Origin: a virus
IMG/VR virus record: IMGVR_UViG_3300047481_000331
Coordinates: 1 to 41,844 of that record
Length of the DNA stretch: 41,844 bases
Strand: one strand, 5' to 3'
Part shown: positions 1 to 41,844 of the stretch, in pieces
How positions within the stretch are numbered: position 1 is the first letter of the stretch
How the letters are laid out: the number at the start of each line of letters is the position of its first letter
Translations under genes and position numbers: made by a program
Notes under the pieces: model-generated
Told to the model about the DNA's origin: nothing
The model's input: the letters and a program-made list of their open reading frames with translations, nothing else
The model's database searches: none

Positions 1-294
1 GTTAATGCACTTAACATACATCAAGGACAAAAAGTTGGACAACCTGCTTATGGAACCACTCTTTGGTCATTTGTTTTTGAGCCAAACACAGCCGACGTAC
101 AGTTTCAATTAGAAAATGAGATACGTAGAGTTGCTAGTTTAGACCCTAGAATAGAATTAAACTACGTTAAAGCGTTCCCACAAGAAAATGGGATACTATT
201 AGAAGTAGAAATGGCTGTTAATCCATTCAATTCAGCAACCACATTAAGTCTGTTTTTCGACAACAGAACGAACACCGCCTCGCTTCAACAATAA
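1..294 (+). CDS. 25: Baseplate wedge protein gp25 (3' part only)
   Basis: The reading frame is open from the first base and ends at TAA, giving the last 97 residues. The start lies outside the window. The residues PAYGTTLWSFVFEP, followed by a helix with LENEIRRV and then DPRIELNYVKA, match the pattern of the GPW/gp25 family of small baseplate proteins in contractile tails. In T4, gp25 is a wedge component that joins the sheath to the inner baseplate. The gene directly after it encodes gp6, its usual partner in the wedge, which supports the call. Family assignment is from recognition of the pattern, not from an alignment. Confidence 0.88.
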   Translation, partial: VNALNIHQGQKVGQPAYGTTLWSFVFEPNTADVQFQLENEIRRVASLDPRIELNYVKAFPQENGILLEVEMAVNPFNSATTLSLFFDNRTNTASLQQ

Positions 295-315
295 CAAATC
301 CACTTTTTTAGGTAT

Positions 316-323
316 GATAAATA
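316..323 (+). promoter_or_regulatory. T4-like late promoter octamer (GATAAATA) before gp6
   Basis: The octamer GATAAATA lies in the 46-base gap between gp25 and gp6, 17 bases before the gp6 ATG. It fits the late promoter -10 element of T4-like phages (TATAAATA in T4, NATAAATA in cyanophages), which is read by the phage late sigma factor gp55. A purine-rich AAAGAGA at 328-334 sits between it and the ATG and may serve as ribosome binding site. Confidence 0.65.
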
Positions 324-340
324 CTTAAAAGAGATTAACT

Positions 341-3300
341 ATGGCGACAAGTTCAAGACAATCAGGATTGTTTGGCGTAAACGATTGGAAGGCCATCTAC
401 CAAACCTTTCGTGAAGCCGATTTTAGAAGTTACGATTATGAAACATTACGTAAAAGTTTCATCGATTATCTACGACTCTACTATCCTGAGACCTTTAACG
501 ACTACATTGAGAGTTCAGAATTCATTGCCCTATTAGACGTTATGGCGTTTATGGGTCAAGGTCTTGCGTTCCGTAATGACTTAAACGCACGTGAAAACTT
601 TATTGATACTGCTGAACGTAGAGATAGCGTTATTAAACTTGCAGACTTAGTAAGTTATACCCCAAAGCGTAACCTTGCAGGACAGGGTTATCTTAAAGTA
701 ACAAGCATACAAACTTCACAGAATATTACCGATATCAATGGTGTAAACCTAAGTAATATTCCTATACTTTGGAACGATCCTGCTAACCCGAATTGGTTAG
801 AACAGTTCAATACAATCATCAACGCTACACTTATTAATACGCAACGTGTTGGTAAACCCGGTAACGTAGCAGATTTGTTGGGTGTAACTACAAGCGAATA
901 TACAATTCAGATTCCACAGGGCACATTGCCGATTGTACCATTCAATAGTTCAGTTGATGGACAAAATATGAATTTTGAATTAGTTAGCGTAACCAGTGTA
1001 GATGAGGATTACATCTATGAGATTCCTCCTGCACCAAGTCAAAGATTCAATATACTATATCGTAACGACAAATTAGGATATGGTAGCCCCGAAACAGGTT
1101 GGTTCTTCTACTTCAAGCAAGGCTCATTACAAGCCGCAGACTTTAAGTTAGAACAACAGATTGCTAACCAAACTGTAGATATAGATATTCAAGGTATTAA
1201 CAATACTGATACATGGTTGTATCAATTAAACGAAAACAACGGTGATAGATTATTATGGCGTAAAGTTGATAACGTTTACGCTGATGCGTATCTACAAACT
1301 GAAACATCATTCAAAAAGATTTTCAGTGTTAACTCACGTTTCAATGACCAAATAACATATGTATTTGGTGATGGCGTGTTTAGTGAAATCCCAGTTGGAC
1401 AGTTCAGAGCATATGTACGTGCAGGTAATGCATTAACATATACGATTGATCCTAGCGAAATGCAAGGAATTTCAGTAACATTTACATATATTAATCGTAA
1501 TGGTAAAACAGAGAATTTAACTGTAGGATTAGAATTACCATTAGCAGTTTCAAACGCACAGCAAAGAGAGCCTATACAAGAAATTAAACAACGTGCTCCT
1601 ACTCGCTATTATACACAGAATCGTATGGTTAATGGTGAAGATTATAACAACTTCCCATATACATTATACAGTTCTATTATTAAGAGTAAGGCGATAAATC
1701 GTAGCAGTATAGGTGTTAGCAAGAACTTAGACTTACTTGATCCAACAGGAAAGTACAGTAGCACTAATGTTTTTGGCGATGATGGTGCATTATATCAAAA
1801 CAATACTGATAGTTATTTGACGTTGTTTATTACAAACGTTAACGATATTCGTGCGTTCTTAACCTCATCATTAGCAAATGCGTTAACTAGCAATAAAGCC
1901 GCACAATATTACATACAAAATTATCCAAGATACAATGTCAATACAGCATCAGGTGATGGGGTAGTATATTGGCAAACAAGCACAGTAGATGCTAATAGTG
2001 AGTCTGGATACTTTTACAATGTAAGTGGTTCACAAAACGTACCTATTCCGTTAGGCATATATTCAAACAAGAATGCAAAGTATGTAACAACCGGCGCATT
2101 GTGTAAATTTACTGCGCCTACTGGTTACTACTTTGATGTTAACAATCGTTTAGTGCCCGGCATTCCCGGCCCAACTGACAGAACATATATTTGGTCTACT
2201 GTATTGAACGTTGTGGGTGATGGTTATAATAATGGTGATGGCGCCTTCCCTAATGGTACAGGACCTGTAACATTAAATGGATATGTTCCGTCAGGCGCAA
2301 TATTAACACAGATTATACCAGTATTCGACAATTCCTTATCACAAGAAGTTATTGATGAATGTGTGGTAAGAATGGAATTAGCACAAGACTTTACGTTAGT
2401 GTTTAATAATTCATTACCTATTAATCAAGAACGTTGGACAATCAATCCATACACAGAAACTAATTACTTTGTTAAGTTTACTAGCGTAGGTGCTAATAGA
2501 TATACTGTAAGTTATCGCTCATTGACATATTATTTTGGTAGCGTGTCAGATACACGATTTACATTATCACCTAACGAATTAGTGTATGATCCATTCAGTG
2601 GTAAAATCTTACAAGATTTCGTAAGTGTACTTTCTACAAACAATCAACCTAATTCAAGTTATCCATTTGGAAGAGATATCAAAGTTAATATTTTAGGTCA
2701 AACTGTAGAGAGTGATGGATACATCAATGACTTCCAAGTTGAAGTTGCTGCCACAGACGTTAACAATAGAACACTAATCTTAAATCCTGATTTCTTTAAT
2801 GAAGTTACAGGATATACTAACGGCGGCGCCAATATCGGAGTCTATGTGTTCTTTGAGATTATAGAAGATGCTATTAACTTGACTAGAGAGCAGATTGTTC
2901 CTTCAAGTGATGTAGTTTATATCTACGCTAACAAAACACAGATTGAAGTTGTAAAATATGATTATCCCGAAGGACAATTGTTCTACGCATATAGCGACAA
3001 CGTATTTTACAAATCATTACAAGATAACACAATCAATACACCATATTATGTGTTGACTCCTCAACCACAATATAGTGTAAAGCCTGGTCGTCAAGGGTTA
3101 AGTTTCCAATATCGTCACAATAGCAACAATACAACTCGTATTGACCCAACAACTACAAACATTATTGACTTGTATGTTGTAACACAAAGTTATTATACAG
3201 CATATCAAAATTGGATACAAGATACAACCAACACAGTAGTAGAGCCAGATAAACCTACTATCAATGAACTGAATCAAGAGTATGGACAAGTTAACGATTT

Positions 3301-3712
3301 CAAAATGTTGAGCGATTCAGTTATATTAAATAGTGTAGTGTTCAAGCCTTTATTTGGTGCTAAAGCAAATACAGCACTAAGAGGAACTGTCAAAGTTGTA
3401 AAGGCAAGTAACACTAACGCAAGTGATAGTGAAGTTAGAAGTGCTGTGCTTACTGCAATGAATAAGTATTTTAATATTAACAATTGGAATTTTGGCGACA
3501 CATTTTTCTTCAGCGAATTAAGTGCTTTCTTACACTCTGAGTGTGGTGAGTTAATTAGTTCAGCCGTACTTGTTCCTAACGATCCAACAGAGAAGTTTGG
3601 AACATTATATGAAATTAAATGCATGCCATATGAGATTTTTGTAAATGCTGCCACAGCAGAAGATGTATTAGTTGTGCCCGCACTTACACCGGCTGAATTA
3701 CAAATAAGATAA
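341..3712 (+). CDS. 6: Baseplate wedge protein gp6, enlarged
   Basis: This is the 1123-aa baseplate wedge subunit. In T4, gp6 dimers form the inner ring of the baseplate and connect neighbouring wedges. The first 110 residues carry the family signature: NDWKAIYQTF, a DYLRLYYPETFNDY segment, SSEFIALLDVMAFMGQ, LAFRNDLNARENF and DTAERRDSVIKLA. T4 gp6 is about 660 residues, so this protein is considerably longer. The extra length appears to be beta-rich, Asn/Thr/Tyr-rich sequence in the middle and latter half. The start is the ATG after a late-promoter octamer and a purine-rich stretch. It lies between gp25 and the giant gene, as expected for a wedge module. No truncation or frameshift is seen. 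Confidence 0.92.
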   Translation: MATSSRQSGLFGVNDWKAIYQTFREADFRSYDYETLRKSFIDYLRLYYPETFNDYIESSEFIALLDVMAFMGQGLAFRNDLNARENFIDTAERRDSVIKLADLVSYTPKRNLAGQGYLKVTSIQTSQNITDINGVNLSNIPILWNDPANPNWLEQFNTIINATLINTQRVGKPGNVADLLGVTTSEYTIQIPQGTLPIVPFNSSVDGQNMNFELVSVTSVDEDYIYEIPPAPSQRFNILYRNDKLGYGSPETGWFFYFKQGSLQAADFKLEQQIANQTVDIDIQGINNTDTWLYQLNENNGDRLLWRKVDNVYADAYLQTETSFKKIFSVNSRFNDQITYVFGDGVFSEIPVGQFRAYVRAGNALTYTIDPSEMQGISVTFTYINRNGKTENLTVGLELPLAVSNAQQREPIQEIKQRAPTRYYTQNRMVNGEDYNNFPYTLYSSIIKSKAINRSSIGVSKNLDLLDPTGKYSSTNVFGDDGALYQNNTDSYLTLFITNVNDIRAFLTSSLANALTSNKAAQYYIQNYPRYNVNTASGDGVVYWQTSTVDANSESGYFYNVSGSQNVPIPLGIYSNKNAKYVTTGALCKFTAPTGYYFDVNNRLVPGIPGPTDRTYIWSTVLNVVGDGYNNGDGAFPNGTGPVTLNGYVPSGAILTQIIPVFDNSLSQEVIDECVVRMELAQDFTLVFNNSLPINQERWTINPYTETNYFVKFTSVGANRYTVSYRSLTYYFGSVSDTRFTLSPNELVYDPFSGKILQDFVSVLSTNNQPNSSYPFGRDIKVNILGQTVESDGYINDFQVEVAATDVNNRTLILNPDFFNEVTGYTNGGANIGVYVFFEIIEDAINLTREQIVPSSDVVYIYANKTQIEVVKYDYPEGQLFYAYSDNVFYKSLQDNTINTPYYVLTPQPQYSVKPGRQGLSFQYRHNSNNTTRIDPTTTNIIDLYVVTQSYYTAYQNWIQDTTNTVVEPDKPTINELNQEYGQVNDFKMLSDSVILNSVVFKPLFGAKANTALRGTVKVVKASNTNASDSEVRSAVLTAMNKYFNINNWNFGDTFFFSELSAFLHSECGELISSAVLVPNDPTEKFGTLYEIKCMPYEIFVNAATAEDVLVVPALTPAELQIR

Positions 3713-3717
3713 AAGAA

Positions 3718-6700
3718 ATGGCTACAACAAGAATTAGAACACTTAATTTCTTACCGGAAATATTCCAAACCCCAACTAACAGTCAGTTTTTGGGAGCAAC
3801 GCTTGACCAACTAGTAAATCCACCAATTACAAAAAGAATTGAGGGATATGTTGGTAGTAAATTAGGCTATGGTGTAAACGCCAAAGACTATTATGTAACA
3901 GAGCCTACTAAGGTAAGAACGGATTATCAATTAGATCCGGGCATTGTGTTCACTAAGAAAAATGAATCTACAGCACAAGATTTTATTACATATCCTGGCA
4001 TCTTAGATTCATTAAGATTAGAAGGTGGTGTAACCAATAACAATGATCGCATGTTTGAGAGTCAATTCTATTCATGGGATTCATTTACAAACTTAGATAA
4101 GATTATTAACTTTAATCAGTACTATTGGTTACCAGACGGCCCTCCCGCCGTTCAAGTTGCAGCCGCAACAGTATTTGCAACAAACGATTATATCATTACA
4201 GACTTAGCAAATGGATATAACATCAGAACATTAGGTACTGGTGCAGGATCAATCAACCCCACATTAATATTATTACGTGGTGGTACATATAACTTCTATG
4301 TAAATCAGAGTTCACAGTTTTGGATTCAAACAGCACCAGGTACTAGTGGGTACAATCCAACACAACCTAACGTTTATACTAGAGATGTGTTTGGTGTATC
4401 TAACAACGGTGCAGAACAGGGCATAGTAACATTTACAGTGCCTGCAAAAGATGCACAAGATCAATATAATTTCCCAGGTAACAATCTAGTTGATGTTGTA
4501 AGTACATTACCATTCGCACAGATTAACGGACAACTATTATCAGCAGTTGGTAGCATCGATGGAGTAACGGCACTTAACGGATTAACCGTTATGTTCTATG
4601 ACACAGGTGTGCCTAATGAGACTGGATATACATCACAGTATTTTGGTGAGGGAGAGTATGATACCAATATCGGTTTAGTAACTCCATTAACAATTACTAT
4701 TTCTGCTACCGATGTATCAGGTGCAATTACATGTAATTCTACTGCAAACTTAGTAGCAGGACAAACAATAACATTTGATGGAACTCCATTTGGTGGATTA
4801 GATTCTTATGCTATATCTGGTACAATTTATTATGTTGATAGCATACTAAGTTCAACTCAGTTTACAGTTACATCATATCAAGCAGGAAGTCCTGACCCGC
4901 AACCAGTTACATTGTCAACAGCATTTGGTACAATGACAGGTAACATCAATCAAGGTTTGTTAGAAGAAGGATACACTTCAATAGTAAGTCAAAACTTCTA
5001 TCAAATTAGTTACATTGGAGATCCTAGTGATCCTGTATTAAGATTAACTCCAGTTAGCATTATTCCAACTGACCAACGAATTACTCCAGTATACGGTTCA
5101 TCTTGGATCAACAGAGGATTCTATAGAAACACAGCAGGTGTTATATCATTGATTCCTGCTATCACAGCACCGTTGGATACATTATATTATCAAGACGGTA
5201 CAAGCCCAACTAAAGTGGGCATGATTAAAATTATTGAAAGCAATATCACTAATACATTAAATGTTGAAACTGATATTTTAGGTAAAAAGAATTTCACATC
5301 TACAAATGGTATTGCATTCACCAATGGATTAAAAGTTGAATTTGACGGAGACGTAATACCTTCTAGTTATTTGCAGGGTCAATATTATGTTGAAGGTGTA
5401 GGTACTGCAATTGAGTTAGTGCCTGTAAATTCATTAGTATGCCCTGAAGATTTTACAGAAGGCGACTACATCCCATATGATACTGCGCCATTCGATATAG
5501 GAAACTATGACAGTAACTTGTATGTTCCTGTATTGCAAGATTATATCACAATAGCAAGAAATGCTATTAACAAAAATGCATGGTCACGCAGTAATCGTTG
5601 GTTCCATATTGATGTTATCAACTCTACAGCAGAGTACAACAATAACCCTGACATTGTAAACGTATATGCTACTGCTGAAGCAAAAGCAAAGCGTCCTATA
5701 ATAGAATTTTATCCTAACTTAAAACTATTTGAGTCTGGTATAGTAGGTAAGAGTGCAGTTGACTTTATTGATTTTAAAGCAACAGATGCCCTGTCGCAAG
5801 TATCAGGACAAACAGGATATTACCCAGATGTTGAAACATATACTGATTTTACAGGCACATTGAACGGTGTAGTAAGTGGAACATCTACTACAGCAACAAT
5901 TGCAACATCAGATATTGTTGGAACATTCCAAATAGGTCAGTATGTTACAGATTTACGTTTTAGCACAATAACTACAACTTACCCAAGTTTGTTGCCCTCA
6001 GACGCACAAATCACAGATATAGTTGAAGGATCAGGCACAACAACATTGACAATTGGTTGGGGTGATACACTAACATTCTCAACTGTTAACAACGTGCAGT
6101 TTGTTGGGGACGATCAGCAGAATGACAACTATAAAGTGTTTGATGGTGCAAGAATTGTATTTGCCGCAGATACTAACGTAAATGTTAAGAATAAAATTTA
6201 TATTGTTAATTTCTCAACAGTATCATCAAGTTTATTACCAGTCATTACATTGACTGAAGCACCAAACGGAGATGTTTTACCACAAGACCAAACAGTTGTT
6301 CTTAGAGGTTTTAACTATCAAGGTGATACTTATTTCTATAACGGCATTGAATGGATTAAAGCACAACAAAAGACTGATGTAAATCAGCCTCCATTATTCG
6401 ATGTAGTAGATAGTAACAATATAAGTTTTGGTGACAAGACTGTGTATAGAGGCACAACGTTTATTGGATCAAAACTATTTGCTTATGGTATTGGATTTGG
6501 TTTAGACGATACAATATTAGGTTTCCCAATACGTTATAGTTCTATAGATAACGTAGGTGATATTTCATTTGACGTATCATTGAACGTTGATACATTTGAC
6601 TATGTAAGTGGTACTGATCCTAAAACACAAAAAGTTAACACAGGTTACGTATTAAACTACAGCGACCGTGAAGTGTATGAACGTGAGTTGGGTTGGCAAA

Positions 6701-9700
6701 CTGCTATTGGACCTAGCGTACAATATCAAGTTTTCAGTTTTGATTATTTTGTAGAAAATCCACCAGCAGATTATGTTTGCGATATAGCCAAATTAGATGA
6801 TGCTGATAGCGCATGGCCAACCATACAAGTTTATATCAATAACGTATTGCAAACTTCAGATGCATATGCTGTTTCTGTTGGTGCTAATAGCACAACAGTT
6901 ACATTGAACAATATTCTTAATGAAGATACTGTAGTTCAAATATTGTTGTTAAGTGATCAGGTAAGTCTAAAATCTTACTATACAGTACCAATTAACCTAA
7001 ACAACAATCCATTAAACGAAGATTTAACCACTGCTAATATTGGTGATATCCGCGCACACTATCAAACAATATATGCAAACAATCCTAACTTCCAAGGACC
7101 AATGTTTGGTTCTAACAACTATAGAGATTTGGGAGACTTAGTACCTTACGGCACAAAGATTATTCAGAACAGTGCGGCATTGGTATTGCCAGGTGCATTC
7201 TTACGTAAGCAAAATCATAATCTATTTGATTCGTTGTTATTCAACAGCAGAGAATATATTAAATTTAAAACACTATTGGTAGATACTGTAAACAGTACAG
7301 ATTATTCACAGAGATTCTCACCTTCATATATCTTAGATGATGCATTGGATCAACTGTCTGCTGCCAAAAGTGAAAGTCAGGCCTTCTTTTGGTCTGATAT
7401 GTTACCAAGCAAAGCACCGTACATAACCAATACGTATACGTTCAATAATGATTTGGATACCAGTGTGTATCCATTGAGCAGAATTTATGATTTCTCAACT
7501 GCTAATTATTATGGAGTACTAGTATACTTGTCTAGAGTTATAGAAGGCACAGTTGTTGAGCGCCAGTTAATAAAAGGCGAAGAGTACACGGTCAGTGATG
7601 ATAGTAAATCATTGACAGTTGTTATACCATTACAACCAGCAGATCAAATTATTGTAAAAGAATACAATCAGACATATGGATCATATATTCCTAACACACC
7701 AACTAAGTTGGGATTGTATCCTGCATTTATCCCTGCTATAGTATTAGACAGCGACTATACACAACCAACATACTTTATTAAAGGTCATGATGGATCATAC
7801 ACTAAGTTGTATGGTGACTACAATCCTACATTAGGAGTGTTAATAGACTACAGAGACCAAGCATTGCTTGAGTTTGAAACAAGAATTTATAACAACTTGA
7901 AATTGAGTAACCCAATACCAATTCAAGCATATGAAGTTACACCTGGTTTCTTCAGAGACAGTGATTATTCATATGACGAATATCTTGAAATTTATGAAAA
8001 GAATTTCTTAAACTGGGTAGGACAAAACAGATTAAATTACAAGAGACAGTATTACGATAAGAATAATCCGTTTACCTTTAACTATACTAACTCAGGTAAT
8101 AAGTTAAACAATGAACCTATACAACAGGGATATTGGAGAGGTATATACGAATATTACTTTGGAACAAGTACCCCAAATGAAACACCTTGGGAATTATTAG
8201 GTTTTGTAAATCAACCAAATTGGTGGACAGATCGTTATGGTCCTGCTCCATACACAAGTGATAACTTAATACTATGGGGTGACTTAGAGCAAGGTATTAA
8301 CTGGAATAACGGTAATCCTTATGTTATCCCAAAAGAAGTTAGACCTAACTTATTAAAAGTATTACCCGTAGACAGCAATGGAAATTTATTGTCACCATTA
8401 GATGCAATTGTTGGGAACTACAATTCTCAAACTTTCCAACAAGAGTGGGTAATAGGAGATGATGCTCCTGTAGAGTTAAGTTATCGTAGAAGTAGTACAT
8501 GGCCATTTGATTTGATGAGAATAATGGCATTGACTAAACCTGCTAAATTCTTTAATTTGGGCGTAGACTTAGACAATTATAAGTACAGCACAGAGTTTAA
8601 TCAATATCTTGTTAATGATAGAAGTCATTTAATTATTAGCAATATTGAAATATATGGTACTGGTATACCAAAGACCTCATACATCAACTGGATAGTTGAC
8701 TATGAAAAACAATTAGGTATTACTGCTACACAAAATATCAAAGACTTGCTATTCAATATCGATGTAAGATTGATTTATAGACTAGCAGGCTTTAGTGATA
8801 AGACATTGCTTAAATTCTATGTTGAGAAGGGTACACCTAACAGTAGAAACTCTTCACTATTGATACCAGACGAGAGTTATCAAGTATTGTTATATGATAA
8901 CCAACCGTTTGATAAAAACGTTTATAGTTCTATAATTATACAGATTGATCCTGCAGGCTTTACGGTTTATGGAAACTCACAGTCAATGGCTTACTTTAGA
9001 ACATTGACTCCTGCCAATAATGGTAACTATGATTACATTAAGGTAGATAATTCTAATGTTAAGATAACAAAAGATTATTCTCCTAAAGAAATTCTTGTCC
9101 CATATGGCACAACATTTTATAATGTACAAGACCTTTCACAGTTTATCGCTAATTATGGCGCATGGTTAAACAGTAAAGGATTTATATTTGATCAAGTAGA
9201 GTTTGGTTTAGAAATCAATTGGGGTCAAATGATTGCAGAATTCCTATACTGGGCACAGACTGGTTGGGGAGAGGGTGCAATATTGACATTGAATCCAGGT
9301 GCTACAATACTGAAAGTAGATCAACCAAACAGTATTGTTCAACCATTAACAGTTCAGCAAACTAACTTTGTACTGAATCAAAACTTATATCCAATACAGG
9401 CTGTAGATATGTCTGTATTCCGTGACGGTACATTGTTTACAGTTAAGCCGCTAAGTCAAGGTGATACAATTGCTTATGGTCAATTTAACATGAGCAACTT
9501 TGAACACGGTATAGTGTTTGATAACGTTACATTGTTCAATGATATCATTTACAATCTTGTAACCGGATTGCGTCAAACACGTATCACAGTTCGTGGTACT
9601 AAGACCGCTGAATGGAACGGTACTGTTACTGCTAGTGGATTTATTCTCAACCAAGACAACATACAAGAATGGTCAAGAGAAATCAAGTATACTAAAGGTT

Positions 9701-12700
9701 CAATCGTATTGTACAAAAACAAATATTGGACAGCGTTGAGAATAGTTCAGCCTGCTAATGTGTTTAATGAAAACGATTGGAAAGAAACTGAGTACAACGA
9801 AATTCAAAAGGGCTTGCTACCAAACAGCAGTACACGCAGTTACGAAAGTGCATTGTACTACGATGTGAACAGAGCCAATCTTGAACAAGACGCAGATTTA
9901 TTAAGTTTCAGTTTGATTGGATATCGTCCACGTGACTATCTTGCATTAGCAGACCTTACTGACATTACACAGATTAATGTCTATAAGAACATGATTAAGA
10001 ACAAAGGTACACGTAATGCAGTTGAAGCATTCCGTGGCGCTAATTTGCCACAGGGCGGTATCGATTATGAAGTGTATGAAAACTGGGCAATCAAGTCAGG
10101 ACAGTTTGGTAGCATAACAAATAATAACTTTATAGAATTCAAAGTTAACCAAGAATATATGACTGCTAACCCATCGTTAGTAAGTCTAATCAACGGTCCT
10201 TCAGTTGCTCTAGTACAGCAAGAAGTACCAGTATACAATTTATATAACTATAGCACACCTGTACAAGACCCAAATATACTAGCAACTATTCCTAAGAATG
10301 CTCCTGCTAGAATTTATCCTGACGCAGGCTATGTGAACTTCAATGACGTAAAGATGAGTTCATATTTCTATTCAGGATTGGCTAACGCAGTTAATAAGAA
10401 CGGACAAGTCGTACCTATACAAGATTTCTATGTTAGAAATTACGTTTGGCTTGCAGACTATCTTGCAAAATGGCAAGTGTTTACCCCTGTACAGAACGGT
10501 AGAGTAGTTAGTGTTAGAGCAAATCCAAATGGTACTTCAACTGTAACATTTGCAGAACCACACAATCTATCTAAGTTAGACCCATTTGCAATTATAAACT
10601 TTAATTCAAATGTTGATGGATATTATTTTGTAACAGAAGTAGTCAATATATTTGAAGTATTGATTAATTTATCGTTCCTTACTAATGAAGGTCAAATCAA
10701 CGGTGAGGGTATCGTAGTAAGATTCCAATCACAAAGAGTTGATAAACCAAGCGATATCAACAACTTACCATTACTAGACAGTGAGTTCATCAAGAACACT
10801 GTTTGGGTAGATGAAAATACTGATGGCAACTGGGCAGTATATCGTAAGAGCATTAATTATCAATTTGATAGAGAAGTAACAAAAGATAGTTCAAGTTCTT
10901 TTGGTAGCGCAGTAGCATATACTCCTAGAATAGGATACTTGTTTGCAGATGCGGGATTAGGCAAAGTCTATCGCTATGTGTTAAATGATTTGACTAAAGA
11001 ATATGACAATATTCAAACATTAACACAGGGAACAAGTTTTGGTTCACAAGTAATCATAGTTGATAATACAATATTCGTATCAGAACCAACTAGCGGAACA
11101 CCTAAGATTTACGTCTATTATGTAAACAATAGCATATTGTCAGACGATATCATTCCATATCAGAGTGCAATAACTGCACCCGGTGGGGTCACAAATTGGG
11201 GTAGTGCATTATCAGCATCACCTGATGGCAACTGGTTATATGTATCAGATACAGATAACAACAAAGTTTATGTCTACAGACGCCAAAGTTTTGAAGTAGA
11301 TGCAGGATATTTAATTGCTGGAAAAACTTATGCAATTACTAATGTAGGCGATACAGATTTTGCTGCAATCAGTACAACTCCAACAACTACATTGAATCAA
11401 GTTGGTGAGGTGTTTATTGCTACTGGTGCCGGCACAGCAGGTGAAACTGGTAGAGCAAGACAAATAAATTACGAACTAGTTAATATAATTGATGGTTCAG
11501 TATTGGGCTTGTCAGCAGGTGACAACTTTGGTCATTCAATATCTACTGACTACAACGGCGACACAGTTTTAATTAGTGCTCCTTACGTTGACTATAGCGG
11601 TTCAATTTTAAATTGGGGTAAAGCATACGTTTACCATAGAAGCACACAAACATTTGAAGCACAATTAAACACAACAGGACTTCAACTGTTTACATTAGCA
11701 TGGACTGGTACAACACTCAATTCTGCTACCACTCAGATTTACGCATCAAATCAAATTGGTGTAAACGTAGACTTTACAGGATATGAAAATTATCCTATAG
11801 TGTTTGCTGGATCTAATTTTGGTACTACAGGATTACAGGCTAACAAAGTTTATTACATTGACACTGTAGTAAGTTCAACAAGAATCACAGTTAAAGAATC
11901 ACGTTCAAGTGCTTCAGCAGTAACATTGGTTGCTGAAGCAGGGTTAACTATTAATGGATATCTACAGTTAGAACCATTATATGTAACAGTTAACGGAACA
12001 TTAATCGCAGACAATAACTATAGTGTTATTGGGTCAACTCTCAACTACACAGCACCGTTATTAGCAGGTGACATTGTTAATGTCAGTGGTGATAAGTTCA
12101 CATTGATTCAATCATTTACAACTAACAGAGACCCAAGAGTTGGTGTTCAATATGGATTTAGTGTTGCAACTAACAATCCAGGAACTGATTTATTAGTTGG
12201 CGCGCCATTCGACTTATCAGACATTAATGAAGAGGGTGGCGTATATCGTTATACTAACGGTGGTAGCAAGTATGGCGTTGTAATAGGTGTTGATGAAGTA
12301 AACGTCACAGCAAATAGAGTATTGTTAATTAATGGATATAGCGTAACTATTCCTCCTGGCAATGCTACTGTAGCCGCAAATGCTATTGTATCAGAAAAGA
12401 TTACAAACATAACAGCGGCTGCTACAGATGATAACAAGTTAATTATACAGATTATCAATACTGATTTGACACAACCAAATGAAAAGTTATTGATTACTGC
12501 AATTGACACCAATACATTAACTGAGTTGGGCTTACAAGTTTATACTGAAACACAAGTTATCAGATGCCCACACAAATCAGGTCCTACACAGTTTGGCTAC
12601 AATATTAAATTCAATGAATTGAATTCTATCGTAGTCAGCGCACCAGTTGCAACTAGATTTGCAGGAACAAGGTTTGACTTCAGTGACGATGAAACTGTAG

Positions 12701-15700
12701 AAAACGATACTATATTTGACAACAATGCAACACAGTTTGTAGATAAGAGTCCAAACTGCGGTGCTGTTTACATGTATGATTATTTGGCTAACTTCAATGA
12801 AAATCTCAATGATCCTGGTCAATACATATATGCTCAGAGTGTCAATAACTATAACTTAGATTATGGATTCAGTCCATTGTATGGACAAGCCTTGTCATTC
12901 TCTAACAACAGAGTATTAGTAGGTTCACCAAACTTCTTACCTGAAGTTTATGATGGACAGATTGTTATCTATATTAATCCAACTGGAGAAGCAGATTGGT
13001 CAGTATATAGAGAGTCTGCACCTGTTGTAGATATTAATAAAATTAAAAACATACAGTTGTTTAGTGCTGAAACTAATAACACACTAGTCAATTTGGATTA
13101 TATTGATCCATTGCAAGGCAAGATATTGGGTGCATGCAGAGAGAATATTGATGTAGTATCTAATAATGATCCCGCAAGATATAACAGCACTGATGCTGAT
13201 CAACCCGGCGTAGTATGGGGAGCAAGTCAAGTAGGTCAATTATGGTTCAATACTACTAACGTTCGTTTTGTAAACTATCACCAAAACAATGACGCAAATT
13301 ACAATGCAAAATATTGGGGAACTGTTTTCCCAGGCAGTGATGTTGCTGTGTATAGTTGGATAACAAGCAATGTTTCACCAAGTCAGTATATAGGACCAGG
13401 CACACCGTACGATATTACGTTGTATTCTACACAAAATATATTGAATGCGTCTAACAACGTTACACCTGTGTATTTCTTTTGGGTAAGAAATAGCAATATT
13501 ATATTCAGAAAAGAAGGTAAAACATTATCTGATACTATCATAGAAACTTACATCACAAATCCAAAGAATTCAGGTATCAGTTTCTTTGCACCATTACTAC
13601 AAAATGTATACGCAATATACAATTCTGGTTCATACTATAATGCAAATGATTCAGTATTACATATCGGTTACTCAAATGGTAGAGGGGATGATAGTGGACA
13701 CGATGAATATACTCTTATCAGAGCAAATTATGCCGATGACTTCTTGCCAGGTTTACCAAACGAATTATTAACACATGGCTTTGATGCAAACATACACGGC
13801 AATACTCCTGCAGGCAACAATAGACCTGAATCATTATACGATAGATTATTAGATAGTTTAGCAGGTGTCGATGAAGGCGGTGAAGTTGTTCCCAACCCAT
13901 GGTTACCAAAAGCAGTACAAAGTGGTGTGCTTGCACGACCAAGACAAAGTTTCTTCTTTGATAGATTTGAAGCATTAAAGAATTACTTGACATACGCTAA
14001 CGAAGTATTAGCGCAGTATCCAATATCAGAAATTAGAAGAAATGCAAGTTTCTTGTTTGCTGAAGGAGAATTCTTTAATACTACAGATTACTGGGAATAT
14101 GTAAATTGGTGGGCAACAGGATACGATAATAATACTAAATCTGCAATACAAGTTGCAATCTATGCTGATTTGGCTACATTAACTGTCCCGGTTAATACAA
14201 TCGTTACTGTTAATACTAACGGCGATGGCAAATTTGAAGTATATCGTTACGACGGTGACGGTGTATGGACACGTATTGGTTTGCAACAAGGTACAATCCA
14301 ATTCAAATTGTATCTATGGGATTACGCAGCCGGCAAGACTGGCTTCGGTGATAACTTCTTTGATACAAGTTCATATGATGAGTTCCCAAGTGAGGAAACA
14401 CGTTACATTGTACGTGCATTGAACGAACAGATTTATACAGATGAGTTATTAATCTACAGAAACAAGTCACTAGTATTGTTATTTGAATACATTCAAAGTG
14501 AGACTGACGAATCACAAAACTATCTACCATGGTTGAACAAAACCTCATTGGTTGATGTATCACATAAGATTCGTGAACTACGTCCCATCGAAGTATTCCA
14601 AAGTGATAATCAAGATTTCTTAGCCGGCTATATTAATGAAGTTAAGCCGTATCACGTTGTGGTTAAAGAATTCGTTTTCAAGTACACAGGAGAAGAAGTA
14701 TTTGATGGTAACATCACTGACTTTGATTTACCTGCTACATATAACACAGCATTACAGCAATATATTACTCCTGAGTTAGTACAGTCTAATGTTTCATCAG
14801 ACAGTCAGTACTTACCGACCAACCCAATATGGCAAACACAGCCATACAATCAATGGTTCCAAAACAGGGGCGTATCAATTGGTGGACAAACAGAGTTTGA
14901 AATTACTGTACTAGCATCGTATCTGACATTAAGAACATCATTTATTCTTGTTGATAATGCTCAAGGATTCCCGATCAATGGTCTTATTAGAATTGGTCAA
15001 GAGTTACTAAGTTACTCATACGTTGATAGAGCAACCAATATAATCAGCGGAATTATAAGAGGTGTAAACAATACTCCTATATCTGATCATATCCCAGGCG
15101 AAAAGGTATTCATTGATTTGCCTCCTATCGTAGTATTGAATGGTGGTAGAGGATATATTGATCCTCCTAGAGTTATTGCTTATGTTGATGAGGCAGTTTA
15201 CGGCCCACCATTAAGAGCGGCAGTACTAGAAGCAGTAATGACATTGGATTCAGTATTACAAGTTAACGTGATAGATCCAGGTCAAGGTTATCCGGTACTA
15301 CCTGAAATCAGAATTGATCCAGCAGTACAGATTATATTCTCAAGTGCTGATGTAAATTCATTTACTAATACAATTAGATTGTATGCTCCTAACTTACGTA
15401 CCGGCGACTTAATACAATACAAGAAGGGCGAGATTGGTAGTGAAATAGGTGGCCTAGTAGACAGACAATGGTACTATGTAAACTTATTAGAAAGCGATCC
15501 AACAGCAGTTGTAGGATTGTATCAAAGTTACGGCGATGCTCTGAACGATAGAGATAGAATACAGATTTATAACGATGGTAGTGGAAACGACCACGCATTG
15601 AATTTAGGTGCTAAAGCCAGTGCTATCACTACAGCAAGCCCAGTTCGTGAAAACAATATCAAGTTACGATTTGATAGAACAACATATACTTCACAGGTTC

Positions 15701-18700
15701 AAGACTGGGAAGCAGGACAATACTACGGTGCTTTCTTTGCAGGAAGTTATTCTAACAGCGAAAAGGTTTCAAGTTCCGCAGTTAAGTTGTATTCTTCACA
15801 ACCTCCTATCGAAGAGATACTAGCATCGGCGCAGGGTGTTGCGTTTGAAATTGTTTCAGTAAACAATGATAGAAATCTATCTTGGTCAAGTTTTGTACGT
15901 ACAGTTGATAGAACAGTATCTACTAACAATTTAATTAGATTAAAGCCATACGATGATGGCACGGGCGATCCTAACAGTTCAGGATCAACGATTGGTTTCT
16001 ATGTTGGAATGCCAATTAAGTTTAGCGGTCAAATACCTAGCCCATTGACTATAGATACAATATATTATGTTCATAGCATAGTTAATATCACAGACTTTAC
16101 TGTATCTGCTACTGAGGGCGGACCTCAATTAACAGGATTCAGCACAGTAATTATACCAGCAACGCCCGGTGCATATGCATATTCAGGTCAAGTTGTTGAT
16201 AAGGCTGTGTTAACTGTGAATTACCCAGGTATACTAACAGCCACTGCTACTCAAACAGCAACTAATAGAGTTACTATACCATTAACTGAAATAGGTACAG
16301 GTGGAACAATTGGATTCTATGTTGGACTTCCATTATTCTTCACTGACGGGGTGTTTGGTGGTGTAACACAAAACCAAGTTTACTACGTTACAACAATTGT
16401 TGATAACCAAACATTCACAATGTCAGAAACTACTGACCCATTGATGTTAAGTGTTACTGCAACTACAGCAGGAACTAATATTATCACAATTGAAGCAAAC
16501 GAAGATTTGTCTGTCAATGAACCTATAATATTCAATGAGATGCAAATTGCGGGAGCGGATGTAACATCATTTGGTAACATCGTATCAGGTACTACTTACT
16601 ACATCAATGAAATTGTAAGTACTACACAGATTAAGATATCTACAGCGATTAACGGCACTGTATTTGCATTGACTACTGTAGCGGCAGCAAGTAATACTGG
16701 TTGCACATTAACAAGTCAAGTTAATACATTACCATTAACTACTGCAACAGGCTCAATGACAGTCAACGTTTCATTACCAGTAAGTCCTGGTCAAGTTAAC
16801 GGTCAGCAATTTATATTGTACGAAACATCTGGTCAGTATGCAGACATTCAAGTTGTTGGCGCAGATATCACTAACCTAATTGAAAGAACACTAACTGCTA
16901 CATTAGAAAATGATAAAATTGGTATTAAGAATTCAACAGGTGGTGTAGACAATTTCTATTACAATTTACCAATTAGAGTAGAAACCCCACCCGCAGGATC
17001 AGGTTTGTCAGCAGGTACAACATACTATGTTGTAGAATATACAGGAATGGAAGATCCATTAAACCCTGGAGAATACTTCCCTAACCTAGAAACTGAAGTA
17101 TACAATACATCTTCAAGTTACAACATTTTGACATGCGATTCTACTGATAATCTATATGTAGGTATGTCTATAGTGTTTACTGGACAAGCCTTAGGTGGTA
17201 TTGTCATTAGTGATGAATACTTTGTAAGATATTTTGTTACTGATGCAGGTGATTTCGTAGTTGGAAAAACATACACAATTGAAGTACCAGGTACTACAAA
17301 TTTCGTAGCAATCGGTGCAGCCGACAATAACCCAGGAACAACATTCGTTGCAACTGGAGTTGGAAGTGGAACTGGTACAGCATACGGTGAGTATCCTTCA
17401 GTAGGTGGAACTAAATTTAAGATTTCAGATGTTAAGGGCGGAAGCGTTAAGACTCTTACTACATCGAATGGATTAATGACTGGTACAGGTGATCCATATG
17501 TCAAACTATCGTTGAGTTCAAGTGGATCTCCTGAAGATTTGAACTATACAAATACTGAATTTAATTTGGTGCAGTTCCCAAGTTCAAGCGAATCTCCACC
17601 AATACTCCCAACATTTGATGTAAGTTATATCTTAGGTGGTTACAGAGTATTAATTAGTAACGGTGGACATGGTTTCGCAATTGACAACCAGTTGGTTATA
17701 CCAGGAAATCAATTAGGTGGTAGTACACCGACAAATGATTTGACAATGATTGTTAATAGTATTGATAGCAATGGTGCAATAACTGATGTAATTTGCTCAG
17801 GGACAGTACCAGGTATCAATGCAAGATACTACCTAAAGGTAATATCACCAAATCAATTTGAAGTATACTCCGATCCATTAATGCAAGTACCTGTAAGTGG
17901 TATCGATTTCCCATTCGTAGGATTTACAACAACTACTGCTACAGCGGTTACTGCATCAAATGACAGAGTAACAGTTACAAGTTCATCAGATTTTGATGTT
18001 AATGATCCTGTAGTGTTCACTGGTACTATGTTCTCATCAGAAATTAGTGTTGGACAAACATATTATATCTATGATAAGCCAACGTCTACCACAGTTAGAT
18101 TGACAACTGAGCCAGGCGGGTCGATTATTAACTTTGCAAGCAATGCCAGTGGTTCTATGACAATGGCTAAGGCAGGTAGTTTTGCACTGTTACCAGAACC
18201 ATTCTACTTCAATCAGAGTATTGTTAAGTTTAATAACAGAGTTTATATCTGTGTGGTAAGTAACAATGACGATGAATTCATATTTGGTAAGTGGGAGTTA
18301 TTAGACCCTGCAGACCGCAGATTGAACGCATTGGATAGAACAATTGGTTACTATCAACCAACTGATAACATGCCTGGTGTAGACTTAACTCAATTGTACA
18401 CGGGTATTACATATCCAAATGCAACATATTTAGGCAATCCTTTTGCGCCAGCAGATCAATTCACATTAGACACTGAGTTGCAAGGTCAAGAATTCTATCC
18501 AACAGAAGTTGACGTTACATCAGTTATTTGGAATGGCACAAATTATTTGGCTGCAGCCAATATACCAACATACTCAGCAGTATTAGGTAGTTCAACAGGT
18601 GATACATGGGCAATCGCTAAACTAGCAAACGTTGGCATCGGTGCAACTGATATCATCTATGCAGGTGGATATTATATTATTACTTCTACAAATAGCGCAA

Positions 18701-21700
18701 CACCTATCTATAGAAGCAATGATGGTATAACATGGACAACTAACGGCTACTTCACACCATATGGTTCTACACCATATGATGATATACCATATGATATGAC
18801 CTCAATTAATATTGCGGCACTATCATTGTATTCTGTTGCATATAAGAACGGTTACTACATGGCAGTAGGCGAAAGTATTGTACGTAGTGACGATACTTAC
18901 GTATGGAGACAAAGTTTTAATTTCAACACGGTATTGAACAATACACTATACAGTGTTAACCCAATTACATTATTGTCAGGACCTGTTACAATATTTGACG
19001 GATTTATCGCAGTTGGTAAAGGTCAGCGTTATGACTATTCAACTGGATTGACACAGATAGTTGATACTAACATTATTGTTCAGACAACTGACGGGATAGC
19101 CTGGACTCAACTTCCTTCTGTAACTAAGAAAGGAATGTATGGAGTTACTTCTAACAGTTCTATTGCATTGATTGTCGGTGAAGATGGTATAATTTACTAT
19201 TCACAAAACGGAACTGATTGGATCGGTGTTACTGAGACACAAGTAACAGGTATCAATGGTTCTACTGACGTATTGGGTATTAGTTCAATCAGTGGATTAG
19301 CAGTAAATGATGCTGTTAGATTTACAGATTCATTTGACGTACTAAACAGTGGCACAACATACTATGTACATACCGTAGTATCTTCTACACAGATTCAAAT
19401 TACAGACGCAATTGGTAATCCTCCAATTGATTTGTCAGGTGCAGGTTCTATACCAGCACAAACAATTATGTACAAGTACCCAAGAACAGAAACATTACGT
19501 GACGTTCTTTGGGCTAACTCACAATTTATGGCAGTGGGTGATGCAGGTAGAATTACTACTAGCCCAGACGGTGTAACTTGGACAGAAAGAACATCAGGTA
19601 CTATTCAGAAACTTAATGGATTAAATTATGTTTCAGGTAATACTTGGATAGTAGTTGGTGACAATAATACTATATTAAAGAGCGTAGACAACGGTGTAAC
19701 GTGGGAAAGTTCATCATTGTTTGTTGTAGCACCTACTGTATACGATGTAGTTGGAGATCCATTCCAAGCAGGTTACGGTCCAGAAGAATTAGTACCAGGT
19801 GTTGTTACGGACGACTTAACAATGACGGTAACTACTCGTCCTGGAACAAACTGGCCAATTACAGAATATGCACATAGTGGATATAATGTTGTATCATATG
19901 AACTTGTACCGACAACAGTAACACAGACCATTTACTATTGGGGCGGTAACGTATTAGTTCCTGCGCAGGTAGCATGCTTTGTTATCGACGGTACAACTGG
20001 ATTATCAACATCATTGTATGAATCATTAGATTATACCGTCGATTGGATTAATAACGCTATAATATTGAACACTCCAATTAATTATCTAAGCCCATCTACT
20101 GATACATTAAGAATAGATGTATATGAAATTGGCAACGGTGATCAATTAGTAAAAGCAAATACTAAGACAGACCCAATTAGAAACAATAATACAACTGGTT
20201 TCAATGAAATATATTTGAATTGCAATTATTCGAATCTATATTTTCAAGGCAGTGGCGTAATTAGACCGGGCTCACATGCTATTGAAGTGACCGCAGTTGC
20301 AACGAACGGTATTAATAATACTATTGTTTGTGATGATGTAACTCAGTTTACAGTTAATGCTCCTATATATTTCCAAGGAATAACATTTGGAAATATATTG
20401 GAAGACACAGCGTATTATGTAAAATCAATTAGTACGGTTACAAGTAGTATTACAGTATCAGCAAGTTACAATGCAATAACAGGTACCGCAGGTCCTACAC
20501 TAACATTGACTACTGCTACAGGGTTAATGACTGCTATTATACAAACCGGTACTGGTAGTGTTTGGACAGACCCAATTGTATATCACAATGGTACACAATT
20601 GGTATTAGGTAAAACTAACTCAGTAACAAGAACTAAGTCATCAAATAATGCTATTACTACAAATTCGACAGGTGGTTTAATTGCTAACACTTCGATCAAA
20701 TTTAGTAATACAATGTTTGGTGGTGTAATTATCCCACAAACTGTTTATTACATTAAGACTATTGTAGACAGTAATGAATTTACAATATCAGCAACCCCTG
20801 GTGGCCCAGTTATATCATTAACAAATGCTACGGGCGGTGCTGAATTTGTAACTAACGATTATGCGTTTGGTCCTCAACCAAACGGAGTGTCTGCTAAAAT
20901 GATATTGGCAGCACAATATAATAACTCTGTAGATTATTTGGTATACAGCGTCTTTGGTGAAACAGCCCCGGATCAATATGCATTCACAATACCGCAAGTA
21001 CAAGTGTTTACTGGTGACGGATCAACGTCTTTATTTGCATTAGATAATTATGTAGGAGATGATAATCCATATAACGCTATTGTAGAAATTAATGGTCTAC
21101 GTATAACCAAAGCGTTGTACAATATAAGCAGTGTAACAAATTCAATATTATTCAATAGTCCTCCACTGAACGGTAGCACTATTGCAGTTACTACATATAA
21201 TTCAACAGATCGTCAGTACTTTAATTCACAATATGGAATTACAGGAACACCAGGCTCAGCATTCGTACAAGTAATTGTTGAAAGCACTAATCACAGTGAG
21301 TACCCATTTGATGCAGTAATAAATGCAGGTGATTTTGATATTGGCTATGAATATGTGATTGATACAGTTGGAACAACTGACTTTACATTAATTGGCGCAG
21401 CAAGTAATACACCAGGAGTATCGTTTATAGCAACAGGTCCTGGAACAGGTACAGGTACTGCATTTGTAGGATATGATACTACTGCATACGATGAAGAGTT
21501 GAATTGGTTAACATGTGCACCTGGCTATGATACATCAGGATTGACTGTGGGTAGTTCAATTGTGTTTAGTGCTCCTACACTAGATGGTATTGTTGCAGGT
21601 ACGACATATTTCATAACAGAAATATGGAATAGCACACAATTCGTAGTAAGTACTGAACTTGCAGGTGATGCGCTACCGTTGACCGATGATACAGGATCAA

Positions 21701-23508
21701 TGATCGCTACTGTTAACGGATTAACTGTAGCAGACATTACAAATATTGATAACAATATTACTCCTCCATTAGCAACAACCAACGCTACAGCAACAAGCGT
21801 AACGTCAGTAAGTGCAGGCTCATTTGTAGTTGGTAGACCTTATGTCATATCAACTATTGGTACTACAGACTTTACACTAATTGGCGCCGCAAGTAACACA
21901 GTAGGGGAAACATTTACTGCAACTGGTATTGGTAGTGGCACAGGCACAGCAGATTACTATGATATAACAGTAGCATCATCTGCCAATTTTGTTCTTGGAC
22001 AAACAATACAGTTTAAGGGCACTGCATTTGGAAATCTTAATACCAATGGTCTTGTATACTTTGTGAAATACTTTACTGCAGGTTCTGTAGTTATTGCAGA
22101 TGAAAACGGAAATGTAATTCAAGTATCCAATGATACTGGAAACGTGATTGTTATAGTTGGTGGAACTCCAGCAGTAAGAGTAACTACAGGTGTACCGCAT
22201 AACTTAACAGAAAACACATTGGTAAGAATCGATGGAGTAAGTGGTAGTACACAATTAAACAACAACACGTACTATGTGAAAATAATTACCACAAACGTAG
22301 TAGACTTATACTTACAACCATATAACCCAGGTCCTACAGTAACTAATTATCCTGTTACAGAGGTAAGCACATATACTGGTGGCGGTTATATGTGGAGAGA
22401 TGAGTTATTTACTATCACTACAACTACCGCAACTGCAACTACTGCGGTAAGCAATTTAATTACTGTAGCATCAAATACTAGTTTAGTAGTTGATACGCCG
22501 GTAATATTTACATCTCCAGGCATTAGTATCGGTAATGTAATTATGGGTAACATCGTAGCAGGTACAACTTACTACGTTAAATCTAAGTCTGGAATAAACT
22601 CATTTACAATATCTGAAACTAGAGGAGGAACCACATTCGTTCTGACGACCGATACTCCTGCATCTAGCGTAAACGTATCACAGTGGGATCAATATAATGT
22701 GGATCGTCTATGGGTAACTGTTAACGGATATCGTGTCCCTTCAAGCAAGTTGAGATTGAATACATACAATAACCTTAGTATCTTGACAACAGTTGTTCCA
22801 GGGGATGAAGTTATTATTACTAGCATGATTATCAACTCAACACCTGATGAGGAAATTTATCAGTTGCTTGTAAATCAAAGTAATGAGCCTACAGTTTACA
22901 GAGCAAATACACTAACAAGAACTTGGTTAACTGCACCTCTCTATGAGTTAGACGAATTTATTGAAGTTGATGATGTTACTAGATTAACAGACAGTATAAT
23001 TCAAACTGTGACAACTCCTGCTGCGGTTAATGGTATCTATACAATAGGATTGACCGCAGATAAGAACTTGATTTCCAATGTAACAATCTATAACAACAAT
23101 CCTTCAAGATTGGGGTTAATACCACAAAGTGCTTATTCGATTGTGGTTGAAGCATTATCTCCATCAGTCAAGTTGACCGCAGGGTCATATGTCCAACCCG
23201 GAGACATATTGACAGTTACTACATTAGAAGGTAAAGTTATCTATATCAACGGAGAACAAATTAAGTACGAAACGATAGACTTAATCAATAACACATTATC
23301 CGGACTACAGCGTGGATTTAACGGTACTGGAATACAAACATATATTCCGGTTTATACAGAAGTTTACAGCAGATTGTCTAATAATTTATTGACCGAAGTT
23401 GACTATAACTTAACTTGGAACTCAAATACTTATAATCCTGTAGAGGGCGACCCATTACAGATTAGTACAACAGCGGCCGCAGAATTCTTATATACGGATG
23501 TAACCTAA
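3718..23508 (+). CDS. Giant mosaic virion protein (6596 aa), baseplate or tail-tip
   Basis: A single uninterrupted frame of 6597 codons. The N-terminus (RTLNFLPEIFQ, LDQLVNPPITKRIEGYVGSK, DYQLDPG) resembles the large structural protein that follows gp6 in other marine T4-like phages. It occupies the place of T4 gp7, so a wedge or peripheral baseplate role is likely but inferred. Domains in order: N-terminal conserved part; a conserved core around residues 1085-1200 (NPLNEDL, GSNNYRDLGD); a CBM5/12-like segment near 1990-2020; seven FG-GAP-like blades at about 2390-3090; an INEVKPYH segment near 3640; an 'RGVNNT' element near 3760-3800; a cluster of YY modules at about 4090-4820; a second CBM-like segment near 4830; seven BNR-like blades at about 4935-5335; more YY modules to about 6315; a C-terminal INGEQIKY...QRGFNGTG element near 6510. 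No coiled coil or membrane segment was seen. The start ATG lies 5 bases after the gp6 stop, behind AAAAGAA. Confidence 0.85.
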   Translation: MATTRIRTLNFLPEIFQTPTNSQFLGATLDQLVNPPITKRIEGYVGSKLGYGVNAKDYYVTEPTKVRTDYQLDPGIVFTKKNESTAQDFITYPGILDSLRLEGGVTNNNDRMFESQFYSWDSFTNLDKIINFNQYYWLPDGPPAVQVAAATVFATNDYIITDLANGYNIRTLGTGAGSINPTLILLRGGTYNFYVNQSSQFWIQTAPGTSGYNPTQPNVYTRDVFGVSNNGAEQGIVTFTVPAKDAQDQYNFPGNNLVDVVSTLPFAQINGQLLSAVGSIDGVTALNGLTVMFYDTGVPNETGYTSQYFGEGEYDTNIGLVTPLTITISATDVSGAITCNSTANLVAGQTITFDGTPFGGLDSYAISGTIYYVDSILSSTQFTVTSYQAGSPDPQPVTLSTAFGTMTGNINQGLLEEGYTSIVSQNFYQISYIGDPSDPVLRLTPVSIIPTDQRITPVYGSSWINRGFYRNTAGVISLIPAITAPLDTLYYQDGTSPTKVGMIKIIESNITNTLNVETDILGKKNFTSTNGIAFTNGLKVEFDGDVIPSSYLQGQYYVEGVGTAIELVPVNSLVCPEDFTEGDYIPYDTAPFDIGNYDSNLYVPVLQDYITIARNAINKNAWSRSNRWFHIDVINSTAEYNNNPDIVNVYATAEAKAKRPIIEFYPNLKLFESGIVGKSAVDFIDFKATDALSQVSGQTGYYPDVETYTDFTGTLNGVVSGTSTTATIATSDIVGTFQIGQYVTDLRFSTITTTYPSLLPSDAQITDIVEGSGTTTLTIGWGDTLTFSTVNNVQFVGDDQQNDNYKVFDGARIVFAADTNVNVKNKIYIVNFSTVSSSLLPVITLTEAPNGDVLPQDQTVVLRGFNYQGDTYFYNGIEWIKAQQKTDVNQPPLFDVVDSNNISFGDKTVYRGTTFIGSKLFAYGIGFGLDDTILGFPIRYSSIDNVGDISFDVSLNVDTFDYVSGTDPKTQKVNTGYVLNYSDREVYERELGWQTAIGPSVQYQVFSFDYFVENPPADYVCDIAKLDDADSAWPTIQVYINNVLQTSDAYAVSVGANSTTVTLNNILNEDTVVQILLLSDQVSLKSYYTVPINLNNNPLNEDLTTANIGDIRAHYQTIYANNPNFQGPMFGSNNYRDLGDLVPYGTKIIQNSAALVLPGAFLRKQNHNLFDSLLFNSREYIKFKTLLVDTVNSTDYSQRFSPSYILDDALDQLSAAKSESQAFFWSDMLPSKAPYITNTYTFNNDLDTSVYPLSRIYDFSTANYYGVLVYLSRVIEGTVVERQLIKGEEYTVSDDSKSLTVVIPLQPADQIIVKEYNQTYGSYIPNTPTKLGLYPAFIPAIVLDSDYTQPTYFIKGHDGSYTKLYGDYNPTLGVLIDYRDQALLEFETRIYNNLKLSNPIPIQAYEVTPGFFRDSDYSYDEYLEIYEKNFLNWVGQNRLNYKRQYYDKNNPFTFNYTNSGNKLNNEPIQQGYWRGIYEYYFGTSTPNETPWELLGFVNQPNWWTDRYGPAPYTSDNLILWGDLEQGINWNNGNPYVIPKEVRPNLLKVLPVDSNGNLLSPLDAIVGNYNSQTFQQEWVIGDDAPVELSYRRSSTWPFDLMRIMALTKPAKFFNLGVDLDNYKYSTEFNQYLVNDRSHLIISNIEIYGTGIPKTSYINWIVDYEKQLGITATQNIKDLLFNIDVRLIYRLAGFSDKTLLKFYVEKGTPNSRNSSLLIPDESYQVLLYDNQPFDKNVYSSIIIQIDPAGFTVYGNSQSMAYFRTLTPANNGNYDYIKVDNSNVKITKDYSPKEILVPYGTTFYNVQDLSQFIANYGAWLNSKGFIFDQVEFGLEINWGQMIAEFLYWAQTGWGEGAILTLNPGATILKVDQPNSIVQPLTVQQTNFVLNQNLYPIQAVDMSVFRDGTLFTVKPLSQGDTIAYGQFNMSNFEHGIVFDNVTLFNDIIYNLVTGLRQTRITVRGTKTAEWNGTVTASGFILNQDNIQEWSREIKYTKGSIVLYKNKYWTALRIVQPANVFNENDWKETEYNEIQKGLLPNSSTRSYESALYYDVNRANLEQDADLLSFSLIGYRPRDYLALADLTDITQINVYKNMIKNKGTRNAVEAFRGANLPQGGIDYEVYENWAIKSGQFGSITNNNFIEFKVNQEYMTANPSLVSLINGPSVALVQQEVPVYNLYNYSTPVQDPNILATIPKNAPARIYPDAGYVNFNDVKMSSYFYSGLANAVNKNGQVVPIQDFYVRNYVWLADYLAKWQVFTPVQNGRVVSVRANPNGTSTVTFAEPHNLSKLDPFAIINFNSNVDGYYFVTEVVNIFEVLINLSFLTNEGQINGEGIVVRFQSQRVDKPSDINNLPLLDSEFIKNTVWVDENTDGNWAVYRKSINYQFDREVTKDSSSSFGSAVAYTPRIGYLFADAGLGKVYRYVLNDLTKEYDNIQTLTQGTSFGSQVIIVDNTIFVSEPTSGTPKIYVYYVNNSILSDDIIPYQSAITAPGGVTNWGSALSASPDGNWLYVSDTDNNKVYVYRRQSFEVDAGYLIAGKTYAITNVGDTDFAAISTTPTTTLNQVGEVFIATGAGTAGETGRARQINYELVNIIDGSVLGLSAGDNFGHSISTDYNGDTVLISAPYVDYSGSILNWGKAYVYHRSTQTFEAQLNTTGLQLFTLAWTGTTLNSATTQIYASNQIGVNVDFTGYENYPIVFAGSNFGTTGLQANKVYYIDTVVSSTRITVKESRSSASAVTLVAEAGLTINGYLQLEPLYVTVNGTLIADNNYSVIGSTLNYTAPLLAGDIVNVSGDKFTLIQSFTTNRDPRVGVQYGFSVATNNPGTDLLVGAPFDLSDINEEGGVYRYTNGGSKYGVVIGVDEVNVTANRVLLINGYSVTIPPGNATVAANAIVSEKITNITAAATDDNKLIIQIINTDLTQPNEKLLITAIDTNTLTELGLQVYTETQVIRCPHKSGPTQFGYNIKFNELNSIVVSAPVATRFAGTRFDFSDDETVENDTIFDNNATQFVDKSPNCGAVYMYDYLANFNENLNDPGQYIYAQSVNNYNLDYGFSPLYGQALSFSNNRVLVGSPNFLPEVYDGQIVIYINPTGEADWSVYRESAPVVDINKIKNIQLFSAETNNTLVNLDYIDPLQGKILGACRENIDVVSNNDPARYNSTDADQPGVVWGASQVGQLWFNTTNVRFVNYHQNNDANYNAKYWGTVFPGSDVAVYSWITSNVSPSQYIGPGTPYDITLYSTQNILNASNNVTPVYFFWVRNSNIIFRKEGKTLSDTIIETYITNPKNSGISFFAPLLQNVYAIYNSGSYYNANDSVLHIGYSNGRGDDSGHDEYTLIRANYADDFLPGLPNELLTHGFDANIHGNTPAGNNRPESLYDRLLDSLAGVDEGGEVVPNPWLPKAVQSGVLARPRQSFFFDRFEALKNYLTYANEVLAQYPISEIRRNASFLFAEGEFFNTTDYWEYVNWWATGYDNNTKSAIQVAIYADLATLTVPVNTIVTVNTNGDGKFEVYRYDGDGVWTRIGLQQGTIQFKLYLWDYAAGKTGFGDNFFDTSSYDEFPSEETRYIVRALNEQIYTDELLIYRNKSLVLLFEYIQSETDESQNYLPWLNKTSLVDVSHKIRELRPIEVFQSDNQDFLAGYINEVKPYHVVVKEFVFKYTGEEVFDGNITDFDLPATYNTALQQYITPELVQSNVSSDSQYLPTNPIWQTQPYNQWFQNRGVSIGGQTEFEITVLASYLTLRTSFILVDNAQGFPINGLIRIGQELLSYSYVDRATNIISGIIRGVNNTPISDHIPGEKVFIDLPPIVVLNGGRGYIDPPRVIAYVDEAVYGPPLRAAVLEAVMTLDSVLQVNVIDPGQGYPVLPEIRIDPAVQIIFSSADVNSFTNTIRLYAPNLRTGDLIQYKKGEIGSEIGGLVDRQWYYVNLLESDPTAVVGLYQSYGDALNDRDRIQIYNDGSGNDHALNLGAKASAITTASPVRENNIKLRFDRTTYTSQVQDWEAGQYYGAFFAGSYSNSEKVSSSAVKLYSSQPPIEEILASAQGVAFEIVSVNNDRNLSWSSFVRTVDRTVSTNNLIRLKPYDDGTGDPNSSGSTIGFYVGMPIKFSGQIPSPLTIDTIYYVHSIVNITDFTVSATEGGPQLTGFSTVIIPATPGAYAYSGQVVDKAVLTVNYPGILTATATQTATNRVTIPLTEIGTGGTIGFYVGLPLFFTDGVFGGVTQNQVYYVTTIVDNQTFTMSETTDPLMLSVTATTAGTNIITIEANEDLSVNEPIIFNEMQIAGADVTSFGNIVSGTTYYINEIVSTTQIKISTAINGTVFALTTVAAASNTGCTLTSQVNTLPLTTATGSMTVNVSLPVSPGQVNGQQFILYETSGQYADIQVVGADITNLIERTLTATLENDKIGIKNSTGGVDNFYYNLPIRVETPPAGSGLSAGTTYYVVEYTGMEDPLNPGEYFPNLETEVYNTSSSYNILTCDSTDNLYVGMSIVFTGQALGGIVISDEYFVRYFVTDAGDFVVGKTYTIEVPGTTNFVAIGAADNNPGTTFVATGVGSGTGTAYGEYPSVGGTKFKISDVKGGSVKTLTTSNGLMTGTGDPYVKLSLSSSGSPEDLNYTNTEFNLVQFPSSSESPPILPTFDVSYILGGYRVLISNGGHGFAIDNQLVIPGNQLGGSTPTNDLTMIVNSIDSNGAITDVICSGTVPGINARYYLKVISPNQFEVYSDPLMQVPVSGIDFPFVGFTTTTATAVTASNDRVTVTSSSDFDVNDPVVFTGTMFSSEISVGQTYYIYDKPTSTTVRLTTEPGGSIINFASNASGSMTMAKAGSFALLPEPFYFNQSIVKFNNRVYICVVSNNDDEFIFGKWELLDPADRRLNALDRTIGYYQPTDNMPGVDLTQLYTGITYPNATYLGNPFAPADQFTLDTELQGQEFYPTEVDVTSVIWNGTNYLAAANIPTYSAVLGSSTGDTWAIAKLANVGIGATDIIYAGGYYIITSTNSATPIYRSNDGITWTTNGYFTPYGSTPYDDIPYDMTSINIAALSLYSVAYKNGYYMAVGESIVRSDDTYVWRQSFNFNTVLNNTLYSVNPITLLSGPVTIFDGFIAVGKGQRYDYSTGLTQIVDTNIIVQTTDGIAWTQLPSVTKKGMYGVTSNSSIALIVGEDGIIYYSQNGTDWIGVTETQVTGINGSTDVLGISSISGLAVNDAVRFTDSFDVLNSGTTYYVHTVVSSTQIQITDAIGNPPIDLSGAGSIPAQTIMYKYPRTETLRDVLWANSQFMAVGDAGRITTSPDGVTWTERTSGTIQKLNGLNYVSGNTWIVVGDNNTILKSVDNGVTWESSSLFVVAPTVYDVVGDPFQAGYGPEELVPGVVTDDLTMTVTTRPGTNWPITEYAHSGYNVVSYELVPTTVTQTIYYWGGNVLVPAQVACFVIDGTTGLSTSLYESLDYTVDWINNAIILNTPINYLSPSTDTLRIDVYEIGNGDQLVKANTKTDPIRNNNTTGFNEIYLNCNYSNLYFQGSGVIRPGSHAIEVTAVATNGINNTIVCDDVTQFTVNAPIYFQGITFGNILEDTAYYVKSISTVTSSITVSASYNAITGTAGPTLTLTTATGLMTAIIQTGTGSVWTDPIVYHNGTQLVLGKTNSVTRTKSSNNAITTNSTGGLIANTSIKFSNTMFGGVIIPQTVYYIKTIVDSNEFTISATPGGPVISLTNATGGAEFVTNDYAFGPQPNGVSAKMILAAQYNNSVDYLVYSVFGETAPDQYAFTIPQVQVFTGDGSTSLFALDNYVGDDNPYNAIVEINGLRITKALYNISSVTNSILFNSPPLNGSTIAVTTYNSTDRQYFNSQYGITGTPGSAFVQVIVESTNHSEYPFDAVINAGDFDIGYEYVIDTVGTTDFTLIGAASNTPGVSFIATGPGTGTGTAFVGYDTTAYDEELNWLTCAPGYDTSGLTVGSSIVFSAPTLDGIVAGTTYFITEIWNSTQFVVSTELAGDALPLTDDTGSMIATVNGLTVADITNIDNNITPPLATTNATATSVTSVSAGSFVVGRPYVISTIGTTDFTLIGAASNTVGETFTATGIGSGTGTADYYDITVASSANFVLGQTIQFKGTAFGNLNTNGLVYFVKYFTAGSVVIADENGNVIQVSNDTGNVIVIVGGTPAVRVTTGVPHNLTENTLVRIDGVSGSTQLNNNTYYVKIITTNVVDLYLQPYNPGPTVTNYPVTEVSTYTGGGYMWRDELFTITTTTATATTAVSNLITVASNTSLVVDTPVIFTSPGISIGNVIMGNIVAGTTYYVKSKSGINSFTISETRGGTTFVLTTDTPASSVNVSQWDQYNVDRLWVTVNGYRVPSSKLRLNTYNNLSILTTVVPGDEVIITSMIINSTPDEEIYQLLVNQSNEPTVYRANTLTRTWLTAPLYELDEFIEVDDVTRLTDSIIQTVTTPAAVNGIYTIGLTADKNLISNVTIYNNNPSRLGLIPQSAYSIVVEALSPSVKLTAGSYVQPGDILTVTTLEGKVIYINGEQIKYETIDLINNTLSGLQRGFNGTGIQTYIPVYTEVYSRLSNNLLTEVDYNLTWNSNTYNPVEGDPLQISTTAAAEFLYTDVT
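4729..4941 (+). repeat. YY beta module, first copy in the giant protein
   Basis: Coding repeat of about 70 residues: a start like TCNSTANLVAGQTITF, then FGGLDSYAISGTIYYV, then SSTQFTV, ending in STAFGTMT. The same plan recurs about fifteen times in the protein: a 'x-V-G/N-x-P/x-I-x-F' strand, a '(A)GTTYYV' strand, a 'STQI/FTIS' strand and a 'L-T-x-A-T-G-x-M-T' end. Boundaries are approximate. Confidence 0.6.
11302..11460 (+). repeat. GTTDF module copy 1 (inside the FG-GAP propeller)
   Basis: Coding module of about 45-50 residues: AGYLIAGKTYAIT, then GDTDFAAIS, then GEVFIATGAGTAGETG. It is the most divergent of four copies in the protein. It lies between FG-GAP blades 3 and 4. Confidence 0.55.
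11767..11965 (+). repeat. YY beta module inside the FG-GAP propeller
   Basis: The residues PIVFAGSNFGTTGLQ, NKVYYIDTVVSSTRITV and VTLVAEAG follow the YY module plan. The copy lies between FG-GAP blades 4 and 5, as part of a larger insert of about 150 residues that ends with a second short beta unit (VTVNGTLIADNNYSVIG). Confidence 0.55.
15985..18165 (+). repeat. Cluster of six YY beta modules plus one GTTDF module
   Basis: Tandem but diverged coding repeats. YY-type copies begin near 15985 (GFYVGMPIKFSG, DTIYYVHSIV), 16300 (GFYVGLPLFFTD, NQVYYVTTIV), 16495 (VNEPIIF, SGTTYYINEIVSTTQIKIS), 16920 (NLPIRVETP, AGTTYYVVEY), 17129 (YVGMSIVFTG, DEYFVRYFV) and 17970 (VNDPVVFTG, GQTYYIYDKPTSTTVRL, ASGSMT). 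The copy at 17129 is interrupted after its YF strand by a GTTDF module at about 17248-17390. Its YGEYPSVGGTKFKIS and LTTSNGLMTG ending follows that insert, so modules are nested. Spacing is irregular. Confidence 0.6.
17248..17390 (+). repeat. GTTDF module copy 2 (nested in a YY module)
   Basis: AGDFVVGKTYTIEVPGTTNF, VAIGAADNNPGTTF and VATGVGSGTGTAYG match the consensus AGxFxxGxxYxIxxxGTTDF plus xxIGAxxNTxGxxFxATGxGxGTGTA. It splits the host YY module. Confidence 0.65.
18520..19725 (+). other. BNR-like seven-blade propeller region within the giant protein
   Basis: Repeats of the pattern 'W/V-x-N-G-x-Y-x-A-V-G-x-x-x-x-I-x-x-S-x-D-G-x-x-W' are seen. The Asp-box-like cores are SNDGITW, TTDGIAW, SQNGTDW, SPDGVTW and SVDNGVTW, with degenerate cores SSTGDTW and SDDTYVW. 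That makes about seven blades, beginning near 18520, 18643, 18830, 18945, 19133, 19492 and 19612. BNR/Asp-box propellers occur in sialidases and in secreted or adhesion proteins. Sialidase catalytic residues were not identified, so an adhesion role is more likely than hydrolysis. A YY module is inserted between blades 5 and 6 (about 19240-19480). Confidence 0.6.
19246..19480 (+). repeat. YY beta module inserted in the BNR propeller
   Basis: LGISSISGLAVNDAVRFTD, then SGTTYYVHTVVSSTQIQITD, then IDLSGAGSIP. It is one of the clearest copies of the module and separates BNR-like blades 5 and 6. Confidence 0.65.
21328..21470 (+). repeat. GTTDF module copy 3
   Basis: AGDFDIGYEYVIDTVGTTDF, then TLIGAASNTPGVSFIATGPG and TGTGTAF. 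It is similar at DNA level to copy 4 about 490 bases downstream, with runs such as GACTTTACA and ATTGGCGC shared. Confidence 0.7.
21817..21955 (+). repeat. GTTDF module copy 4
   Basis: AGSFVVGRPYVISTIGTTDF, then TLIGAASNTVGETFTATGIG and SGTGTAD. It is nearly the same in its core as copy 3 (TTDFTLIGAASNT in both), indicating a recent local duplication or gene conversion. Confidence 0.7.
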
Positions 23509-23673
23509 ATGATAAATAAAGAAATGAACGAAAATAAGTCGAATAATACTGATAAAAAGCCGGAACGAACCACAAAGCCAAATGAGCATGTGGGGTTCTA
23601 CTTTTCTTCAAGTGTTAAAATTTTTGATCCAAATTCCAAAGAGGTTTTAGTTCAAAAGCGAGGGGATGATTAA
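23509..23673 (+). CDS. Small conserved-looking protein (54 aa) with a KIFDP motif
   Basis: An ORF that begins one base after the giant gene's stop and ends in TAATG, sharing one base with the next start. Both junctions suggest translational coupling. The N-terminal half is very polar (Lys, Asn, Glu, Thr). The C-terminal part, VKIFDPNSKEVLVQKRGDD, resembles residues 13-31 of the next protein (LKIYDPNNGEVFVDKKNAI), so it looks like a partial paralogue of that protein's N-terminus. A second Met at 23524 is an alternative start, giving 49 aa. The function is unknown. A virion or assembly role beside the structural gene is only a guess. Confidence 0.6.
   Translation: MINKEMNENKSNNTDKKPERTTKPNEHVGFYFSSSVKIFDPNSKEVLVQKRGDD
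23511..23518 (+). promoter_or_regulatory. T4-like late promoter octamer after the giant gene
   Basis: GATAAATA begins 2 bases after the giant gene's stop codon. It could drive late expression of the 206-aa structural gene at 23673. It overlaps the first codons of the 54-aa ORF, so a transcript from it would start near that ORF's second ATG (23524). Confidence 0.5.
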
Positions 23674-24293
23674 TGTCTGTGATTACCTTGTCATATAAAG
23701 TTGAGGGCTTCCTCAAAATCTATGATCCAAATAATGGAGAAGTTTTTGTGGATAAGAAAAACGCCATCAACTACGAAAACATGAGCGAGGCTATCGCAGA
23801 TACATTAAGTAGTAGGGGTTATGGTGAAATTTATCAAATGGCCTTTGGAAACGGTGGTGCTAGCGTAGATGAAACAGGTATTATTACATATCTGCCGCCC
23901 AATACAACTGGGCAAAATGCCGCTCTTTATAACGAAACCTACGCTAAAATCGTTGATGATACCAGCGTTTTTAACTTAGACCCAACTAGAAATAAAATGA
24001 CGGTGTTCCACACTACAGGTCGTTTATATACAGATATTTTAGTTCAGTGTTTATTAGATTACGGCGAGCCAGCAGGGCAGGCTGCGTTTGATAACAGCAC
24101 CCAAACTGACTCAAGTTATGTGTTTGACGAATTGGGATTATTGGCAAATTATGGTACGGATAGCAACGGAAATGTCATAACAAGACTGTTGACCCACGTG
24201 ATTTTCCACCCTGTACAGAAGTCATTGAATCGACAGATTCAGATAGACTATACAGTGAGGATTCAGAGCCTAACTAATTTAGTAACTATTTAA
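23673..24293 (+). CDS. Virion structural protein (206 aa), marine T4-like family
   Basis: Starts at the ATG of a TAATG overlap, with GAGGGG about 8 bases upstream as a good ribosome binding site. Recognisable features are VEGFLKIYDPNNGEVFVDKK, AINYENMSEAIADTLS near residues 27-43, then FGNGG. The C-terminal half has a FHPVQKSLNRQIQIDYTVRI strand-rich stretch. I recognise this general pattern from tail or baseplate genes of marine T4-like phages but cannot assign a T4 gene number. Its place between the giant protein and the fibre gene suggests a baseplate or fibre-attachment part (inference). No signal peptide or membrane segment is seen. Confidence 0.6.
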   Translation: MSVITLSYKVEGFLKIYDPNNGEVFVDKKNAINYENMSEAIADTLSSRGYGEIYQMAFGNGGASVDETGIITYLPPNTTGQNAALYNETYAKIVDDTSVFNLDPTRNKMTVFHTTGRLYTDILVQCLLDYGEPAGQAAFDNSTQTDSSYVFDELGLLANYGTDSNGNVITRLLTHVIFHPVQKSLNRQIQIDYTVRIQSLTNLVTI

Positions 24294-24301
24294 GATAAAT
24301 A
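24294..24301 (+). promoter_or_regulatory. T4-like late promoter octamer before the fibre gene
   Basis: GATAAATA lies at the stop of the 206-aa gene, 21 bases before the ATG at 24323. It is followed by GGAG at 24310-24313 as ribosome binding site. The order octamer, Shine-Dalgarno, ATG is that of a late structural gene. Confidence 0.6.
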
Positions 24302-24322
24302 AATTCATCGGAGTGATTGATT

Positions 24323-25558
24323 ATGGCATATACAATTGTTAAAAGTGATGGTACAGTTCTAACTACCATTGCTGACGGTACTATTAATACGACTAGTACC
24401 TCTTTAGGCTTACCCGGCCGAAATTATCCTGGGTATGGACAAACGTTGGATACCAACTTTGTACACATGGTGGAAAATTTCGCTGCCAATACTCCCCCTG
24501 CAAATCCTATCAGGGGTCAGTTGTGGTACAATATTAACAATAGTACATTGTATGTTTGCCCAACTAACGGTGCTCCCAACGCAAACGTATGGTTAGCATT
24601 GACTGCTACATCAAGCGGTGGTAACACAACATTCGGTGCGGTAACTGTTACAGGTAATTTGGCTGCTTCTAATTTATCAGCAACAAATGACATAACAGCA
24701 AGTAATTTAATATCATCACTCAATTTGACAATTACTGGTGCAGCAAATATTGGTAATGCCACAATATCAAATGCAAACATCGGTACACTAACAACTACAG
24801 CAATCACCTCAGGTTCACAGTCTACTAACGGAACACTAACTGGTGTTTGGACTGCAAACGGCGCCGGCACTGCAAACAGTGTAGCAGGCACTGCGATGTG
24901 GGTTACAGGTGGTAACCTCGTAGTAACTGGCGGTGGCGGTATTGGTATTAGAACAGATAACTTAATGTATGCTAACGGCGCTAACATTTTCGGTGGTGGC
25001 GCGGCATATAGCAACTCAAACGTTGCGGCATACTTACCAACTTATACAGGTAACGTAGGTACAGGCGCAACAATATTTGTAGGAACAACAGTAACAACCG
25101 GCGCTAACACAACTGCTGGTACAATTACAGGTAACTGGACATTGAGTTCAGGTTCACGTTTACAAGCAACATACGCTGACTTGGCAGAACGTTTTGAAGC
25201 AGACACAACATACGACCCCGGCACAGTAGTTCAATTAGGCGGTACTAAAGAAATTACTGCTGTTAAACTTGAATTAAGTGAGGACGTATTCGGTGTTATA
25301 TCTAATAGTGCTGCTTACTTGATGAATGCAGGTGCAGGTGATGATCAAACTCATCCTCCTGTTGCTGTAAGTGGTCGAGTTCACGTTAAAGTTATGGGTA
25401 AAGTTGCTAAAGGTCAACGACTTGTGAGTGCTGGTAACGGTATTGCCCGTGCCGCTGATCAAGGTGAAGCAACAGCCTTTAATACTATCGGTAGAGCATT
25501 AACAGATAAAACAACAGAAGGTGTCGGTACTGTAGAAGCAATCGTCATCATAAGGTAA
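24323..25558 (+). CDS. Tail fibre-like protein (411 aa)
   Basis: An ATG start is chosen over an in-frame TTG at 24317, because GGAG at 24310-24313 is 9 bases from the ATG. The N-terminus (GLPGRNYPGYGQTLDTNFV, ENFAANTPPANPIRGQLWYN) is a pattern common at the start of marine phage fibre proteins and probably attaches the fibre. Residues of about 105-170 form short repeats of the type NLSATNDITASNL, NIGNATISNANIGTL, typical of a beta-helical shaft. The C-terminal 125 residues begin YADLAERFEADTTYDPGTVV and run through PVAVSGRVHVKVMGKVAKGQ. This looks like a compact knob or receptor domain that recurs in such phages. Function as adhesin is inferred. It is followed by another virion gene after 9 bases. 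Confidence 0.7.
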   Translation: MAYTIVKSDGTVLTTIADGTINTTSTSLGLPGRNYPGYGQTLDTNFVHMVENFAANTPPANPIRGQLWYNINNSTLYVCPTNGAPNANVWLALTATSSGGNTTFGAVTVTGNLAASNLSATNDITASNLISSLNLTITGAANIGNATISNANIGTLTTTAITSGSQSTNGTLTGVWTANGAGTANSVAGTAMWVTGGNLVVTGGGGIGIRTDNLMYANGANIFGGGAAYSNSNVAAYLPTYTGNVGTGATIFVGTTVTTGANTTAGTITGNWTLSSGSRLQATYADLAERFEADTTYDPGTVVQLGGTKEITAVKLELSEDVFGVISNSAAYLMNAGAGDDQTHPPVAVSGRVHVKVMGKVAKGQRLVSAGNGIARAADQGEATAFNTIGRALTDKTTEGVGTVEAIVIIR

Positions 25559-25567
25559 GGGTAAGAC

Positions 25568-26521
25568 ATGAGTTACGCACAATTTGGATTAATACAGGCG
25601 ACAGATTTCAACACGTTAGTAGGTGGAAACCCCACAACTACTGCTAACACATTGAACGCTGTCTGGGCTACAGGTGGTTCCACCGCAGGTTACGGACAGA
25701 CGGCTGTTGCTAACGTATCCGCAGGAAACACTGTTGCGTCAACTGCTCAATGGACAGCGTTAGTTAATAATACTGCTAACGCCGCACTTCATCAAGCATC
25801 ATCTATCACTAGCGTAACAGCACCTAGTGCAGGTGGTACAATTACATACTTGTCTGCTATTCCTACTAACTTACAAACAATTTATACAAGCAGACTTAAT
25901 GCTACCTCACAAGGGTCAACATCAAGTAATACAGCAACATATGGGTCAACATGGAGCGCAGGCTTAACATTTACTCATACAGCAACATTTGCTAACGGTG
26001 ACGCCGCACGTTACTTCTTTAACTCAGGTGGACAGTTAAAGATGACTGTATCACACCCAAGTGGTACTGGTATTAATTTATTGTTCAATAACTTAGCAAG
26101 CAACGTTGGTACCGTAGTATTATCTGCTCCTAGTTCTGGTTCAGTAACTATCGGTGGTGTTTCATATAACGGCATTACTAAAGTTGGTGGCGGTGGTAAT
26201 ACCCCAACTATTTCTCAGAATACAGGTTACTATGCATTGACAACTTCAAACGCAACTGTATTCACACAATTAGCGTCAACAGGTCCTTCAGGATATCTAT
26301 CAACCTATATTAGATTTATTGTTAAGTCTAATGGTACACAAGGATCAAATAGTGATGCTGGTTCAGTTATTACTGTTTATACTATTTGGGATGAAGTTCC
26401 AGATGGATTAACAGTTGCTACTGGCTCAGCAACAACAATGACACTAACACCTCCCGAAACTACATATCTTGCCAATTCATGGGGCGCCGTGACATTAGCA
26501 GGTTCTGTAACAGGTTCATAA
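25568..26521 (+). CDS. Putative virion or fibre protein (317 aa)
   Basis: Starts 9 bases after the fibre gene. The sequence is rich in Thr, Ser, Gly, Asn and Ala. The N-terminal third (MSYAQFGLIQATDFNTLVGG, LNAVWATG, GYGQTAVANVSAGN, WTALVN) looks helical or extended. The rest looks like a beta-sandwich: GLTFTHTATFANGDAARYFF, NSGGQLKMTVSHPSGTG, VTVYTIWDEVPDG. This layout is familiar from structural proteins of marine phages that lie beside the fibres, and no enzymatic motif is seen. It may be a fibre tip or accessory capsid or tail protein. The assignment rests on context and composition. Confidence 0.55.
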   Translation: MSYAQFGLIQATDFNTLVGGNPTTTANTLNAVWATGGSTAGYGQTAVANVSAGNTVASTAQWTALVNNTANAALHQASSITSVTAPSAGGTITYLSAIPTNLQTIYTSRLNATSQGSTSSNTATYGSTWSAGLTFTHTATFANGDAARYFFNSGGQLKMTVSHPSGTGINLLFNNLASNVGTVVLSAPSSGSVTIGGVSYNGITKVGGGGNTPTISQNTGYYALTTSNATVFTQLASTGPSGYLSTYIRFIVKSNGTQGSNSDAGSVITVYTIWDEVPDGLTVATGSATTMTLTPPETTYLANSWGAVTLAGSVTGS

Positions 26522-26546
26522 TAATTTTATAGACTGTAAGTATCCA

Positions 26547-26554
26547 TCTAAATA
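26547..26554 (+). promoter_or_regulatory. Possible late promoter octamer, one mismatch (TCTAAATA)
   Basis: In the 51-base gap after the virion gene, TCTAAATA differs at one base from TATAAATA. AGGAG at 26561-26565 follows, 7 bases before the ATG at 26573. This is the only gap of more than 15 bases before the long gene string that follows, so it is the most likely site for a promoter of that string. Confidence 0.35.
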
Positions 26555-26572
26555 ACTCGTAGGAGTGAATAG

Positions 26573-26878
26573 ATGGATACCAAAACCTTAATTGCAGAAG
26601 CCAAAGCACGATTTAATCATAATTCGGCTAAGGCCTATCTCAAAGAAAAATACAACAGTAAACTATTAATAGCAGAGCAAGGTGGACTTTGGCGAGCCGA
26701 TGCTCAGACCATTTCGTTCCTAAATTCTTTTACCTCTAAAAAGGTCGTCTTATTAGACACTTTTGACAACCCTGTTGAGGTTGATAGAAAAGCACTACTC
26801 AACACATTAACTGAAGTTAACGAAACAGTAATGAAAGAATGGTATAACGAATGGCAAGAACTAGAAACAAAAAGGTAA
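26573..26878 (+). CDS. Conserved phage protein of unknown function (101 aa)
   Basis: A small charged protein with a strong AGGAG ribosome binding site. Visible features: a helical N-terminus (AEAKARFNHNSAKAYLKEKY), LLIAEQGGLWRADAQTISFL, a strand VVLLDTFDNPVEVDRKALL, and a C-terminal helix NETVMKEWYNEWQELETKR. I recall proteins of this type near the tail fibre genes of marine T4-like phages. Location next to the fibres would fit a fibre chaperone or small virion component, but no family function is known to me. Its last 28 bases overlap the next gene. Confidence 0.6.
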   Translation: MDTKTLIAEAKARFNHNSAKAYLKEKYNSKLLIAEQGGLWRADAQTISFLNSFTSKKVVLLDTFDNPVEVDRKALLNTLTEVNETVMKEWYNEWQELETKR

Positions 26879-27678
26879 ATCGAGGCGTTATTCTATTTGC
26901 ATTCAATTCGCCTAGATATAACTATTATAAAATGGCAAAGTATACTGCCAAACGTGTCAATCATTTTTTAAATCTTCCTGTAACACTTGTTACGGACGAA
27001 GAATCTAAACCTGAGGGTGACCATCCGTTTGATAAGATAATCACAGTGGTTCCAGACAAAAACAACATACGTGAATATCAAGTTTGGATCAACAAAGGTA
27101 GATATCAAGCATATGAATTAAGTCCATATGATGAAACATTATTATTGGACGTTGATTACATGGTAAACTCTGATAAGTTGTTAAAGACATTTGACACTGG
27201 GTTAGACTTTTGCTGTCACGACAATACTAGTTTCTTAATGCATCCTGGCGCCGCACAAGAAGTACTAAGTTCATACAGTTTTAAAACTCTTTGGGCTACA
27301 GTAGTCATGTTTAAAAAAACAGAACGTGCCAAACAAATATTTGAATGTTTGAAAATGATACAAGAAAATTATAATCATTACGCTGACATTCATAGTTTTG
27401 TAGCAGGCGTATATAGAAACGATTACGCACTTACACTTGCATTACGCATAGCAAATGGACATATGGTTACACCAAACGATATAATCCCATGGGACTTAAT
27501 ACATGTGGGTAAGAATACCACTGTGTATAGAAATAGTGACGATCCATACAATACAGAATTTGTAGTAATGTTTGATAATTGGCAACGTGGTAAAATTCGT
27601 AAAGAATATACAATCATTAAAGACTGCGATTTTCACGTGATGAATAAAGATAATTTTGTGGAGTTGATTCGTGAGTAA
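26851..27678 (+). CDS. Putative GT-A type glycosyltransferase (275 aa)
   Basis: Begins inside the preceding gene. The core reads VILFAFNSPRYNYYKMAKYT, then NLPVTLVTDEES, then SPYDETLLLDVDYMVN with DVD at residues 100-102, then a CHDN segment. The order of a Rossmann-like strand, a T-D turn and a DxD motif after a hydrophobic strand fits GT-A glycosyltransferases (GT8-like), in which DxD binds the metal and nucleotide sugar. Donor and acceptor are unknown. The next gene has a similar plan, so the two may be old paralogues. No membrane segment or signal peptide is seen, so a cytoplasmic enzyme is expected. Confidence 0.5.
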   Translation: MARTRNKKVNRGVILFAFNSPRYNYYKMAKYTAKRVNHFLNLPVTLVTDEESKPEGDHPFDKIITVVPDKNNIREYQVWINKGRYQAYELSPYDETLLLDVDYMVNSDKLLKTFDTGLDFCCHDNTSFLMHPGAAQEVLSSYSFKTLWATVVMFKKTERAKQIFECLKMIQENYNHYADIHSFVAGVYRNDYALTLALRIANGHMVTPNDIIPWDLIHVGKNTTVYRNSDDPYNTEFVVMFDNWQRGKIRKEYTIIKDCDFHVMNKDNFVELIRE

Positions 27679-28465
27679 AGGATTTGTAATCTTAGCGCAA
27701 AACACTAATAAAGTTGACTACGTACAATGTGCAGAAGTCTTAGGACGTAGCATTAAACGTAACATGCCAAATAGTCATGTTACGTTAATCACAGATGAAA
27801 AAGTAAAGTCAAAGATATTTGATAACGTAGTTAAGTTACCATATGGAGATTTAGCGCCTAACAGTGATTGGAAACTAGTCAATGACTGGCAAGTATATGA
27901 AGCAAGCCCGTATGAGTACACAATTAAATTAGAAGCCGATTTGTTTATTCCAACATCAATTGATTATTGGTGGGATGCATTATCAACTAGAGACCTTGTA
28001 ATTTCTACTACTATTAGAAATTTTAAACAAGAGGTATCTGATATACGTGCTTATAGAAAGTTTATAGATGATAACGGATTACCCGATTGCTATAACGCTA
28101 TCACGTACTTTAAAAAATCAGAATTAGCAGAGAAATTTTTTGCTATTGTTAAAGATGTATTTGAGAATTGGAAGTACTATATCAATACATTAAAGTGTAA
28201 TGCTGATGAGCCAGTTACAACTGATTGGGCATATGCTATAGCATCACACATACTAGGTAAAGAAAATACAACATTACCAAACTTTGAATCGATGAGCATG
28301 GTCCACATGAAGCAATGGATCAATGGCATGCCAACAGAAAACTGGACCGATACGTTAATCTATGAGATATTGCCACATACATTAAGAATTAATACTGTAC
28401 CGCAACAATATCCATTTCACTATCAAATCAAGAGTTTTTCTGATAAACTAATGGTGTTAAAATGA
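27671..28465 (+). CDS. Putative GT-A type glycosyltransferase (264 aa)
   Basis: A GTG start overlaps the stop of the preceding gene by 8 bases. Features: KGFVILAQNTNKVDYVQCAE, then SHVTLITDEKVKSKIF, then YEYTIKLEADLFIP with E-A-D at residues 88-90 in the place of DxD, then AITYFKKSE and EPVTTDWAYAIASHIL. The layout is the same as that of the gene before it, with an acidic EAD instead of DVD. A variant acidic motif is compatible with a GT-A fold but weakens the call. The W-rich middle (SIDYWWDAL) is unusual. The next gene overlaps its stop as ATGA. Confidence 0.45.
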   Translation: MSKGFVILAQNTNKVDYVQCAEVLGRSIKRNMPNSHVTLITDEKVKSKIFDNVVKLPYGDLAPNSDWKLVNDWQVYEASPYEYTIKLEADLFIPTSIDYWWDALSTRDLVISTTIRNFKQEVSDIRAYRKFIDDNGLPDCYNAITYFKKSELAEKFFAIVKDVFENWKYYINTLKCNADEPVTTDWAYAIASHILGKENTTLPNFESMSMVHMKQWINGMPTENWTDTLIYEILPHTLRINTVPQQYPFHYQIKSFSDKLMVLK

Positions 28466-28812
28466 GTGATACTAAAGAAGATTATATTATCATATGGGAA
28501 GCACCTAAAATTGTGCCACCTGAGTTTCGTTTATATTATGACGAAGCAGGTAAAGTAATTACATATACCTCAGAAAAATTAGAGGGTAACTATATTGTTA
28601 TTGATGCAATGACTTTTGCGGCTGCTAGACCTGACGTAAGAGTAATTGACGGCAAATTATCTACAGTACAACCGCATGCTATAATTTCAAAGTTAATGCC
28701 ACACGACACTGAGGGTCGTGACTGTGCGTTAGAAGATATTAGCGTAGTTACTGTAAAGAAAGACAAAGTTAAAAAACAAAAGTGGAAATTGAACACATAT
28801 GAACTCAGATGA
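28462..28812 (+). CDS. Protein of unknown function (116 aa)
   Basis: ATGA overlap with the preceding gene. Visible sequence: DYIIIWEAPKIVPPEFRLYY, DEAGKVITYTSEKLEGNYIV, then IDAMTFAAARPDVRVIDGKL, then a Lys-rich end. It is predicted to be mostly beta. I recognise similar short proteins beside glycosyltransferase genes in other marine phages but know no function. The coupling to the transferases on both sides suggests it takes part in the same process (inference). Confidence 0.55.
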   Translation: MSDTKEDYIIIWEAPKIVPPEFRLYYDEAGKVITYTSEKLEGNYIVIDAMTFAAARPDVRVIDGKLSTVQPHAIISKLMPHDTEGRDCALEDISVVTVKKDKVKKQKWKLNTYELR

Positions 28813-29752
28813 TATTGTTGACGTAGCAGATTTAGACTGCATTTATCTAAGTTACGATGAGCCACAGAAAGAAGAATTTTGGCTCAAGATTAAGAACATG
28901 GTGCCTTGGGCTAAACGTGTTGACGGTGTTAAGGGTTCTGATGCGGCACACAAAGCCGCAGGTGAAGCAAGTGATACTGAGCGATTTATTCTTATCGATG
29001 GTGACAACATGCCCGATGAAGAATTTTTCAATATTCAATTAGACTTTACTGGTAAGGATCCTAAATATAAAATAGCACAGTTCCGTTGGAAAGCAGTCAA
29101 CGCTATTAATGGACTACGTTATGGCAACGGTGGCATGAGCAGTTGGACAAAGACTTATGTTGCTAATATGAAAACACATGAGAATCAAAAAGAAGGCGAT
29201 ATTACACGTATTGCTGATTTTTGTTTAGACAGTAAAGACAATTTGTATTGGGCTATGTATGATTGCTATTCAACTACATATCCTAACTACACACCGTTTC
29301 AAGCCTGGCGCGCCGGCTTTAGAGAAGGCGTTAAGATGTGCTTGAATAAGGGCGCTGTACCCACTGTAGATGAATTCAAAGAAACTGTAGCAAGCAGAAA
29401 CCTTAACAATCTGACCATATGGCAAAACGTTGGTACTGATGTAGAAAACGGAAACTGGGCTATTTACGGTGCTAGACTTGGAACATATATGACTATGCTT
29501 ACTGACTGGGAGCATACTAATGTGCAATGGTTCGATAACTATATAGAACTATGGGAAAAGCATAAAGACTATGACCCATTAGATCAAGCAGAAGATATTG
29601 GATCTATGTTACGTGCTAAATTAGGTCTACCTATATGTACATTAAGCCCAGAGCAAAGCAAGTTTTTCAAACGACATGTTAATGCTGATAAGCATAATTT
29701 AGGTCCACTAGTTACGGAGATGGAAGTCATCAGAAGGATAGAAGGCTGGTAA
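28799..29752 (+). CDS. Putative glycosyltransferase with DGDN motif (317 aa)
   Basis: Overlaps the preceding gene by 14 bases. The N-terminal 75 residues read IYLSYDEPQKEEFWLKIKN, then PWAKRVDGVKGSDAAHKAA, then ERFILIDGDNMPDEEFF, with DGDN at residues 67-70. A strand followed by an acidic DxD-like motif, preceded by an AHKAA helix, is a pattern I associate with phage GT-A-like transferases. The remainder is rich in aromatic residues and has WQNVGTDVENGNWAIYGARL. Substrates are unknown. Its stop codon shares a base with the ATG of the first radical SAM gene (TAATG), tying glycosyl transfer and radical chemistry together in expression. Confidence 0.55.
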   Translation: MNSDDIVDVADLDCIYLSYDEPQKEEFWLKIKNMVPWAKRVDGVKGSDAAHKAAGEASDTERFILIDGDNMPDEEFFNIQLDFTGKDPKYKIAQFRWKAVNAINGLRYGNGGMSSWTKTYVANMKTHENQKEGDITRIADFCLDSKDNLYWAMYDCYSTTYPNYTPFQAWRAGFREGVKMCLNKGAVPTVDEFKETVASRNLNNLTIWQNVGTDVENGNWAIYGARLGTYMTMLTDWEHTNVQWFDNYIELWEKHKDYDPLDQAEDIGSMLRAKLGLPICTLSPEQSKFFKRHVNADKHNLGPLVTEMEVIRRIEGW

Positions 29753-31155
29753 TGTCATACGAAACAAATAGAATTAAAGACATTAAGGTCGTAGTAGAAC
29801 GTGAAGCAGGATCAACATTTTGTTTAGCGAAATGGCATCACGTTACTATGTACTTGCAATCAGGAGAGACACATAGTTGTTATCATCCACGACCACATAA
29901 GATTCCATTAAGTGAGTTGGCAGATAACCCATCGGCATTACATAATACACAAGAAAAGAAAATAGAACGTCAAATGATGCTTGAGGGCAAGAAGCCTGAG
30001 GGCTGTCAGTATTGTTGGAATATCGAAGCAATGGGTCCTGACTATATTAGCGACCGTCATATACGTAATGCAAGTATTTTTACTGAAGAACGTTTTGAAC
30101 AAACAGCAAAGGGACCCTGGGATCAAAACATTAATCCAGAATACATTGAAATTAACTTTGGTAATGAATGTAACTTTAAATGTGGTTATTGTCATCCAAA
30201 GTATAGCACAAGTTTCTACAAAGAGATTGAGAAGTTTGGTCCTGTAACCAGTGTAAAGAATCATCGTTGTGATGTTGATTGGATGAAGTTATATCAACGT
30301 GAAGATGATAATCCATATGTAGATGCGTTTTGGGAGTGGTGGCCAGAGATGCGTAAGACATTGAATATCTTGCGTGTAACAGGTGGCGAACCTACATTAC
30401 ATAGTAGCACATGGAGATTGTTAGAACAGATTGACAAGGATCCTATGCCATGGTTAGAACTAAACATTAATAGTAACTTCGGAACAAAGACTGTTCTTTA
30501 TGAACGTCTTGCTGAAAAGGTAAAGAAACTTACAGATGAGGGTAAGATTCGTAGTTTCAAAATGTTCACTAGCATGGATACATGGGGACAACGTGCTGAA
30601 TATATTCGCACTGGATTAGATTTAGAACTATGGGAGAAAAACTTTCATACGTATCTACAAGGTACAAACAGCCCAGTTACGTTTATGATTACGTTTAACA
30701 TCTTCAGTGTTACAACATTTAAGAGTTTGTTAGAGAAGTTCCTAGAGTGGCGCAAGCAGTATGGTTGGTATGATGATAAGCCAAACGATAAACATCGTGT
30801 ACGCTTTGACACACCGTATTTGCGTGAACCTATTCAGTATGATATGAATATACTTCCTAAAGAGCAGTTCATGCCATATATGTATGAGTCATTGAAGTTT
30901 ATGGAAGAAAACACTGATGACTTACGTCCTGACGCATTTACTACGATTGAATATGAAAAGTTCAAACGTGTAGTAGATTACATGGCTGAGACACATTACA
31001 GCGAAGATAAATTAATAGAAGGACGCAGAGATTTCTATAACTGGTTCAACGAGTTAGATGACCGTAGAGAAACAGATATGCTTTCTGTGTTCCCCGAAAT
31101 GATGGATTTTTATAGATTATGTCAGGAAACAAACAGGACAAACCCACTTTCTTAA
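29752..31155 (+). CDS. Radical SAM enzyme 1, N-terminal twitch-like domain (467 aa)
   Basis: The radical SAM motif CNFKCGYC has Cys at 140, 144 and 147, which would hold the 4Fe-4S cluster that cleaves S-adenosylmethionine. The SAM-binding GGEP is at 211-214. Before the core, Cys 24, 43, 85 and 88 (FCLAKWHH, HSCYHP, CQYC) form a putative extra-cluster domain of the twitch/SPASM type. It is placed N-terminally, unlike the usual C-terminal position. Compared with the next four enzymes it is the most divergent: it has one Cys (SCYHP) where they have PCC, and it lacks their 'RFSNICN' block. A Trp-rich stretch (DAFWEWWPEM) follows the core motif. Substrate unknown. Confidence 0.85.
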   Translation: MSYETNRIKDIKVVVEREAGSTFCLAKWHHVTMYLQSGETHSCYHPRPHKIPLSELADNPSALHNTQEKKIERQMMLEGKKPEGCQYCWNIEAMGPDYISDRHIRNASIFTEERFEQTAKGPWDQNINPEYIEINFGNECNFKCGYCHPKYSTSFYKEIEKFGPVTSVKNHRCDVDWMKLYQREDDNPYVDAFWEWWPEMRKTLNILRVTGGEPTLHSSTWRLLEQIDKDPMPWLELNINSNFGTKTVLYERLAEKVKKLTDEGKIRSFKMFTSMDTWGQRAEYIRTGLDLELWEKNFHTYLQGTNSPVTFMITFNIFSVTTFKSLLEKFLEWRKQYGWYDDKPNDKHRVRFDTPYLREPIQYDMNILPKEQFMPYMYESLKFMEENTDDLRPDAFTTIEYEKFKRVVDYMAETHYSEDKLIEGRRDFYNWFNELDDRRETDMLSVFPEMMDFYRLCQETNRTNPLS

Positions 31156-32411
31156 GAAGGTTACTCTTAGAAAAGAGTGACACTTTTTGCATAGTGCCGT
31201 GGACGCACTTACATACAACACCTACGGGTATTGCCGCTCCTTGCTGTATTGCTGAGAGTTGTGCTACCGAAGACGGTGTTGGTGATGCTAAGAAACAGGG
31301 TTTGATGGAGTTAGTCAACAGTCCAAAGATGAATCAATTACGATTGGACATGTTAAAGGGTGTAAAGAATAACGAATGCAACAAATGCCATAAGCACGAA
31401 GAGCAGGGTATCAAAAGTTTCCGTCAAATGATTAATGATGAGATGGGTGGTTACTTTGAGGAAGCCATTGAAACTACAAACTTAGATGATGGTTCATTGT
31501 CTGAGTTTAAGATGCGTTATTTTGATATACGATTCAGTAACATTTGTAATTTCAAATGCCGTACATGTGGGTCAGCATTTAGTACTCAGTGGGAACAAGA
31601 AGATTTAAAGAACAACGTATGGTATGCTAAAGTTCACCCTAAAAATGATAACAAAGCATTTTTGAATGATGTTATTGAACAGATTGACCATATGGAAACT
31701 GCATACTTTGCAGGTGGTGAGCCATTAATTACAGAAGAACATTATATCTTATTGGAAGAAATGATTAAACGTAAACGCACTAACATTAAGTTGCGTTATA
31801 ATACCAATATGAGTAACTTAAAGTTTAAGGATAAGGATTTATTGTCATTATGGAAAAACTTTAAGAGTGGCGTAAACATCTATGCTAGCATCGACCATGT
31901 TGGTGAACGTGCAGAATATATCAGACATGGTACTGATTGGGGCGTAGTAGAAACTAATTTTCTAAACGCTAAGAAACAAAACTTCATTACAATTCAGATT
32001 AATACAGTATTAAGTGTGTTCAACTATCTTACTATATTTGATTTCTACAAGTATCTGATAGATAAGAAATTATATTCAGCAAAGGATAGCATTTACACTG
32101 TATATAACATGTCTACCCCTGAGCATTTAACATGCCACATACTACCACCTGATTATAAAGAGCGTGGCAATGTGAGCATGCAACAAGCAATTCAATATAT
32201 GCATTCACATGGGTTTGGTCAAGACAAGATTAAACAATTATCAGATACTACGCAATGGGTATTCTCACAACATACATGGGAAGCACAAAAGGCTAAATTT
32301 AGAGAAGAGGTGTCACGTTTGGACAGAATTAGAAGTGAAGATTTCACTAAGGTATTTCCTGAAATAGGTAATCTATTAAGACCAGATAGAGTAAAATTAT
32401 GGCCGGTATAA
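31119..32411 (+). CDS. Radical SAM enzyme 2, N-terminal twitch-like domain (430 aa)
   Basis: Starts 37 bases inside the preceding gene. The N-terminal Cys-rich part has C24, C42, C43, C48, C87 and C90 (FCIVPWTHLH, PCC, CNKC). The linker MRYFDIRFSNI leads to the radical SAM motif CNFKCRTC (C143, C147, C150). The SAM-binding AGGEPLI is at 198-204. Family knowledge: radical SAM proteins with an auxiliary twitch/SPASM domain bind one or two further 4Fe-4S clusters and modify peptides or sugars, for example by dehydrogenation, thioether formation or epimerisation. Which reaction occurs here cannot be said. It is a clear paralogue of the next three genes. Confidence 0.88.
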   Translation: MSGNKQDKPTFLRRLLLEKSDTFCIVPWTHLHTTPTGIAAPCCIAESCATEDGVGDAKKQGLMELVNSPKMNQLRLDMLKGVKNNECNKCHKHEEQGIKSFRQMINDEMGGYFEEAIETTNLDDGSLSEFKMRYFDIRFSNICNFKCRTCGSAFSTQWEQEDLKNNVWYAKVHPKNDNKAFLNDVIEQIDHMETAYFAGGEPLITEEHYILLEEMIKRKRTNIKLRYNTNMSNLKFKDKDLLSLWKNFKSGVNIYASIDHVGERAEYIRHGTDWGVVETNFLNAKKQNFITIQINTVLSVFNYLTIFDFYKYLIDKKLYSAKDSIYTVYNMSTPEHLTCHILPPDYKERGNVSMQQAIQYMHSHGFGQDKIKQLSDTTQWVFSQHTWEAQKAKFREEVSRLDRIRSEDFTKVFPEIGNLLRPDRVKLWPV

Positions 32412-33625
32412 AAGATAAAGACTACTACTTAAAAGAAAGTAAAACATTCTGTATGTTCCCGTGGATGCATTTATATGCAAGTCCTCGCGGAGATGTATAT
32501 CCTTGCTGTACAACGACACAAACACAAAAGTTGGGTAACGCAAAAGAAAATACGTTACAAGAAATATTCAACTCTGAAGAAACTAAAAAACTACGTTTGG
32601 ATATGTTGAGCGACACACCAAACGAAATGTGCAAGACTTGCTATAAGATGGAAGAAAACTCTCCAAACAGTTATAGAAATTACAGCAAAGACATGTTTGG
32701 TAAGTACTTTGATGATGTTGTCACACAGACATGGAGTGACGGATCAGTAGATGAATTTAAAATGCGTATGATTGACATACGCTTTAGTAATATCTGTAAC
32801 TTTGCGTGTCGTACATGTGGTAGCGAATGTAGCAGTCAATTTGCAGCCGAAGAACGTAAATTAGGCAAGCATGATTTTATCGTATTGCATGTTGACGATG
32901 GTAAGGGTAAAGTACTTGAAGAAGTATTAGAGCATTTGGATCATGCTGACATGGTTTACTTTGCAGGCGGCGAGCCACTGATCACCGATGAACATTATAT
33001 TATACTAGAAGAAATAATTAAGCGTGGTAGAACAGATATCAAGTTACGTTATAATACCAACGCTAGTAATATACATTTCAAAGGCAGAAACTTAATTGAC
33101 TTATGGAATAAGTTTAGTCACATTGAAGTAGCATGTAGTATAGATCATTTTGGTGAACGTGCAGAACTTATACGTCACGGCACTGATTGGGGAGTAGTAG
33201 AAAGCAACCTATTACAGTTTAGAAAAATGCGTCAAGTATTGTTTAGTGTAAGCACTGTATTGAGTGTGTTTAACTACTTAACTATACATGACTTCTATAA
33301 CTATCTGATACAAAAGAATATTATATTTAAAGAAGATACAAATCATTATCTTTGTTTGACAGCCAATCCTAGTTTCTATTGTGCAACTACATTACCTAAA
33401 TCATTAAAAGAAGGTATGCAGCCAAACATAGAGCAGTTCTGCGATAACTGGAGCCATTTTGAATTGATTACAAGACAAGTAAAATATGCTATCAACTTTG
33501 CAAACAGCGCACATACTTGGGAAGAAAACAAATATGACTTTATCAAGTACAGTTGGCTACGTGATAGATTACGTGGAGAAGATATACTAAAGGTATTTCC
33601 TGAATTGGCATTATTAATTATATGA
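32399..33625 (+). CDS. Radical SAM enzyme 3, N-terminal twitch-like domain (408 aa)
   Basis: Overlaps the preceding stop by 13 bases. N-terminal Cys: C18, C36, C37, C78 and C81 (FCMFPWMHL, VYPCC, CKTC). The radical SAM motif CNFACRTC has C133, C137 and C140, with an extra C144 (GSECSSQF). AGGEPLITDEHY begins at 189. The closest relative in the window is the next gene. Shared blocks include ESKTFCMFPW, GDVYPCC, VDDGxGKVLEEVL and LRYNTNASNI, and the DNA is also similar, so the two arose by a tandem duplication. The protein has no signal peptide and is probably cytoplasmic. Confidence 0.88.
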   Translation: MAGIKDKDYYLKESKTFCMFPWMHLYASPRGDVYPCCTTTQTQKLGNAKENTLQEIFNSEETKKLRLDMLSDTPNEMCKTCYKMEENSPNSYRNYSKDMFGKYFDDVVTQTWSDGSVDEFKMRMIDIRFSNICNFACRTCGSECSSQFAAEERKLGKHDFIVLHVDDGKGKVLEEVLEHLDHADMVYFAGGEPLITDEHYIILEEIIKRGRTDIKLRYNTNASNIHFKGRNLIDLWNKFSHIEVACSIDHFGERAELIRHGTDWGVVESNLLQFRKMRQVLFSVSTVLSVFNYLTIHDFYNYLIQKNIIFKEDTNHYLCLTANPSFYCATTLPKSLKEGMQPNIEQFCDNWSHFELITRQVKYAINFANSAHTWEENKYDFIKYSWLRDRLRGEDILKVFPELALLII

Positions 33626-34851
33626 ACAAAGACTACTTATTAAACGAAAGTAAAACATTTTGCATGTTTCCCTGGGTGCATTTAAACGCTACCCCTAAGG
33701 GTGATGTGTACCCTTGCTGTAGTAATGATTATACAACTCCAGTGGGTAATACTAAAGAGCATACATTAAAGCAAATCTTTAACAGTCCAAAGATGAAAGA
33801 ACTACGTTTGGACATGTTGAATGAACGTAAGAATAAGATTTGTGATTTCTGTTACAAGCACGAAGAAGCAGGCCCGCATAGTTTTAGAAACTATAGTAAA
33901 GAGCATTTTGCAAAGTACTTTGATGAAGTTGTTCCAACTACAAAAGAAGATGGAACAGTAGACGAATTCAAAATGCGGTACTTTGATATTCGTTTTAGCA
34001 ATATCTGTAACTTTAAATGTCGTACATGTGGTAGCGAGTTCAGCAGTCAATGGGGTGCTGAGATGCAAAAGAACTTTGATCCAAAGCATCCAGTAGTCAT
34101 TCACGTAGACGATGGACACGGTAAGGTGTTGGAAGAAGTACTAACACATATTGAACATATTGATTTGGCATACTTTGCAGGTGGTGAACCACTTATTACA
34201 GACGAACATTATACTATGCTTGAAGAGATGATTCGTTTGGGCAGAACTGATATTACATTGCGATATAATACAAACGCAAGCAATATCAAATATAAAAAGC
34301 ATGACATATTAGACTTATGGAAGCATTTTAAAAAGATTGAACTAAGTTGCAGTATTGACCATTACGGCGAACGTGCTGAATGGTTGCGTAAGGGAACTGA
34401 TTGGGCTAAAGTAGAAAGTAACTTACTTACTTTTAGAGAACTTGACTATATTAGTTTCCAAATGAATACTGTGTTTAGTATTTTTAACTACCCCACAATA
34501 GGAGAATTTTATCAGTACCTTAAAGAGAAAAATATCGTTCGTAGAGAAGATTGGTATCATTCACTGTATTTGGCTGTTCATCCTTCTTATTATTGCGCTA
34601 AGTCATTACCTAAAGAATTAAAGGGCCCTGCTGCCGAAAGTGCATTAAAATGGGCTGATAATAATGACGGTGATGGAACTAGCCTCTCACGACTGGTGCG
34701 TGATGCTGTAAACTTTGCTAGTGATAGGGATCAATGGAGCGAAGTGCGTGAAAGTTTCTTAATGCATACCGGTTCAATCGATAGAATACGTGAAGAAAAC
34801 TTCTGGGAAGTGTTCCCCGAATTAAATAAATTACAAGACTTGTTGGAGTGA
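33622..34851 (+). CDS. Radical SAM enzyme 4, N-terminal twitch-like domain (409 aa)
   Basis: ATGA overlap with the preceding gene. N-terminal Cys: C14, C32, C33, C74 and C77 (FCMFPWVHL, VYPCC, CDFC). Radical SAM motif CNFKCRTC at C129, C133 and C136. GGEP at 187-190, followed by LITDEHY. The C-terminal part has no Cys-rich SPASM block, so the auxiliary cluster site would be only N-terminal. It is a tandem duplicate of enzyme 3, but the C-terminal 120 residues are more diverged than the core, which suggests that the difference in substrate lies there (inference). Confidence 0.88.
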   Translation: MNKDYLLNESKTFCMFPWVHLNATPKGDVYPCCSNDYTTPVGNTKEHTLKQIFNSPKMKELRLDMLNERKNKICDFCYKHEEAGPHSFRNYSKEHFAKYFDEVVPTTKEDGTVDEFKMRYFDIRFSNICNFKCRTCGSEFSSQWGAEMQKNFDPKHPVVIHVDDGHGKVLEEVLTHIEHIDLAYFAGGEPLITDEHYTMLEEMIRLGRTDITLRYNTNASNIKYKKHDILDLWKHFKKIELSCSIDHYGERAEWLRKGTDWAKVESNLLTFRELDYISFQMNTVFSIFNYPTIGEFYQYLKEKNIVRREDWYHSLYLAVHPSYYCAKSLPKELKGPAAESALKWADNNDGDGTSLSRLVRDAVNFASDRDQWSEVRESFLMHTGSIDRIREENFWEVFPELNKLQDLLE

Positions 34852-34853
34852 CA

Positions 34854-36125
34854 ATGGAAAAGGAAGTTGTAAAAAATCTAGTAGAAAATGGCAAGCATTT
34901 CTGTGTATTGCCCTGGGTGCATTTTCATGCATGGCCAGATAAACGTGTATTACCCTGCTGTGTAGCAGATAGTAATATGCCTGTAGCAGAAATTAAGTCA
35001 GACGAATCAATTATTCAGATGATGAATAGTGAAGAATACAAAAAGATGCGTTTGGCTATGATGAACGATGAACATGTTGAGGCATGCAAACGTTGCTATG
35101 ACTTAGAACTTATGGGTACTTGGACTATGCGCCAAAGTCACAATAAGCGTAAAGGTCTAGATTATGTAGATTATATCGTTGACAATACTAACGACGATGG
35201 TAGTCTCAAAGAGTTTGAGATGAAGTACATGGATATACGTTTCAGTAATCTATGTAACATGAAATGTCGTAGTTGCGGACCTAGTTGCTCAAGTCAATGG
35301 GCACAAGAGTTTATGGACAATCGTGGGGAAGAGATGTTTAAGAAGTATTTCCCTAATCAAAAGATTGTTATTAACAACAACGAAGATCAGCAGTTTATGG
35401 CTAAACTAAAGCCATACTTGCGTGACGTAACAGAAGTTTATTTCGCAGGTGGCGAAATTATTATTACTCCTGAACACTATGAGTGTTTAGATTATTGGGT
35501 AGAAAACGATTTATGCGACCAAGTTGAATTAACTTATACAACAAACTTTAGTAGTTTGAAATATAAGAAAGATGTTGACTTGATTGCTTATTGGAAAAAG
35601 TTCCCACAACTTAAGATATGGGCTAGTTTAGATGCTCATGGTGAAGTTGCAGAGTGCATTAGAAAAGGCACCGATTGGGATAGGATCGTCAGGAATATCA
35701 AAGAAGTAAAAGAGCAAGTACCTCATGCTCAGTTTCAGATCACTCCAACAATTTCCATCTGGAACGTCTTTGATTTTCCTGACTTTTTTGATTACATGGT
35801 TGATAACGGCTTTATCGATACTAAGAGTAGCCCAAGATTCAATCTTGCTACTAACCCATGGTATGCTAATATCATGATATTGCCTAAGCACGTTAAGCGT
35901 AGACTTGTTGAGTTATATCGTGTATATCAAGAAAGGTATAAAGACAACATTGATATCTATAATGGTTTCAAAATGATCATTTATAATCTTAGTGTTGGTG
36001 ATGAGAACAAAGGTGGCATACTAGAATTCAAACAATTCAATGATGAACTAGATCAGTTCCGTGACGAAAAGTTTGAAGACCTTGTTCCGGAAATTAAAGA
36101 GGTGTATGAGTGGGCGGCAAGTTAA
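34854..36125 (+). CDS. Radical SAM enzyme 5, N-terminal twitch-like domain, variant GGEI (423 aa)
   Basis: I choose the ATG at 34854 because GGAG ends 5 bases before it. A GTG at 34848 overlapping the previous stop is possible and would add two residues. N-terminal Cys: C17, C35, C36, C78 and C81 (FCVLPWVHFH, LPCC, CKRC). Radical SAM motif CNMKCRSC at C134, C138 and C141, with an extra C145. In the SAM-binding motif the usual GGEP is GGEI (199-202, YFAGGEIIITPEHY). The GGE part that contacts SAM is kept, so activity is still likely. It is more distant from enzymes 2-4 than they are from one another. Confidence 0.85.
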   Translation: MEKEVVKNLVENGKHFCVLPWVHFHAWPDKRVLPCCVADSNMPVAEIKSDESIIQMMNSEEYKKMRLAMMNDEHVEACKRCYDLELMGTWTMRQSHNKRKGLDYVDYIVDNTNDDGSLKEFEMKYMDIRFSNLCNMKCRSCGPSCSSQWAQEFMDNRGEEMFKKYFPNQKIVINNNEDQQFMAKLKPYLRDVTEVYFAGGEIIITPEHYECLDYWVENDLCDQVELTYTTNFSSLKYKKDVDLIAYWKKFPQLKIWASLDAHGEVAECIRKGTDWDRIVRNIKEVKEQVPHAQFQITPTISIWNVFDFPDFFDYMVDNGFIDTKSSPRFNLATNPWYANIMILPKHVKRRLVELYRVYQERYKDNIDIYNGFKMIIYNLSVGDENKGGILEFKQFNDELDQFRDEKFEDLVPEIKEVYEWAAS

Positions 36126-37081
36126 TAGAAATCTTTGCTCCCGAACCATATATTGCAGTAACATGGCAAGTTAATAATTATTGTAACTTTCGCTGTAGTT
36201 ATTGCAACCCTGGCAATTGGGGCGGCGAGAATCCTAATAATGGAAACTTAGACAAGTATCTTGCTAACTTAGAAACGATTGTAGGTCGTTATAAGAAAGC
36301 AGGATACAAACACTTTAAGTTTTTCTTTAGTGGCGGTGAGCCCACTGCCTGGCGTAACTTCATACCTATCTGTGAATGGATACATGAAGCACTACCGCAA
36401 TCTACATTAGCGGTAAACACTAATCTAAGTCGTCCGCTAGCATGGTGGGAAAAGCATCATCATTTGTTTGATGATATTGTTGCTAGTTTCCACGTAGAGT
36501 TCGCCGACAAGAAACGCTACGAAGAGAATAGCATTTTTCTATGCGAACGTGTAAACTATCTTAGCACTAAGATGCTTATGCATGAAGAACGTTTTTGGGA
36601 AGTTGTAGACTTTGCAGAGCATTTAAAAACTGTAATGCCCAATTACTTTATTGAATGGACTCCGTTATACGATGAGTTGAATCACGTTACTGGTCCATGG
36701 CAATATAAGGATCCTGCAAAAACAGAATTCTTTAAGACGCATAATATTGAAATGCAGTTTACTAAAGACAAGCCCGGTAAACGCACAGAGTATACAGTTA
36801 GTTACAATAGATATCAAGACCAATCTACCACTGTTTGCAATGCCAATGACTTAATTGTTAATGGGCAAAACTTCTTCAGTGGTTGGCGTTGTAATGTAGG
36901 TGACTGTATCTTTATTAATACAGTAGGTGATGTTAGTCTAGCCAGTTGTGGGTTAGGTGGACATGTAGGACATATACTAGATGATATCAGCAGAGTAGGT
37001 CCTAAACAAATCACATGCAAGAAAGAAATGTGCATGTGTGGAACTGATATCATTATACCAAAATTCACACTAGATAAATAA
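36110..37081 (+). CDS. Radical SAM enzyme 6 with C-terminal SPASM/twitch-like Cys block (323 aa)
   Basis: GTG start overlapping the previous gene by 16 bases, with GAGGTG upstream. The radical SAM motif CNFRCSYC comes very early (C25, C29, C32), followed by NPGNWGG. SGGEP spans 74-78. There is no N-terminal Cys domain. Instead, seven Cys lie at the C-terminus: C243, C261, C266, C280, C303, C308 and C310 (GWRCNVGDC, SLASCGLGG, CKKEMCMCG). This fits the usual SPASM/twitch position for auxiliary 4Fe-4S clusters. It therefore belongs to a different lineage from enzymes 1-5. Family members modify peptides or sugars, and the substrate here is unknown. A 5-base gap separates it from the next gene. 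Confidence 0.87.
   Translation: MGGKLIEIFAPEPYIAVTWQVNNYCNFRCSYCNPGNWGGENPNNGNLDKYLANLETIVGRYKKAGYKHFKFFFSGGEPTAWRNFIPICEWIHEALPQSTLAVNTNLSRPLAWWEKHHHLFDDIVASFHVEFADKKRYEENSIFLCERVNYLSTKMLMHEERFWEVVDFAEHLKTVMPNYFIEWTPLYDELNHVTGPWQYKDPAKTEFFKTHNIEMQFTKDKPGKRTEYTVSYNRYQDQSTTVCNANDLIVNGQNFFSGWRCNVGDCIFINTVGDVSLASCGLGGHVGHILDDISRVGPKQITCKKEMCMCGTDIIIPKFTLDK
37073..37080 (+). promoter_or_regulatory. GATAAATA at the enzyme 6 stop codon, doubtful late promoter
   Basis: The same octamer as at the structural genes overlaps the stop codon of enzyme 6, but it is only 6 bases before the next ATG (37087). A transcript from it would begin at or next to the start codon and leave no ribosome binding site. 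It may be functional for leaderless reading or be chance, since the last codons LDK plus TAA can give this sequence. Confidence 0.25.
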
Positions 37082-37086
37082 AAATC

Positions 37087-38439
37087 ATGACAGACCTAGA
37101 CAAAGAAAAAATTAAAGTAGTTTACAGTTGGATCGGTCCACGTGGTCCTATGTGGAATACAGAGTTACCTCATGTACTAAGTTTTGCGCAAGTCGCAGAA
37201 GGTGGTCAGACAACATCCAGACATTGGTGGGCAGATGACTTATGGAATAGATTGTTTAGACACCGTAAGCACTCATATGAATTGTATCCTGCGCAGTCTA
37301 TTGAAATAGACGATGAACGACCATTTGTGTTCCCCTTCTCACTTGCTTGGAGAATACCATTTGAACGCTACTTTGTCGGCGGTACAGGACTGTTAGAGTT
37401 CTCTCACATGCCACATCATTTACGCCATTTAGTCAGAAATGCAAATGGTTATATACTAGTGGATTTAAGTGTGGAAGCGTTTATGTCAGACAATGACATA
37501 CGTTCTATCACAAGTTATTTTAGAGACAGTTGCGGTCTGCCACTTAATAAAATAATTTACATGACGGGTTGTATGAATGCTAATCATTTATACGAACGTT
37601 ATTGTGAAAGGTTTAGAGTTCCAAACGATGACTTGAATCGTATGAAGATCATTTCTTATCCATCAAGTCAACAGATATTTGCTACTAATATTGATAACGG
37701 ATCAGTATCAGAGCCTCCATATGATGAAAACTTCATCCCTGAGAAATTGTTTCTAATGTGGAATCGTAGATTCAGAACACATAGAACACAACTTAGTTTG
37801 GCATTGTTCAAAGCAGGATTAGTAGATAGAAGTTACATAAGTTTTAACTTACGTGACCCTGAAAAACAAGATGCAATCTTTAGAGATTCATTCCATCATC
37901 ACACTGTTTTACATTTGGGTGTAACCCCTCAAGATATTGATGCTTTCAATGCTAAGTTGCCATTAGTCATAGACGGTGCAACAAATATCAATGCAATGTG
38001 CGAAGATTTAGATAGTCAGACTAGACCTTACTATCATAATAGTTTGGTAAGCATTGTTACTGAAACTAACTGGGATCTTCCTGAAGTAACACTAACTGAA
38101 AAGTCATTTAAGCCATTGAAAGAAAAGCATCCGTTTATTATAGTTGGCGTGCCCGGTGCATTAAAGTCATTAAGAGAAATGGGATTCAAAACCTTTAATC
38201 AGTTTTGGCCAGAAGATTATGATGATATCGAAGATCCAAACATGAGAATGCAACGTATAGCAACTGTATGCCAATTAATTGGTAGTTGGAATCAGGATCA
38301 GATCAGAGAATTTAGAAGGCAAGTAAAGCCTATCATAGAACATAACTATGAAGTTCTTAAGAAGCCTACTAGCGAAATTGCTGTGAGAAAAATCACAGAA
38401 ATTGTAAGAAGTAACCTTAGGAGAAATCCCGATAAATGA
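37087..38439 (+). CDS. Putative glycosyltransferase with TEK-type motif (450 aa)
   Basis: The C-terminal third contains NSLVSIVTETNWD, then LTEKSFKPLKEKHPFIIVGV, then PGALKSLREMGFKTFNQFWP (about residues 318-375). A 'TEK' followed by a hydrophobic strand ending in 'PFIIVG-x-P' recalls the nucleotide-sugar site of GT-B type enzymes such as GT10 fucosyltransferases and related viral transferases. The middle has LFLMWNRRFRTHRTQLSLAL. The N-terminal half is rich in aromatic and His residues and is not recognised. Neighbours are a radical SAM enzyme and a nucleotide-sugar epimerase (ATGA overlap), which fits sugar work. Donor, possibly the epimerase product, and acceptor are unknown. Confidence 0.5.
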   Translation: MTDLDKEKIKVVYSWIGPRGPMWNTELPHVLSFAQVAEGGQTTSRHWWADDLWNRLFRHRKHSYELYPAQSIEIDDERPFVFPFSLAWRIPFERYFVGGTGLLEFSHMPHHLRHLVRNANGYILVDLSVEAFMSDNDIRSITSYFRDSCGLPLNKIIYMTGCMNANHLYERYCERFRVPNDDLNRMKIISYPSSQQIFATNIDNGSVSEPPYDENFIPEKLFLMWNRRFRTHRTQLSLALFKAGLVDRSYISFNLRDPEKQDAIFRDSFHHHTVLHLGVTPQDIDAFNAKLPLVIDGATNINAMCEDLDSQTRPYYHNSLVSIVTETNWDLPEVTLTEKSFKPLKEKHPFIIVGVPGALKSLREMGFKTFNQFWPEDYDDIEDPNMRMQRIATVCQLIGSWNQDQIREFRRQVKPIIEHNYEVLKKPTSEIAVRKITEIVRSNLRRNPDK

Positions 38440-39413
38440 AAAAGATTTTAATTTGTGGCGCCGGCGGATTCATTGGATCACATTTAGCAAAAGCATTCAA
38501 AGATCAAGGGCATTATGTTATTGGCGCGGATCTAAAACATCCAATATATGAAAAAACTGTAGCCGATGAGTTTTACATCATGGACTTGCGTGAACAAGAA
38601 AGTGTGCGCAAATTAATAACAAGTGACATAGATGAAATTTATCAGTTGGCTGCTGATATGGGTGGCGCCGGCTATATATTTACTGGTGAACATGACGCTG
38701 ACATAATGCATAACAGTTGTCAAATTAATCTTAACATACTACATGAGATGGTACAAAAAAATGTTAAGAATGTTTTCTATAGTTCAAGTGCATGTATGTA
38801 TCCAAGTCATAATCAGGAAGATCCTGACAACCCTTTACTAGCAGAAGATAGTGCATATCCTGCCAATCCGGATAGCGAGTATGGATGGGAAAAACTATTC
38901 AGTGAACGTTTGTATATGACATATGCTAGAAACTATGGCTTGCGTGTACGCATAGCACGTTTTCACAATATATTTGGACCCAATGGTTCTTGGAATAACG
39001 GTAAAGAAAAGGCTCCTGCTGCCTTATGCCGTAAAGTAGCAATGTGTGATGATGGCGGCATAGTAGAAGTTTGGGGTCCGGGCATTCAAACACGTAGTTT
39101 TCTATTCATCGATGAGTGTGTCATAGGCATTCAAAAGATAATGGAAAGTGATTGTGATCAACCTGTAAACTTAGGTAGTACTAGAATGATTAGCATTAAT
39201 GACTTAGTGTTGTTAATTGCAAGCATTGCTAACAAAGTAGTACTAATAAAAAATATTCCAGGACCAATGGGTGTAATGGGACGCAATAGTGACAACGCTC
39301 TAATCAAAGAGTTAGTGGGTTGGACTCCTAACGAAGATTTAGAATATGGATTAAAGATAACATATAACTGGATACAGGAACAAATAAACAATCATGTTCC
39401 TGATCATGATTAA
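38436..39413 (+). CDS. GDP-mannose 3,5-epimerase-like enzyme (325 aa)
   Basis: An extended SDR fold: GAGGFIGSH at 8-16 binds NAD, and YGWEK gives Tyr149 and Lys153. The sequence follows GDP-mannose 3,5-epimerase (GME) closely: ADMGGAGYIFTG, YSSSACMYPSHNQ, RIARFHNIFGPNGSW, GKEKAPAALCRK, WGPGIQTRSFLFIDECV. The two acid/base residues of plant GME have counterparts here, Cys120 (SSAC) and Lys192 (KEKAPAA). GME converts GDP-D-mannose to GDP-L-galactose or GDP-L-gulose. The exact substrate is inferred, and other NDP-sugar epimerases of this clade are possible. The length is slightly below plant GME. AGGAG at 38419-38423 precedes the ATG. It overlaps the previous gene by four bases. Confidence 0.8.
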   Translation: MKKILICGAGGFIGSHLAKAFKDQGHYVIGADLKHPIYEKTVADEFYIMDLREQESVRKLITSDIDEIYQLAADMGGAGYIFTGEHDADIMHNSCQINLNILHEMVQKNVKNVFYSSSACMYPSHNQEDPDNPLLAEDSAYPANPDSEYGWEKLFSERLYMTYARNYGLRVRIARFHNIFGPNGSWNNGKEKAPAALCRKVAMCDDGGIVEVWGPGIQTRSFLFIDECVIGIQKIMESDCDQPVNLGSTRMISINDLVLLIASIANKVVLIKNIPGPMGVMGRNSDNALIKELVGWTPNEDLEYGLKITYNWIQEQINNHVPDHD

Positions 39414-39428
39414 CCTAACGGATAAACA

Positions 39429-40304
39429 ATGAAAAAGTATATAATTGGATTAGGATGTAGTTGGACACAGGGTGAGGGCGGCTACCCAGAAGAAATTTGG
39501 AAAGAATATAACGGCAGAGTTCAATTACGAGGGGTAGATGATTATCATTTACGTAAATACGAACACGAAAACAGTTGGGTAAACGTATTATGTAGAGATC
39601 ATTTCCCTGAATACACTCCTATGAATTTAGGGGCACGGGGTATTGGTAATCGTGCTGCCGTCCACCAGTTGCATTTTTGCGATAGAATAGATTGGAACAA
39701 TAGTACAGGTATTATTGTATTGATGCAAAGCGGATTTGAACGTTTTGACTTCTTCCAACAACATCCCAAACATAGACGTAATCAAGACGATGGCTATAGT
39801 AATGGAGAATATGTACACTACAAATGGCGCACAATGTGGCCCTTCTCAGGCAACGGTGGCGCAGAAGAACCATTATGGGCTGTCTATGAAAGAATGTTAC
39901 ACAGTGATCAATTTGTAGCAAGTGAGCAGTTGATGGCTTTACTAGATTTGCAGACATTTGCTAAAGCACATAACTTTAAAGTTGTTGTAGCCAATGGATT
40001 CAATCAACATCATAGGGGTATAAAAAACTATCTGATAGAGCATGCAGGATATCTTGCTGAAAAATTTAATTGGAACACATTTTTACACGATACAACTCCT
40101 TATGTAGCAATGATTCAAAAACTAGTAGAATTGGATGGTATATTAAAATCAGAAGATTGGGGAATGTATCATCAGACGTATTACAATAGAGATTGGCCCG
40201 CTAAATACTTAACCAACTGTCAAGGTGCCCATCCAACCGTAGAAGGTTATAAAGTGGTTGCTGAAGAGTTGGCTAGATTTATAAGATTGCGTGGGTATGT
40301 CTAA
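39429..40304 (+). CDS. SGNH/GDSL-hydrolase-like protein (291 aa)
   Basis: N-terminal GLGCSWTQGEG puts a candidate nucleophile Ser at 11. NLGARGIGNRAA supplies the block II Gly and block III Asn (Asn74). IIVLMQSGFERFDF follows a strand. Near the end, GAHPTVEGYKVVAEELARFI supplies the block V His (His268). The Asp that usually sits three residues before this His is not present in the standard place. SGNH enzymes are esterases or acetyltransferase-associated hydrolases, and phage members often act on O-acetyl groups of surface sugars. In this position an O-acyl esterase or transferase for the glycan is plausible (inference). It is separated by 15 bases from the epimerase gene. Confidence 0.6.
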   Translation: MKKYIIGLGCSWTQGEGGYPEEIWKEYNGRVQLRGVDDYHLRKYEHENSWVNVLCRDHFPEYTPMNLGARGIGNRAAVHQLHFCDRIDWNNSTGIIVLMQSGFERFDFFQQHPKHRRNQDDGYSNGEYVHYKWRTMWPFSGNGGAEEPLWAVYERMLHSDQFVASEQLMALLDLQTFAKAHNFKVVVANGFNQHHRGIKNYLIEHAGYLAEKFNWNTFLHDTTPYVAMIQKLVELDGILKSEDWGMYHQTYYNRDWPAKYLTNCQGAHPTVEGYKVVAEELARFIRLRGYV

Positions 40305-41844
40305 AAAGAAAATAAGTTTTGTTAGCCCTAACTTCCAACAAGGACCTAAGGAATTTAATGCATATTATCTTCCTTATAGTCCTGCCGTATTATGGAGTTA
40401 TGTAGTACAATTCTCGCATATTAATGATAATTTTGAGTTGGGTGACTTTATTTGGCGAAGAGACTTAATAGAAGAAGCAGTTGAATTACTTAAAGATAGT
40501 GACATTGTAGGCTTTAGTACGTACATTTGGAATCGTAGTTATAGCGCAGTATTAGGCAGAGAATTAAAGAAAGCAAATCCAAATATTTTTATTATAGCAG
40601 GTGGTCCTGAGTATCCTATTGAGAAACCTGACTTTTTTAAAAAGTATCCCTTTATTGACGTATGTGTTAAACTTGAAGGTGAGATTACTTTTAGAAAGAT
40701 ATTAGAAAATCTAATATTGCCTGAGCCTGACTTTAAATCAATACCCGGTTTATTAATTAATAATAACGGTGAAACTATAGACACTGGTAGTAGCCCTCGT
40801 ATAGATGATTTAGACAAGATACCTAGTCCTTACTTGACGGGTATATTTGATAAGTTAATGGCTAAGCATCCTGAGATACGTTGGAACGCAACATTAGAAA
40901 CAAATCGCGGTTGCCCCTACGCATGCACATTCTGCGACTGGGGATCATTAACTTATAACAAAGTTAAGAAGTTTAACCTTGAGCGTGTATATGCTGAATT
41001 AGAATGGATAGGTAAAAAAGGTTTAGACTTTGTAAGTATTACTGACGCTAACTTTGGTATATTCCCTGAGCGTGATATGTTGATTGCTGACAAACTCATT
41101 GAAACACAAAAGACATATGGTAATCCAAAAGCATACACAATTGCTTGGGCAAAGAATCAAAAGCAAGAAGTAGTTGAGATTGTGCGTAAACTAATTTACG
41201 AAGGCGGTAGTAAGATTGGCTTGAACTTGTCAGTACAAACAATGGATGATAACGTACTTGATATTATTAAACGCAAGAATCTTGAAATGAATAAGATTGA
41301 AGAAGTATTCAAGATGTGTGAAGAGAATAACATTCCATTATATACTGAATTGATATTAGGGTTGCCAGGTGAAACATTAGAGAGTTGGAAAGAAAACTTC
41401 TTTAAATTATACAAGAGCGGTAACCATACCGGTATTACTATCTATCAAGCACAGTTACTTGAAAATGCTGAAATGAATTTGACACAACGTGGTTTATATA
41501 AGTTAGAAGGTCGTGTTGTTTATGACTATCTTGTTGGTACTTATAACGAACATGAATTACGTGAAGGTGTAGAAGTTGTAATCTCTACTAGAGATTTACC
41601 TAAAGAGAAAATGACACAAGCCCAACTAATTAGTTGGTTTCAAAATACTTTTCACATTAATGGTATAACTAACTATATTAGCCGTGTGCTATATAAGCAA
41701 CAGGGCGTTGAGTACAGAGAGTTTTACGATAAACTTTGGAATCATATACAAAAAGATGAATGGTTAAAAAGTGAAGTAGATAGAATTGCAGACCATTATG
41801 GTAATTGGGCAAAGCATGGACTTATCGACCATACACCTATACAA
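40297..41844 (+). CDS. Radical SAM enzyme 7, B12-binding-like N-terminus, 3' end outside window
   Basis: The frame overlaps the preceding stop by 8 bases and stays open to the last base, giving 516 residues. Residues 1-140 look like a cobalamin-binding fold (DIVGFSTYIWNRSYS, NIFIIAGGPEYP, VCVKLEGEITF). The DxHxxG motif that supplies the cobalt-binding His is not seen there. The radical SAM motif CPYACTFCDWGS has C206, C210 and C213, preceded by ETNRG. DANFGIFPERD and then LGLPGETLESW are typical of class B radical SAM enzymes. These catalyse methylations and ring contractions, among other reactions. An ATG is chosen (40297), though a GTG two codons earlier is possible. It does not resemble enzymes 1-6 beyond the core. 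Confidence 0.82.
   Translation, partial: MSKKKISFVSPNFQQGPKEFNAYYLPYSPAVLWSYVVQFSHINDNFELGDFIWRRDLIEEAVELLKDSDIVGFSTYIWNRSYSAVLGRELKKANPNIFIIAGGPEYPIEKPDFFKKYPFIDVCVKLEGEITFRKILENLILPEPDFKSIPGLLINNNGETIDTGSSPRIDDLDKIPSPYLTGIFDKLMAKHPEIRWNATLETNRGCPYACTFCDWGSLTYNKVKKFNLERVYAELEWIGKKGLDFVSITDANFGIFPERDMLIADKLIETQKTYGNPKAYTIAWAKNQKQEVVEIVRKLIYEGGSKIGLNLSVQTMDDNVLDIIKRKNLEMNKIEEVFKMCEENNIPLYTELILGLPGETLESWKENFFKLYKSGNHTGITIYQAQLLENAEMNLTQRGLYKLEGRVVYDYLVGTYNEHELREGVEVVISTRDLPKEKMTQAQLISWFQNTFHINGITNYISRVLYKQQGVEYREFYDKLWNHIQKDEWLKSEVDRIADHYGNWAKHGLIDHTPIQ

Follow-up and report, generated by a model that had tools for sequence, protein, structure and literature searches.

Marine T4-like genomes rich in radical SAM (rSAM) genes were known before, and one environmental genome of this kind, TARA_ERS488813_N000010, carries 12 of them (PMC5332604). 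They resemble the phage described here in having many rSAM genes, although the account of them, so far as it deals with these genes, treats Fe-S cluster metabolism and deals neither with sugar genes nor with rSAM orthologues in a set order. In pelagimyophages, which infect SAR11, tail fibers, glycosyltransferases, and rSAM gene cassettes share one variable host recognition region, whose description gives no rSAM family, order, or function (PMC7029224). Cyanophage S-SCSM1, like the phage described here, encodes a GDP-mannose 3,5-epimerase, one of 13 cell wall proteins, and also has fucosyltransferases; the word “radical” is absent from the main text of that report (PMC9602691). Our literature searches found no earlier description of an ordered cassette of rSAM and sugar genes and no paper giving a function or substrate to the N-twitch family NF033640 (N_Twi_rSAM). 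Here, five members of that family of oxygen-sensitive radical enzymes are found in tandem with sugar genes. The locus may be a soluble sugar- or glycan-tailoring cassette of jumbo T4-like aquatic phages whose acceptor is probably a phage protein, a reading that we consider about evenly balanced between right and wrong.

Organization of the cassette

The window, meaning the whole 41,844-nucleotide stretch analyzed, has seven matches to PF04055 in a profile search, all within positions 30151 to 41394. This agrees with the initial annotation, which placed seven rSAM genes of three lineages at 29752 to 41844. RS1 to RS5 belong to NF033640, RS6 is separate, and RS7 is B12 binding. The rSAM genes are interspersed with those for an epimerase, a protein of GT-B fold, and one with weak resemblance to SGNH proteins, and glycosyltransferase-like genes are found upstream. 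The neighbors of the cassette are tail genes and not genes of replication. Scans of the window for tRNAs and Rfam families found nothing. The features are as follows.

26547..26556, + strand: T4-type late-promoter-like site TCTAAATAAC, about 25 nt before the start of the 101-aa gene; likely operon start
26573..26878, + strand: 101-aa protein, first gene of the unit; position before GTa conserved; no Pfam match over cutoff
26851..27678, + strand: GTa, putative GT8/glycogenin-like glycosyltransferase; weak glycogenin profile match (E 0.076); GTb homologue
27671..28465, + strand: GTb, putative glycosyltransferase of the GTa family (hhalign to GTa); phrog_1903, a PHROG without assigned function
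28462..28812, + strand: 116-aa protein between GTb and GTc, conserved there in relatives
28799..29752, + strand: GTc, glycosyltransferase-like, GT-A-type fold from predicted structure, directly before RS1
29752..31155, + strand: RS1, N-terminal twitch rSAM enzyme (NF033640, 310.5 bits)
31119..32411, + strand: RS2, N-terminal twitch rSAM enzyme (NF033640, 363.6 bits)
32399..33625, + strand: RS3, N-terminal twitch rSAM enzyme (NF033640, 362.3 bits), recent addition; three-leaf clade
33622..34851, + strand: RS4, N-terminal twitch rSAM enzyme (NF033640, 374.7 bits)
34848..36125, + strand: RS5, N-terminal twitch rSAM enzyme (NF033640, 359.3 bits)
36110..37081, + strand: RS6, rSAM enzyme with conserved C-terminal cysteines (PF04055, 31.0 bits; cutoff, 29.5)
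37087..38439, + strand: GT-B-fold glycosyltransferase-like protein, from predicted structure; no Pfam match
38436..39413, + strand: GDP-mannose 3,5-epimerase (2c59, E 9e-96; catalytic residues aligned)
39429..40304, + strand: SGNH/GDSL-like protein, weak (GDSL structure match, E 0.15); GCS and HP conserved
40291..41844, + strand: RS7, B12-binding rSAM enzyme, cut by the window end (PF04055, 57.9 bits; PF02310, 38.7 bits)

Radical SAM enzymes

RS1 to RS5 match NF033640 at 310 to 375 bits (curated cutoff, 170 bits) with nearly the whole model covered, and Pfam SPASM matches the N termini of RS2 to RS5 and not that of RS1. The CxxxCxxC motif is readable in all seven translations and GGE in RS1 to RS6, as had been noted initially. 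Among distinct N-twitch sequences, CxxxCxxC occurs in 307/307 and is kept together with four auxiliary cysteines in 305/307, counted after removal of 10/361 sequences outside 350 to 560 aa and then of identical ones (351 reduced to 307). The four conserved cysteines may well bind one auxiliary cluster. Such a four-cysteine site, putatively for an auxiliary cluster in RS1 to RS5, is common to these enzymes and BtrN, a 2-deoxy-scyllo-inosamine dehydrogenase of the twitch rSAM type, and an inosamine-phosphate-amidinotransferase-like gene near the rSAM genes of relatives is a further likeness. However, the twitch follows the rSAM domain in BtrN and precedes it in the RS enzymes (in RS4, residues 16 to 94, with the rSAM motif at 129 to 136), which are thus likened to BtrN but are not members of its type. 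Residues 16 to 94 of the RS profile match the BtrN twitch weakly (4m7s, E 0.0047; 4m7t, E 0.009), in a search in which an unrelated nicking-joining enzyme also reached E 0.0052 and viperin outscored BtrN.

RS6 is classed as a generic rSAM enzyme of a lineage separate from that of RS1 to RS5: against NF033640 it scores 28.8 bits, over the rSAM core only and below the family cutoff. In its family (22 sequences), cysteines 261, 303, and 308 are invariant and 280 and 310 nearly so. RS7 is open at its 3′ end and complete (644 aa) in a near-identical relative, L009, at 16670 to 18604, where it scores 259 bits against NF033712 (KedN5-type B12 rSAM methyltransferase), short of the cutoff of 700.

Searches with PADLOC matched RS7 to PDC-M51A at E 4e-33, which may merely reflect common B12-rSAM architecture. 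Viperin-type antiviral enzymes were rejected as an identification, since the PADLOC pVip matches were weak and confined to the rSAM core.

Sugar-related proteins

A GDP-mannose 3,5-epimerase-like gene had been noted initially, and this assignment is strengthened by residues S118, C120, Y149, K153, K192, and R283, which align with the catalytic residues of the plant enzyme (Ser-Tyr-Lys, a Cys-Lys pair, and Arg; mapped by hand). To judge from its sequence, the product is a GDP-mannose 3,5-epimerase. GTa and GTb are homologous (hhalign probability, 99.6). Against PDB sequence profiles, GTc gave chance-like matches only (E ≥ 0.11) and the GT-B-fold protein none at E 1, and their folds were therefore predicted instead. 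The GTc model (pLDDT 85) has as its top Foldseek match the PBCV-1 capsid glycosyltransferase 2p6w (E 5.3e-4), and its VIA matches, mostly glycosyltransferases with some nucleotidyltransferases, reach Z 9.8 (6p61; rmsd 3.1; 141 aligned) over approximately residues 10 to 163, the N-terminal half only. Because nucleotidyltransferases share the GT-A fold, GTc is termed a putative glycosyltransferase.

For the GT-B-fold protein (model pLDDT 86), all 50 VIA matches listed are glycosyltransferases, of which an alpha-1,3-fucosyltransferase of H. pylori is the top match (2nzx; Z 12.6; rmsd 5.5; 279 aligned), tied with GtfC, EXT1/EXT2, and T4 beta-glucosyltransferase (Z 11.7). At E 0.1, PF00852 (glycosyltransferase family 10) matched 0/22 members of its family, among them the protein from the window, and the protein is thus classed by its GT-B fold alone; one of 57 near-rSAM proteins in relatives does match PF00852 (E 2.4e-4). 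The SGNH-like protein has a weak best GDSL structure match (with a design entry at E 0.28 alongside), and its Gly-Cys-Ser and His-Pro motifs are conserved.

Conservation in related phages

The N-twitch model was matched over its cutoff in 49/49 related viral records examined. The counts of order, promoters, and co-occurrence reported here come from simple ORF calls and profiles made from the same loci, in relatives that are not independent; one contig may recur across scans, and per-gene motif counts are not deduplicated. With a structural gene as the anchor, rSAM genes lie downstream in 55 of the 58 relatives (of 80) with 8 kb of downstream sequence; with GTc as the anchor, an rSAM gene lies within 6 kb in all 67 usable loci (of 80), those in which GTc was called at the anchor and at least 4 kb of sequence followed. 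The RS1-RS6 order is held in 48/51 loci with at least four reciprocal matches. Gene order is thus conserved in related phages, where the initial annotation had suggested looking for it, and the genes are neither absent nor scattered in close relatives, in which the link to sugar genes is kept. RS1, RS2, RS4, RS5, and RS6 form ordered orthologue groups, and RS3, with two reciprocal matches only and a place in a three-leaf clade, is a recent addition. Median gaps in relatives are −7 between GTc and RS1, −8 between RS1 and the next N-twitch gene, and −4 between N-twitch genes; gene content is variable after GTc. Chance clustering or miscalled frames were rejected on the grounds of curated scores, conserved motifs, and ordered orthologues.

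Each of 79 viral loci has 1 to 5 N-twitch genes, a count that can miss genes truncated at the end of a tile or locus. Records G033, G034, G036, and G038 have 9, 5, 8, and 12 full-length copies by profiles built in this analysis, the last (117 kb) being the highest number in one viral record. Other rSAM types contribute to the per-record counts of 3 to 21 N-twitch-model matches obtained at E 0.001, since control genomes also score below the cutoff and RS6 scores there too. Among 50,697 phage records, a single-sequence search with RS4 matched only 3, and tblastn with RS1 and GTc at E 1e-5 matched none. The baseplate wedge protein has 31 to 34% identity over 92 to 100% of its length to those of RaK2/GAP32/Atu_ph07-type jumbo myoviruses, which gave no tblastn hits to RS1 or GTc. 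The lineage is one of jumbo, T4-like, aquatic phages.

Transcription unit and the envelope alternative

Intergenic gaps from 26851 onward range from −37 to +15 bases, which fits the single operon that had been proposed from overlapping starts. The interval first given was too small, however: the transcription unit probably starts near 26547, before the 101-aa gene, making the operon larger than 29752 to 41844. A late-promoter-like motif is found around the equivalent first-gene start in 79/133 distinct relatives (121-nt stretches) versus 1.3% of random 121-nt stretches, with a variant motif picked after the data were seen because a scan with TATAAATA gave zero matches. Of 54 relatives lacking the late motif, 17 have a strong sigma-70-type site ahead of the operon. 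Thus, the cassette is right behind the adhesion genes, as first described, by position, but it cannot be regarded as a mere extension of the late structural genes, and the step that assigns a virion acceptor is weakened. A simple sigma-70 and terminator scan of 23000 to 41844 gave no excess over shuffles (62 versus 68.5 and 10 versus 9.2, respectively).

A promoter of its own in part of the relatives is also what a cassette for remodeling the LPS or capsule of the host envelope, so as to block superinfection, might have. Such remodeling has been proposed for pelagimyophage glycosyltransferases and cyanophage LPS genes, and similar genes lie in variable host recognition regions of pelagimyophages (PMC7029224); the S-SCSM1 epimerase is one of the 13 cell wall proteins (PMC9602691). 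We nevertheless regard it as unlikely, given the site resembling a late promoter in the lineage of the window and the lack of flippase- or polymerase-type proteins with at least three predicted membrane helices near the rSAM genes (0 of 1,321 proteins, or 0/167 clusters, versus 7/254 elsewhere in G017), although host flippases could serve. A general depletion of membrane proteins was dropped, as the difference for at least one helix (10/167 near clusters versus 21/254 elsewhere) was not significant (p 0.45); only the absence of proteins with at least three helices is kept.

Genomic neighbors of the N-twitch genes

At least one glycosyltransferase family of the cassette occurs in 79/79 N-twitch viral loci and a nucleotide-sugar-type family in 59/79, by profiles built from the same loci. 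The link to sugar genes is thus real in this phage lineage, and the multi-step radical pathway for a sugar or glycan suggested by the initial annotation is partly supported; the enzymes may act on sugars and may form one linear pathway. Against this, only 4/29 bacterial N-twitch loci have any of the cassette's sugar families, and Vibrio phage K566 has none in the 41 kb with its five N-twitch matches. The bacterial neighbors inspected (among them heme-related, PhoX, proline racemase, and methyltransferase genes) are mutually discordant.

The lack of a firm association with these sugar families in bacteria would suit N-twitch enzymes that modify amino acid residues, in an adhesin or in a small protein (for example, the 116-aa product), with the sugar genes having a separate function in the same variable region. 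Peptides are frequent substrates of SPASM/twitch enzymes, a large number of paralogues might serve a large number of sites, and the best solved matches of RS6 include the peptide enzyme SkfB along with MoaA and viperin-like enzymes. This is also unlikely, slightly more so than envelope remodeling. The cysteine pattern would fit one auxiliary cluster (twitch-like) and not two, the rSAM and glycosyltransferase genes overlap as one unit and co-occur throughout the 79 loci, and no precursor-like small gene was recognized in passing.

Other neighbors in relatives include a DegT gene, a StrB-type amidinotransferase (14/79 loci; 1bwd, E 1.1e-51) that no Pfam or NCBIfam model matched at the limits used, and, two genes after RS7 in L009, a nucleotide-sugar dehydrogenase (TIGR03026, E 7.8e-43; 146.8 bits, below the cutoff of 189.8). 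In the 57 near-rSAM proteins, one per cluster from four rSAM-rich records, Pfam recognizes 19 families, most of them concerned with small molecules and nucleotide sugars; epimerase, DegT, CTP transferase, FkbM, and GT10 are each represented once, and at least 37/57 proteins have no Pfam match. They also include tryptophan halogenase, Asp/Asn hydroxylase, and 2OG oxygenase, which are not typical sugar enzymes. The 57 far proteins, taken from another record, include capsid, portal, ATPase, and replication families plus three GT2 proteins (first 25 of 60 families listed). The occurrence of halogenase, AMP-binding, aldehyde dehydrogenase, and hydroxylase families close to segments rich in rSAM genes, and the resemblance of the GT-B model to the DNA-acting T4 beta-glucosyltransferase, could mean that the product is not a surface glycan but a nucleobase modification or a diffusible small molecule of natural-product type; this is improbable for a cassette that adjoins tail genes and varies in content after GTc, as surface glycan loci often do.

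Proposed pathway

In the sugar-tailoring reading, the epimerase would convert host GDP-mannose to GDP-L-galactose or GDP-L-gulose, a step well supported by sequence; in relatives, dehydrogenases, dehydratases, aminotransferases, or the StrB-type amidinotransferase may supply other sugars. The N-twitch enzymes would then cleave SAM at the CxxxCxxC cluster and abstract a hydrogen atom from a sugar carbon. BtrN is thought to pass an electron to its auxiliary cluster; in an oxidative case, the electron would likewise go to the four-cysteine cluster, and keto, epimerized, or deoxy positions could result. B12-dependent methylation would be the task of RS7. The GT-A-type and GT-B proteins, as their predicted folds suggest, could attach the sugars one by one. 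Least certainly, the acceptor would be a soluble phage protein, probably the adhesin or tail proteins encoded just upstream, and host recognition would be altered or the virion shielded. Substrates, products, and acceptor are all inferred.

A more specific version, which we put forward tentatively and think doubtful, is that as many as a dozen N-twitch enzymes in an ordered set, or up to 25 rSAM enzymes per record when other types are counted, alter individual carbons of sugars (L-galactose-type, guanidinylated, or otherwise exotic) that glycosyltransferases put on the phage adhesin. If so, phages would use radical chemistry to make a virion glycan code, through reactions for which cellular glycan pathways have no known counterpart. 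If the sugar-tailoring reading is right, radical enzymes would join the phage toolkit for surface sugars, and many new enzymes would be available for carbohydrate chemistry. The constant association with a GDP-sugar epimerase and with proteins of glycosyltransferase type suggests testable substrates for the N-twitch family. Overall, these phages have a very high density of rSAM genes, with up to 25 PF04055 matches in one 77-kb viral record.

A conserved radical SAM cassette in a phage genome

All seven radical SAM (rSAM) genes that the initial annotation assigned to one phage unit are found within a tightly packed run of genes extending from 26573 to the end of the window. Two large virion genes stand ahead of this unit:

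341-3712, baseplate wedge gene (phrog_10646, E 8.7e-261)
3718-23508, gene for a virion protein of 6,596 aa (phrog_10938, scan of the first 2,094 aa)

The packed unit is separated from the giant virion gene by three shorter genes that likely belong to the tail or adhesion region. A 54-aa open reading frame also fits at 23509-23673, between the giant gene and a 206-aa gene. Jumbo myoviruses such as RaK2, GAP32, and Atu_ph07 have baseplate wedge proteins that share 31-34% identity with the one in the window. Genes for a T4-type portal and major capsid protein are present in a 335-kb relative, and the record of one relative is 525 kb long.

Five of the rSAM proteins (RS1 to RS5) surpass by a wide margin the model score cut-off of NF033640, the N-terminal twitch (N-twitch) rSAM family; RS6, with C-terminal cysteines, and the B12-binding RS7 belong to other lineages. 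Of 307 distinct sequences, 52 of them bacterial, 305 retain the CxxxCxxC cysteines and the four twitch cysteines. Pfam SPASM matches in RS2 to RS5 (E 2e-6 to 7e-14) appear firmer than the match of the twitch stretch of the RS profile to the C-terminal twitch of BtrN, a 2-deoxy-scyllo-inosamine dehydrogenase (E 0.0047 and 0.009), which we count as a hint only because an unrelated nicking-joining enzyme scored E 0.0052 in the same search. Unlike BtrN, whose own twitch is C-terminal, the family in the window carries the twitch ahead of the rSAM domain. BtrN is described as oxidizing an aminocyclitol, with the auxiliary cluster thought to take up the electron (PMC9012708). Of 79 N-twitch loci, 14 have a StrB-type amidinotransferase; its closest structural match carries the name inosamine-phosphate amidinotransferase. 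The twitch, BtrN, and StrB-type evidence would fit oxidation at sugar or cyclitol carbons, without proving it.

Conservation and gene order in relatives

A scan of IMG/VR with the RS1 to RS5 alignment confirmed at least 559 relatives among the 600 pattern matches listed. Each of 49 records examined has an NF033640 match above the cut-off; at E 0.001 the records have 3 to 21 matches each, with other rSAM types included. A recount limited to full-length N-twitch genes gave 5 to 12 in each of the four retrieved records that are richest in rSAM genes, and 1 to 5 per locus across the 79 loci. For 34 chosen records, general rSAM counts ranged from 1 to 25. Single-sequence tblastn (E 1e-5) against 50,697 phage records found RS4 in three (22-27% identity), including a marine virus amplified from a single cell; RS1 and the glycosyltransferase-like GTc were found in none.

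A conserved order in related phages, proposed in the initial annotation as a check, was observed: rSAM order is retained in 48 of the 51 loci having four or more reciprocal matches. Reciprocal best matches between the 79 loci and the window number 76 for RS1, 66 for RS4, 61 for RS6, 57 for RS5, 33 for RS2, and 2 for RS3. By these counts and the kept order, RS1, RS2, RS4, RS5, and RS6 are old orthologue groups and RS3 is new; old, separate groups are the pattern expected for enzymes with different jobs. Tree support is 0.98-0.99 for the RS2, RS4, and RS5 groups and low (0.29) for the RS1 group.

As an anchor independent of the rSAM genes, we used the 206-aa structural gene (23673-24293), counting the 58 loci that extend 8 kb or more downstream of it. 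An rSAM gene is present in 55 of these and RS1 in 45, and the upstream glycosyltransferase-like genes GTa, GTb, and GTc each occur in 57. With GTc as the anchor, an rSAM gene lies no more than 6 kb away in all 67 usable loci. The system is real, conserved, and puzzling, and publications have foreshadowed parts of it. Already described are T4-like marine genomes with numerous rSAM genes (PMC5332604), rSAM cassettes adjoining glycosyltransferases in pelagimyophages (PMC7029224), and a phage-encoded GDP-mannose 3,5-epimerase (PMC9602691). In the literature searched, whose coverage excluded most subscription journals, we found no description of an ordered N-twitch cassette with glycosyltransferases and epimerase in jumbo phages and no function assigned to the N-twitch family.

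Sugar genes and neighboring genes

The cassette likely has a sugar or glycan role, with putative radical steps and a putative target. The gene at 38436, previously called epimerase-like, lived up to that call by matching plant GDP-mannose 3,5-epimerase structures (E 9e-96), and its product has the catalytic triad, Cys-Lys pair, and Arg that are named for this enzyme in a review (PMC8787198). The protein encoded at 37087 has no sequence match, including to the Pfam GT10 model, and its predicted structure (pLDDT 86) aligns along its length with GT-B glycosyltransferases. The 50 matches listed are all glycosyltransferases; an alpha-1,3-fucosyltransferase stands first (Z 12.6, rmsd 5.5, 279 aligned), tied with GtfC, EXT1/EXT2, and T4 beta-glucosyltransferase. 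In the first half of its model (pLDDT 85), GTc shows a GT-A-type fold, which nucleotidyltransferases also have. GTa and GTb are mutually homologous and remain putative glycosyltransferases because the glycogenin resemblance of GTa is weak. The SGNH-like call is likewise weak. Between GTb and GTc, 28462-28812 holds a conserved small gene without a known family; same-place genes in relatives encode 190-214 aa, and these longer versions share an NDP(H/N) motif near the C terminus.

At least one cassette glycosyltransferase family is present in all 79 N-twitch loci and a nucleotide-sugar-type family in 59, versus either type in 4 of 29 bacterial N-twitch loci, two of which (L102 and L103) look like phage contigs. 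Phage cassette order was seen in L088, L102, and L103, on contigs binned as Rhodobacteraceae and Rickettsiales genomes that are probably mis-binned phage contigs. Among 57 different proteins near rSAM genes in four rSAM-rich records, matched Pfam families are mainly small-molecule and nucleotide-sugar enzymes, and at least 37 proteins have no Pfam match. A comparison sample from another record (57 of 151 proteins elsewhere in the 335-kb relative) gave mostly capsid, replication, and ATPase families among the matches listed (25 of 60 families), along with three GT2 proteins. Near the rSAM genes of rSAM-rich viral records (L118 to L134) there are also a tryptophan halogenase, a 2OG oxygenase, and two proteins of the Asp/Asn hydroxylase family.

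Several N-twitch genes turned up in just two annotated phage records, those of Vibrio phages K566 and K567. In K566, five N-twitch matches fall within 41 kb that lacks the glycosyltransferase and nucleotide-sugar families of the cassette. In Flavobacteriales loci, including L104 and L106, N-twitch rSAM genes lie near hemB-, hemL-, and hemE-like genes (judged by reading the sequences) and a ChaN heme-binding gene (Pfam), hinting at another role for the family. Clustered N-twitch genes also occur in Bacteriovoracaceae and related bacteria (five loci: L089, L090, L091, L096, and L099).

Possible acceptor

By a simple hydropathy count, none of 1,321 proteins within 5 kb of rSAM genes (0 of 167 clusters) has three or more predicted membrane helices; elsewhere in one relative, 7 of 254 do. 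The lack of such proteins speaks against a self-contained pathway for lipid-linked glycans and mildly favors a soluble acceptor. For proteins with at least one predicted helix, the near-rSAM and elsewhere sets did not differ significantly by cluster.

Expression of the unit

Some 25 nt upstream of the gene that opens the unit (26573) lies a T4-late-like motif, and related sites precede 341 and 24317; GATAAATA or TCTAAATA is found 23-25 nt before three starts in the window, and GATAAATA occurs at two more places, where it overlaps the ends of genes. Positions 1-41844 contain no copy of the T4 late promoter octamer TATAAATA (0 versus 8.2 expected, sd 2.96), possibly reflecting avoidance of spurious late promoters.

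The late-type motif, chosen after inspection of the data, surrounds the start of the first gene in 79 of 133 distinct cases versus 1.3% of random 121-nt stretches. Without de-duplication, the G2-like tail gene has it upstream in 178 of 215 cases, and rSAM genes hardly ever do (RS1, 0 of 261; N-twitch, 2 of 412); random 70-nt windows contain it at a rate of 0.7%. Of the other 54 distinct cases, which lack the late motif around the first gene, 17 have sigma-70-type sites that score 11 or 12 of 12, versus 0 of the 79 with the motif. The cassette therefore forms a transcription unit of its own, with timing that depends on the lineage, and the operon start appears to have undergone a promoter swap between lineages. 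Late timing in the lineage of the window favors a virion acceptor; the other promoters do not. In L028, L287, and similar relatives, a sigma-70-type promoter replaces the late-type one at the same operon start, and some such relatives have, by eye, a terminator-like hairpin ahead of it.
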